From: Zingiber officinale | Taxonomy: Eukaryota > Streptophyta > Magnoliopsida > Zingiberales > Zingiberaceae | Direction: 5' to 3' | NCBI RefSeq assembly: GCF_018446385.1 | Contig: NC_055997.1 | Span: 39,126,254 to 39,190,253 of the forward strand | DNA length: 64,000 bases | In this document: positions 1-64,000 of the stretch, one piece after another | Position numbering within the stretch: position 1 is the stretch's first letter | Layout of the letters: the number at the start of each line of letters is the position of its first letter | The notes under the pieces: generated by a model | Told to the model about the DNA's origin: nothing | The model's input: only the letters and a program-made list of their open reading frames with translations | Databases searched by the model: none | Translations under genes and position numbers: made by a program

Positions 1-1234
1 GGGTTCCAACAGTTCCTACAAGAAAATACCCGGGTGTCGCTTGACATTAGCACCTTGACCCAAAAAATGAGTTGTTTCTACCTATGAAGAGATACCTACA
101 GGAGATATTCCCCCTCCTCCAGAACTGGCTCTCTCTTCTTTATATCCTGCTCTTGTTTCTTTCTCCTCTCAATTACCAGAAGGACCTCCACTTCTGAATA
201 TTAGCTCCAATCCTATGTTTATGATGAATCTTTCTTAGCCAGTTTTCTTACCACCCTCAGTAACTAAGGGTTCTCCTATTCTTATTTTTTCCCCTCCTTC
301 TCTACATAGTTCCTTATGATCCTCCTACACGTCTACTCCTACCTTCCCAATATTATTGGGAGGGGGGGGGGTTCTCTAACAACAGCTTGGGCAGAGGCTC
401 ATAAAGAAATTGAGAAACTTACTCCTGTTGAATGGGCTGATCAATCTTCTTTTGAGGAAACTAAGGTAACCTGCCTTTCATCCCTCTATTTTTATTGATG
501 CATTCTAATAATAACTTTTGGATAGCGGTGGATCACTAATATGAATATGCATCAACACATGTATGAGCTAACCCAAAAAGTGGCTAGGCTAAAACTACAA
601 GCTTCTGGAACTTCCTCCTCTCAAGCCTTTGAGGAATTATCTCGCTAGCTACAAGAAACTCGCTAGCTTCTCGAGGCAGAACTCCTACATTCAATCAAAT
701 GGAAAGCCTCTTCAGAAGATTTGAATCCAAAGTTAAGGTATAGACCCTTCTTCGCACTGAATTAGCGTCCAAACTGGATACATATGCTACCAAGAATGCC
801 CAGTTGTTATCCCAACTACGTTGAAGGTGGAATTAACTGCTAGGGATGCTACTCTGGAATCTAAGAATTCTGAGTTAACTTTCCTAGGTTCATCCTTAGC
901 TTCAATTAAAGTAGAGCTGGCTTCCAAGGAGCTTGAATCAAAAGCTTCCCAAGATGCTTTAGTAGCCTATTAGGCAGGGGAAGTTGAGCGATTTGAAAAG
1001 AGGACAAGAGTCCTCATGGAATCTTCTGAGTTTAATGCTCCTATTGCTACCTGCATCACTAAAGCTTTCACTCATGGGGCTGAGGGAGGTATAAGGAAAC
1101 TAAAAAGGAAAGGACTTCTAGTTTCTGATCCTCCCACTAACTTTCTTGACCGTCGGGAACTACTCCCTACCATGCCTCCTGACACTTTCCCTAATTTGCT
1201 CTCAATCTGTGTTTTCAGTATAGAACAATCCTAA
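1..1234 (+). pseudogene. Decayed antisense-ORF remnant of a Ty3/gypsy (Tat-like) element, coiled-coil and C-terminal part
   Basis: Broken coding sequence with many stops. Readable pieces include a Pro-rich stretch near 90-220, a segment with KEIEKLTPVEWADQ at about 400-450, a Leu/Lys/Glu-rich coiled-coil region (about 560-1000) and a C-terminal block (1016-1234) ending in FLDRRELLPTMPPDTFPNLL. The same order and a similar tail (FIDRR, then RELPEDLLREF) occur in the larger copy at 11295-13717, so the two are relatives. Both copies are interrupted at the same relative place by a GT-AG intron-like gap (about 466-529 here). The family resembles the plant 'putative gypsy type transposon' proteins; that identity is inferred from the better copy. 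The part upstream lies outside the window. Confidence 0.55.
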
Positions 1235-1539
1235 ATGTTAATTTTTTCCGTATGATGTTATAACCATGGATTTCTCTTTCTCTTTATCTATGTTTAATGA
1301 ATACCTAGTAATTTATATAGTTTTTAATATTGGCTTTGATTGGTGGGGTTTTATTGTTGGAGAGTTAAGTTGTTTGTTCAGAAATGTTTCATCATCTTTA
1401 CAATTATCGTTTATTCATTTAACAACTTTTGCTTGGCCTTTTGTAACTAGACAAAATTATTCCTATGTTGAATTTCATCTGAACTTAATATTTAATCGAC
1501 TATCAATGATCAATTAAACTTAGCTCTATATTTGATTTC

Positions 1540-1544
1540 ACTTA
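1540..1544. repeat. Left target-site duplication (ACTTA) of copia element A
   Basis: ACTTA directly precedes the TGTTGGG end of the left LTR. The same five bases follow the right LTR at 10604-10608, as expected for Ty1/copia integration. Confidence 0.9.
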
Positions 1545-3365
1545 TGTTGGGTTTTTCGTGCCGCGGAAATCGCTTTTTCGCATCGCGGAAACCCCGAAAC
1601 CCCCGCCACCGGATCCGTGCGAAGAAAAATAAAAACAAAATACGAGTACGAGTTTCTAAAGTCTAGATCTACACTAGATAAGAGCGTTACCCTCGACGCG
1701 ATGCCCTTCGCTATCCCGCTAGTCCAACGGTTTGCTGGATCTCAAGATTGTCAAAGTAGACAACCCTCTAGAAGTATCCACACGAACAAAATTAGGTGGA
1801 GGGGACCAAACAAAGGTGTGTTAGCACCTAGGGTGTTCGGCCAAGAGAAGAGGGAGAGCAAGAAGAGAGAGCTCTAGGAGGAAGAAGATGAGAGTTACTT
1901 CACAAAAATGAAAACTCAATGGAATTCATGTGGCCGACCACATTAAGAGGAGTTGTAACCTCCATGGAATGCCAAGAGTCACAACTCTTGGTAACTCCCA
2001 TGAGGTGGCATCCCACTTAAGCAACCATGATGATGTGGAGCATCATCATTGGCCCACTCAATGCCAACTCACCATTGAGGTGGCATAAAGTCAAGTCAAA
2101 CTTGACTCTTCATCTTCCTCTCAAGTCAAGTCAAACTTGACTTAATCTCTCTCATAGTTGATCTAATCCAACCATTTAATTCAAGTCAATTTAATATAAT
2201 GAATCTAATTCATTTAATTAAATTGATTCAATGAGTTATAATCTAAATTAGACTCATTAAACACATGAATCAACTTGAGCCCAACTCAATTAGCCCAATT
2301 AGGATTACTCTTAATCCAATTTGATTCATTACATGAATCTAATCCTCTTGGTTCATCATATGAACATAATCTTCATCTAATTGTCCTTAGTGTGTGAACC
2401 TATAGGTTCTTGTAACGTTGGTAATGCTCCTAAACCTATTTAGGAGCATAAGTAATGAGCGGTATCTAGCAACACATCATTACTACCCAAGTTACAAGAA
2501 TATTGAGATCCAACATCACCTTGTGACTACTAATTGTGACTCCTCATAATATATGACAAGTGTCCTTCTATCCTAGACATCTAGATTGATCAATGTGAGG
2601 CATAGACCGTGTCATCCTCTGACCAATCTAAATCTTGATCTCCAAGTAGACTCACTAAATCCAATGAGCTCAATATCTCATATTGACTCATTTGGGCATG
2701 GCCATGCACTTCGTGGTCTCACTTTACAAGAATATCGATGTCGCTCCCGTCATATAGGAGGGATAGATCTCATCTACATCACTCACATCCCTCTGCATAA
2801 TTCGTTATATACCCAGTAATCGCCTTTATAGTCCACCCAGTTACGGGTGACGTTTGACGAAACCAAAGTACATAACTCCTTATGTAGGGATCCATGGTGA
2901 CTTCAGGTCTAAGGACTAGTAGTCATACTAATAGCTACATGATAAAGTATATGATACTCATATAACGATCCATGATACTTTCTCATGGCTGGGCATTCAG
3001 TATATATTCTCCAATGCATATCCATGTGTCAACTTGATATTTCTATATCCATGACTTGTGAGATCAAGTCATCGAGTTGACCTACATGCTAGTCTTATTG
3101 CATTAACATTGTCCCTGAATGTTAATACTCGACTATAAATGATTAAGAGTAGTGTTCCCTATATCATCTCACTATCGGTTCAACTAATCGATTGATATAG
3201 GTGAGAACCTTCTACTCAAGGACGCTATTATACTTAGTTTATTTGGCACCAATACAAGTAAGTATAATAACAAAAAACAAATGCCTTTATTTATATAAGA
3301 ATATATGATACAACAAGTCCATAATACAATCATCAAAATGATTGGCTCTAGGGCTCTAACTAACA
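1545..3365 (-). repeat. Left (3') LTR of copia element A
   Basis: This 1,821-bp LTR begins TGTTGGG and ends CTAACA on the plus strand, that is TGTTAG...CCAACA in the element's own sense. It matches 8785-10603 along its whole length with scattered substitutions and small indels. A truncated relative of the same LTR family in opposite orientation lies at 55803-56558. Short open frames inside it are not genes. Confidence 0.95.
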
Positions 3366-3376
3366 ATCTCCCACTT
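3366..3376 (-). other. Polypurine tract of copia element A
   Basis: On the minus strand the bases directly upstream of the 3' LTR read AAGTGGGAGAT, a typical copia polypurine tract used to prime plus-strand DNA synthesis. Confidence 0.8.
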
Positions 3377-3379
3377 GCA

Positions 3380-6300
3380 CTAGTGCCAATCAGTGTAGGC
3401 TCTAAGCCCCAATGACCTAGTGTGACCATCATGCTTCCTCTGTGCCAAAGCCTTGGTCAAGGGATCTACAATGTTAGCCTCTATAGGTACTCTGCATATC
3501 TTCACATCTCCTCTCTCGATAATCTCTCGAATGAGATGGAAGCGCCGTAGTATGTGTTTGGTCCACTGGTGTGAGCGAGGTTCCTTCGTCTGTGCTATAG
3601 CTCCATTATTGCCACAATAGAGCTCAATAGGGTCAGCGATACTGGGAACCATCCCAAGTTTAGTGATGAACTTGCGAATCCAAACTGCCTCTTTTGCTGC
3701 CTCTGATGCAGCAATGTACTTGGCCTCTGTCGTAGAATCAGCTACTGTGTCCTGCTTCAAACTCTTCCAGCTCACAGCACCACCATTTATGCAAAATACG
3801 AACCCTAACTGCGATCGATAATCATCCTGATCGATCTGGAAGCTGGCATCACTGTAACCCTTTACAGCTAGCTCATCATTGCCTCCATATATCAAGAAAT
3901 ATTCTTTAGTTCTTCTTAAGTACTTAAGAATATTCTTGACCGTTATTCAGTGACTTTCACCTGGATCTGACTGGTATCTGCTCGTCATGCTCAAAGCATA
4001 CGAGACATCAGGTCGAGTACATAGCATGGCGTACATGATAGATCCTATGGCCGAGGCATAAGGGATCTGATCCATGCGGTCTCTCTCCTCTCTAGAAGAG
4101 GGACCTTGAGTCTTCGAAAGACTCACGCCATGTGATATCGACAGAAATCCCTTCTTGGAGTTCTGCATGTCAAACCGAAGGAGTACCTTGTCAATATATG
4201 TACTCTGACTTAGGCCAAGCAATCTCTTAGATCTATCTCTATAGATCTGTATCCCTAGAATACGGGATGCCTCACCTAAGTCCTTCATTGAGAAGCAACT
4301 CCCTAGCCAGGTCTTGACAGACTGAAGCAAAGGGATGTCCTTCCCAATGAGTAGTATGTCATCCACATACAATATGAGGAAGACAACTATATCCCTTACA
4401 ACCTTCTTGTAGACACAAGGCTCATCTTCGTTCTTGATGAAACCAAACTGTTTGATTGCATCATCGAATCAAAGATTCCAGCTCCGAGAAGCTTGCTTTA
4501 GTCCATAAATGGACCTATGCAGCTTGCATAGTCTGCTAGTATGCTGTGGATCTACAAAACCTTCAGATTGTGTCATGTACACATCCTCGAGCAGGTTTCC
4601 ATTCAGAAACGCGGTTTTGACATCCATCTACCATATCTCATAGTCATGGTATGCTGCAATAGCAAGCATGATCCGAATGGACTTAAACATCGCTACTGGA
4701 GAAAAGGTTTCATCATAGTCAATACCATGAATCTGCTTGAAACCTTTAACTACCAAGCGACCCTTATAGATAAGTTCATCCATGTCAGTCTTTCTCTTAA
4801 AGACCCACTTACACCCAATGGGTTTTACCCCTTCAAGTGGATCAACCAAAGTCCATACTTGGTTGGTGTACATGGATTCCATCTCGGATCTCATGGCCTC
4901 TAGCCATTTCGTGGAATCTAGTCTCATCACAGCTTTCTGATAGGTGGTAGGCTCATCCTCTATGAGCACAACGTCATCATGGTCAGACAAGAGAAATGAG
5001 TATCTCTCAGGCTGACGACGTACCCTATCAGACCTGCGAAGAGGTATGTCTACTTGAACTGGTTGTTGTTCCTCAACTCCTTGTGGAACAACATCATCCA
5101 CAACACTTTGTGGTTCCAGTTCAATTTCCATTGAGGCTTCAGTGCTATGGTCCGCATCTTGAACTTCTTTAAGATTGAACGTACTCTCACTAGTCTTTCT
5201 AGAAACAAAGTCTCTTTTTAGAAAGACCCCAGTCTTTGCCACAACTACCTTGTGCTGACTAGGAATGTAGAAGTAATATCCCTTAGTTTCCTTGGGATAT
5301 CCAATAAAGTAGCACTTGTCGAATTTGGGTCCTAACTTGTTTGAGACTTGACGTCGAACGTAAACCTCACAACCCCAAATCCTCATGAAAGACACCTGGG
5401 CATCTCTCCCAGTCCATATCCTATATGGTGTCTTTATCACGGCCTTAGATGGAACTCAGTTGAGTATAAAAGCTGCCATGTCTAGAGCATAGCCCCAAAG
5501 GAATGTCGGAAGATCTGTGTGACTCATCATAGATCGTACCATATCTAATAGGGTACGATTCCTCCTTTCGGATACACCATTCCACTGTGGTGTTCCAGGA
5601 GGAGTGAGTTGGGATAGAATCACACACTCAGCTAGGTAGTCACGAAACTCATGGCTAAGGTATTCTCCACCTCGATCTGATCGAAGTATCTTAATACTCT
5701 TGCCAAGCTGGTTCTGTACTTCATTCTTGAATTCTTTGAACTTTTCAAAGGATTCAGACTTATGTGTCATCAAGTACACATAACCATATCTACTGAAGTC
5801 ATCAGTAAATGTGATGAAGTACCTATAACCGCCTCTAGCAGCGACATTGAAAGGGCCACATACATCACTATGTATAAGACCTAACAAGTCAGTCGTTCTC
5901 TCACTGTGCCCACTAAAGGGAGTCTTGGTCATCTTGCCTAGTAGGCATGACTCGCACGTCTCATAAGATTCAAAATCAAATAAGTCCAGCAAACCATCCT
6001 TATGGAGCTGGGATAAGCGCTTGTCATTTATATGACCTAAGCGACAGTGCCAGAGATAAGTTTGGTTCATATCATTTGACTTGAACCTCTTGGTATTTAT
6101 GTTATAGATAGGGCTTTCAAGGTCTAGAATGTAGAGTCCGTTCATCAGAGGTGCACTATAATAGAATATATCTTTTAAATAAACAGAACAATATTTGTCC
6201 TTAATTATAAAAGAGAAACCTTTCTTGTCCAAACAAGAAACTAAAATTATGTTCTTTGTTAATGCAGGCACATAACAACATTTATCTAATTCTAATACAA

Positions 6301-7324
6301 GCCCAGAGGGCAAAGATAGATGATAAGTTCCTACAGCAACAGCAGCAACCCGTGCTCCATTGCCTACTCGTAGGTCCACCTCGCCCTTCGCCAATGCCCT
6401 ACTATTTCCCAGTGCCTGCACATTAGTACAAATGTGAGAAGCACATCCAGTATCTAATACCCATGATGAAGAAATAGATAGATTGACTTCTATAACATAT
6501 ATACCTGAAGTGGAAGTCTTACTTCGCTTCTTCTTAAGATCTTCCAGGTACACCTTGCAGTTCCTCTTCTGACCGCAGTGGAAGCAGGTAGCATCCTTGG
6601 CGACCCCTCCTTTAGGCTTCGGTGTCTTGCCTTTGCCCTTGGCTTGGGACTTTCCCTTGCCTTTGGGCTTGCCCTTGCCCTTGTGTTTCTGAACCATCAG
6701 AACAGAGTGGGGCTTAGCCTTCTTAAGGTTCATCTCAGTAGTTCTTAACATGCTAAGCAGCTCGAGCAGTGGCTTGTCAATTTCGTTCATATTGTAGTTT
6801 AGAACAAATTGACTATAGCTATCTGGCAAGGATTGCAAGATCAAGTCAGTGGTCAGCTCTTGGCCAAGCGAGAATCCCAACCTCTGTAGGTTTTCTATGT
6901 ACCCAATCATTTTGAGTACATATGGGCTTATGGGAGCCCCATCTGATATCTTGCACTGAAATAGTGCCCTTGAGATCTCAAATCTCTCATGTTGCGCTTG
7001 TCCTTGATATAGTTGATGAAGATGTTCAACCATATCGTAAGCGCCCATCAACTCGTGTTGCTTCTGAAGCTCAGAGTTCATGGTCGCGAGCATTAGACAG
7101 GACACATCTAATGCGTCATCTTGATGCTTCTTGTAAGCATCTTTATCTTCTCGCGTGGCATTGGCAGGAGGAGCCACCGGAATGGACTGCTCCAGAACGT
7201 ACAGTTTACATTCCTGGGTGAGAACTATTCTCATATTCCTGTACCAGTCCAGGAAATTTGCTCGGTTGAGCTTGTCCTTCTCAAGGACAGAACGCAGAGA
7301 GAAAGTGTTCGTATTCGACGTCAT
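3380..7324 (-). pseudogene. Copia gag-pol polyprotein, one frame with four premature stops
   Basis: One continuous minus-strand frame of about 1,315 codons from the ATG at 7324. In order: copia gag (start MTSNTNTFSLRSV), a zinc knuckle near 6570-6600, protease (DTGCASHIC), integrase (HHCC zinc site, then aspartates in HSDVCGPF and FTDDFSRYG), reverse transcriptase with YVDD near 4370, and RNase H (SDASF) ending at 3380. In-frame stops lie at 5456-5458, 4628-4630, 4469-4471 and 3947-3949. Each is one transition away from a sense codon expected at that place, as in decay of methylated cytosines. There is no frameshift. The zinc knuckle is also shortened: CX2C is followed by a Cys with the His segment missing. 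No functional product is expected. Confidence 0.93.
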
Positions 7325-8769
7325 GGTTATCTACAACAGAAAAATGCAAAAAATAAATATCATATTCTTTTAAATCATTTAATTAGGCCTTTAACTAAAT
7401 GATGCTCCCACTAAATTCTATAATTCATGTGGGACAAGATCCACATCATACTACGCCTTAAGTTAGCTTTGGCTAAATCGCCCAAGACTTAGTATGATCG
7501 GTAGGTAACAATTTACCAATTACATCTCTATGCAACTCTTGTTTATAGGATCATTATCCGCAGTTATATTAAAACTTGAGTTAGCTTTGGCTAATACGCC
7601 CAAGAATTAATATAAATGTAATTTATGTCCTATCTTTCCAACCATTGGAAGAATGCCTATAGTTGTACTCGATCCAACCGAGTTAACTAGGAATACTCAA
7701 TCTAATTGAGTTTGTACTCGCCCATGAGTTGATAAGCGGGACCAAGATTGTCCCTTCGTACCTTACCAAGATAATATGTGTTGCTCTGCTTTGGCAGATT
7801 CAACAACACATGTGATCGAGGTAGTGATAGGTATCACGACACGGTAGGCATTAGAGTTGATGAGATTGAGATCTAATCTAATCGAGAGGGTGCATCTTGT
7901 ACACGATTTAGATCTAATCTAATTATTAGGCACTAATTAATTACTAATCATGCATTACATACACACAAGCAATTAATTAAATTTATTTGTGATTAGTCAT
8001 GGCCCTACTACGATCTTCTCAAGCCAATGAGAAGATCGGATGGTCAATCTAAGGTCAACAGCTTCTCAAGCTTCTCCCTTTGACCACCTTGTGTTGCTCG
8101 CGCCCTCCTCGTAACTCCGTCTCGTGTGGACTTTCCACGGCTCCAATTTTGTACATTACAATTTTGAAACTCGAGTTACATTCGAGTCTAAACTAATTTT
8201 ACAACAAGAATAAATGGAGAAAGGCACGACGCGCAGGTCGCGTATCAAATATACAACACGCACAACACAAATGACGGTGCGCAGGCCGTAATATGAATTA
8301 CAACACATTTCCAATCAGATTGGGTCGTTTTGGGCCATGACCATCACAAATTATACATAATTCTAAATTATGTAATTTTCATAATTTTCTGTAATTTTAA
8401 TACTAATTTTTACAATATTTACGAGTAAAATTTCCCGATGGTCCCGTTTAGCGGTTTTCGGGCGCAATCGCGGAACGAATCCCCTTGCGGGGCCAGGGGC
8501 AGCGCCCCTACCCATGATCTAACCATCGCGAGTGTCCCTAAGCGATCCTACAGCGCCTTAGTCCGCTATCCCAAAAAGTTTTGGGGCGAAACCCTGCCGT
8601 TTCGGAAAAATCTTCTCGGTAGTCGAAGCCTACAAGTGTCGAAACACTTGTGCTTCGCTTCTACGAGAAAAATACCCATAAAAACTCTAAAAATCAGAAA
8701 TTTACATAATGTTACAGTACTGAATTTTTGTCATACAAATAAAAACTAAACTCGTACAAGCTTCGCACG
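7325..8769 (-). other. Untranslated leader of copia element A
   Basis: About 1.4 kb between the primer binding site and the gag start. I see no conserved coding frame. It holds AT-rich stretches and a GC-richer patch near 8430-8590. Confidence 0.7.
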
Positions 8770-8783
8770 TGGCTCTGATACCA
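8770..8783 (-). other. Primer binding site (initiator Met tRNA type) of copia element A
   Basis: The minus strand reads TGGTATCAGAGCCA one base inside the right LTR. This is the classic plant copia primer site complementary to the 3' end of initiator methionine tRNA, and it fixes the element's orientation. Confidence 0.93.
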
Positions 8784-8784
8784 C

Positions 8785-10603
8785 TGTTGGGTTTTTCGGG
8801 CCGCGAAAATCACTTTTTCGCATCGCGGAAACCCCGAAACCCCCGCCACCGGATCCGTGCGAAGAAAAATAAAAACAAAATATGAGTACGAGTTTCTAAA
8901 GTCTAGATCTACACTAGATAAGAGTGTTACCCTCGATGCGATGCCCTTGCTATCCCGCTAGTCCAACGGTTTGCCGGCTCTCAAGATTGTCAAAGTAGAC
9001 AACCCTCTAGAAGTATCCACACGAACAAAATTAGGTGGAGGGGACCAAACAAATGTGTGCTAGCACCTAGGGTGTTCGGCCAAGAGAAGAGGGAGAGCAA
9101 GAAGAGAGAGCTCTAGGAGGAAGAAGATGAGAGTTACTTTACAAAAATGAAAACTCAATGCAATTCATGTGGCCGACCACATTAAGAGGAGTTGTAACCT
9201 CCATGGAATGCCAAGAGTCACAACTCTTGGTAACTCCCATGAGGTGGCATCCCACTTAAGCAACCATGATGATGTGGAGCATCATCATTGGCCCACTCAA
9301 TGCCAACTCACCAATGAGGTGGCATAAAGTCAAGTCAAACTTGACTCTTCATCTTCCTCTCAAGTCAAGTCAAATTTGACTTAATCTCTCTCATGGTTGA
9401 TCTAATCCAACCATTTAATTCAAGTCAATTTAATATAATGAATCTAATTCATTTAATTAAATTGATTCAATGAGTCATAATCTAAATTAGACTCATTAAA
9501 CACATGAATCAACTTGAGTCCAACTCAATTAGCCCAATTAGGATTACTCTTAATCCAATTTGATTCATTACATGAATCTAATCCTCTTGGTTCATCATAT
9601 GAACCTAATCTCCATCTAATTATCCTTAGTGTGTGACCTTATAGGTTCTTGTAACGTTGGCAATGCCCCTAAACCTATTTAGGAGCATAAGTAATGAGCG
9701 GTATCTAGCAACACATCATTACTACCCAAGTTACAAGAATGTTGAGATCCAACATCACCTTGTGACTACTAATTGTGACTCCTCATAATATATGACAAGT
9801 GTCCTTCTATCCTAGACATCTAGATTGATCAATGTGAGGCATAGACCGTGTCATCCTCTGACCAATCTAAATCTTGATCTCCAAGTATACTCACTAAATC
9901 AAATGAACTCAATATCTCATATTGACTCATTTGGGCATGGCCATGCACTTCGTGGTCTCACTCTCTCAAGAATATCGATGTTGCTCTCGTTATATACGAG
10001 GGATAGATCCCATCTACATCACTCACATCCCTCTGCATAATTTGTTATATACCCAGTAATCGCCTTTATAGTCCACCCAGTTACGGATGACGTTTGACGA
10101 AACCAAAGTACATAACTCCTTATGTAGGGATCCATGGTGACTTCAGGTCTAAGGACTAGTAGTCATACTAATAGCCACATGATAAAGTATATGACACTCA
10201 TATAACGATCCATGATACTTTCTCATGGCGGGTCATTCAGTATACATTCTCCAATGCATACCCATGTGTCAACTTGATATCTCTATATCCATGACTTGTA
10301 AGATCAAGTCATCGAGTTGACCTACATGCTAGTCTTATTACATTAACATTGTCACTGAATGTTAATACTCGACTAGGAATGATTAAGAGTAGTGTTCCCT
10401 ATATCATCTCACTATCGGTTCAACTAACCGATTGATATAGGTGAGAACTTTCTACTCAAGGACGCTATTATACTTAGTTTATTTGGCACTAATACAAGTA
10501 AGTATAATAACCAAAAACAAATGCCTTTATTTATATAAGAATATGATACAACAAGTGCATAATACAATCATCAAAATGATTGGCTCTAGGGCTCTAACTA
10601 ACA
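8785..10603 (-). repeat. Right (5') LTR of copia element A
   Basis: This 1,819-bp copy of the left LTR ends in CTAACA on the plus strand and is followed by the ACTTA duplication. As the 5' LTR it would carry the element's promoter, reading leftward. Confidence 0.95.
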
Positions 10604-10608
10604 ACTTA
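10604..10608. repeat. Right target-site duplication (ACTTA) of copia element A
   Basis: Identical to 1540-1544. Confidence 0.9.
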
Positions 10609-10910
10609 GTGTCCTTCCGACTTGATATTCGGTCAATCGTTGACAATTGACCAAATTTACTTATATGTTTAATATTTTCTTAATTTAATACTTGGTTGGC
10701 TATTGATGACCGCTTGAGTCTTCTAAGATGTTTAATATTCCTCCACCTTAATATCCGATTGATCATTACTGAACGATCGAATTTACCCTTACTCATGCTT
10801 ACTTTCAACCTTAACACCCGACCAGCCTTTAGTGACCTATCAAGTTTATATACGAATGTATTTTGAATTAACCCTAAACTTTGATCGACTAATATTAACC
10901 ACCAGAACAA
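10609..10910 (+). repeat. Degenerate tandem repeat, period about 60-70 bp
   Basis: Four to five diverged units share the pattern CTTAATATYCGAYYGRTCATT followed by a GACCG/GATCGA-like block, at about 10619, 10678, 10748, 10810 and 10866. It probably belongs to the gypsy element whose antisense ORF starts at 11295. No gene is seen from 10911 to 11294. Confidence 0.55.
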
Positions 10911-11294
10911 GGAATCCCTTTCGAGTTCCCTGAACTTTTTACCCTTACTTTAGTAATGATTTTAACGTCTTGGGAATACAACTTTTCATATCAGCTACCC
11001 ATGCTATTTTCTTATTGGTAACACGCCTGCCTATGACGTTTGGCATGTACCTGTTTTACTATATCTGCCACCTTACTATTCCATCCAACGACTCTCCTTC
11101 AATCCCATTTTTCTTATAATCTCAATCCAACATTCCTTCTTGAAACGCCTTTTTTGATGCCCTACCCCGGCTTCTAAATGGAAAATAGAGAAAAAAAATC
11201 TCTAATCACTTCGGCTTTTTCCTCTTGTCTGTGTATCTTTTGTTCTTTGCTCTCCGTTAGCTATTCTTGTTTCTCTTATCTCTTTCTGTTAACA

Positions 11295-13717
11295 ATGTCG
11301 ACCTCTTATGAATGGTACATCCAGTGTGTTTCTGAGTTTTCTGCATCAGAAGCCTATGAGCTTCAATGGAATTACAACTTCCCTTCATATGTAGTCACTT
11401 CTGAGCCTAGGGATTGTCCCCATCTTCCTCCTCCCGAAAGCGTGGCGGTTTTATAGGAACAGGTTCTGTGTGGTTTTAGGTTTCCTATTCATCCTTTCTT
11501 CATTGAAGTTAGTATATATTTTGACATTCCCCTAAACCAACTCATTCTCCAATTATTTTCTATAATGGTTGGTTTTGTTATTGTTTCCCCTTTACTGGAC
11601 TTTCCTTTGTCTGCTCGACTTTTCCACCATTTTTTCATTCCTCACCAAGTGGAAGATAGTGTTTTTAAATTTCAATCTCGCCCTAAAACTCTCCTGTTTT
11701 ATAGAATTCCTCCTCAAGGGGAATGATGGGATAAGTTTTTTTTTTTATGCATCTTCCTTCTCCACCTCCATACCTCATAACTTGGTGTCGAGAGCTTTCC
11801 TCTATTCCTACATTAGGCAATGTTTTGGAAGATCCTGCTCTCTGTTCTTCACTGGGGAAATTAAAGGGCACAAAGTTTAATTTACCTGCTCTAATTGTGG
11901 AAGTCTTATTATTTGCTTTTGGTATTAGCACAGCAGAAGCGACCTTGGATGTTCCCTTTGGTACGATTATTCTCCTTACTCATGTTTTGAACTATTTTTT
12001 GTGTTGTTGTTAACGCAAATTTCTCTTTTTTTTTCTTTAGCTAATGCTATTCTTCCTGCCCTCAAGTACAAAAGTACTCGCTTGACGAAAGTAGCTTTAG
12101 CTAGACTGGGTGAGGAACTATTGAGAGATCGTTCTCTTAATCATCCCCCTTCTTCTCTTGGCCTACTACCCCTCTCTAACAACCTCATGAGTCTTCCAAC
12201 TCCTCAAAGTCAGAGGGTCCCTTCACCGTGAAACGCCAGCCACCTCGTACCTCAACTCCTTGTCTCTCTTGCATACCATAACTGATTTTGAACAAATTCC
12301 CATTGTCCCTATCGAAATCTCCTATTCTAAAGGTATAGAACTTGCTCCTCCTACACATGCTCGTTCTAATTTTGCATTACTTATGATGAGACTAGGACTC
12401 CTCATTCCTGCCTCTCCTGTTATTCCCCCAGATGTTTCTTTATTAGAGGAGGCACCTATTGCTCTTGAGGGTGCATTGCCCCTTCTTCCAGCTCTACCTT
12501 CCTCTTCCACTAGGCCTCATGCTAAGAGAACTCCTTACAGGAGATCAGTTACTTCTAGATCTGCTATACTGCTATAGCACCCATTTAGCAACATCCTCGG
12601 TAGCTAGCCTCCCATCTCCTAATGCTTCTTCACCAGCCTCTGAACATCCTCCTTCCTCTTCCTTACCATTTGCAAGTTCTCCTCGTCCTTCTATTATATT
12701 TCAACAAGGCCATAGTTTACGATCTTTGCTTGGTCAAGCTCCCACCTCTACTCCGTATGGATTGTTACAACTAAAGGAGGCATTGGGGGCATTGGCTGAG
12801 TCTTGGTTGTAGTCTCAGGCACTTCTGAGAAGAAGCACCTACATTGAGCATGCCGACGACCATAATCGTCAAGCCACTGTGGTAAAATGATCTAACTTCC
12901 TTGTTTTGTATTTTCAAAATGTAATATTACTATTATTTCCTCTAGCTATATGCTTTGAGTCTGAATTTAGGCAAAATGGTTGTGGATCTGGAGAGGACTA
13001 ACCAAATCTTAAAGAACAAGGTAGAAGAATTACAAGCTGCCTGCAACCTCCCCAACAATGAACTCCTCCAGCTACGGGATAGGGTGAAATCACAAGGTGA
13101 GTTTACTGCTAGTTTAGAAAAGACTCTACAAGACACCCTCTAGATGTTACAATCTAAAGAGGAGGGAAAAAGGAACTTGGAATTACAGCTAGAGGAGCTT
13201 AATTCTACCCTTAGCGTTGAAAGGGCTTTAAAAGATAAAGCCCTCTCATATGTCACTCACAATACCAATCTGTTAAACTAGTTACAATAATCACATGGTT
13301 CAGTATCTTCCGAGTTAGCCCTAGAATTGGCTTCTAAAGACTTTGTCTTGTTCCAACAACAGAAAAAATTACGAGCCCAAGATCTACAAATATGCTCGCT
13401 CCTACAAGAACTAGCAGAGGTCAAGGAAGAGAAGACTACTTTGCATGGGGAGAAAGTTAACCTACAATATGAATTTCAAGCATACAGAGCAAGCGAGGAA
13501 GAGTGATGACACAACAAACGCAAAGCATATTTAACTTCCCCATAATTTGGTGAGTATGCTAGACTCATTATAGGAACTCTCACTCACTCAGTTGACGGAG
13601 TAATCCAACAACTGAAAGAGGTGGATTGTTTATCTGAAGTCCCTTCTCTCTTGTTCATAGATCGTCGATGACTTAACCGAGAACTCCCAGAAGACCTTTT
13701 GAGAGAATTTAAATAGA
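11295..13717 (+). pseudogene. Antisense ORF of a Ty3/gypsy Tat/Grande-like element ('putative gypsy type transposon' family), decayed
   Basis: It starts MSTSYEWYIQCVSEFSASEA and has the family signature SEPRDCPHLPPPESVAV, then GFRFPIHPFFIEV and IPLNQL, typical of the plant 'putative gypsy type transposon' domain (Pfam Transposase_28 as I recall it). A Ser/Pro-rich linker (about 12200-12800), a GT-AG intron-like gap (about 12890-12945), a coiled coil (12955-13500) and a conserved tail with FIDRR (about 13650-13717) follow. Stops break the frame at several places. The pol fragments at 15594-16115 lie on the opposite strand, so this ORF is antisense to pol and sits between pol and the presumed 3' end. 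That is the layout known for Grande-like Tat elements. Function of such proteins is not established. Confidence 0.65.
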
Positions 13718-14039
13718 CTTGGAATTTTGTATTTGCATTTTATCGCAACTTTATAACTAATGTATATTGTTTGCTATTTATAAAATGTTACTGAAAGTTC
13801 ATACTTACTTGCTTTTCCTTGTGTGATTTGCTTTTCTTCAGAACCACCCAAGCGTATGTATGAATAACCTTATTCAATATGTATATTATATGTAGAGAAA
13901 TCTCATGGAAAAATTATAATCAAAGGAAGTAGATCCTCTAGTTATCTTCTGAGTAATATGTAATGATGAATGAACTTCTTTCCTGATGCTCTTCAGGTTC
14001 ATATAATAAATTAAGTGCCTTGTCCAGATATGAGGTACT

Positions 14040-14750
14040 CCTGACTTGCCCCAGGGATCAATCGAATTTATATACCTGGGCGAGATTAATTATCTGCTAT
14101 ATATGTGCTCCTTTAGGCTTTCCTGGCTGTGCAGAAGACCAGTCGGGTTTGTTCATCCGAGCGAAATTGAATATATGCTATATAAATGTTCCTTCAGGCT
14201 TTCCCGCTTGCATAGAAGATCGGTCGGGTTTGCATGCTCAAGCAAAATTGAATATATGTTACATAAATGTTCCTTCGGGCTTTCTCGCCTACATAGGAGA
14301 CCGGTCGAGTTTGCACGCTGGAGCGAAATGAAATATATGTTATATAAATACTCCTTCCGGCTTTCCCGCCTGCATAGAAGACCGGTCGGGTTTGCACGCC
14401 TGAGCAAAATAGAATATATGTTATATAAATGTTTCTTAGGGATTTCCCGCCTGCATAGAAGACTAGTCGGGTTTATACGCCCGAGCGAAATGAAATATAT
14501 GTTATAAATGTTCCTCAGGGCTTTCCCGCCTGCATAGAAGACTGGTCGGGTTTGCACGCCCAAGCGAAATGGAATATATGTTATATAAATGCTCCTTTGG
14601 GCTTTCTCATTTGCATAGATGACCGGTCGAGTTTGCACGCTCGAGCGAAATGAAATATATGTTATATAAATGTTCCTTGGGGCTTTCCCACTTGCATAGA
14701 AGACCGGTCGGGTTTGCATGCTCGAACGAAATTGAATATATGCTCAAGTA
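14040..14750 (+). repeat. Tandem array, about 9 units of 80-81 bp
   Basis: Units are marked by GGTCGGGTTTGCACGC-like blocks at about 14141, 14221, 14301, 14382, 14463, 14542, 14622 and 14703, with a more diverged first unit near 14060. Each unit also carries GGCTTTCCCGCCTGCATAG and an AT-rich ATATGTTATATAAATG block. Because the period is close to 81, long open frames run through it on both strands; they are repeat artefacts. The array lies inside the gypsy element between the antisense ORF and pol. Confidence 0.9.
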
Positions 14751-14779
14751 CTGTTAATGTTCAAACTTATGATTGATCT

Positions 14780-15465
14780 TAGAGAAGGTTTATAGTCTCC
14801 GATTCCCCTTAAGGAAGTTAGGACGGTCACTCCTTAAGGTCCCTGATCGACTAGATGGAGGTTTAAAGTCTCGGGTTCCCCCTAAGGAAGTCAGGTCGGT
14901 CACTTCTTATGGTCCCCGATCGATTAGATGGAGGTTTAAAGTCTCTGGTTCCCCCTAAGGAAGCAAGGTCGGTCACTCCTTAGAGTCCCTGATCGACTAG
15001 ATGGAGGTTTAAAGTCTTTAGTTCCCCCTAAGAAAGTCAGGTCGGTCACTCCTTAGGGTCCCCGATCGACTGCTATAGAAGTTTAAAATCTCCGGTTCCC
15101 CCTAAGGAAACCAAGCTAGTCACTCCTGAAGATCCCCGATCGACTGTTATGGAGGTTTAAAGTCTCTGGTTCTCCCTAAGAAAGCCAGGCTGATCATTCC
15201 TTAGGGTCCCCGATCGACTGCTATAAAGGTTTAAAGTCTCTGGTTCCCCCTAAGGAATCCAGGACGATCATTCCTTAGGGTCTCCGATCGAATGTTATGG
15301 AGGTTTAAAGTCTCCGGTTCCCCCTAAGGAAGCCAGACCGGTCACTACTTAGGGTCCCCGATCGACTGTTATGGAAGTTTAAAGTCTCCGGTTCCCCCTA
15401 AGGAAGCCAGGCTGGTCACTTCTTAGGGTCCCCGATCGACTGTTAGGGAGATTTAAAGAAAAGTA
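14780..15465 (+). repeat. Tandem array, about 9 units of 73-74 bp
   Basis: Units contain GGTTTAAAGTCTC, then GGTTCCCCCTAAGGAAG and CCCCGATCGACTG. GTTTAAAG-type marks occur at about 14861, 14933, 15007, 15081, 15155, 15228, 15302 and 15376, with a first diverged unit near 14788. It directly follows the 80-bp array and is unrelated in sequence to it apart from GATCGA/GGTCGG cores. Confidence 0.9.
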
Positions 15466-15593
15466 TGTATCTCTCCCAAATAATATTGCCTGCATTTTAT
15501 CTGCCATTTGTATTAAAAAATGTTCAAACAAAATACATAAATGACTTACAGGTATTTTTATTAAGTTCTATATGGTTGCAAATGATTAGCACT

Positions 15594-16130
15594 CTAAGGC
15601 TGCTCGAGTTTTCTCCCTTCTGCATCCTGAAGATAATAGGTGCCTGATACAAGTTTCTGTATAATTTTGTAAGGTCCTCCCCATTGAGGTTCTACTTTGT
15701 TAACATCTCCTACAGGCTTGATACGCTTCCATGCCAGATCACCTACCTGAAAGAACCTTGGAATAACTCTCTTGATGTAATTCTGTCTCATTCGTTGCCG
15801 ATAAGAAATAAGTCAGGTTGCTACTTTGTCCTGCGCTTCCTTCTTTTCTTCATATATAAGAGTGGGCGGCTTTTCATGAATAACGTTGATATCCATCCTC
15901 TGAGTTTTTCAGGCGGTATTAGCTTCCGCCTTGACAATCTCCACATAATACTTATGTGCTGTTGTTTGGTCTCCTTTGACTTCTCCTACTTGATCATCCA
16001 CCGAGAATTTTATCTTTTGATAGAAAGTAGAAACGGTCGTCCTGAATTCATTCAAAGCTGGTCGACCCAATATAACATTATAGGTTGATGGGGCATCCAC
16101 AACTAACTTTAACATGGATTCTATATTTTG
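15594..16130 (-). pseudogene. Ty3/gypsy pol remnant with the centre deleted
   Basis: Reading on the minus strand, 16115-15909 encodes a protease-end segment with the typical YNVILGRPALNEFRTTVS motif and GEVKGDQ. After a short broken stretch, 15808-15594 encodes the integrase C-terminus with VGDLAWKRIKP and WGGPYKI (GPY/F motif). Reverse transcriptase, RNase H and the integrase core are missing, so an internal deletion joins the two parts near 15810. The strand is opposite to the antisense ORF at 11295-13717, consistent with one Tat-like element read leftward. Confidence 0.8.
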
Positions 16131-17557
16131 ATTAAATCATTTTTCTATTGCTGATAACTTCACTTGAATGACCATTTACAATTGGAATTTACTAACATGG
16201 ATTTCTAGCATGCACCTTTAATATTTATTCTGTGTTCTTTTTCTGTTTTAAATGCAAGAAGAAGACAAACTTAGAAAATGTCACTATCATGACTGATTAA
16301 TATCCTATAATAGGGGGCTTAACATGACTTGATAATATGAGATGAAAAACTATTTATGCCATATATTAACAGCATAAAAAAGTAATAGGTTCTGTCTCAT
16401 TAAGATTTCTTGTTTGTATATTTAGTCTCTAAAGAGAAATGCCATGGAAAGAATTATTGATTTTTCACCTGAAGCATGTTGTAATGGCCTAATCTATTCT
16501 AGATGTACCACACCTTAATGAATTACTAATTTTTTTCATAATCAATTCTAGAGTTCCATTGGTAATGGCCTAACCAATTTCTTTGGCTCGAATTTACAAT
16601 TGCTTTGCCAATGCTTTTTTGCTATGTCTAACTTCCACAAAACCTGAATGTTTTACTTATTATTGTGAATGAGAATTGCATATATAATTCCATAATATCT
16701 TCAGTTGTACTCATTCATTAGTTTCTTAGGTTGTGTGAAAGAATGGTGCCTCGTGTGTGAACTTGAGCAATATGCTTTACTGTTGAGTGAAGAAGGTGGT
16801 CCTTTGTCTCCCATCAAGATCCTTTCAAACATGACAAATATTGGGTGCCCTAGTTGATATATGTTTTTCCTGTGTGAAATAATGGGCAAGTTACAAGACT
16901 TAGAAACTTTTATATGTTTACCCTAGTTGCTATAAGTTTTTTGTCCTATGCAATAGTATCACTTTTAATCATCTACTTAACTCATGGAGTTGAAGTGAAA
17001 TGCATTAGTTTTCTTTCAATTGAAATCAATAGATTTTTTTATCTATCGAATTCATTATTTCTTTTGGGAGTTAAATATCAAATACTGAGGTTGAGTATCC
17101 TTTATTATTTTCATTCTATTTTTTGTTTGTTTATTCTCTTCACTAGGCCTTGTTGAATAGTATTTTTCTTTATAGAAATTCTAGTAATTTATTATTTTGA
17201 AGCGGAAATTGGGGTTTTGAGAAGATGAATGCTAAGATGAAAATCTTGAGAATAATACGAATATTGGTGGCTAGTGAAATACTATTAAATGCATATTAGA
17301 TTAAAACAGTGTTGGAACATTGTTAATAGTGAAATCTTTTATTGTTAGTGATTTATTATTTTTTAGATGATTTAGAGAAATTTATGAGCTTTGTAAAATA
17401 ATAATTAGATAAATAAAAATTATATATACATTTTGATTATATTTTATAATTTTTTATTTCTATTAAAGTGATGGATGAATTATTATAATGTTTAAATTTT
17501 AAATTTGAATTATATATTTTAAATAAATATTAGTGATAATTATATGACATTTTAACT
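16131..17557. other. AT-rich sequence without a recognisable gene
   Basis: Only short open frames and A/T runs are visible. No transposon protein similarity or clear repeat was seen. Confidence 0.5.
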
Positions 17558-17850
17558 GTAGCGCATACCACGTGTTGCGAATATTGTTAACTACAGCATG
17601 CAGTGCTCGCTACGAATACTGTTAATTACAACACGCACAGCGCACTGCGAATGCTCTTAGCCGCAGCGCACGGTGCTCGCTGCGAATGCTCTTAACCGTA
17701 TTATGCGATGCGCGCTACAAATGCTCTTAACTGTAGCACGTGGTGCGTACTGCGAATGTTCTTAATTGCAGCGTGCAGTGCACGCTACAAATGTTCTTAA
17801 CTGCAACGCATAGTGTGCCCTGCGAATGCTCTTAACTACAACACGTCTTT
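17558..17850 (+). repeat. GC-rich tandem array, about 8 units of 35 bp
   Basis: Each 35-bp unit reads roughly TTAACTGCAGCGC, then a variable GTGC part, then CGCTGCGAATGCTC. The unit has complementary GCAGCG and CGCTGC arms, so each repeat can fold on itself. It stands out as a CpG-rich island in a very AT-rich surrounding. Several units differ by C/T or G/A, as in methylation decay. Confidence 0.85.
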
Positions 17851-17999
17851 TAATGTCTTATGACTTTCAACAACTTGTAGTCATATAGCGTACAATGCAC
17901 ATTGTAGATAGCATAATTTCATGCTGCGAAAAGTCAAATTTGTTATAGTAGGTGTCTATTGATATTTTTTTTTTTGTTTTTTGGAATTGTCACTTTAGG

Positions 18000-18960
18000 C
18001 TATTAGAGATAATGAGTCTAGAGTTTTTGGATATGGCAAGACTTAGGGGTGTGGAACGAACCAACTGGAATAGATTTGGACTAAATCTGAATATTTTGGG
18101 CCCATTAATGTATTTTTTTTAATTAGAACTCATTGACGAACCAATTTCTTTGGAATCTTGAAATTTTAGCATAAACAATATCAAGGGAGTTCAAGGAAGC
18201 TATTGGTGTTATCGCAGAGTGAATCAGGTATGTTTAAGTCCAAATATACTATCCTGTCAGAAATCAAGAAGGCTAAATTTGTTTAAAGGGGCCACAAGTT
18301 AAGAACTTTTAGGCACATTGAGACATAGGAGAGTGGAAGGAAGGCAATGGACCAAGTTTGAACTACTTCTAACTTATGAGTTTTGATTAAAACTTATTGA
18401 TCTAATAGCTTTGGAATTTTGAGACTTTAGCATGAATAGATCAAACAAGTGCAAGAAAGTCATTGATATTATTCTAGAGTGAATCAGATCGGACTAACTT
18501 CAGATATAACATTGTTTCAAAATTCAAAATAGTTTATTTTTTAAAAAAATAATTACTTTTGACTGAATGGGGTCCTGATAAATATGCATATCAAATGAGG
18601 AAAAGGAAAACTAAAAAAGACTTGGTTAGCAACAATAAAACAAGATAAAATTTATTTAAATATAGATGATGATATAATAGGAGATAGAACTCAATGGCGT
18701 AAAAAGATTCATACAGCCAACCCCACCTAGTGGGAAAAGGCTTGGTTGTTGTTGTTGACTAAATGGGGTCCTGAGTTAAGAGGTTTAGAGCATAGTATAC
18801 AAGGGGAGTGGAAGAGAGACAATGGATCATATTAGAACTAATACCTAGAGTTATAGTTTTAACCAAAACTTATTAATAAACCTAGTAACTCTTAGATTTT
18901 GAAACTTTATCATGGATAGGTATAAGGAAGCCATTGATATCATCTTAGAGTAAATCAATG
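18000..18960 (+). repeat. Three diverged copies of a 240-bp-class tandem repeat, one interrupted by a LINE tail
   Basis: Blocks sharing a 'TTTGGAATTTTGAGACTTTAGCATG' -like core and a 'CATTGATATTATC...GAGTGAATCA' core recur near 18150-18226, 18408-18490 and 18893-18955. The third unit is lengthened by the LINE insertion at 18579-18756. No coding potential is evident. Confidence 0.6.
18561..18774 (+). mobile_element. 5'-truncated RTE-type LINE insertion (3' tail) with an 18-bp target duplication
   Basis: The insert at 18579-18756 contains the plant RTE 3' signature (ACTCAATGGCGTAAAAAGAT, then CCAACCCCACCTAGTGGG) and ends in TTG repeats. It is flanked by GACTGAATGGGGTCCTGA (18561-18578) and GACTAAATGGGGTCCTGA (18757-18774), an 18-bp duplication with one mismatch. 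Only the last 180 bp or so of a LINE is present, as usual for abortive target-primed reverse transcription. Confidence 0.85.
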
Positions 18961-19698
18961 ATGTCAAGAAGTCATAGTTTTAGGAATGCGGTAATCGTGA
19001 CCATCAATGAGTTTTGCTAAAATATCATTAATGAGTTAATTAAGAAAACAGTAAAAATTGACATAGGAAGATAATGTAAAGTCATTGGAAATGGATTTTT
19101 AAACATCCTTAGATAATAAAAAATATTATTTAATATAAAACCCTATCATTGTATCAGTTGATGATAAAGACTTCAGGAGTATTAATACAAGATCAACAAA
19201 ATCTTCAAATAAATAAAAACCCTAAAAAATTCACGTATCAAAAGCAAGCAAGAAAACCCTATAATATATCAACTACGACATTGCACTCAGATGGCAACGA
19301 CCTGAACAATATTGTGGCAATGTCAACAATTCACGTATCGATGCACTTTGGAGAAAATGATTTTTCTTCTGTTTGTTTTTCCTCTCCCAGCTTCTATGTC
19401 GTCCTAAATAGAATGTTGGGCAGCGATTATTGCGTGTAAGACAATATCCCTCAGTCAGACACCCTACAAAGTATTTTTCTATAATAAATTTAAGAAAACT
19501 AACTGCTACAGACGGATGGGTCCTTCCTGATTTTTTTATAGGTGGAATGTTAAACCAGACCATATATCTATCTCATAAAGGACTGGATATCTGATAAAAA
19601 AAATAATTATTTAAATATTGCTTTATTGTGGGCGATTCAATTTTGTAAATATGTCGTATGATAATTAACTCAGTTATATCCTAAGAGCTGATGTGAAC
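18961..19698. other. AT-rich sequence without a recognisable gene
   Basis: Short frames on both strands (near 19149-19563) overlap each other and show no known motif. Confidence 0.45.
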
Positions 19699-19893
19699 TA
19701 TTCCAGTGGCAAAAGATGAATATACTCACCTCTAACGCCTTCGTCAGTTCGTCCCAGAATTAATACGAAAAAGATAAATTATGATAATTAGGAATATAAG
19801 TGACAAGTGGGATAACCCCGCCAGTCCCGAGATTCAACCCCCAAATTACATGTGACAATCAACCTGTCACTTACCAATTCAACTACGTCCATG
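19699..19893 (-). mobile_element. tRNA-derived SINE
   Basis: On the minus strand the head reads TAGTTGAATTGGTAAG (A-box like, near 19885) and GGTTGAATCTCGGG (B-box like, near 19830), the two internal pol III promoter boxes. The 3' part (about 19705-19785) shares CTGACGAAGGCGTTAGAGG and CTTTTGCCAC with the SINE at 43584-43806. Boundaries are approximate and I could not identify a target duplication. Confidence 0.65.
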
Positions 19894-21851
19894 GGAGCAA
19901 AATTAAATCATCGTGGACGAGTTTACTGCTTGGAGTTTGAGATGTGTCGTAATAAGAGATGCAACTCGAATATTAGTACAACGAGTCATGTTGGACAAGA
20001 TTCACCCTAAATGAGTCAAACCAAGCTCAGTACAGTACAAGCACGCACCGAGTCATGTTGAGAGCAACACCAACTCGGGCCAGTAGATCAGGTCCGACGT
20101 GTCAAAAACGACCTAGGTCAGGATCACCTATTCATAAAAAATTGACGAATATAATTCAAAGAAAGTTGCACTTAAACAAACGCATTTTATGAACAAGAAA
20201 GACTGCATCTAGATGCTGTCTTCATTCAAGAAATTTCAACCATGAAGTGGCCACGATTTATGTCATGATAATAAGAGAGGCGAAGATTTCACCACACGAG
20301 GAAAGAGCATAAATGGTATTAGACGATCATGTTCCGATCAAGGAAAGAACAAAAGCATATATCCAATACACAGAATTAAGGCCCTCTTCACCACACTCAC
20401 CACACTTCTGAAAGAATCTCAAATAGGTTATAATACAATGTCTTCATCAGAGAGGGCACAAATAATTAAAAAGAGATGTTGGATATATCCTGGTACTCAT
20501 GCACAGTATGTCATACAATAGCAACTTCCAAACACATTCACGATATACAACAATAAGCCATGAACCCCGACTATTTGGTGTAGAGTGGGGATGTTCACCG
20601 TCTGCGGTCTGGCAGTAATGATTCATTTTCAAGATCTGTTTACTTCTTGCACCACCAAAAGCAACAACTCTGTTGAAGCAAAAAAAAAAACAGATGTATC
20701 AGAATTAAGCACCCTAGATTCGGGCTCCGAATTCAAACTCTTGATCACATAACAGAGCAGTAACTAGGTCATAAATAACGAGGAATACAGCATTTGTACT
20801 CCACTTACCTCAGTAGCTTGTTTTTGGTGTACATAAAAGTTGTTTACCACACATAGTAACATTATCAATACTAGCAAGCGATATACTCGTATCATCTTAA
20901 TGCTGCCAAGTTTGTAGTTTCGGTGAATGTCATGCCATTTTCAATTACACAAACAATGCAAGTTAATCCAACTAGATGATTCCATTTTTATAGTGAGATA
21001 TTGACTAAAAGTTACAGCAAAGTATAACCAACAATTTCGCCAACACAAACATCATTACCAGTGTGTCTGTGTGAACTAGATGCAAAAGTAAATGCTGCAA
21101 TGATAGAAAAACTATATACATTAACATAGAAAGAATGAACAAGAACCAAACTAGATGAGATTCACAATTCACAATGACAACATCCAATGAGATCATGTAC
21201 CAAGGTTGAAACACGAGATATGAGTGCTTACCGTAGACCCACCACTATCACGATCATTCACATAGATAATATCATTAGATATCATGGGAGATTTTGCTGA
21301 ACCATGCTTTTTCTCCTCCCTCACTTTCTCAAATATTCCTGTGAAACTATCAGCTGAAGCAGGATTGCTCTCATCCCACTCACCAAATTTCGGTACAGAT
21401 GACCCTTTGTCTGGCTGTTCAAAATAATAATATGTTAATAAGTACAACTTACTCTTTGTTACTAAAGAATAGGCTGTCGGAAGAGAGGACTTTACTGTTT
21501 CATCACCTCGACCGCCTGTCCTCATTCTCGATGTACCTGCAATATTCAGAGTAAGTATTAGAGATTTGTGTTCAATAACAAATATTATGAATTCCAATCT
21601 TTTATTTACCTTTGCTAAGACCATGACTTGTCAATTAACTTGTGATCATAACTAGGAATCAAATAAGAAAAATTGTGACCATCAGGATATATTTGATCTC
21701 TAGGAATTTAAGATCGATTTAATTCGTTAATTTTTTAATACCATCATGTAGGTTCATAGAGATTCAGTAAGGAGCATTATTTAATCACTCTCTTTATTTC
21801 AAAGAGAGAAGATATAAACTCTACCTTGTCTAAGCGATAACTTCTGACCTC

Positions 21852-21854
<3 letters not shown>

Positions 21855-21893
<39 letters not shown>
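21855..21893. repeat. AT dinucleotide microsatellite in an intron of the RIN4-like gene
   Basis: About 19 uninterrupted AT units lie between the exons ending at 22143 and starting at 21536. Confidence 0.95.
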
Positions 21894-21896
<3 letters not shown>

Positions 21897-22440
21897 TTTC
21901 AAGGTCAAAATTTTGAATCATGGAGCTTTGGCCGTTTTGAGCAGAAGGAATATGTGGAGAAGCTGGGAAAATTTTCCGCAGCCTCCTCGCCCCCCATTCG
22001 TAGGAAATTGGGCCATAAGGAAAATGCCTAAACATTCCTTAAACCCAAAAGCTTTAACATATTGAGTACTTGATGAATTAAGATAACCCTACCTTTTTTT
22101 TTATCACATTAAATATTTCATATCCAATAATAGCTGCATTACCACCTTCTGAAGAACCCCTGAAGGGAGATGATGCATCAGTTCTACTTGATGCTTTCAC
22201 TTGATGAGGATGAAGTGGAGAGCGTTCAACTTTATCCTCTGATCCAATCCCTGTTCTTCCGCCCCTCTTTTGCTCGCTAGAGGTCAACTGATACCCTTGC
22301 CCTTGAACAGGAGACTCTGTGGTGACTCTATGAGGAACAGGACCTTGACGTAATGGTGACCCGGAGATTTGATGGGATTCATCCTTGGAATTAGAGGGCT
22401 CCATGTTAGTGCGCAAAGCTTCAGGGTATTCAAAAGGACT

Positions 22441-22551
22441 GCTCAGTACAATTGCTTTCCCTTAGCTTCTACTTTTGTGTACAACCTTAAAATGTTGTTC
22501 AAGGGGAACTTTGTCAACCTAGTTACCAAGTTTAGGAAGATGGAAATTCAG
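22441..22551 (-). other. Decayed N-terminal NOI segment (exon 2, first part) of the RIN4-like gene
   Basis: After a good acceptor (TTGATTGCAG) the frame reads LNFHLPKLGN, stop, VDKVPLEQHFKVVHKSRS, stop, GKAIVLSSPFEYPEAL. This lines up with the NOI pattern VPKFGNW...VPYT.YF in order and spacing. Phe and Trp of the core are lost, and no intron is needed before the intact linker, so the stops lie in the exon itself. Confidence 0.75.
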
Positions 22552-23082
22552 CTGCAATCAATAAAAATTCAAGTTAATAAAATTTACAGCAGGCAATCTG
22601 ATAAATATGAGCATATTGAATCTCATCCACATTTAGAAAGAAAATGTGCTTTATATCTATCAGGAGGAAGCTATCTGATGAGCATTACCAATGCAGAATC
22701 AATTATAGAGAATGCAAGTTAACAAAGCTTGGAAATATCTTAAGAATCAACGAAACAAATGCCCTGGAGAATGTTTAATTTAGACAACTAACTAGCTATG
22801 AGGTTCACCACATTGGGGAAAGAAATCAATCTTAGAAGAACTTAGTGTGAACCTTTGGAAGCAGTTGATTACCGACTTAAACCAACGAGACTTAAGTTTT
22901 AATAAGCGCCTAAACAATTTTAGACATTGATCAACATAATTCAATAGCATTAATTTTACTGTTGGTATGGACTCAGATAGAGCTCAATCCGGGAAACATA
23001 TCAATATATAGACCCTAACAAGTATTGCAATGTGAAAAACATTGCAATTATTATTTCTTCAAACCAAATCGAAGGATATCAC

Positions 23083-23625
23083 TGACATGAAGGCCCCTTT
23101 CATGCATGATCATATGAAGGCATGCTTCTTTATTTGCATATGATCCCTGAAGTGGATTTATGAACAAATCTTAAAGCACTATTTTGTGTGCATAATCCAG
23201 AATGCTAGTAGACTGCGTTGCAACAAGTTCTACAAAAAAATTTAATTATAGGTGCTACTAAATTGTACTAGGAGCTGCTAAAGTAAATGTAGGTGCTACC
23301 AAATTATTTTTTAAATACTACCAAATTGTATTATAGGTACAACTAAAAATGCATCTTAAAAGACATCAAGTCAGATTATTTATGCAATCAAATTATATCA
23401 TAAATGTTACCAAACTTTATTGCTATCAAATTTTAATATACACTCTAACAAAGTATATTGTAGGTGGATATCAAAGTATATTGTAGGTGCTACCAAATTG
23501 TAGGTTTAGTGTTGCTAAATCAAAAAGGGAAAGAAATAATGTTTGATTCATACACAAATAATGTGCAAAAAAGGCACTTTTTCATATGATCAATCATGAA
23601 GGGGGGGCTTCACGCTAGTCTATTC
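23083..23625. mobile_element. MITE-like element with imperfect inverted ends in RIN4-like intron 1
   Basis: The left end (about 23083-23131, TGAAGGCCCCTTTCATGCA) is the imperfect inverse of the right end (about 23575-23622, TCAATCATGAAGGGGGGGCT). The arms are about 45 bp. The inside is AT-rich, with repeated GTAGGTGCTACCAAA-like words and no protein. Confidence 0.6.
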
Positions 23626-23747
23626 CAAAAAGAAGAAAATCGTCAATTGATAATACTTAGCATAAGTTCCTTCCCTTTATTACCATAAGACGATATTCTA
23701 GTAGGTACAGTTTGCTCGGGTATGTTTGACCGAGATGATAGATAAGG

Positions 23748-24187
23748 CTAAGCATTCAACTAAAATCAAACCAAACTAACCAAACATTTTTTTGGACAAA
23801 CCAAACTGACCAAAGTTTGCCACTAAAGCCGAACAAATTGTACCGATGTAAAATTGATTAATTCAGTCAGTTATCTAGTGGACTGATGTTGCATCATATT
23901 GATATGTGGACGGTCAACTATGTCACTTGACTACATGTTTCTTCAAACTGTCACAACTCACAAACCTAGACCAACAGTCGACTAATCATAACTCATCAGT
24001 TGACTGCTGGTAGTTTGGTTTAATTAGTTTAACCAAATTCTGAATTTCATAACAGAGACCAAATCGAATAAACCGAAATAACCAAGATTTTTTTTTAAAA
24101 AAAAAATCTGAATTAACTGAATGAATTTCTAAAATAAATTGGTTTGGTTGGTTATTTTGATTTAACCGAGATTTTGCTCACCCCTAA
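23748..24187. mobile_element. Foldback MITE-like element in RIN4-like intron 1
   Basis: The left end GGCTAAGCATTCAACTAAAA continues into AAACCAAACTAACCAAAC. The right end, read inverted, starts GGGGTGAGCAAAATC and continues into AACCAACCAAACC. TAA occurs on both outer flanks, which would fit a PIF/Harbinger-like MITE, though the superfamily is uncertain. Confidence 0.55.
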
Positions 24188-25385
24188 TGTTAGAGGGGTG
24201 AATACCACCTTTTTGTGAGGTTAGCATTCAAGAAATAATGAAGTGGAAATTAATAGACACAAAAAGGAAAATGATATGACACAATGGTTTAATATGGTTT
24301 GGCAACCCATATGGTCCTAGTCTATATTCTATGATCCTTTAAATGGATCACTCCTAAAAACACCTCTATAGTTTCTCCTTGTCGGTAGCATCAGAGGTGA
24401 AGAAACCTTTTTCAGTTGAACATTCTCAGGAATTACAAAAATGAGAAGATAAGAAATAAAATGAAGCTTTTTAGACTAGAGAAGCAGAATATTGGCGTTG
24501 TTTGCACTTGAGTGTAAGTCTAGCTCCTTTTATAGCCTTCTTGAATTCAAATTTATCTTGTTGTTATGATAAGGCGGTAGTCATCAGTCAACAGATCTAT
24601 TGTATCTTATCCGAATCTTGTCGTTGCTTTTTCTATCTTTGGCTCCGTTTGATTCGATTGTCGACTGGACTTAACGTTAATGGATTGATCGGTCCTTAAT
24701 GGATTGCTAAGTTGACTAAAAAACATTCTGCTATCAACCCAAAAGATCTCAATTGACTTGGTCAATTTGCCAGATAGTCTGAGCCATCAATTGACTAAAT
24801 CTTACAAATCAGTTGACTCATCCAAACTCCAAACACACCAACTTGGGATTTTGATTTATTAATCAAATAACTGGTTCATCAATCGACTCATCCAAGAGTT
24901 AGCTAGATATTCCACACGAGTCAACTAGTCAAACATAATACCCTAAAACACTTGGGGTATTGAGTTTCTCACCCACCAATCAGCTGGCTTCCCATACAAG
25001 TCAACTAGCACCCTAACTACGACCACATCTAAGGTTGAGTCCACCTAAGTTGGTATTTAATCTTATCCCTTGTATATAGGTCACTCCACTCACATCTCTC
25101 ATGAAGCCTTTCGAAGCATTGAAGTCTTCTCACGTCAAACTACTCGTCTCTCAAATGCACAGAACGCTCAGCTCTTTCTTGTGTCATCCTTCACACCTTC
25201 GCTTACATTATTCATCTCCTCGGCTCTACCATGCCCCAATGCTCCTTATTCTATAGTCCTCAAATGCTTGCACTATACTTCGCCAATCTCCATGGATCTC
25301 GAGCCATTGAGCCATCAACCACTTTGGACATGCCAAGTCAAATTGTATACATGGTAGATCCTACACAACTTCACACACCAAAATG
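24188..25385 (-). repeat. Solo or truncated LTR in RIN4-like intron 1
   Basis: It starts TGTTAGAGGGGTGAATACC, the same kind of end as the LTRs at 38581 and 46997. It has a minus-strand TATA box (TATAAAA, 24528-24534) and repeated TCAATTGACT/TCAGTTGACT-type words farther up the U3 side (for example 24787 and 24809). The right boundary is a guess and no target duplication was confirmed. Confidence 0.5.
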
Positions 25386-25514
25386 GTAGATCCTAATCAA
25401 GGAAACACACCTTTTGAGCACAATCAGATGTAACTAAAAACACTAGTAGAAAAAAAAAACAGACTGGATTTAAGTATTGGAATGACCTACATTCACTGAT
25501 CAGAAGATATGTGC

Positions 25515-25880
25515 TTAGAGTCTACTGTCAATTGAGGTGCCCAATAAAGTATCTATCACCTCAAGTCTAATTCCAATCTGCCAGGCCAAGCTGAAGTCAA
25601 CGATTTAACAATATGAACAAAAAAAAATTTAGCAGTACACATCTACCAGTTGACTACAAACTTCTGAAGACTATCATGTGATTTGGGTTGACTATCAATT
25701 GAGGTATCCCAATAAAGTATTTCTCACCTCAAGTCTATTTCCAGTTTCCAAGAGAGAGTATAAGCAATTAACCTAATAAAATAGCTGAAGAAAGTCAACG
25801 AGTTCATAATATGAATGATAAAAAAAAAGCTTTGGTAGTACTAGATGACTCATCTCATAAACTTCCAAAAACCATGCCAA
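25515..25880. repeat. Direct duplication of about 170-190 bp in RIN4-like intron 1
   Basis: Both halves carry GTCAATTGAGGTGCCCAATA/ATCAATTGAGGTATCCCAAT, CACCTCAAGTCTA and GAAGTCAACGA with moderate divergence. Confidence 0.6.
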
Positions 25881-26419
25881 ATATGTATCACCATGATATA
25901 TACATGACTGGTTAGCTGCAATGTCACAAATGTTAACACTACATTACAGTCTGAGGAACACTGACTTATATTTGCCATTTGACTTCTTCCTTAAAAAACT
26001 AGAGAGTATTTTAACCAGATTCATGGAAGTCAAAATTACCCAGAAAAAAGAGTGCAAATGAATCCACTTAATCAGCATTGCATTTAATGCACATTCCGAT
26101 AAAAAATTTCGGTCATCTTGCCTAAAAAAGGAAAAAAAAAAAAAAAGGGGAAGTAAGAGAATTTAGTACTACAATATATACAGTAGCAATTAGAGGGGGC
26201 AAATTCAATAAATTAAAAAATTTAATACAACACAAAATATAAGCCCTTGGTCCCCAGACCTTATCTATGACTCAAAGTCGAAAAATCATTTATTATCTTG
26301 CTTCATCATAATATTTAGCATTCATACATATGAGACATCCATTCTGATCTAAATAACCATCCTAACTACCAACCTAATAAAATAAAGTATATACTTTACA
26401 ATTCTCGTTTAATTAATGA

Positions 26420-27025
26420 AACATGAAAGAAGAAAGGAGCAACTTACTCCTCTTGTTGTTGCTGTGGTTGGACAAAGGGGAAAAAGAGTTGCTTGTAAAG
26501 GATTGCTTGCTGGAAAAGATAAAAGGAACACCATTGCTTTTGAGAAAAAGAGAGAAGAGAAGAGAAGATAGGGAGGAAACAAGTAAAAGCGGAGAGCTTT
26601 ACTTTTTTCGTTAGCAACCTAGACAGCTTTGGTGAGCTCGGTAACGATACAAAGAGAGCAAGATAAGGCAAAATAAGACTATTCTTACGGCGCCAACAAA
26701 ATCCTTGAAAACACAAGAAGAGGAAGAAGATGCAATGGTCGAGGGCTGCTCTTGTTATAGGAAGAGGCCAGCAGCTGATGGTGTGTTTCTTGCTTGCTGA
26801 AGAAAAGGAAAGAGAAGAAAAGAGAGCTCTTGTGCTTGAGAAGAGGAAAGGAAAAAACTGCAGGTTTACTATTGTTGGAGAAGAGGAAAAGAAGGAAATG
26901 GGGATGAAGAGGAAGGGAAAAATAAAAGAGAGAGATGGGAGAAGGCATGGCGTGACATATGACATGGCGGGAGCTGTAATGTGCGTAAGGAGAAAAGGGA
27001 GAGAAAAAAAAAAGAAACGATAAGG
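26420..27025. other. Strongly purine-rich (plus strand) tract in RIN4-like intron 1
   Basis: About 600 bp of GA-rich sequence on the plus strand, CT-rich on the minus strand in which the gene is transcribed. It contains a good minus-strand splice donor (GAGGA, then GTAAGTTGC, near 26449), so an alternative non-coding exon is possible. The long frame 26965-26444 (minus) is Phe/Ser/Leu-rich low complexity and is not called as a gene. Confidence 0.5.
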
Positions 27026-27937
27026 TTTTTCAAAAATACCTTAATTCATTTTAAATCAATCGAACATGTTTAAACCTTAAACTTAGTTCGACCATAACTT
27101 GACCAAATCAACTCCAAATCAATCATAGTTTGAACCAACGCAATCCTTATCTCCGCGCCTACTTATTGGATTTAGTTCGAACCCGATCCAATTTTAATTT
27201 AGCGCACTCGCTTCATGTTTTACAATTTAGTTCATCTGTTTATTATTATTTTTATTTTAAAATTCAATACTTAATATTCCAAATCACGATATTTTCTCAT
27301 AAAAGTAGTATAATTGATAGCTTAGGTCGAGAGCTTTCAACATATGTGGTCAATTTCAATTTCTGACGATGAACGATGGTCAATCAGTCAAAGTGACATG
27401 GAGGTATACGCCCGTCTGCACTTGGCTACGCCCCTGAATATATAAGAATCATTTTCCACATAAAACATTACACGCATACCGACCCTCTAGCTCCTTAAGA
27501 AATCCCAAAATGTGTGTGACTCATACCAAATTAAGCCCGACCTTTCCAAACAATTTGAACCTTCTTGCCATACAATTTCATCTCAAAGTATAGGAAGTAA
27601 TCAGATTGAACTCTTGGAACCAACAACTTTAAAATTAAGATATAATGGCAATCCAAATTCCTCATCGAACCTTGTATTATACTGTGGCAACCAAATATCT
27701 AGAAGCCTTCTGTTGCACGGTAGAGAATAGAGATGGAGAGGCAGACGTCAATTATCAGACAAAACACACTAAGTTCATCCCAAAAACAAATTCGAAACAT
27801 CAACAAACATAATTGATACAGAATCTCAAAGCTCATAACTTCCTCATATCTTGTAGCTCGAAGAGATAAAGAAGGGAGGCAAAACGAGCTAAAAGAAGGG
27901 GGAAGAAAAAAAAACAAAAAGAACTCACCGCTGCCAT

Positions 27938-28708
27938 CTCCACGCCTTCAGATCCCCAAAACAGCGGCCCGAATATTGATCGAGGGAACTAAAGACGCCT
28001 TCTTCTTGCTTCCGCTAGGCTCCCACCGCCGCTCCTGGACCACAGGAAAATGGGTTGCCCTAAAACTCTACTTCCCGGCGAGACCATAAAAGGAGGAAGG
28101 CGAAAAATCGAGAGGTTAATCGGGGAATAGACACTAGGAAGATCTACTCACAGAGGAATTGGGCGATGAGGGATGACGACAGAATGGGAGAAGCAATCGT
28201 CTCCTCCACAGGAAGCAGCGGACTTGTTTGACCCAAAAGACGTCGGCTTGCTCCCTCTCATCCTCGGTAGAAATACTGCTCGGTTTGCTACAATTTTACT
28301 GTCAGCTCCCGGTGTGAATTCAGCGGACTTGTTGCAAACTAATGCCTAACGGGTACTATTTTTCCACTTCAAAAGTAAAAGAAAAAAAGTAAAATAGATT
28401 TAAAATTTCTAGCAAAAATATTCAACAGCGAAAAGAAAAGAAAAACAATATTTGGAGGAGGAATCTGATGAATTTAAAACGATCAAGATTATTTATTTAT
28501 TTTTTAAATAAATAAACTTTGAGGATGAAGTAAAATCTCCCTTAAAAATATATTATATGAGTAAAAATCGGAACAAATATTATATATATAATTTATATAT
28601 AAAGCCCACGATGGCAATACAAAAGAAAGCTCGGATAACCCTCAGCCTTTGAAGATCGCCTCTTTGCTCGACCTGTGGCCGCAGGAGGAGAGAGCAGGGT
28701 GAAGAGTC
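27938..28708. promoter_or_regulatory. Shared divergent promoter region of the RIN4-like and SUMO genes
   Basis: The two start codons are 771 bp apart and point away from each other. The left part (27938-28210) is the GC-richer 5' leader of the RIN4-like gene, with a possible leader donor GTGAGTAG near 28155. The right part is AT-rich and holds a TATATATATAATTTATATAT stretch near 28579-28603, about 105-130 bp before the SUMO ATG, a likely TATA region for that gene. Confidence 0.6.
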
Positions 28709-30812
28709 ATGTCGGAACAGCAGGAGGAGAAGCTGACCGATATGGACGCCCACATCAATCTCAAGGTCAAGAGGCAGGTTCGATTTCTTCCAATTCCACT
28801 TTCTCTGATTCGCTTGCGCTAGGGTTTGGAGTCTTTACTGTGTTTGTTTTATGATGTAAAAAATTCCATTTTCTTTCTTTATTTTTGATCGAATTGGCTA
28901 TGTGATCTTTACTGCAAAAAACTTGTATAATTATATTGTAATGTGGCATCATGGAAGTAGTTGATTAACTTGTCTAAATCCTACCTACATATTACTATTT
29001 TAAAGTGGTGAAATGGATTCATATACACTTCACATATGATGAAGGTGATAATGATCCATTGCATCTCTGTTCTTCAATATTTTTTTTGTTTGTTTGATAT
29101 GAACCGGCTCAGAGCACAAAACAACTGAGCTCAAGATGCTCCAAAGGGTCTCATTCCATTGGGGAGTCTGGTGTATATTTCTTCACATGTTCAATCAACC
29201 AAATTGAAATAGTAAGTTATGTTAGCTTCTATATAAACATCATAAATTGGAGGGGGAAAACGATCTAGCATCTACAACTATTGATTGAACTCTGCAGCGA
29301 TGATTCACTTTGATTGGTGAGAATTACACCATAATTATAATTGTTTTCAATTTATACTTCTTTCAGAGCTTTATTGAAGTAGTCTTAGTCTTACACTAGA
29401 AATCAGATGTACAACAAACGACATGCACAGAGTTGGAGTTGGCCTCCATCATATTGCATGACAATCCAAGTTGTGTTCTTTCCCCCTTCTTTATTGTCGG
29501 TTTGTTGTTTCACACTGAAACAATTAGATTGAACTGGCGCATTTTGAGTTGGGGAAGACACCCGTTACTTTTCATGGTTTCTAGTCTCAATGGGTATTAT
29601 CGGTTGGCATCCAAAATGTCTCGTTTTGGTTGCTGATCAATACTAGAATTGTATCTGCATGGATAAATGTCACTGGCGCCTGTGCTAATACTATTTTTTT
29701 GTAAAAAGCCGTATCAACCAAGATAAGCATTGGCTCGGCAGTATTGTGCAGAACTAACGAAATAAGAAGATTTCCCCAACTTACATTCTTTAATTTTGAT
29801 TGTCAACATGAGGAGGAGATGAAGCATTAAAAAGAGTGGGTGTGGGGAGGAGGAGAAGTGCTAATTGATGGTACTGACTGGTTTTCCTATGACTAATCTC
29901 TCAATTTTGTTCGTTGGTTATGAGGAGGAGATTAAACAAAGGCGAGAGAAGGGGAGATAAACCAACTAGAACACTAGCATTAAAAAAGAGTGGCACCAAA
30001 GACAGAAATTATCTATATTGTGTACATGTACTTTTCGAGATTCAGCCAATGAAAAATTTTATGTGCAATACCCAGTTTAGTATTAGAAAGGTGATTCATT
30101 TATCCAGATGCTTGATATTTTTTGTTTCTAAATTCAAATTTAATTGACTTTATAATTGATATGGATCTATATTTGAGATAAATAAGCTAAGTGAAAGGAT
30201 ATTATAGAATTAAACTCGTCTGGTGAATTTTAGAATGCTTTCTGATTAAAGACCGAAATTCTAGCACTAACCCATATTTTAAATTTTGCTACTTTTAACT
30301 ATCATTGATATGGAATTTGACCTCTGCTATTTTGAGTGAATTCTAAGTTTTAAATCTTACAATAGGATTCTAAATGATAAATGATTTTGGGATCTTAATG
30401 GTTTACTAACTGCGATCTAGCTATATTTTAATGGTACTTTGGCTGTCTAGGATGAAAAGGAGGTCTTCTTCAGGATCAAGCGGAGCACTCAGTTGCAGAA
30501 GCTGATGAAAGCCTACTGCGATCGTGAATCAGTCCATATCAACTACTTTGTTTTCCTGTTTGACGGCCGTAAGTTACGAGGGGAGCAAACTCCAAATGAA
30601 GTAAATCAAACATGTTTCTTTCCAAATTGCTTCTGCAGTTTTGAGATTTTATTCTCATATTCCAAACCCTAAATCTATCTCCTTTTAACGGTTTCGTTCC
30701 TTGGCAGCTTGAGATGGAAGAAGGCGATGAGATTAATGCCATGCTGCACCAAGACGGTGGTGGAGAGGAGCTTAAAGAGTGCGTACAAAATGTTAGTAGC
30801 AGTGATTGTTAG
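28709..30812 (+). CDS. Divergent SUMO (small ubiquitin-like modifier) precursor
   Basis: Three phase-0 exons, 28709-28777, 30451-30600 and 30708-30812, encode 107 residues. SUMO is attached to lysines of nuclear and other proteins after a protease frees a C-terminal Gly-Gly. Family motifs seen: HINLKVK (residues 15-21), [41 protein letters not shown] and [10 protein letters not shown]. The processing site is Q88-D-G-G91, followed by a 16-residue tail. Canonical plant SUMO1/2 have QTGG, so Thr is replaced by Asp, and VDMNSIAF is VHINYFVF here, marking a divergent isoform. The N-terminal extension is short and lacks a clear PsiKxE self-modification site. Donors (CAG/GTTCG, GAA/GTAAA) and acceptors (TCTAG, GGCAG) are good. 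The frame is intact, so I expect a working gene. Confidence 0.9.
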
Positions 30813-31189
30813 AGTGCAAAACAATGTCTTGCATCTGATCGAACCAACTCTCTTTTTCCCATGTAAATTGAATGTTTAAGAGGATGGTAGGAGAGATCAT
30901 GAGAATTTCTTCTCATTTTAGCTTATGAGTCCCTTTCTATTCTTTAAGATTACAATGTGAAATGAACTTGATCAAACAGCTGTACGTGTTTGCCCAGAAA
31001 AGAAACGGTGAGCATATTTTGCTACTATAGAGTTTCATTTTTGTTTAAGTTGGCACCAAGTATTGAGCGTACGTTGAAATTTTTAACTGGTCATCGGGCT
31101 CGTTACAATGTCATCTGTTCATTTTTATAAAATTTATCTATTAATTCGTTGAATTTCGTTTTGTCATTGTATTATTGCTCCGAGGGCTT
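30813..31189. other. SUMO 3' untranslated region and spacer
   Basis: No coding sequence is seen. The T-rich sequence after 30812 is the likely 3' UTR; I could not place a polyadenylation site. Confidence 0.4.
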
Positions 31190-31830
31190 CTCTATAGGGC
31201 TATAAATAAGTCAAACTGAGCTTAATCTTAAATGAACTAAGTCTTTGACATGGTTGTTTAAGTTTGACTTATTTTATTTTTAATGAGCCTAAATTGAGTT
31301 TGATTAGTTTAGATATTATTGAGTTTTCAATTCAAGTTTGGCTTGAGCTTAGTTCGTTTAGATGTTATTGAACTTTCAATTCAAACAAGGTCCAATCTTG
31401 ACTTGGTTTATTTTAATGAACTTGAATTGAATTTGATTTGTTGAGATGTTATCAAGTTTTCAATTCAAGTTTGGCTTGAGTTTAATTTATTTAAATGTTA
31501 TCGAGCTTTCAATTCAAACATATTTGATTGTTTAAAATTTTTACTTGTTTGATTATTTATTAAATTTGTTAATTTAAATTTATTTATTTATTTCAAAAGT
31601 TTTTTGTTTGTCTATTTAACATATTGATAAAAATTTTATTAATAAAATGATTCACGAATATTAACGAATTGAACACATATATATTTAAATTTATTTGTTT
31701 AATTTAACAAGTTGTTCAAATTTATTTATTTAATCAATTTTATGTATTGAATGAATATAAATAAACTCTTATTAAACTAAACACCAGAGTTATTCACATA
31801 CGTTTGATTCATTTAAGCCCCGCTTCTATA
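31190..31830. mobile_element. Non-coding interspersed repeat with internal duplication
   Basis: AT-rich sequence with repeated words such as TTCAATTCAAGTTTGGCTTG (near 31330 and 31458) and GATGTTATYRAGYTTTCAA (near 31360, 31446 and 31495). This looks like a non-autonomous plant repeat; its class is not determined. Confidence 0.45.
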
Positions 31831-31880
31831 GAACTTGTCGAGAAAAGTGTTGATCATGTTAGAAATATTAAATGAACTAT

Positions 31881-31993
31881 GATATTCATAAGGAAAATTC
31901 TTAAGGATAAACACATAAATGATAGGACCCACCATTTCACTTTTTGTGGGTCCCATCATGTGTCTATCCTTAAAAATTTTCCTTAAGAATATC
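31881..31993. repeat. Near-perfect 113-bp inverted repeat (hairpin-forming, MITE-like)
   Basis: The left arm starts GATATTCATAAGGAAAATTC and runs to about 31932. The right arm (about 31947-31993), read inverted, starts GATATTCTTAAGGAAAATTT. Arms of about 47-52 bp pair with only a few mismatches around a loop of about 14 bases. It could be a small MITE or a small-RNA hairpin. Confidence 0.85.
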
Positions 31994-32765
31994 ATTTCTC
32001 ATATTAAATACAACTATCTTAATATTCAGTAAAATAGCATATAATTATTATAAAAAACAAAATGATGAGAACTATGATTTGTTTTGGGGAAAGATGTGTT
32101 TCGAGTGAACTGAACCATCACTTGGTTCTCGGACCAAAAAAGTAGCTTCGATTTTGCTCCTCAACGACTCCTAGAGCTCTTGAATAGTGCATTAATACAT
32201 AACTTCTAGGAGAAACGTCACTATTAAAAGAGATTGAACTTCATCTCTCGTTTTTAATACGATGCGGAAAGACTTCTTTAGGGAAAAAACATCAAGAGTT
32301 CAGGAATTTGAATTAGTCTAACAGTAATATTCAATATTCTAAAACCAAAGAAAAAGAGACTACCATCATGGCAGAATATTAGCACAGTTTAATTCAACCA
32401 GAAGACAGCATCCACATCCAAGTTTGTCCAATTCTCACTTGCTATGGTTGTAAAACTTGAATCGAAGTTAAAGCCTATCTTACTCAGACTTGGTACGAGT
32501 GGCCGATGCGGGTATAGATCCAAGTGCCCAACAAAGCTATTTCTAAAATACTAAGTGCTGGCATCATTAAAAAAAATACACAGCATAAGATACTATCACA
32601 TTTAAAGCACTGCATATATATAAAACTAACTTCTAAAGAAGCTTGTAAGTGACAAGAGTCTTGTAAGTTGTAACCACTATGTAACCTTGGTGAAGTGATA
32701 ATTAACTCCTAAGGCAGCTTTAAGCGATGAGTCGTGATAAATTATAAACAGTATGTAGATTACCC
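31994..32765. other. Spacer and 3' untranslated region of the lectin receptor-like kinase gene
   Basis: No coding sequence is seen. The part next to 32765 is probably the kinase gene's 3' UTR. Confidence 0.45.
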
Positions 32766-35700
32766 TCAGCGAGGTGACTCTACTTCCAACGGCAACATTG
32801 GTGATGTGGCGCTGGTGCTTGTACCACTTCTTGGCTGCTCGCAGATTGTTCTCAGACCCAACTGCTGCAGTTGATGCACCACGTGCGACATCCTAGGCCG
32901 AACAGAAGGCACAAGCTGGGTGCACGCATATACAAGATCCACAACCTTTTGTATCACCCCAACATCTGGGATGTCAGAAATGAGTGGATCCAGTAGCTCA
33001 ACATATCTGTGGGACTGAACTAGCGGCGTTGCCCACTCAAATATTGTCTGCCAACCCACAGATTCAATGGCCTGGCTTGGTCGTCGGCCGCTGATGATTT
33101 CTAGCAACAGCACGCCAAAACTGTAAACATCACTTTTTGTTGTCAATTCATTTCTATACATGAACTCTGGAGCAAGGTATCCATAGGTTCCTGCTGTCTT
33201 TGTCCTTTCGTGCATCACTTCCCAGGGGACAAACTTGGAAAGGCCTACACCCATCAGATGAGACCCAAACTCTTCATCAAGAAGGACATTGCTTGCTCGT
33301 ATATCGCGGTGTACAACTTGGGGCTTCACCTTGTCATGCAGGAATCTGCAATTGTGAAGATCAGTTTGTATATGAACTGAGTTTAACACAACATCAACAA
33401 AAAAACCATGATTTGGAGTCCACTGCATGAGGTGGTTTACCCTCCATTTAGCAATACAAGATAATCAATAACGAACAAAAAAGATAAGTCTATTAGTGTC
33501 AACTATTCAAGATCAGCTACATGGACCTTATCTTTCTATGATATATCCCATAGAGATGGGACAAGTCAGAGATTGAACACTTATATCCTTAATCCTAATT
33601 TGTCTTTCACACATTCACCACATCCGATAGCCGTAACTAGATGAATCACCAATGAATAAGATCAAGTAGAACAGACATCAAATTCTACCAAAAAAAACAA
33701 AAACTCCCTTTGTACCCATGCTAGACAGAAATATACTGAGTTGACACTCAATTTATTCACATGTTCAAACACTTAGATTCACACGTGTGTAAGATACTCA
33801 TATGTGAGTCTGCATTAGACACTTAGACCAATATCCATGTCAAATTCTCATTCTTGAATCCAGTGGCATGGGCTTAATGGACCATTTCCCAAATGAAAAA
33901 AAAAAAAATTCAAGAGTTCCTTGCTGGTCTGCATTCAAACTCATAGAGCATATACCCCTGAATCCCTTGAACAACAGTTACTATGAATCTCACTCCTCTA
34001 GTGTAATTATTTCATCTGATATCTACAGAACGGCACTATCCATCCATAATTTATAATTCACCTAAACAAAAGAATTGTCTTCTGATTAAAACAGCACTGT
34101 GTAGGTACCAAATGATAGAACAAAATTTTACAGTTAAGAAATGATTATATGCATGTGCTTATCTTGAAATTCAGTTTCTACTATACTTACGCAATTCCCT
34201 GAGCAAGAGTTGTAGCTACTCTCATCCTCATGGCCCAATCTAAGCTTCGACCGCCTCTTGGCATGTGGTGCAGCCATCGATCCAATGGTCCATTGGCAAC
34301 AAATTCGTAGATAATAAAGCGATCACCATGATCATAGCAACAACCTTTTACAGCAACTAGATTAGGATGATGAAGTTTGGCTACCCTTCCAACCTCAGAA
34401 TAGAATTCCTTCTTCCTTTGAAGGCTATACCTCTTCAGTCTCTTAACAGCCACTCTCAAGCCATCAGGCAAGAAACCACTATAAGTTCCACCAGTTTTCG
34501 CATCACCAAGGAGTCTATTTCCTTCACTGAAGTTCTTTGTGATTAATCTCAATTCTTCACTGGTAAATACTTTCCATGATGGAGGAACTAATGCAATTGC
34601 TGAAGGACTAGAAATTTTACGAGAGCGTCTACGCTTCTTGCTTCGCCTATATACTAAGAGCCATATGACAACAACCAAAGTGATGAAAAGGATTAATCCA
34701 CTGACAGCTGCAAGGGCAATCAGATACTCCATATGACAAAGCTTGTGGGGACATTGGTTTTCTGCCAGACCAAAATTATCACTCGGTTAAATAGTGGCAT
34801 CACACATCAAATTCTATTGGCTAACTAGGAATAGGGGATAAATCATGGATAAAATGCTTAACTGCAAATAAGGGATAAAAATTAATGGTCTTGGTTTCAG
34901 CAATCAACTAACAATATTTACATGATGTTGCTCTAACACTTTTTGACATAACAACAAAGATTATAAACAGGTCAAATTTAGGAACTTGAAAAAAAAAAAA
35001 GATTTACTAAGTCAAGTACTACCTCGAGCAACCATGCAAATATATTCATGTGATGTATTGCAGCTTTCAGCAACCAGAGCAACCCGACTATTAGGTATCA
35101 ATGTACACAAATCAGGCAGGCTGATTCCATTGCACGAATCACTTGAACAATTGATATGAGAAGGTTTGCTAGAGAAAACAGATTCGTTCCATCTAGACAT
35201 ATTGTCAAACCATTTCCAGACGAATTCAAGTGAAGAATTATAACCTCGTCCACCAACCCAGCATCCTCCAATGCTTCCCACACATAGGCTTTGTGTGAAA
35301 TTCAACTCACCAACTGAAGTGAGGGATGCTAAATGACCATTATAACTCTGGCAGGCTGTCTCTGATTGAACCCAAGGGACAGAACTAGCCATATGCATGA
35401 AGCACTTATCCTTACTAGGACTAACGAGCCAACCATCAGGGCAGGACACTGTTGCAAGAAAAAATGTATTATAAGTATAACAAATCTTCAACTTCCAGAG
35501 TTTAGAGAAATATCTTCGCAGAAGAGAAAGAATAAACTGTAACTGAAATATAAACATCCTCCTTACATGGACCATATATTAGGACTCAATGTCCTTGGCA
35601 AATAAGAAACAGCATTACCATTCCATATTTGCATTTATACAGAATTACAAAAATCAGGTGAATGTCATATTCTTAACTGGTGACTGTTCAGGAGGTAGTT

Positions 35701-36883
35701 CCCAGATTGATGAGCACTCAAATAACAAATGATCCAACCCTGTTTTATTCAAGAGTAGCTATATTTGTCCCATTTCTTGTTCATTCTCTACTGACAAAAG
35801 TTATAGTGGAATTATATTCCAAAGTTATCTAGTGCGGAATTTGAACTTTATATCCTTAACTTGCACTTCCAATTTAGATTCCTCATGGTTACCACTTAAA
35901 GAAACTTTATTTTTCTAAGAAATTACATTTGTTTTTCCAAAGAAAAAAGAAGTAAGAACTCATATGATGTTTACATACCAATACTATGAATGTTCTGGCA
36001 ACATATAGGTAAAACACAAACCAGGAACTTCTTATGGAAATTATGTTATTACTTATATGAATAAATTATATGAGAGTTCCTAGTTGTTAATGTATAATGC
36101 TTGCTTCTTCACTCTTTGTGACACATGAAATGATAATGCATGGACAGATAATAAATATGTTCTTGATTGTGTGATTGTAAGTTTATGTTAGTTGTTAACT
36201 TACCATGATATGATTCCTTACTTAAATTCGCAACTTATTTAACAAAGGAGCACTAACGCAAAGAAAGATAATCTTGATTACGTGTCCATAAATATATGTT
36301 AGTTGTTAACTCACAATCATGGGGTTATAATAAGCAAAACAAAATTAATTCATTAATCACGTGTCTTTCACTGATTAGCTCGATGTACACACCTCTGTAG
36401 CAAAAAACAACAAAAAAACAAAGGCAATTTTTTCTGGGCAACATTAAACTGATTCTAAAAAGCACACGAAATACCACTACGCTACAAGAGTAGTGACGCA
36501 CCAGTGCTACCCTCCCAGGCACTTAAATCGTTCACCAAATTCTAAAAATATTGCTCATAGCTATAGAACCAGAAAAAAGAAAACAAACAAACAATTCATG
36601 ACTCCAATAATCGAGTAAAACCTAAACCGATCTGGCAACTAAAGAAGCCAGGCAGCTAGAACTATAAGCAATGTAACGGTGCCATCATTTTCCAGCATCA
36701 ACGTCACGCAATAAAAGTAGGACCTTGAGAAAAAAAAAAAGGTTAGGGTTACAACTCACAGTCTTGAGCTGAGACGGGAGACACCAGGACAGCGAGAAGG
36801 AAAACAAGAAAGAAGCAGATGAGGAACGAGGAGCTGAAGCTACCATCCCTAGTCATAGTGCGACCACCTCTACCATCCTCCAT
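32766..36883 (-). CDS. C-type lectin receptor-like protein kinase (Arabidopsis At1g52310-like)
   Basis: Four exons, 36883-36760, 35448-35023, 34761-34191 and 33345-32766, splice in consistent phases (1, 1, 2) to 566 residues, close to the Arabidopsis relative. In order: a hydrophobic signal peptide (about 18-40); a C-type lectin domain (about 44-180, starting CPDGWLVSPSKDKCF, with CWVGGRGY and several cysteines); a transmembrane helix (about 196-220) followed by basic residues; and a kinase domain with VAVK (Lys290), HRDIRASN (386-393) and APE. The DFG motif is GVG (406-408), so the metal-binding Asp is missing and catalysis is doubtful; as I recall, the Arabidopsis protein has the same feature. 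The glycine loop is also poor. It is probably a plasma-membrane receptor with an outside lectin domain; ligand unknown. The start codon choice is supported by the signal peptide directly after it. Confidence 0.93.
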
Positions 36884-37080
36884 GGCCTGCTCCCCTCACC
36901 AAAACCCCAATTTCCGCCAACGCTTCGGTGGCCACCGGAGGGAATCAGGTGGCAGAGGGACAATGATGGGATGCCGGGATAGGAAGTGAGCAGATCGCCT
37001 TCTCAGCCCTTTCCGCGAGCCTCTTATCCAATCTCGATCTCTCTCACTTCTGAGTCGAATCCCAAGTCAAAAAGACAACG
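36884..37080 (-). promoter_or_regulatory. 5' leader and promoter region of the lectin receptor-like kinase
   Basis: GC-rich, CT-rich on the minus strand. A leader directly before the ATG at 36883 is likely. I did not find a clear TATA box. Confidence 0.4.
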
Positions 37081-37111
37081 GTGGTTTTTGTCGATCAAGG
37101 CAAATTTTCTC

Positions 37112-37112
37112 A

Positions 37113-37143
<31 letters not shown>
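37112..37143. repeat. AAT trinucleotide microsatellite
   Basis: About 10 uninterrupted AAT units upstream of the kinase gene. The stretch to 37565 is AT-rich with no gene seen. Confidence 0.95.
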
Positions 37144-37565
37144 GACAAAAAAATATATATCAAGGGTAAGTGTCTCTCTCGCATGTGTTTATAAATGATT
37201 AATTTATATGAGTTAGGGATTGGTGTGAAAGTTTTCTAAGTAATCGGGGTTTTAAGTTTTTTTTTCCCTTATCAGTTAGTAAAAAGTGATAATTTTATTA
37301 TAAGTCATTTGGCAGTTGCATATAAATGTTCATGATTTACCTTCCTTCCTTCGTATAATTTGAAAATAAATTATAAAAGACACTGTATGAACTTAATTAC
37401 AAAAAAATAAGTACATATATTATAAAAGATCTAAAAGGTTATATGACATAGACAATAGACACGTGACATCTCTGACGTAATGGTCAATGATTAATTTTTA
37501 AAAATTGACGATATGAAATTTATCTCATTATATACCTAACATTTATGTATTTATATGTATCTTTT

Positions 37566-38580
37566 TTTATATTCATGAGATCGACATTAAAAGAATTATT
37601 GATGTAGTAAATCTATATTCAAGAGGTTACAACCTCAAGCTTACAATCCAAGCTACTAAGTCAAACCAACCCCAGGACATGAGGTGACCACGGTAATCAC
37701 AACCATACATGCACCAATCACAAGCTTACATCACATGGTGACAAGCAAGTAACACAATGCACACTATCTACATGCACCAATCACATGCTTGCATCAACAT
37801 GATGACAAGCAAGCAACACAATGCTCACAATCTTGCACTCACACGTTATTAACCAATCCACACATGCACGGTACAACAAGCAAGCACCACAGATTGCATA
37901 CAATCCACTAAAACCAACGGACGACACAAGCACCACCAAAACCAAGGGACTATCCAAGCTCCATCAAAATCAACACGGATAAACATAATTCATCCATGAA
38001 ATGATTTGGATCTAACGTAGCATCCCATCAACATCAGACAACATCTTCTCATAGCATCACTTGTTATGGACTTTTCATATAACATAGATCATACTAGAAA
38101 CTTCAAAATATCAAGCTTTCATTCACCAGCTTGCGCCTTTATAGTATTGGCCAAGAATGTCAAATAATTCCACCATTGAGTTAACTTCATGACTTATTTC
38201 TAATCATCTCCTCACCTTGTTTTAAAGAGCACAAGTTATAGGGCACTTAAAGAATAAGTGATTATTCGACTCATCTTGACATTGGCAAAAGCATACAAGT
38301 CTGATTCTCCTCATATGAAAATCTATTTGTCATCCGTAACTTTTCATGCGCTAGTAGCCACATAATGATCAAGTGCTTTGGCATAATCTCTAGCATCCAT
38401 ACCACGGAGGCCCAAGTTACCGCCAACCCCCTTGGTTTGAAGAAGTCATAGGTATTAGCAACCTCTTTCTTTTCACCCACAAACCATTCAATCATCTTCA
38501 TGTTTGCCTCCCCAATACCTTGTGAACCCCTTTGAATTTTGCATTGAATATCCACAAGTCTTTTAATGAGAGGTGAGTCC
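37566..38580 (-). pseudogene. LINE retrotransposon remnant, 3' part (reverse transcriptase C-terminus, zf-RVT-like)
   Basis: On the minus strand 38555-38271 encodes a LINE end region: the frame holds VVWMLEIMPKHLIIMWLLAHEKLRMTNR, followed by a Cys-containing segment as in plant zf-RVT domains. It joins in frame to 42709-43316 once the LTR element at 38581-42703 is removed. The sequence from 38270 to 37566 is probably LINE 3' UTR with an internal duplication (CATGCACCAATCAC words at about 37709 and 37771). It ends near a short A run (minus) at 37563-37570. Confidence 0.65.
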
Positions 38581-39564
38581 TGTTAGGACAAGTGTGGCAG
38601 GTAAGAGGAGGTAAATTACCCTGAAAAATAAAATCAAACATTTCTCAATCTAATAGCTTGATTTAAACAACCACTTTATTAAAATAAACTAAAATGAATA
38701 AATTAATAAAGGCTACTGATTTTACTTGGTTACAACCGGGGAGGTTATTAATCCAAGATATTGAAAGCACTAATCAAATTCTCCTTTCATCGTAGGCAGA
38801 GAAGCCTCTTATAAGCATTGGAAGCACACAATTAAAGAAATAGAATAGAAAATAAACTCGTGTACAAGTAATTGTTTAAACTACTGAGACCAGTGCTCTA
38901 TTTATAGCCTGCTGGTCAAATATGATCGTTTGCTGACGTAGCAGCTTTGGGCACCTGGAAAGGATCCAGGCACCTGGGTGTGGATAAAACTTTATCCACA
39001 TTGCAACTTGATCAAGATAAATTCATTCTAGTCCGAGCGTCTGGACCAAGTCCGGGTGCCCGGACGCCCTTGCTCTACGAGGCAGGCATCGAGGCGTCCC
39101 TGGGCTTGCCTAGGAGATCTGGGCCCCTAGACCCAGTCTAGGCGCCCGGAGCATCCGAGTGCTTGGACTTGGTCCAAGTGCCCGGATAGTCAACATCTTG
39201 TTGACTATCCGGTTCTCCTCCAATCCGGCTCCGTTCGCTTGGGTGATTTTGGCCATCCGAAATTGGGCTCACCCGAACTCATTTTCTGGCCTTCTCCTCG
39301 AGCAAGCTTCCGCTCCAGCTTCTCGTCCCTTAGAAACATCGTGTGCGTCCTTCTCATTTGCTAGCGTACTCTTCTATAGCACCTCGTCCCTCGAACGCAC
39401 CGAGCTTGTCGGCTCTCTTCTGTGTCGTCCTTCTTATCAGCTGCATCTTTCACTCGACTTCATGTACTCCTAAGTTCCTGCACACTTAGACACAATATAT
39501 CAAATAAACATAGAACCTAACTTAACTCGGTTGACCACATCAAAACTACCTTGAAATATTAACA
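38581..39564 (-). repeat. Left LTR of the older gag-only element
   Basis: 984 bp. The TATA box on the minus strand is TATAAAT (38900-38906). Upstream of it (to the right) are four motif pairs with 19-bp offset: 38950/38969, 39035/39054, 39121/39140 and 39157/39176. Core words resemble GNGCNCCNGGAC. The polypurine tract follows at 39565-39580. Confidence 0.85.
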
Positions 39565-40439
39565 ATCTCTCCCTTTTTGATGTGCATCAACCCGAGTTAG
39601 AGTTAGGGTAAAAACATAGAATTAATAAAATAATAGTTAAAACTAAAATTTTACAAACTATAAAATTATAAATATAACCTCCCCTAACTTAAGATCTCAT
39701 CTCTCATTCTCCCCCAGTAAAAATAAAATGGGGGAAAAACAAAGTTAGATACAAAATTTGAAACTTTTCTAGGGGTTAAGGAAACATAATTCAAAGTAAA
39801 TTTTTTTTTACAGAATATTTGTCTAAAAATTTGATTTTTTATGATTTAGTAATCATATTTGAAAATTTAATTTAAAAATAAGTTTAACATTTCAAAAGAA
39901 ATTAAAAATTTGCTTAACGTTCAACAGAAGTATCTAAATATGTAGAAAAATTTTCATGAAAAATTTATAAGTATTTTAGCACAAAAAAATTATTTTGCAC
40001 AGAAACATAGGTTTTGCAAGTTAAATTTAAAATTTTATTTTTATTAAAATAAATTCTTAAAAAAATTTCAAGTATTGAGAACAGAATGTCTAACTAAAAA
40101 AAATTAAAATTTTCAAAAATAAGTTTTTGTTAATTTTTAGTTTAAAAATAATATGTTCGGTAAATAATCAATAGAAAATTCATTATTTATCAAAAAATCT
40201 ATTGAAAAATATTTTCAAATAGAAACTTGACGGCTTTATCACTATAAAAAATTTAGATAAGAATTTCAAAGAGAAAGATTATACGTAAAATATTTTAAAC
40301 AGACATGATTCTTTTTGAAAATGAATATCATAAAAATAGTTTTATTAACCTAAAAATCAAGCTGATTTTTTTCTTTATTCAAAATATAACGGTAATTCTC
40401 CAAAAAAAAATCAGGTTTGTCAAAATACATATTCAAAGA

Positions 40440-41720
40440 ATTTTAAAATTTAAATTATGATTTTTCAATAAAAATTTGTTTTCTTAATTTTTTATTTTCT
40501 TCTTTTAATTTATCATACATTTCTAAAGGACATGTATTTGCTAAGATTATTTTTAATTCAAAAACTTCCTTTTTCAAATTATTATTTTTAAGTTTGAGTT
40601 TATATAAGGATCTACTTATGAATTTAATACATGTATATAATTGGTCAAGGGTAGTAAACATACCTCACTTACCAGATCTGTTGTGATGTTTATTTCTTCC
40701 TCCTCGCTGCAGCTTTCTTCTGAGAAGCCTCCCCTTACATCTATACTCTCCTCCTGGTGACTTGCATCAGTGAAAGTCTAGCATACTCATCCAGATCAGA
40801 TTCTGATGGTGACTCGTCCCAAGTCACCTTCAGGGTTTTGTGCTTTGTTGTCTTTTTTCTTCAGTTTTGGGCAGTCATCCTTGATGTGTCCCTCTTCATT
40901 GCAGTTATAAATCCTTATCTTCCTTGCTCTTCTTTTCTTCGCCTATACTTGATTAAATTTATTAGATTGAAAGAATTTTTTAAATTTCCTTACCATATAT
41001 GCTAATTCATCATCGTTGAGGGAAGTGCCAGTGTCTAATTCATCCTTCTTAACTTTTAGAGCAATATTGTTAGATTTTCTATTTCTTGATTATCTACACA
41101 ACAATACTCGTGAAGTTTAAAAATTGAAAATAAATTTTCAAGAGTACTTGCCTCGAGATCCTTAGAGATATAGTAAGCATCTACTAAGACTAACCACTCT
41201 TGAGTTCTCAAAAAAATATTAAGTGCATACCTTAAAAAGTCACAATTTGTTACCTTTTCTCCGAGGTTGTTGAGTTGGGTGATCAAATCTTTGATCCTTG
41301 CATGGAGTTGGACTACCTTCTCTTCCTTGTTCATCCGGAGGTTTGTCAGTTGGCTTCGGAGGATGTCCTGCTTTGTTAGTTTAGCTTCCAAAATACCTTC
41401 GTGAAGCTCTAGGAATTTTTCCCAGAGATCTTTGGCGGAGTCATAGCTTCCGATCCGACTGACCTCCTGGGGTGGAACAACATTAATCAGATGAAACTCT
41501 GCTTTCCCATTAGCCACGAAGTCAACTTGTTCCTTCTTTGTCTATATGTATTATTCTTTCTCGGCTCCGTGTTGATCTGTTGGTGTTACAAAATCATATT
41601 TTATAATTAGTAATATTTCAAAATCGGTCTTGAAGAATACCTCCATGCGCTTTTTCTATGTTGAAAAATCTCCCTCAAATTTTAGTGGGTAGATACTGGA
41701 TCCGACCATTTTTTTTTACT
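40440..41720 (-). pseudogene. Gag pseudogene of the older gag-only element
   Basis: Fragments in order on the minus strand: an N-terminal piece (about 41720-41520), the middle UBN2/copia-type gag (41517-41056, ANGKAEFHLINVVPPQEVSR), a zinc-knuckle remnant near 40890-40920 with YNCNEEGHIKD, and a coiled coil (40661-40455). The same blocks occur in 50147-48693. Multiple stops and frameshifts. Confidence 0.8.
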
Positions 41721-41767
41721 TTGGATGGTGATTGTCCTTCTAAAATGAGCCTAGCTATGATACTACT

Positions 41768-42703
41768 TGTTAGGATCCTTGAGACCGGTAAAAGGGGGTG
41801 AATTACCCTGAAAAATAAAATCAAACCTTTCTTGATCTAATAGCTTGATTAAAACAATCACTTTATTAAAATAAACTAAAATGAATAAATTAACAGAGGC
41901 TACCGATTTTACTTTGTTACAACCGGAGAGGTTGTTAATCCAAGACGTTAAAAGCATTAATCAAATTCTCCTTTCGTCGTAGGTGGAGAAGCCTTTTATA
42001 AGCGTTGAAAGCACACAATTAAAGTAGTAGAGCAGAAAATGAACTTGTGTACAAGTGATTATTTAAACTACTGAGACTAAGGCTCTATTTATAGTCTGTT
42101 GATCGAATATGACCGTTTGTTGACGTGGCAACTCGAGCGCCTGAAAGAGGTTCGAGCACCTAGGTGTGGATAAAACTTTATCCATGTCTTAATGACTCGA
42201 TCAAGATAAATTCATTCTAGTTCGAGCGCATGGACTAGGTTCGGGCACCTGAACGCCCTTGCTTTGTGAGGTGGGCGTTGAGGCACTTCTGGGCTTAGCC
42301 AAGGGGTCCGGGCGTCTAGAGAATCTGAGTGCCTAGACTTGGTTCAAGCACTTGGATAGTCAATAAGATCCATTCGCTTGAGTAATTTCGACCATCCGTA
42401 ATAGGACTCACCCGCACCCATTTTCCACCCTTCTCCTTGAGCAAGCTTCTACTCTGACTTCTCATCCCTCGAAAATGTCGTGTGCTTACTTCTCGTTCGC
42501 CATCATACTCTTCTACAACACCTCGTTCCTCAAACACATCGAGCCCATCGACTCTCTTTCTTGTCGTCCTTCTTGCTAGCTGCGTCTTTTGCTCAACTTC
42601 CTGTGATATTAAGTTCTTACACACTTAGACACAAGATATCAAACAAACATAGAACCTAATTTAATTCAGTTGACAACATTAAAACTACCTTGAGTCACTA
42701 ACA
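41768..42703 (-). repeat. Right LTR of the older gag-only element
   Basis: 936 bp. TATA on the minus strand at 42087-42093. Paired motifs again lie upstream (for example GAGCGCCTGA at 42135 and GAGCACCTAG at 42154, 19 bp apart). It differs from the left LTR at many places. Confidence 0.85.
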
Positions 42704-42708
42704 AGTCT

Positions 42709-43316
42709 GAATGCCTTACCTCCAATTGCTCAAAATTCACACCTTTGATGTAGTGTTGGTGAATCTATCTCACCCATACTGAGTCCTTCTTCAATTGAAT
42801 CTCCCATAACATTTTGTTTTACAAGGCTTCATTCTATATATGAAGATCCCGAAGTCCATATCCACCGTCTTCTATAGAAAAGTAAATGGTAGCCCATGAT
42901 ATCGGGGGAAGGTTGGAAGTCCACACAAATGTCTGACATATAGCCTTTATCTTCTCTATAACTCCATCGGGAATAGGAAGCATAGTGAGCCAATAACACT
43001 ATATTCCTTGAAGCACCGATCTTACCAACTCCAACCAGCCCGCATAGGATAGGGAGTGCTTCAGCCAAGCACTTATCCTTCTTGCAATGACATCAAGGAA
43101 ATGTCCATAGTTAGCTATTCTCAACTTCTCCGCTGCAAGTGGAATGCCCAAATACCAAAAGGGGAACGTACCCTCTTGGAAACCAATAATCCAAAGCAAC
43201 TGAGCTTTCATACTATCATCAATCCCTACCATATATATGTGTGATTTCCATGGATTTGCCTTCAACCCAGACTCCTCACCAAAATGCTCCAAAACATATG
43301 CTACAAAGGGTTTGAT
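42709..43316 (-). pseudogene. LINE retrotransposon remnant, reverse transcriptase part
   Basis: The minus-strand frame 43292-42999 encodes a typical plant LINE reverse transcriptase segment: FGEESGLKANPWKSHIYMVG, FPFWYLGIPLAAEKL and LSYAGWLELVRSVLQGI. It continues, with frame shifts, to 42709 and then across the LTR element into 38580. The 5' part is missing beyond 43316. Confidence 0.85.
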
Positions 43317-44397
43317 TTAGTGATGAGTTTTTAACAAAATGTCTTCTTTTGATTTGCTTAGCTCATTCTCTACCACCGTAGGCATTCTAGGTGCATCAAC
43401 TCCCTTGACAAGATCATCTCTTATATCCTTCATGCTTTCCATTGAATCTTGCAATACTTTTCCACTCCTTAAATTTATGACATTACAATGTTCTACGAGA
43501 TTTGTCTCCGGTTGTCCTAGAAATTTTTCAGGTATGACTTGTAAAAGTATCAACCGAAGTCTTCAACTCTTTAATCATGAGGACAGTTGATAGCTCATGG
43601 TGGTGTTTCCACCATGAGGTCTGTGGGTCAAATTCTGACTAGTAGTCGAGTGTTTGTCCTCCCCCATGCGTTATTCAATTATCCAAGGCTAGTAGCCACT
43701 CATGATTTACCTCTTCTGCATTGGCCTAGGAATGGACTGACGAAGGTGTTGAGGGTGAGTGAATTATCTTTTGCCACCATGATCTCATGGTTAGAGTGTT
43801 GTTGTTGAAAATTTTAATTTGCTTCAAATTAGGTTGCTATAAACTACTCTATCATCTTCTCCATATTGGACTTTTGTGATTATTGTTGAGATTTAGAACT
43901 TTGATCATAACCCTCTTGAATCTTAAATTAACCTTAATTTTATCAGTAAAAAAAAGTTGGGTGGTTCCACCATCCCAGATTGTAAGTGCTAGAATAAGGG
44001 TTGTTTAACCGTGAGTTGAAGTTGTTAATTGCATCTATATGTTCCACACGACCACTTTGCGTTGTTTTAAAATTGAGCAATTTTCTCTAGAGTGTCCCAA
44101 AATTCCACAAATAACATAAGACACATTTACAGATTTTACTGGGCTTACACTCAATGAATCTAAGCGTTGCACATAACATCCAATCTTGCAGCCATGAAAT
44201 CCATACAATTTACTGAATGCATCCCTAGAGTTTTCATAAGGATACTTCTCTCAATAACCCATTGATGATGATTGAATGTTATACTTTCAATAATATCTTC
44301 AACTTTTTCTAATATTTTATTCATAATAGCTCTCCCAATAGCTGAGTCAAGTGAAACCTTAGTTACATAATAAATCTCTGAAGGATTGAAAGAAAGC
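43317..44397 (-). pseudogene. Ty3/gypsy (Athila/Tat-like) gag remnant
   Basis: Minus-strand pieces: 44370-44160 with DSAIGRAIMNKILEKVEDII and NHHQW, the 'AAAGGAL.NK..EEA..LIE..A.N.YQW' pattern of plant gypsy gag, and 43553-43317 with QPETNLVEHCNVINLRSGK, the gag-protease linker motif. A SINE (43584-43806) splits them. Not functional. Confidence 0.75.
43584..43806 (+). mobile_element. tRNA-derived SINE with TTG tail, inside the gypsy gag remnant
   Basis: A-box-like TAGCTCATGGTGG at the start and B-box-like GGGTCAAATTCTG about 40 bp on. The body ends in CTGACGAAGGTGTTGAGGG, CTTTTGCCACC and then GTTGTTGTTG. The last 90 bp or so match the SINE at 19699-19893, but the heads differ. Confidence 0.75.
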
Positions 44398-45330
44398 ATT
44401 AGAGGAGGGAGGGGTGAATAGCACGGCCACTTTTTCATGATTTTCGAAAAATTTGAGAGTATGCAGCAGAAAAGAATAAACAAAAACTAATACTAATACT
44501 ATTTCTTTTTTACTTAGTTCATAGCTTGTGCTGCTAGTCCAAGGCCTACGATCATTGATCGCTTTCAATGGGAAAATTCATTATAAGTTGGCAGTGAGGT
44601 GTTTCGGAGTTGTAGCAGAGTTTCAAAGCAGCTTGAGAGTTGTTCAGCATAAAATAATGGTATCCAAGAATGTTAGTCGAAGCTACTTTTATAGGTCATT
44701 CCAAGTGCTTGGAAGGGATCCAAGTGCCTCCACTAAGGCTTTTATGATCCACCTTCATTGCTAACTTATATACTTCCAAGCACCTAGACCACTCCCAAGT
44801 GTCTAGACCATTGACATGGCAACACCTCATCGAAGCTCTATCCTAGCCAAGGTTATCCCATCCCAAGTACTTATATCCCTTCCAAGCACCTGAATGTTGA
44901 TGTGCACTGACCAGTTAGAGGATGACACCTCATCCTACGGTGAGCCGAGGTGATCAAGGTGCTTAGATCCCTTCTAGACATCTATATCAACTTAGGGCGC
45001 CTAGATCAGCATTTCCAGACTTTTTAATTTCTACATCTAGAGTTAACAAAAAAAAACACAATAATAATATGAGATGAAATAGTTTGACAGTCTTTGAACT
45101 GTCCAATCCTAACTTTCAGATTTCACTAAAACCATAGGTAGAACCGACGTCTACTGTTTCCTCAACGGAGAATGTGTACTCACTTATTCTTCTCAGGAGA
45201 GTTTATATGTTGCCAAACATCCGGTCCTCCTCTGTTTGGACTTTTGTTCAGCATCCGATCTTGACCTTTGGGATTTCTGACTGTGCATCTATCACAAGTG
45301 CAAATCAAAATTAACAAATTATAATTAATC
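44398..45330 (-). repeat. Solo or truncated LTR related in layout to the gag-only family
   Basis: It starts in GAGGGGTGAATAGC, the LTR start style of the neighbours. TATAAAA on the minus strand at 44687-44693. Upstream are four motif pairs with 19-bp offset: 44703/44722, 44778/44797, 44865/44884 and 44957/44976, with core AAGTGCTTGG/AAGCACCTAGACC. The outer ends are approximate. Confidence 0.6.
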
Positions 45331-45645
45331 GAAACCCCTTATCTACACTAAGACAGTATAGTAGAGGATCTTGGGTGGTCTCTCTTACGGAACCACTGGC
45401 AGGACATTCGTTTCTGGACAAAGTAAGCTAGGGTTTGGGGTTTTGTTCTCTAAACCTAATGCAATAAACAAAATCCTATCTAACCATCAATGATGAACCC
45501 ACAACGGATTGTCACCCTACTTTAGACATCGCCATTAACAGAATCAATAGACAAGATATGAAAACAAGTGAAATTACAAAGATAGTAATTAAGAGAATGT
45601 AACGGAAATAAATCAATATGAAAAGCAATTAAATCCTAATTAACC
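45331..45645. other. Spacer without a recognisable gene
   Basis: AT-rich sequence up to the copia B LTR; nothing recognised. Confidence 0.4.
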
Positions 45646-46996
45646 TGTTAGGGAGCCCGATGCGGTGCATGCTTAATATGTTTCATAAAACATGTACATG
45701 AACTAATAAATATGATAATAAAACTAATTTTATTGCAAGACACACCACATACATGTAGGATCTAACTTACGCAGACATAATTGTAAAATAAAAACTTTTA
45801 AGAATAATAATTATTCTAGGCATATCTTACGAATGATGAGAAAGTAAAAGGGTATCAACTTAGAGATGTCCACGGACCTTGCCTCTATTTATATCCAAGC
45901 CAAGATCTTCAAGACAACTCCGATGAGCAATAAGTTTCACCTTCAATTGATACTAACCAAACATGGAGGTGATGTGATCCAAGAGAAGGAAGAAGAAGCG
46001 AAGAAGCTTGAGGAAGAAAACCTTCTTTGGCTTCTTGGTGGGTGGCGATAGAGAGAAGAGAGGAGAGGAGAGAGAGAGAGGCTATGTTTCAAAAACCTAA
46101 ACCAATAAATAATGAATTGGTTCATATTAATTTCTCTTTACCATATCAATATATAGTTCCTCTTGATGAGTTGAACTAAAAAGCTCAAACCCAGCCCAAA
46201 TTTCTTAACCAAAATTTGACTCATTAACCTCTTGGTTTGGTTTACAAACAAACCAACTTGGTTTAAACCAAACTGATTTGGTTCATTACTAAATTAAATA
46301 GAGTCTAACTCTTCCATAAGAGCTGTGGCCCATTCAAGCTTTCGTTCTGATAAAAAATCTTCCATATATTTCTTTCATATTATCCAACCAAACATCTTAT
46401 CTCTTGATCTGAAAATCAAATTCTCAAACTTATTTTATGTCTTTTAGATACTCATATGTGTGTGACTCAATAGATTCCTGATTTATCTTAGTCATTTATA
46501 AATAACTACTTAATTATGGATCGATCATGAGTGACACCTAATAGTACATTATGATCCCCAATTAACCAAAAAATTACAATTGATTCAAGAACTAGTTCTA
46601 AACCGTTCAGCAGCTATATTGAGTTGTGTCTTGCTTCTTTTACTTGTCTTATACCCACTTGATTTAGAACATGATTTATGTGTCTATCCCCACTAGACTG
46701 ACTATGTCACACCTAGGCCAAGTAATATTAACTCGTCCTGTGGATTCAAATTACTCCTACTTGTGTCTAAAAGTCTTATACTCTTAATATGTGATGATTT
46801 GCAAAGAGTTTGAGTAACAATCTTGATAAGTAGCCATATGGTATACATCTCCTTGCAAGGAGAGATGAATCCTTTATGGACTATCCAAACACCTTTAGGT
46901 ACTTCAACTTATACCCAATCATCTCGGGTTCACATCTCCAAGGAGATGCTTTGCTTAAAATGTCAAAATATAAACCTCCATGACCAAGGTGACTTG
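45646..46996 (-). repeat. Left LTR of copia B, first part
   Basis: It starts TGTTAGGGAGCCCGATGC and matches 53446 onward (TGTATTGGGGAGTCCGATGC), including the AG-rich block near 45980-46080. It continues after the nested element at 51319. Confidence 0.85.
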
Positions 46997-48101
46997 TGTT
47001 GGTGCAGCGGAGACCGATAAGAGGGGGGTGAATTGCCTGCAAGTAAAAACTAAAACCCTCCTCAACCAATTTAAACTGAAATAGATGCAATAGCTACAAG
47101 ATGAAACAAAACTTAAAGTATGAACAGAAAAGAAAGACTCAGCTATTTTAACCTGGTTACAACCAAGAAGGTTGTTAATCCAGGACGATGAAAGCGCACT
47201 AAGAAACTCCTTCTCTGAAGGCGGAGAAGCCTTTTACACTTTGTAGAGCACAAAACTATTGCTTAACTAGACAGTACAAGAGTTGAAATTCGTTCGTATT
47301 CAGTATTCTGTAAAGCTACCCGAGACCCTCTTTATATAGGGGTTCTCGAGCTTATCAGATCACCTGATCCTTCGGGATCAGGTTTGACTCGAGAGGGATC
47401 GGTCGACCGATCCCCAGGTTCGGTCGACCAAACCTACTGTACCTGCCAAGCTTTCCGTCCAGGTGTAGTCTCTGTGGATCGAGCTCAGGTTCGGTCGACC
47501 GATCATTGTGTTCGGTCGACCGATCGGCCAACGGTCTTCCTCTGCGCTGGCCCGATCAAAACGCTCGACTGAGTCTCTGGATAAACGTTGGTTCGATCGA
47601 CCGATCAAGGGGTTCGGTCGACCGATCAGTCCCCCAACGGCTTGCTTGCTGACGTGGCTTCTGACGTGTCACCAGCGGTTGGTTTTCTGAGGATTGGTGT
47701 TCGGTCGACCGATCAATAGGTTCGGTCGACCGAACCGTTGACAAGTCAACTCCAGTTGACTTGCTCCGGTTAGCTCCTTGGGTGATTGTGGCCCACCGGA
47801 ATAGGGCTCACCCGAACCCAATTCCCGGCCTTCTCCTCGAGCAGGCTTCCGTACGGCTTCTCGTCCCTCGAACGCCGCGCACGTTCTTCTCGCTCCACCG
47901 GAGTACTCTTCCGCAGCTCTCTCGTCCTTCGGACGCACCGAGCCCGTCGACTCCCTTCCCGTGTCGTCCTTCTCGCTAGCTGCGTCTTCCGCTCGACTTC
48001 CTGTGCTCCTAAGTTCCTGCACACTTAGACACAGGGGTCAGACAAAACGCAGGACCTAACTAACTTGGTTGATCACATCAAAACTACCACGGGGTCCAAC
48101 A
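46997..48101 (-). repeat. Left (3') LTR of the younger gag-only element
   Basis: 1,105 bp, TGTTGGTG...CCAACA. TATA box TATATAAA (minus, 47331-47338). The U3 side (47401-47731) carries the paired GGTCGACC palindromes described separately. Confidence 0.93.
47401..47731 (-). promoter_or_regulatory. U3 array of four palindrome pairs with exact 21-bp offset (left LTR)
   Basis: GGTCGACC or one-base variants start at 47401/47422, 47493/47514, 47595/47616 and 47703/47724. Every pair is offset by 21 bp. The extended word GTTCGGTCGACCGAAC is a 16-bp palindrome. The array lies 63-400 bp upstream of the TATA box. A dimeric DNA-binding factor is a reasonable guess; no factor is known to me. Confidence 0.85.
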
Positions 48102-48692
48102 ATCTCCCCCTTTTTGATGTGCATCAACCCAAGTTCAAGTTAGGGTAAAACAGACATAAGAAGTAATTTTAAAGAAAAATTACTAAACTAGTATATTAAG
48201 CATAATTTTTGCAATAAGTAAAATTGCAACAATATTTAGAAAGAATATTAAAAATTTAAAGCTTCCTAACTCCCCCTAAACTTGTACTTTTCTTTATTCT
48301 CCCCCTTTGATCACAACAAAAACGGGGGCAAACAAGTTACAGAAGTTGAAGTAGGTTTTAACTTAAAAAAAAATTCTAAAAAAAATTCTAAGTTAAGATG
48401 AATTTTTTCAGAATTTTCAAAGGAAAATTTTTAAGTTAAAATTTCAAGAAACAATTTTTCTAGAAAAAAGTATTTAAAGAGTTCCTAAGGATATGTTTAA
48501 AAACTTTTTAAAGCATTGTTTAATTCTAATATTAATGCTTTTATCAGAAGGTTAATTAAACATTTTTATTTCGATATTTCGGCTTCCAGGTCGTGGCGAG
48601 GCACTAGGCCTTCTTGGTTATTGGAGCAACAACCACTTCCTTAGACAAAGCTTCCATAAAGAAACTCAAAGTTTAATTTTATCACTGTAAAA

Positions 48693-50147
48693 TTAATCAA
48701 GTACAGATTTTGGAACCCAGTAAAGGTTCCTTCCTACAGGATTCTTTAAAAACATAGAGGGTATATAACTTTTAGGAATTTTCCTAAGTTGACCCTGATG
48801 TTGTTTAATGTACCAATTCAATTTTCCATAAATTCTAACTTTTGATTTTGGAAATCTATTTAAGCATGCATCAGTTTTTAATTTTTCAATTTCTAATTTT
48901 AAATTATCATTTTCTGATTTTAGATGATCATACATTTCTAACGGGCATGCTCTTACTAGGTTCAACTTTAGTTCAGCATTCTCTTTTTCTAATTGATCTA
49001 ACTCTCTAGAAAGAGACTTGATAAATTTAAAAGATTGAGTTGGGGTTAGATTGCGTACCTTACTTACTTGTTCTGGTGACGCTCCCCCTTCACTGCTGCT
49101 TGCTTCTTCTGATGTTCCTCCCCCTTCATCAATGCTCATTTCTGAGCTAGATGTTTCTTCTAGCTGATGGTTGGCTATCAGTGCTAATCCCGAGAATTCT
49201 TCGACTTCTGACTCGGAGGATGAAGAGTCGTCCTATGTCGCCTTCAGATTTTTGTGCTTGGAGGAATCTAGTTTCTTGTACTTGGTCTTTGTCTTCTCCT
49301 TTTGCTTGCTCTTCAATTTCGGGCAGTTATCCTTGATATGCCCTTCTTCGTTGCAGTTGTAGCAACGAATCGTTCTTCTTTTTCTCTCATGCCTCTGCGA
49401 TCTAAATTTGTTAGATTTAAAAAATTTATTGAAGCGTCTTACCAGTAGTGCCGCTTCTGATTCATCGACCGAGGCTTCGGAGTCAGAACTGTTGATTTTT
49501 GCCTTTAAGGCAATGTTTTGACTGATCTTCTCTACTCCATTGAGCTCTGAAACTCGAGATTCATGAAGTTCAAAAGTGGGAAATAATTGTTCTAAACTAC
49601 TTACCTCGAGGTCCTTAGAGATGTAGTACGCATCTACTAAGGAGACCCACTCTGGAGTTCTGGGGAAGGCGTTGAGTGCATACCGGATAGGGTCACGGTT
49701 CGTTACCTCTTCTCCAAGATTAGTTAGTTGCGTGATCAGCTCTTTGATCCTTGCTTGGAGCTGCGCTACCTTCTCACCTTGGTTCATTCGGAGGTTCGTC
49801 AACTGGTTCCGGAGGATGTCGCGCCTCGCTAGCTTCGCTTCGGAGGTACCTTCGTGGAGCTCCAGGAATTTCTCCTAGAGATCTTTCGCGGAGTCGTAAC
49901 TTCCGATCCGATTTACCTCCTGTGGTGGCAGTACACTGAGTAGATGGAACTCAGCCTTTCCGTTGGCGACGAAGTCTACTTGCTCCTTCTTACTCCATGT
50001 GTTTTCTTCTTTATCTTTCGGCGCTGCAAAACCATATTTCATAGTAATTAAAATATCAAAGTCTGTTTTAAAGAATACCTCCATTTTTTGCTTCCATGTA
50101 GTGAAATCTCCGTCGAACTTCGGGGGATGGATGTTCGTGCCGGCCAT
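48693..50147 (-). pseudogene. Gag gene of the younger gag-only element, two premature stops
   Basis: One frame of 485 codons from the ATG at 50147, 50 bp after the primer site. It has a UBN2/copia-type N-terminal domain (start MAGTNIHPPKFDGDFTTWKQ), a zinc knuckle CYNCNEEGHIKDNC (CX2CX4HX4C, near 49320-49366), an acidic Ser-rich stretch, a coiled coil (about 49040-48860) and a basic C-terminus. In-frame stops are at 49875-49877 and 49233-49235. Gag would package RNA in a cytoplasmic particle; this copy is broken, but the zinc knuckle is intact. Confidence 0.88.
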
Positions 50148-50196
50148 TGTTCTGATCTTTGTGCTTCAGATGGCGGTTAGTCCCTCTGAGACTGTT

Positions 50197-50210
50197 GGGC
50201 TCTGATACCA
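50197..50210 (-). other. Primer binding site of the younger gag-only element
   Basis: TGGTATCAGAGCCC on the minus strand, two bases from the right LTR; initiator Met tRNA type. Confidence 0.9.
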
Positions 50211-50212
50211 CT

Positions 50213-51318
50213 TGTTGGTGCAGCGGAGACCGGCAAGAGGGGGGTGAATTGCCTGTAAGTAAAAACTAAAACCCTCCTCAACCAATTTAAACTGAAATAG
50301 ATGCAATAGCTACAAGATGAAACAAAACTTAAAGTATGAACAGAAAAGAAAGACTCAGCTATTTTAACCTGGTTACAACCAAGAAGGTTGTTAATCCAGG
50401 GCGATGAAAGCGCACTAAGAAACTTCTTCTCTGAAGGCGGAGAAGCCTTTTACACTTTGTAGAGCACAGAACTATTGCTTAACTAGACAGTACAAGAGTT
50501 GAAATTCGTTCGTATTCAGTATTCTGTAAAGATACCCGAGACCCTCTTTATATAGGGGTTCTCGAGCTTATCAGATCACCTGATCCTTCGGGACCAGGTT
50601 TGACTCGAGAGGGATCGGTCGACCGATCCCCAGGTTCGGTCGACCGAACCTGCTGTACCTGTCAAGCTTTCTGTCCAGGTGCAGTCTCTGTGGATCGAGC
50701 TCAGGTTCGGTCGATCGATCATTGTGTTCGGTCGACCGATCAGCCAACGGTCTTCCTCTGCACTGGCCCGATCAAAACGCTCGACTGAGTCTCTAGATAA
50801 ACGTTGGTTCGGTCGACCGATCAAGGGGTTCGGTCGACCGATCAGTCCCCCAACGACTGGCTTGCTGACGTGGCTTTTAACGTGTCACCAGCGGTTGGTC
50901 TTCTGAGGATTGGTGTTCGGTCGACCGATCAATAGGTTCGATCGACCGAACCGTTGACAAGTCAACTCTAGTTGACTTGCTCCGGTTCGGCTCCTTGGGT
51001 GATTGCGACCCACCGGAATAGGGCTCACCCGAACCCAATTCCCGGCCTTCTCCTCGAGCAGGCTTCCGTCCGGCTTCTCGTCCCTCGAACGCCGCGCACG
51101 TTCTTCTTGCTCCACCGGAGTACTCTTCCGCAGCTCTCTCGTCCTTCGGACTCACCGAGCCCGTCGGCTCCCTTCCCGTGTCGTCCTTCTCGCTAGCTGC
51201 GTCTTCCGCTCGACTTCCTGTGCTCCTAAGTTCCTGCACACTTAGACACAGGGGTCAGACAAAACGCAGGACCTAACTAACTTGGTTGATCACATCAAAA
51301 CTACCACGGGGTCCAACA
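50213..51318 (-). repeat. Right (5') LTR of the younger gag-only element
   Basis: 1,106 bp. TATA TATATAAA (minus, 50547-50554). Palindrome pairs start at 50617/50638, 50709/50730, 50811/50832 and 50919/50940, all offset by 21 bp. Where one LTR has a one-base variant of GGTCGACC (47595, 50709, 50940), the other has the perfect word. Confidence 0.93.
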
Positions 51319-51807
51319 ACTTGAATACCTCAAGTTAAAGGAAACTTACACTTGAGCTGCAATAAGAACTTCATAGACATATCCATGTATGTAGAGAACC
51401 ATATGAAGTCTTATAGCAGGTCACTCCAATGAACTAGTTAACATAACTAGCATTTATGTTTAACTCTCAACATTCCAATGTGTCAAGCTAGTGAGTAACA
51501 GCTGCTTGATTAGATCAAGAAGTATAACTCGTGCTAGTCTTATAGAATTAATAATGTCTGAATATATCAATTCATTGACTAGGGAATGTTTTAATACTTT
51601 CATAATTACACATGTAGAGATACTCACTAGTTGTGATCTAATCACAAGTTCTCTCATGCTATGAATTGTATTATGGATATTCAATAAATGAGTTTAAGAT
51701 CATTCAAAAACATAAGCAATGCACACTTAAATACTAAATCTTTATTTATCAAAATAAATGGTATAAACCATAAGACGATTGTCTTAGAAGACCTCTCAAA
51801 CATAACA
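51319..51807 (-). repeat. Left LTR of copia B, second part
   Basis: It continues the copia B LTR (ACTTGAATACCTCAAG; compare 54790 onward) and ends CATAACA. Confidence 0.85.
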
Positions 51808-53445
51808 TACTCCCACTTGGCCTAATGTCAATCGCTACGATGTCCCAAACTGTAAGCCTGGATGTGACTCTCAAACTTATTTTATGGTAGAGCCTTTGTC
51901 AAAAAATTCACTAGGTTCCTTTTGGTGGGAAGTTTTTTAAGTTGTATTTCTTTCTTACTTATGATCTCCCTGATTAGATGATAGAGGTGAAGTACATGTT
52001 TGGATCGCTAGTGAGACCTGGGTTCCTTAGCTCCAGTGTTATCACAGTAGACTGGTAATGCTTCAACAATGGTCACAACCACTCTTGGTTTAGTGATGAC
52101 TTCTTAATCCAAATTACTTCCTTTGCTTCTTCCAAAACTACAATGTATTCCACCTCACAAGTAGAATCTGCTATGGTATCTTATTTAGTACTCTTTTAGC
52201 TAACTACGTCTCCATTCAATGTGAATATATATCTAGACTGGGACTTGGAGTCATCCTTGTTTATTTGGAAGCTAGTATCCGTATACTTGCGTATAATTAT
52301 ATCACCATCTCCATATACAAAGAATATATCCTTAGTTCTTCTCAAGTACTTAAGGATTATCTTAACAACCATCCAATGATCTTAGATCTGACTGGTATCT
52401 ACTTATAACACTTAAAGCATATGATATATTAGACATTGTACATAACATAGCATACATGATAAATTCTATCTCAGATGCATAGGAAATCATATTCATGTAA
52501 ATCCTCTCGTCTTCTGTGCGTGGGCACATAGATTTTGAAAGGTGAATTTCATGTCTCATGGGTATAAAATCTTTCTTAGATTCAGACATACTAAACCATT
52601 TTAGTACTCCATCTATATATATAGACTATGAAAAACCAAACAACATTTTTAGTCCATCTCTATAGATCTTCATCTAGAGGATGTAAGTTGCTTCTCCTAT
52701 GTCTTTCATCGAGAAAATCTTGGACAACCAAATATTAACTGACTGTAGAACTGGCATGTCATTTTCTATGAGTAATATATCATTAACATATAATATTAGG
52801 AATATGACTATACTCTCACTAACCTTTTGGTATACACAAGGTTTGTCAAGATTTTATGAGAAATCAAACTCTTTTATTGCCTGATCAAAATGAATATTCC
52901 AACTCCTAGATGCTTGATTTAGTCTATAAATAGATCGTTGAAGCTTGCATATTTTATTTCTGTCAATAGATGTGAATTCCTCGAGTTGTATCATATATAC
53001 GTCCTCAAGCAAGTTTCCATTATGAAACGTTATTTTTTCATTTCCATCTTCCATATCTCATAATCATAATGAGCTAATATGGCTAGGAGTATCTAAATGG
53101 AATTAATCATAGCTACTGGTGACAATATTTCATCATAGTAAATTCCTTGCCTTTGACGATATCCCTTACCACAAATCTTGCTTTGTAGGTAATTACATTA
53201 TCATCTATGTCAATTTTTTTCTTGAAAATCCACTTGCATCCAATGGGTGTAATGTCATCAGGTCGACCCACCAAATTCCAAACTTAGTTTTCAAACATGA
53301 AATCCATTTCGGACTTTATGGTTGTACGTCACTTGTCCTTTTGTGAACTTTTTAGAATTTCTTCATAATCAATAGGTTTCTTATCCTTAATGAGTAATAT
53401 ATCATTCAATTTACTTATGAGAGATCCATATCTTTCAAGAATATT
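51808..53445 (-). pseudogene. Copia B pol remnant (reverse transcriptase and RNase H)
   Basis: Minus-strand fragments run from the RT start (about 53340) through a QASRSWN segment (53054-52854), a YVND in place of YVDD near 52785, a segment with SYASEIEFIMYAMLCTMSNISYAL (52589-52362) and an RNase H remnant to about 51830. Many stops and frameshifts. The sequence joins the right LTR directly at 53446, so everything upstream of RT has been deleted. Confidence 0.8.
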
Positions 53446-55189
53446 GTATTGGGGAGTCCGATGCAGTGTGTGCTTAACACATTTTGCAAAATATACAGCT
53501 GAATTAATAAATATGATAATAAAGCTAATTTTATTACAAGACATACACCACACACTTGCAGAAAACAACTCATGCAAACATAATCATAAAACAAAAACTT
53601 TTATGAATAATAATTATTATAGGTGTACCTTACAAATGATGCGAAGGAAAAAGGGCATCAACTTAGCGATGTCCACGGACCTCGCCTCTATTCGTATCCA
53701 TGTCAAGATCTTGAAGACAACTCCAATAAGCAACAAGATTCACCTCTGATTGGTACTAGCCAAGCGTGGAATCAATGTGATCTAAGAGAAGGAAGAAGAA
53801 GCGAAGAAGCTTGAGGAAGAAAATCTTCTTTGGCTTCTTGGTGGGCAGCGACAGAGAGAGGAGAGGAGAGATAGAGAGGCTAGGTTTCAAAAACCTAAAA
53901 CAATGAATGATGAATTGGTTCATATTAATTTCTCCCTTCTATATCAATATATAATTTCTCTTGATGAGTTGGATTATAAAATCAAAATTTAGCCCAAATT
54001 CCTTAACCAAAATTTGGCTCATTAACCTTTTAGTTTAGTTCACAAGCAAACCAACTTGGTTTAAACCCAACCAATTTGGTTCATTACTAAATCAAATAGG
54101 GTTAAACTCTTCCATAAGAGATGTGACACATCCACGCTTCTGTTACAATAAAATAGCTTTCATATTTTCCCTTCATCTAGTATAACGAAACATCTTATCT
54201 CTTGATCTGAAAATCAAATTCTCAAACTTATTTTATGTCCTTTAGATACTCTTAGTATGTGTAACCTAATAGATTCTCGATTTTTCTTGTCCATCAATAA
54301 TTAACTATATAATTATGAATTGATCATGAATAACACTTAGTAGTATATCATGATCCCTAATTAACCGAAAAATCATAGTTGATTCGAGAACTAGTTCTGA
54401 ATCCTTAAGTAGCTTTAGTGAGTCATGCCTGGTTCCTTTCACTTATCTTATACCCATTTGATTTAGAACATGATCTATGTGGCTATCCCTACTAAACTAA
54501 CTATGTCACATCTAGGCCAAGTAATATTAACTCGTCCCATGGATTTAAATTACTCCTTTATGTGTCTAAGAGTCGCACATTCTTAACATGTTTTGATTTA
54601 CAAAGACTAAGTAACAATCTTAATAAGTGGTCATAGGGTATACATCTCCTCGCAAGAAGTGATGAATTCTCTATGAACTATCCAAACACCTTTGGTTATT
54701 TTAACTTATACCTAATCATCTTGAATTCACATCTCCAAGGAGATGCTTTTCTTAAGGATCAAAGTATAAAACTCCATGACCAAGGTGGCTTGAATACCTC
54801 AAGTCAAAGGAAACTTCTATTCGAGTTGTAGTAAGAACTTCATAGACATATCCATGTATGTTGAGAACCATATAAATCCTTACAGCAGATTACTCCAATA
54901 AACTAGTTACCATAACTAACATCCACGCTTAACTTTTAACATCCCAATGTCTCCAGCTAGTCAGTGTAGTTACTTGATTAGATCAAGGACTATAATCCAT
55001 GCTAGCCTCATAAAATTGATAATGTCTGAATACATAAATTCAATAACTAGTGCATGTTTTAATACCTTCATAATTATACATGTAGAGACACTCACTAATT
55101 GTGATTCAATCACAAGTTCTCCCATGTTATGAATCATATTGCAGATATTCTATAAGTGAGTTTAAGATCATTCAAGCACATAAGTAATG
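53446..55189 (-). repeat. Right LTR of copia B, truncated
   Basis: It aligns to the left LTR from its start to about 100 bp before the end and breaks at 55190, where a gypsy LTR begins. Confidence 0.85.
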
Positions 55190-55802
55190 TGTGATGTGCG
55201 TAGATTATATACATTTTTATGCATGTTTTGACACACATCTACTTATATTTCATCAGCATAATTTATGTTTATTGCACCCTATTTCATTATAATGTCGTAT
55301 TTTTACTCCTTTTATTGGAGATCTACTCTTTGGTTATTTTGATTGATAGGACGTGATTTGGAGAAAAAACGAAGCTTAAATAGAGTCTAGAGCTTCCAAA
55401 GTGTCCGAGCCATATGGAACTCACATGGGCATGCGAAAATCAAATTTTTCCCATGTTCTGGCCGTGTGTAATCCACACGGCCATGTGAAATTTTTAGCAC
55501 TGTAGACTGAAACTAAAATGGACATAACTTTGTGCTCGGTTAGAGTTATGGGTTGTTCTTGTAGATAACCTCAAGATATACAATTTTTCTGAACACTTCA
55601 ACTAGAGAAAACCCTATATTGATGGTCTAAAAGACATTGCAATGAGACATAGCCATGTAGAGCCATGCCAACGGCCATGCAACGAGTGTGTGAAATCCAC
55701 ACAGTCGTGTCAATCCACATGGGCCATGTGGAAGTTCTAGAGAAGAAGAAGACTTTGACTGTGTGGACCATACGACCGTGTCACATTTTCAGAGAAGAAG
55801 AA
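55190..55802 (+). repeat. Gypsy LTR fragment, plus orientation
   Basis: It starts TGTGATGTGCGTAGATTATA, the inverse of the end of 56559-58496 (TCTACGCACATCACA). It includes CACGGCCATG-type paired words (55440-55800) and is broken at 55803 by a copia LTR. Confidence 0.75.
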
Positions 55803-56558
55803 TGTTAGTATTAACCCTAGTACCAATTATGAGATGATTGTTAGGGGCTCCTTTTGTATTATATTTCACTTATTAATAAAAGATAAAGTTGGTTATTATA
55901 TTTACTTCATCTCAGTATCGAATGGATAAGTATAATAATGTCCTAGATTAGTAGGTTATAGTCTATAATGTATCAATTGGTTGAATTGATAGTGGGATAT
56001 TGTGGATATATAAAACACTACTCTTAACTATTCCTAGTCAAGCATTAATATACAAGGATAATATTAATGCGTTGAGACTAGTATGTATGTCAACAGATGA
56101 CTTAATCTCACAAGTCATGGATATGAGATATTAGGTTGACACATGGGTATATATTAGAGAATATATACTGAATAACCCGCCATGAGAATGTTTCATGGAA
56201 CATTATATAAGTGTCATAAACATTCTCATATGACTATTGGTATGAATACTCCTTAGACCTGAAGTCACTACGGTTCCTTACATAAGGAGTTATATATTTG
56301 GTATCGACAAATGTCACCTACAACAGGGTGGATCATAAAGTCGATCACTAGATATGTAATAAGTTATGCAGAGGGATGTGAGTGATGTATATGGGATCTA
56401 TCCCTTCCATATGATGGAAGTGATATCTGCAAATCCCTTGATTAGTAGGATATAAGAATGCATGACCATGCTTAAATGAGTCAATATGCGATATTGATCT
56501 TATTTGATTGAGTGTGTCTACGTAGAGATCAAGAAACATAAAGATTGATAAGAGGATG
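55803..56558 (+). repeat. Truncated LTR of the copia A family, opposite orientation
   Basis: It starts TGTTAGTATTAACCCTAG and follows the inverse of 2576-3365 over about 750 bp (for example the GAGTCAATATGCGATATTGA region). It stops where the gypsy LTR begins at 56559. Confidence 0.75.
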
Positions 56559-58496
56559 TGTTACGATTCCGCAAGTGTACAGATTCGTCGTCAGTAATAT
56601 ATAAGATTGTCGAACCACAGGGACTGTTGATTAAGCACTAAAGATGTCACAATGTAAGTTATCTAGATGGTCGAAAGTTGACTTTGACGCTTACAAACTA
56701 ACGAGTGTGATTAAAGAGAGGGAAAGAAGGTTGAGGCGAAGAGAGAAAAGAGAGAGAGAATTGATCTTGGAGGGAATAAGGTTCGGGAGATGGATTCTAG
56801 GATTTCGATTTCATTGTAATACTAGGAGATATCACATAGATTGCTTAGTTTCTACCCTCTATATCTATGCTCTTGCAGGAAGTTAAATTGGTCAATATCC
56901 CTAAGTATCGAATAGAGACGATTCCTGTGAAATCCTGTAACGGTTAACCCCTGTCACGAGGGCACCTCGGTAGATCACGGGAATATATGTCTAGTAAATA
57001 ACAATAAGGATAAAGGTAGAGATTTGGTACGGTTTCCTACTTCCATATGGAGGAACTGCCTCTCCTTTCAAGAGAATGTCCTAGAAGTCCGTGAACGAGT
57101 TACCCTTGTCACCAGGGCCTCTCGGGTATACGATTTAGAGCACTCTTTCTACGAGAGTAGCTCCTTTAAAGGGAATATCCTAGACGTCCAGAAAGGGTTA
57201 CCCCTGTCACTATGGCACCTTGGTCAATATGCTCTAGGACATCCTCTTTGCGTGATTAACAATCCTCCACATCAATCAACTAAGCAAAGAAATATAAATA
57301 TGCATAAACAAGGCATTAACAAGTCATTGAATAGAAATATGACAAATCTAGATAGTTCCACATCTCCATTACATTACAAATACTTCCTAATCCTAGAGGA
57401 GGATATCTACTCCATTGTGAGGGAAGAACAACCCCAAAATATATAGTAAAACATACTTACAACTCTTGATGTGAGAAGAAGGGGAAGAAGAGATGTTTGC
57501 CGAGATTTCCGATGTCTTGGGAATGCCTCCTTGCTTTGGAGATGGATGGAACGTCAAGGGACGACGGTGGATGAAGCTCTAGGGTTTCCCCTGAAGGGGA
57601 GAACCCTTTCCCAAGGAGAGGGACGAAGTCCCGAACCAAAGATGCCCAAAAATAGAGTTCTTGACCCTTTTATAAGCTAAGGCACGGGCGTCGCACGACC
57701 CTTGCCACAGTCATGCGAGATCCGCACGACCAACTACCTTCTCCCTTCGGGTTGAGTGGCACGACCGTGCGAGATCCGCACGGCCGTGTCTTCTTTTGCC
57801 TCTGGCCGCGCTGCACAGTCGTGCCTTCCTTCTGCTCTAGTTACACCGCAGGGTCATGCAAATTGACATGGTTGTACCTTCCTTCTGCTCTGGTTACGCC
57901 ACACGACCATGTGAATTGACACGGCCGTGCCTTCTTTCTGCTCTGGTTACGCCGCACGACCGTGCGAATTGACACACCTCTTGCGCACCCCTTGCCTTGG
58001 CTCTGAATGACTATATTTCATTGCAATATCTTTTACACCATCAAGATGGGGTTTTCTCTAGTTGAAGACTTCATCAAAGTTGTAGATCTTGAAGTTATCT
58101 ACAAATCAGTATAAAGAACATCCCAAAACTCCAACCGAGTATAAAGTTATGGCCATTTTACTTTTGGTCTGCAGTGTTAAAAATTCTACACGGCCTTCAC
58201 ACGGCCTCAACATGCCCCCCACACATCCTTCACACGGTCGTGTGGTCTCCGCACGGCCAGAACCTGCAATAACTTAGTTTTCGCATGCTTGTGACACTCT
58301 GGAAGCTCTAGACTTCATTTAAGCTCCGTTTTGCTCCAAATCAAAACAAGCAAAGAGAAGATCTCCGAACAAAATATAATAGAAGTATGACATTATAAAG
58401 AAATAGAGTGCAATAAACATAGATTATTACAATGAAATACAAGTAGATGTGCATCCAAACATGCATAAAAGTGTATATAATCTACGCACATCACAC
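56559..58496 (-). repeat. 3' LTR of a Ty3/gypsy (Athila/Tat-like) element
   Basis: About 1.94 kb, TGTTACG...CATCACA. TATAAAA on the minus strand at 57668-57674. Upstream are CACGGCCGTG-type pairs at 57706/57725, 57760/57779, 57849/57867 and 57902/57920 (offset 18-19 bp). Repeats of GTTACCCCTGTCAC occur near 56943, 57100 and 57206. The bases after it (58497 on) read on the minus strand as a polypurine-like AAGTCTGGGAG next to GTGATG, which is typical of this lineage. Confidence 0.75.
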
Positions 58497-61076
58497 TCCC
58501 AGACTTAAACCTTTGCTTGTCCTCAAGCAAAACCCGCAATCTAGATTTATGTGCGTAGATGACATGTAATAATCCCTAATGAATCAATATAAACCTATCA
58601 TATAGTTTCATTGATGAGCAGCATGATACAAAAATTATTTGAGTGTGGCCTAGTAAAAGTTCTCCCTGCTCAGTGTAATAAGTGGCTTAACTTTTTCAAG
58701 TATCAATCTCTAAGCCTAGTCAATTTTTCATTTAACCGTGTTCCTCATACTTCCGGTGATAGGCACTTATCTGCCACACGCAAGGTTCGTTCCACTCAAA
58801 AATGTTATGCATCGTCTACACAAGGTCTCAAAGGAATACTCAGTATCTAGAGAAATTTAGCATTCATTTCCCCAGTAACCTAACTCGGTCCCAAAGGGAT
58901 GAATTGCTAGTTTCCACTCATGATAACTATTTTTTATCCCTTATTTTTATTATTATTTTTTCTTTTTTTTTATATGTTTGCAAAGTATCAAACTTGAATA
59001 AACTTTCATTTTTGTTTTTTTTTGGATTAATTTTTTCAAGTGAGCTTACATGATCTGAGTTTATCTAGTAACCAAAATGTAGTTGAGAGGTCACCATAGA
59101 AGCAAGAGTACTAGTCCGGTTCTATGAATCATGACTATTTTCAAAAATATCTACCATCAAAGTCAAGCATAATGTGAAGAGATCCTAAAACTATGCCAAC
59201 ATTCAAATTCTTCTAGTAATAACAATGCTCACTTCATGCTACTATGGATAGGAAAATAAATATCAATAGGCATATTAGCATACCAAATTACACAACATAA
59301 ATATCTAGATGAAACATGCTAGTATTTTACATTAAGGAACAAACAATCATGATGTGATGAAGGATGCAACTAGTAAATTTTATTAGACAAAAAGAAGTAT
59401 GCAAAAGCAAAAATTGAACTAAACCAGATGCATCTAATGCATCCCCCCAGACTTAAATTTTTCATTGTCCCAATGAAAACTAAAACAATGTGGAGGAGAT
59501 TAAAAGTAAGAGAAGTTACCAAATGACTCATGTCAAATGCCTATGTCATTAACTTCTCCATCATGAAATTGCACTCCTCCTAATCTTTGAGTCCTATAAA
59601 AGAAAATTGACAACAAAAATTAAGTAGAGAATACATGCTTATTATGAGGAAAGAAATGAAAGCAAGAAATAACTAAAGACAAAAATAAGAAAGAACTTGG
59701 GTTGCCTCCCAAGAAGCGCTTGTTTAAGGTCATTAGCTTGACCACCTCATTAGATTCATCGAATTCTCGCTCTTGGAGGGGTAAGATATTTCAACACCCT
59801 CCTACCAAGGGTTCTTATTATGGAGAGAGCTTTCATCAAAGGAGCTACAGAGTAAAGTATAACTCTCTCCATCTTCGCCTTCTTTGAAGTTCTTTCAGGT
59901 GGTCAAAGATGGTGTAGATCGATCTTCCAATTATAGGCCCCATGAAAATCTGCACACCCAAAAGAAAAGCATACATCTCCCAAGCATGCTATATTAGATA
60001 GAACTAGAACCTTATTAAGATAAACTGAGTATATATCACAAATTGAATCACATCCAACAAAATCAATTATAAGTACCTCTATAAAATTTTCCAAAAGATC
60101 ATTAAAAATACTAACCTTGCATTGTTGAGATGTACCTGAAAGTTCTAAACAAGTGGACATGACCCCTTCAGAATTAAATGATGGCTCTAGCTCTGGCTCA
60201 GGTGGTGGTGCAAGTAAAGGTGGTGATTCCTAGGATTCTGCCATATCTACGTGAGTCCCTACACAATGATCCGCAACATGTTCAACCCTTGCAACTCTTA
60301 CAACCTCTAAGGGTTGTGTGGACAAAGGAGGTGATCCTTGAGATGTTGCTTCCACAACACAGCTCCCTACACATTCTTCTATATCATCATCATCAATACG
60401 AACACCAAAAAGTAAACCAACATCAATATCCTCAATAGGAGAATCAATTACAAGAGGATCAATAACTTTACTTGTAGTTTTAAGTTGATCTACCACATCA
60501 CATTCATCATTTGAAAATTCAATTTCACTATAACATCCTGTAAAATCTGGAGGTAGATCTGAAAACTTGTTCACCACTGCATTATCAATAAAATCCTCAT
60601 CCGAAGAGTCTTCATCTTTATATACATCAAGAAATCTGCACTCAACCGTATTTGGATCACAGAATTTGCCAAGATCTTCGTCTTCATTGACCCTCACTAG
60701 CCTTTGTGAAAAAGGAACCCTTAGTGAAGGTCTTGGGAAAGGTACTTCCTTTTTTTCCATATTCCATTTTAGCTTACAAAGGAGGTCCAACTTGCTTATC
60801 CAGTGTTGGTGTGATCAATCGTCGAGAAAAAGGTACTTGTGGCCTTTGGGAACTTCCTAGAGTAATGAAATTGAGTTCTTGTGATCTTCTATTGTTCTTC
60901 TCCTCAATTTTGTACAAGTCATTTCTCAGAAGTTCTTCATGATTCTTGCCACTTCTCAACTTAATATCGCTATCATTTTCACTAGATCTTGTCTGTGTAG
61001 GAGGAAGGTCTTCTTTGAACCATTTTGAAACTATGCTATTAATCTTTTCCCCCAAATGTTTGAACTCCTTGTTCTA
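58497..61076 (-). mobile_element. Interior remnant of the gypsy (Athila/Tat-like) element
   Basis: Non-coding from 58497 to about 59690. A GGGTTGCCTCCCAAGAAGCG block at about 59699 is familiar from plant Tat/Athila elements. Decayed gag-protease linker coding follows. Reverse transcriptase and integrase are not seen. The right end is cut at 61077. Confidence 0.65.
60230..61055 (-). pseudogene. Gypsy gag-protease linker remnant
   Basis: Two overlapping minus-strand frames (61055-60774 and 60790-60230) with a shift between them. They hold DIKLRSGKNHEE and VPFSRRL...LDKQ, then an acidic Asp/Glu-rich stretch. The LRSGK and VPFxxRL words match the linker of plant Athila/Tat polyproteins. Protein function not assigned. 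Confidence 0.55.
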
Positions 61077-64000
61077 TGTATAAAATACCGAAAATAGGCG
61101 AATATTAATAAGAGAATTTTCCAGAATTTTTGGAAATTTTTCAGGAATTTTTCGGAGCTCGTACGGACGAGTTGACGGGGATAAAAACGGGGCCCGAAAA
61201 AGCCTGTTTAGGCTACCCATTTAAGCGAGGAAAAATTTACTTTTTCTTTTACTTCTTTTCTTTATTTGTTTTTCTTTTCCTCCGGTTTCTCTTTGTCGCC
61301 GTTTCCCTCTTCCCCTGCCGAAGCTCTTGCGCGCCCGACGCCGTGCCCTAACCGGCGGCGGTTACTTTCCTCTCCTCCTTCTACTTCTTCCCTTCTCTTC
61401 ATTTCTTCTGCCCGACAATACTTTCTCTCCTTCGCCCGACGCCGAGCAGCGCCAATCCTAGCATCTCCGCCGACTCCCTCTCTTCGCCGGCACTCCAGCC
61501 CTCACCTGTGCCCTAGCACCACCGGGTGTCGCTCCTCCTCAGCCTCGTGTCGGCCCTCCTCTGGTCCGATGAGACACCGCCGGCCTCACCTTCATCTTCT
61601 TCCCTCTGTTCTGCCCTAGCCGACTTCACTCTCCGCCGCGCCGATCTCCCATCGCCAGCCACTCGAGCAACGCCGGTCAAGCCGAGATTTCCTCAGCCCT
61701 AGCGCCGACTGCTACCCCGTGCCCTAGCCGAGCCTTCTTCCCGCACGAAGCCAGCACAGCGGTGCCAGCCGATCGCTGACCTCCTCTGTGCTCGTGCCCT
61801 TAGTGTCACCTCCCGTGCCCTAGACTCAGTATCAGGCCGACCTTTTCCATCCACCAGTTGCCGACAGGGGGAAAGAAGGGCACCGGTTCAGGTAACGTCA
61901 ATAGGTTGGCTTACTAATCGCTGTTCTAGGGCTGCCGATTTCAATGTCTCTGATCTGGGTGATGTCTTGTTGCAGTGACCTTTGCTGGAGCAAGTTGCAA
62001 CTGTGACAAGCACGATTGACCACTCTTGTTGACCACCAGGTTCTACGGTGCCACCATCCTGTTTTCTTTTGGTTCTGACCGGGTTGCAGATTGGGGTTTC
62101 CTCAATTCCAGCCATCCCATTGCTGATTGGGTCTGTTGCCATTACAGAACGGCTGAAGAAGAATTGAGGTAAGAAGTAGAGAGTTGTATTCGTGTTGTAG
62201 ATTGAGTTGGAATTAAGAAATAGATTGTTATGTGTTGATTAGGGTTCATTAATTGTGTTGGATGGATTAGTTGGATCCAATTTAGAACTTCTTAAATTGG
62301 ATTAGAATTTAGTTTGGCTAATTGTGGTATGATAGAATTAGCTAAACTAGACCTTGTGTTTGATATACAGGACCTTGACGCGAGACGAGTATCTCGATTA
62401 TCGGATTGGACCATTTCTTATTTGGAGGCGGGTACTTTGACTTATGTCTTTTGATATGCATAATAATGTGTTTAACATATAGCAATGATTGTGTTATCCA
62501 TTTGTTCCGGTTGGTCACTACATGATATGTTACATGTTTGCTTGTTTACTTATTATGCACCGCATGTTATTATTTACCTGATCATACATGCTTTAGGTAG
62601 TGACCCAACCATATGATACATTATGTTCAGGACCTAGGGTTTATTTGATACCCTATCTGTTTGTGTACCTTCCATTTGATTCATTATCTTGTAGTACACA
62701 TTTTATACTTATGTATAGAGCATGCTATGCTATTCGTGATATTGCCATGTTTAGTGTCATGCATCATCTTGCATGATTGCATGCTGTGCGATTGTCTGCT
62801 CCATTATTGTTGAGCACATCGCTAGTTACATGTATCTGTACACACCACCACTCATGGGTTAGTGGTATATCAAACAGGTGTGTGGCAGTTCTGCTGTTTG
62901 ACTCCGTTGGTCTGGTGACTCACCGTGGTAGCTGGCAGACAGTTCCGCTCTGTTTGGCTCCGTTGGTTTAGTGTAGCAGCGTTGTAGCCGGCAGGCAGTT
63001 GGACTTTGTTTGGCTCCGTTGGTCCGCTCATGGGTAGTATGACTCAGCGTGGTAGCCGGTAGAGAGTCCTCCCCGTCATTGTGTACTGGGAGATGAGAGC
63101 ATTGCGCTCCCCCATTTATTATTTCGGGGTAGGAGTATATGTGTACTCCGACAGCATCCTGTCCACTCGGTCACTCATCAAGGGCAGTGATGTCAGAGTG
63201 CACGGTTGTCACAGCTCTACCCACTCGGACTCACCATTGTGTGTGAGATGGCTGACTAGCGTCAGGGGTGACCATGTCATTGGCATCATATGCACGATGC
63301 ATTTATTGTTTGTGTTTGTTGCATTTACTTGCTGCATTTATATGGATGCATATGATTGACATGCATATAGGATTATGACACCCTCGGTTTGACGACCCTG
63401 TTACCTTTATACCTTGGTCATGGTTAGTACAGTTTTCTCCTGTTTTTGTTTTAGTTGCATTTATTCTTCTCATATTCAAGAGACTGTACGCATGATTAGT
63501 GTTGTCTATTATTTACTTTATTATGTATATTAGTTGTACCTACTGAGTGTTGGACTCACACCCTTCTCCATTGATATTTTCAGGTTGAGGCTGTTCGGAG
63601 CAGTTCCAGTCGCTAGTCCCCATTGCACGTAGTGCTAGTCTTCTGATGATCACGAGTTGTTGTTTTAGTTTTCTCTATCAGACTATGTCTTGGTCTTGTA
63701 ATGTTTTATTTATGGATCTTGTATGGATTCTTACCATTGATGGATTTTGGTATGATTTGGATATGTTTTACTCCATGTTTGCCTGGATGGCAAAAGAGGT
63801 GAGTTTGTCAGATTTGTGTTTTATGAGTGTAGTGGAGTAGGAAAAATTGGATTTGAGCTTTACGAGTGTAGTTGACTAGGGTTGTTTTCGAGTCATCGTA
63901 TTACTGTTCTATTTGTTTACTATTAAACTGCATGGTTGTGTCAGCCAGAGGCTGAAATTGATATTAACTGCGTGGTGATTGTTTTATTATTGTTATTATT
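61077..64000. repeat. LTR-like or other repeat region, start of an element running out of the window
   Basis: It begins TGTATAAAATACCGAAAATA, has a CT-rich then GC-rich block (61240-61900) and later long T-rich non-coding sequence. The late part holds TACCTACTGAGTGTTGGACT (63537 on), reminiscent of plant gypsy LTR ends. Frames in the GC-rich block are Ser/Pro/Arg-rich low complexity. I cannot exclude a host-gene leader: a GAG/GTAAGAAG donor-like site lies at 62165. Confidence 0.4.
62890..63075 (+). repeat. Three tandem copies of a 60-70-bp unit
   Basis: TTTGGCTCCGTTGGT and GTGGTAGCYGGCAGRCAGTT recur near 62900, 62960 and 63010. Confidence 0.7.

Follow-up and report, generated by a model that had tools for sequence, protein, structure and literature searches.

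Palindrome pairs with a 21-bp offset upstream of the TATA box in a gag-only Sirevirus-type LTR retrotransposon

A gag-only element with Sirevirus landmarks

The 64-kb stretch of Zingiber officinale DNA analysed here (the window) carries at 46997-51318, on the minus strand, an LTR retrotransposon of 4.3 kb, delimited from the window sequence, a repeat-pair search and alignment (Table 1). A target duplication, ACTTG, can be read on both sides of it (46992-46996 and 51319-51323). The two LTRs differ at 32 of 1105 compared sites (2.9%; K2P 0.030), in agreement with the roughly 3% of the first-pass annotation. At an assumed substitution rate of 1.3e-8 per site per year, the insertion would be about 1.1 million years old. 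The element is nested in one repeat copy of an older element (45742-46996 and 51319-51721), a second copy of which, 82-87% alike, lies at 53545-55189.

Table 1. Coordinates of the element's features in the window
Feature	Position	Strand	Details
3' LTR (TG...CA)	46997..48101	-	1105 bp; repeat pair, LTR alignment
5' LTR	50213..51318	-	1106 bp; sequence, repeat pair, alignment
Primer binding site TATCAGAGC	50199..50207	-	junction CA/AGTGG/TATCAGAGC on minus strand
Terminal polypurine tract AGGGGGAG	48104..48111	-	followed by AT and the LTR's TG
Four extra AGGGGGAG copies	48270, 48299, 49082, 49118 (48270..49125)	-	octamer search of window
Inverted repeat at PPT/LTR junction	48067..48129	.	arms 48067-48083 and 48112-48129; one-base bulge
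gag piece with zinc knuckle	49233..49874	-	PF14223 Retrotran_gag_2, E 3.7e-07; zf-CCHC, E 1.7e-06
gag N-terminal piece	49878..50147	-	similarity to relatives; without Pfam match of its own
TATA box, left LTR	47331..47338	-	TTTATATA, minus-strand TATATAAA; 58 bp after last unit
Pair nearest TATA, left LTR	47397..47433	-	units 47397-47412, 47418-47433; offset 21
Pair, left LTR	47489..47525	-	units 47489-47504, 47510-47525; offset 21
Pair, left LTR	47591..47627	-	units 47591-47606 (has GATCGACC), 47612-47627; offset 21
Pair farthest from TATA, left LTR	47699..47735	-	units 47699-47714, 47720-47735; offset 21
TATA box, right LTR	50547..50554	-	58 bp after last unit
Pair nearest TATA, right LTR	50613..50649	-	offset 21
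Pair, right LTR	50705..50741	-	offset 21; first unit has GGTCGATC
Pair, right LTR	50807..50843	-	offset 21
Pair farthest from TATA, right LTR	50915..50951	-	offset 21; second unit has GATCGACC

The landmarks of Sireviruses given by Bousios et al. (2010; PMC2829016) are a polypurine tract (PPT) octamer with AT/TG, multiple PPTs, a CA/ATTGG (or AGTGG)/TATCAGAGC junction and an inverted repeat flanking the PPT. In the window element the terminal octamer begins 10 bp upstream of the 3' LTR. The same octamer occurs five times in the 64-kb window, each time inside this element and on its strand; the chance mean is 1.22 per 64-kb window, and five copies were reached by 2 of 100 shuffles. The junction between the 5' LTR and the primer binding site is of the AGTGG variant. 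Among 54 fetched or window records, an ATTGG or AGTGG junction is present in 14 and the 12-mer AGGGGGAGATTG in 13. The inverted repeat bordering the PPT has arms of 17 and 18 nt with one bulge; these were located by inspecting the sequence and are unlisted by the ungapped search (arms of at least 12). A C run, CACCCCCCTC, lies near the 3' end of the LTR. Rfam at gathering scores gave no match in the window.

The 2.1-kb interior (48102-50212) holds the two gag pieces, separated by an in-frame stop (49875-49877), and one other open reading frame piece without a Pfam match. No pol, as in the gag-pol coding region of an autonomous Sirevirus, was found, and the landmarks show the element to be a non-autonomous, gag-only, Sirevirus-type Ty1/copia LTR retrotransposon. 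A TR-GAG is an LTR element with LTRs, primer binding site, PPT and gag that lacks pol, and each of these features is found here.

Elsewhere in the window, a repeat pair spaced 7.2 kb (1545-10266; 96-97% alike, probably LTRs) surrounds reading frames that by eye are fragments of Copia-like gag, integrase and reverse transcriptase. Tandem arrays with periods of 81, 74 and 35 bp lie at 14019-15522 and 17552-17837, the 81-bp array being open on both strands for more than 150 codons. Pieces resembling exons of a receptor-like kinase with a lectin-like outer part were seen by eye at 32766-35578.

Paired RM boxes in the window's LTRs

Each LTR of the element carries eight near-copies of a 16-bp palindrome, arranged as four pairs with a start-to-start offset of exactly 21 bp in every pair, while successive pair starts in the left LTR are 92, 102 and 108 bp apart. 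The pairing, the constant offset and the variable distance between pairs had all been described in the first-pass annotation, as had the position of the pairs upstream of the TATA box, which follows them in the minus orientation of the element. Its eightfold motif was counted too generously, however: 7 of the 8 units in the left LTR match GGTCGACC exactly (the exception, at 47595, is GATCGACC), as do 6 of the 8 in the right LTR (the exceptions are GGTCGATC at 50709 and GATCGACC at 50940), and the full palindrome GTTCGGTCGACCGAAC is exact once per LTR, at 47720 and 50634. The usual unit on the element strand is GATCGGTCGACCGAAC. In the whole window, GGTCGACC was observed 15 times against 0.14 expected, 13 of the 15 being within the two LTRs. 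When the window was scanned blindly for palindromes paired at offsets 17-30, these eight pairs scored 54-60, and 20 shuffles did not exceed 48; in the rest of the window one AT dinucleotide run reaches 50 or more (52 and 64), and the next best score is 49. The second LTR does keep all four pairs and all four offsets, as had been claimed, but this is not by itself evidence of selection because its motif bases differ from those of the first LTR as often as the remaining bases (4 of 128 vs 28 of 977). Conservation between the two LTRs was accordingly discarded as a sign of selection.

Palindromes of this kind have been described before, a point that the earlier reading overlooked. Bousios et al. 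(PMC2829016) reported repeated motifs (RMs) in 13 Sireviruses: palindromes, nearly all with a CGG-CCG core, in at least 8 copies per element, with the LTR copies upstream of the TATA box and the cluster marking a CpG island. They inferred a regulatory role and named no factor. The window LTRs have a CGG-TCGA-CCG palindrome, eight per LTR, clustered upstream of TATA, and these palindromes are Sirevirus RM boxes, grouped in this element into four two-site modules that lie immediately upstream of the TATA box. The closest likeness is to the Vitis RM, CGGTCGACCG (PMC2829016, Table 3), which is a palindrome with the identical core in many promoter-proximal LTR copies. The Vitis element is a Copia with the same PPT, primer binding site and inverted repeat landmarks; unlike it, the window element is without pol. 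The maize OPIE-2/PREM-2 RM also forms clusters of CGG-CCG palindromes in the cis-region of Sirevirus LTRs (PMC10760457), although its palindrome is a different one, CACCGGACTGTCCGGTG (PMC2829016), and the commonest consensus of structured Copia regions in maize is CACCGGACNNNGTCCGGTG (PMC10760457). The passages of PMC2829016 examined make no mention of a fixed pairing or offset of RMs, and none was found in the passages of PMC10760457 on the maize RMs. Strict pairing, or motif-class swapping between relatives, was not found described in the portions of the literature examined. The pairing rule may be new.

The window also contains an older gag-only relative (38581-42705), whose LTRs (38581-39565 and 41768-42705) are 75-87% alike in matched pieces and whose gag is 73% identical to that of the window element over 192 columns. 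At the same place of its LTRs it has different palindromes (class 2, TCCGGGCGCCCGGA), for example GTCCGAGCGTCTGGAC-CAA-GTCCGGGTGCCCGGAC at an offset of 19, and further degenerate pairs can be seen by eye. By BLAST, its two LTRs match the window LTR at 79% and 74% over 317 bp upstream of the palindrome block and at 72% and 74% over 118 bp past the TATA box. Across the block itself there is no BLAST match in register; one extra match of the left LTR, 16 bp long, is out of register and lies on the upstream side of the block, and a forced alignment across the block gives 40-42% identity. The two elements of the window therefore have a differing palindrome block between alignable flanks.

Spacing and conservation across the genome

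Genome-wide counts were made in the 3.09-Gb host assembly with exact matches only and with the reversed pattern as control. Pairs of GGTCGACC occur at offset 21 in 14,841 places (control 0), at offset 20 in 996 (control 0) and at offset 22 in 50 (control 1), so that for each place with offset 22 there are about 20 with offset 20 and about 300 with offset 21. The offsets of other copies, which the earlier note had proposed to collect, are thus concentrated at 21. Offsets 9-20 combined give 1,618 matches (control 11) and offsets 22-52 combined 1,993 (control 89); among the 50 matches listed for the latter range, 24 have offset 42, which corresponds to three units. Successive offsets in 40 fetched loci chosen for holding pairs were 21 in 128 cases, 20 in 22 and 22 in one. 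Since these loci were picked by offset (L005-L033 for an exact offset-21 pair, L034-L044 for a shorter offset, all from contig C1), their tallies are biased; the genome-wide counts are not biased in this way. Two of the loci, L005 and L006, have an extra motif, GGTCGACCGCGCGCGGTCGACC (offset 14), 389 bp from the main array, which in L006 it flanks on the side opposite to TATA; 17 of the 50 matches listed for offsets 9-20 are motifs of this length.

Class 2 is spaced differently. Its pairs occur with a 5-nt spacer (offset 19) in 3,268 places genome-wide and with spacers of 0-4 nt in 1,449, nearly all of 2 nt (offset 16) among the 50 matches listed; both controls are 0. Spacers of 6-36 nt add 2,502 places (control 0), largely three-unit arrays among the matches listed. 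A variant core, CGGGCACCCG, gives 107 and 113 places at offsets 11-40 (controls 3 and 1). A universal 5-nt spacer for both classes was therefore rejected. In ten fetched class-2 loci, which represent eight places, the TATA box lies 6-7 bp after the array in 8 of 8.

With their units masked, 42 arrays of the window's class fall into at least four LTR groups, as judged over 200 aligned bases: A (15 arrays), B (13), C (8, including those of the window) and D (3), with three singletons. Unmasked whole loci form a single BLAST cluster at 150 bits, and at 400 bits all but the old element's two LTRs still do. Of the 42 arrays, 37 have a TATA box at most 90 bp downstream, and the other five have none within 90 bp; on the opposite side one is found in 12 of 42. 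Its distance past the last unit is nearly fixed by group: 10-12 bp in 14 of 15 group A arrays, 57-59 bp in 12 of 13 of group B and 8 of 8 of group C, and 6 bp in 3 of 3 of group D. Motif columns are 0.872, 0.918 and 0.956 identical in groups A, B and C, against 0.727, 0.754 and 0.736 for between-pair columns, in a comparison of 12 of 15, 12 of 13 and 6 of 8 arrays that favours the motif because units were recognised by motif likeness. When gaps are scored as differences the contrast is smaller (0.758, 0.781 and 0.891 vs 0.651, 0.660 and 0.724), and the 5-nt spacers themselves are 0.57, 0.59 and 0.70 identical. Across family copies the motif is thus more conserved than the DNA between pairs, the outcome on which the earlier note had staked its reading, although in group C the identity of the 150 bp upstream of the array comes close to that of the motif (0.896). 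Because the TATA box is near in most arrays at a near-fixed group distance and the motif columns are more conserved, a promoter-proximal regulatory role fits.

Clusters of units in the 42 arrays comprise 135 pairs, 14 triples, 3 quadruples and 13 singles, and 32 of the arrays have four or five clusters. This tally shares the bias that comes from picking loci by offset. This scoring rescues weak partners (at most 6 mismatches at 20-22 bp), which raises the counts of pairs and triples, and in both window LTRs it adds a weak third unit to the third cluster. The inner edges of the pairs are fixed and asymmetric, GAAC-N5-GATC, with A and A innermost in 141 of 157 pairs. The spacers in between vary widely in sequence between pairs and groups and are mostly 5 nt long. 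Within groups A, B and C the spacer length changes number 20 of 174, 32 of 191 and 0 of 46, and the gap rate between pairs predicts 10.7-12.7%, 14.8-17.5% and 3.5-4.2%. One-bp changes inside groups are therefore about as frequent as the background predicts, which does not show rigid spacing there. Support for rigid spacing comes instead from the lack of longer spacer changes and from a spacing common to different groups. All 56 spacer gaps are of 1 bp, a pairwise and non-independent count in which spacers were recognised only up to offset 26, whereas 1-bp gaps make up 70%, 63% and 36% of those between pairs (A, B and C). Together with the scarcity of offset 22 relative to 20, this absence of multi-base gaps in aligned spacers suggests a limit on spacer length.

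An equal offset might also be a relic of copying, in which a 21-bp unit (palindrome plus 5 nt) was tandem-duplicated and whole pairs were copied around U3, so that the spacing would need no function even if single palindromes have one. Triples and quadruples with identical spacers exist, class 2 has tandem-like 19- and 16-bp spacings, and the 1-bp spacer indels at about the background rate are also compatible with such a history. Duplication, however, would have to account for a cluster size that, under the lenient rescue of weak partners, is two in 135 of 165 clusters instead of being spread, for spacers that differ widely in sequence and hardly in length, and for the rarity of offset 22. We consider this origin unlikely.

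Palindrome classes, gag ancestry and a possible promoter module

The distribution of palindrome classes disagrees with the gag tree. Among its 15 rows, those of class 2 are spread over both main clades (split supported at 100/100), once within a mainly group-A branch (98/96). Three changes of palindrome class are required, two of them forced by supported branches, and 7 of the 12 inner branches are unsupported. Constraining class 2 to a single group costs 171 log-likelihood units; as that group was defined with the BLAST identities already known, the AU p value does not come from a blind test. Left out beforehand were L020 and L044, whose gag match is on the opposite strand or beyond the array, L045 and L046, which represent one place and gave no gag match, and L049, a duplicate of the place of L048; L042, L050 and L054 dropped out with fewer than 120 residues. 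Either palindrome sets were replaced or LTRs recombined between lineages, two histories that a gag tree cannot separate, but in the two window elements it is the block that differs while the flanks align.

The reading we favour, if only slightly beyond an even chance, is that the palindromes are promoter-proximal enhancers bound pairwise by a candidate host protein. It starts from their observed position, pairing, conservation and orientation. Each 16-bp palindrome would be bound by a putative dimeric host DNA-binding protein, and each pair would be occupied as one cooperative module of two adjoining sites whose centres are 20-21 bp apart, held in a fixed orientation toward the promoter that it would activate. 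The fixed asymmetric inner edges suggest such a directional protein-DNA module. Lineages that retained these enhancer modules may have stayed transcribed, and the motif bases and pair spacing would then have persisted while the surrounding DNA turned over. The whole set might be exchangeable for another class with its own spacing, possibly with an adaptive meaning. Against a module, tandem 21-bp duplications exist and could yield equal offsets without function, and offsets 19 and 16 are both common in class 2. LOB-domain proteins, considered as the binding factor, were dropped, no supporting paper having been found in the literature search. Repeated protein-binding sites drive LTR transcription in the 21-bp U3 repeats of HTLV-1, the U3 repeats of Tnt1/Tto1 and the heat-shock elements of ONSEN, whose binding factors are known.

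The first-pass annotation had gone further and proposed that an offset of two helical turns places both sites on one DNA face for a dimeric factor. While the regulatory role fits the promoter-proximal position, this specific binding model is not established. Because class 2 has offsets of 19 and 16, two helical turns cannot be general. Strict helical phasing is also opposed by the tolerance of offset 20, by the 1-bp changes at background rate and by the lack of phasing from pair to pair: in a Rayleigh test at 10.5 bp on the distinct distances between pair starts, the overall p is 0.66. Group B alone gives p 0.005, uncorrected for several tries. Helical phasing between successive pairs was therefore rejected as a general rule.

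Alternatively, the palindromes may act as hairpins in RNA or single strands, with folded U3 transcripts feeding small-RNA production or a replication step, as proposed for maize Sireviruses. The RNA fold of 47390-47740 (minus strand) is indeed strong (z = -8.7; 0 of 100 shuffles as stable), but any palindrome array would fold, and a stem formed by a pair would have an A-A mismatch at its innermost position in the same 141 of 157 pairs. Nor is there an excess of C>T changes, which keep RNA pairs, on the element strand: 332 units show 72 C>T, 114 G>A and 109 other substitutions, probably mostly decay after insertion. In maize, an excess of small RNAs maps to palindromic-motif clusters of Sireviruses (PMC10760457, 2023, citing Bousios et al. 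2016), yet small-RNA targeting alone would not favour retention of the motif. Hairpin function seems quite unlikely to us; given the strong fold and these maize reports, small-RNA effects are possible as a consequence.

Beyond enhancer modules bound pairwise, the class pattern invites a broader and rather doubtful proposal. Sirevirus promoters may be built of exchangeable two-site cassettes with class-specific spacing (21 for GGTCGACC; 19 and 16 for TCCGGGCGCCCGGA), which would imply a host factor acting as a dimer of dimers. Repeated swaps of whole sets would then be a switch of the host factor depended on or escaped from, independent of gag ancestry. Such class swaps let the change of regulators by elements be studied as a natural experiment, and a two-site module at 14,841 exact places in one genome is a concrete bait for finding a promoter-driving factor. 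Sireviruses are a major component of certain plant genomes and account for about 21% of that of maize (PMC3599292).

Some stretches between neighbouring arrays were also inspected. The one between two group-C arrays (L055) has no open reading frame of 110 codons. Another, between two group-B arrays 10 kb apart (L056), has an RVT_2 match (E 7.7e-69). Open reading frames were seen in L059 and L057, between class-2 and group-A arrays. That of L059 has a below-cut-off match to PF20167, a putative plant transposon protein (E 2.7e-10), and could be the extra env-like reading frame of Sireviruses or another nested element.
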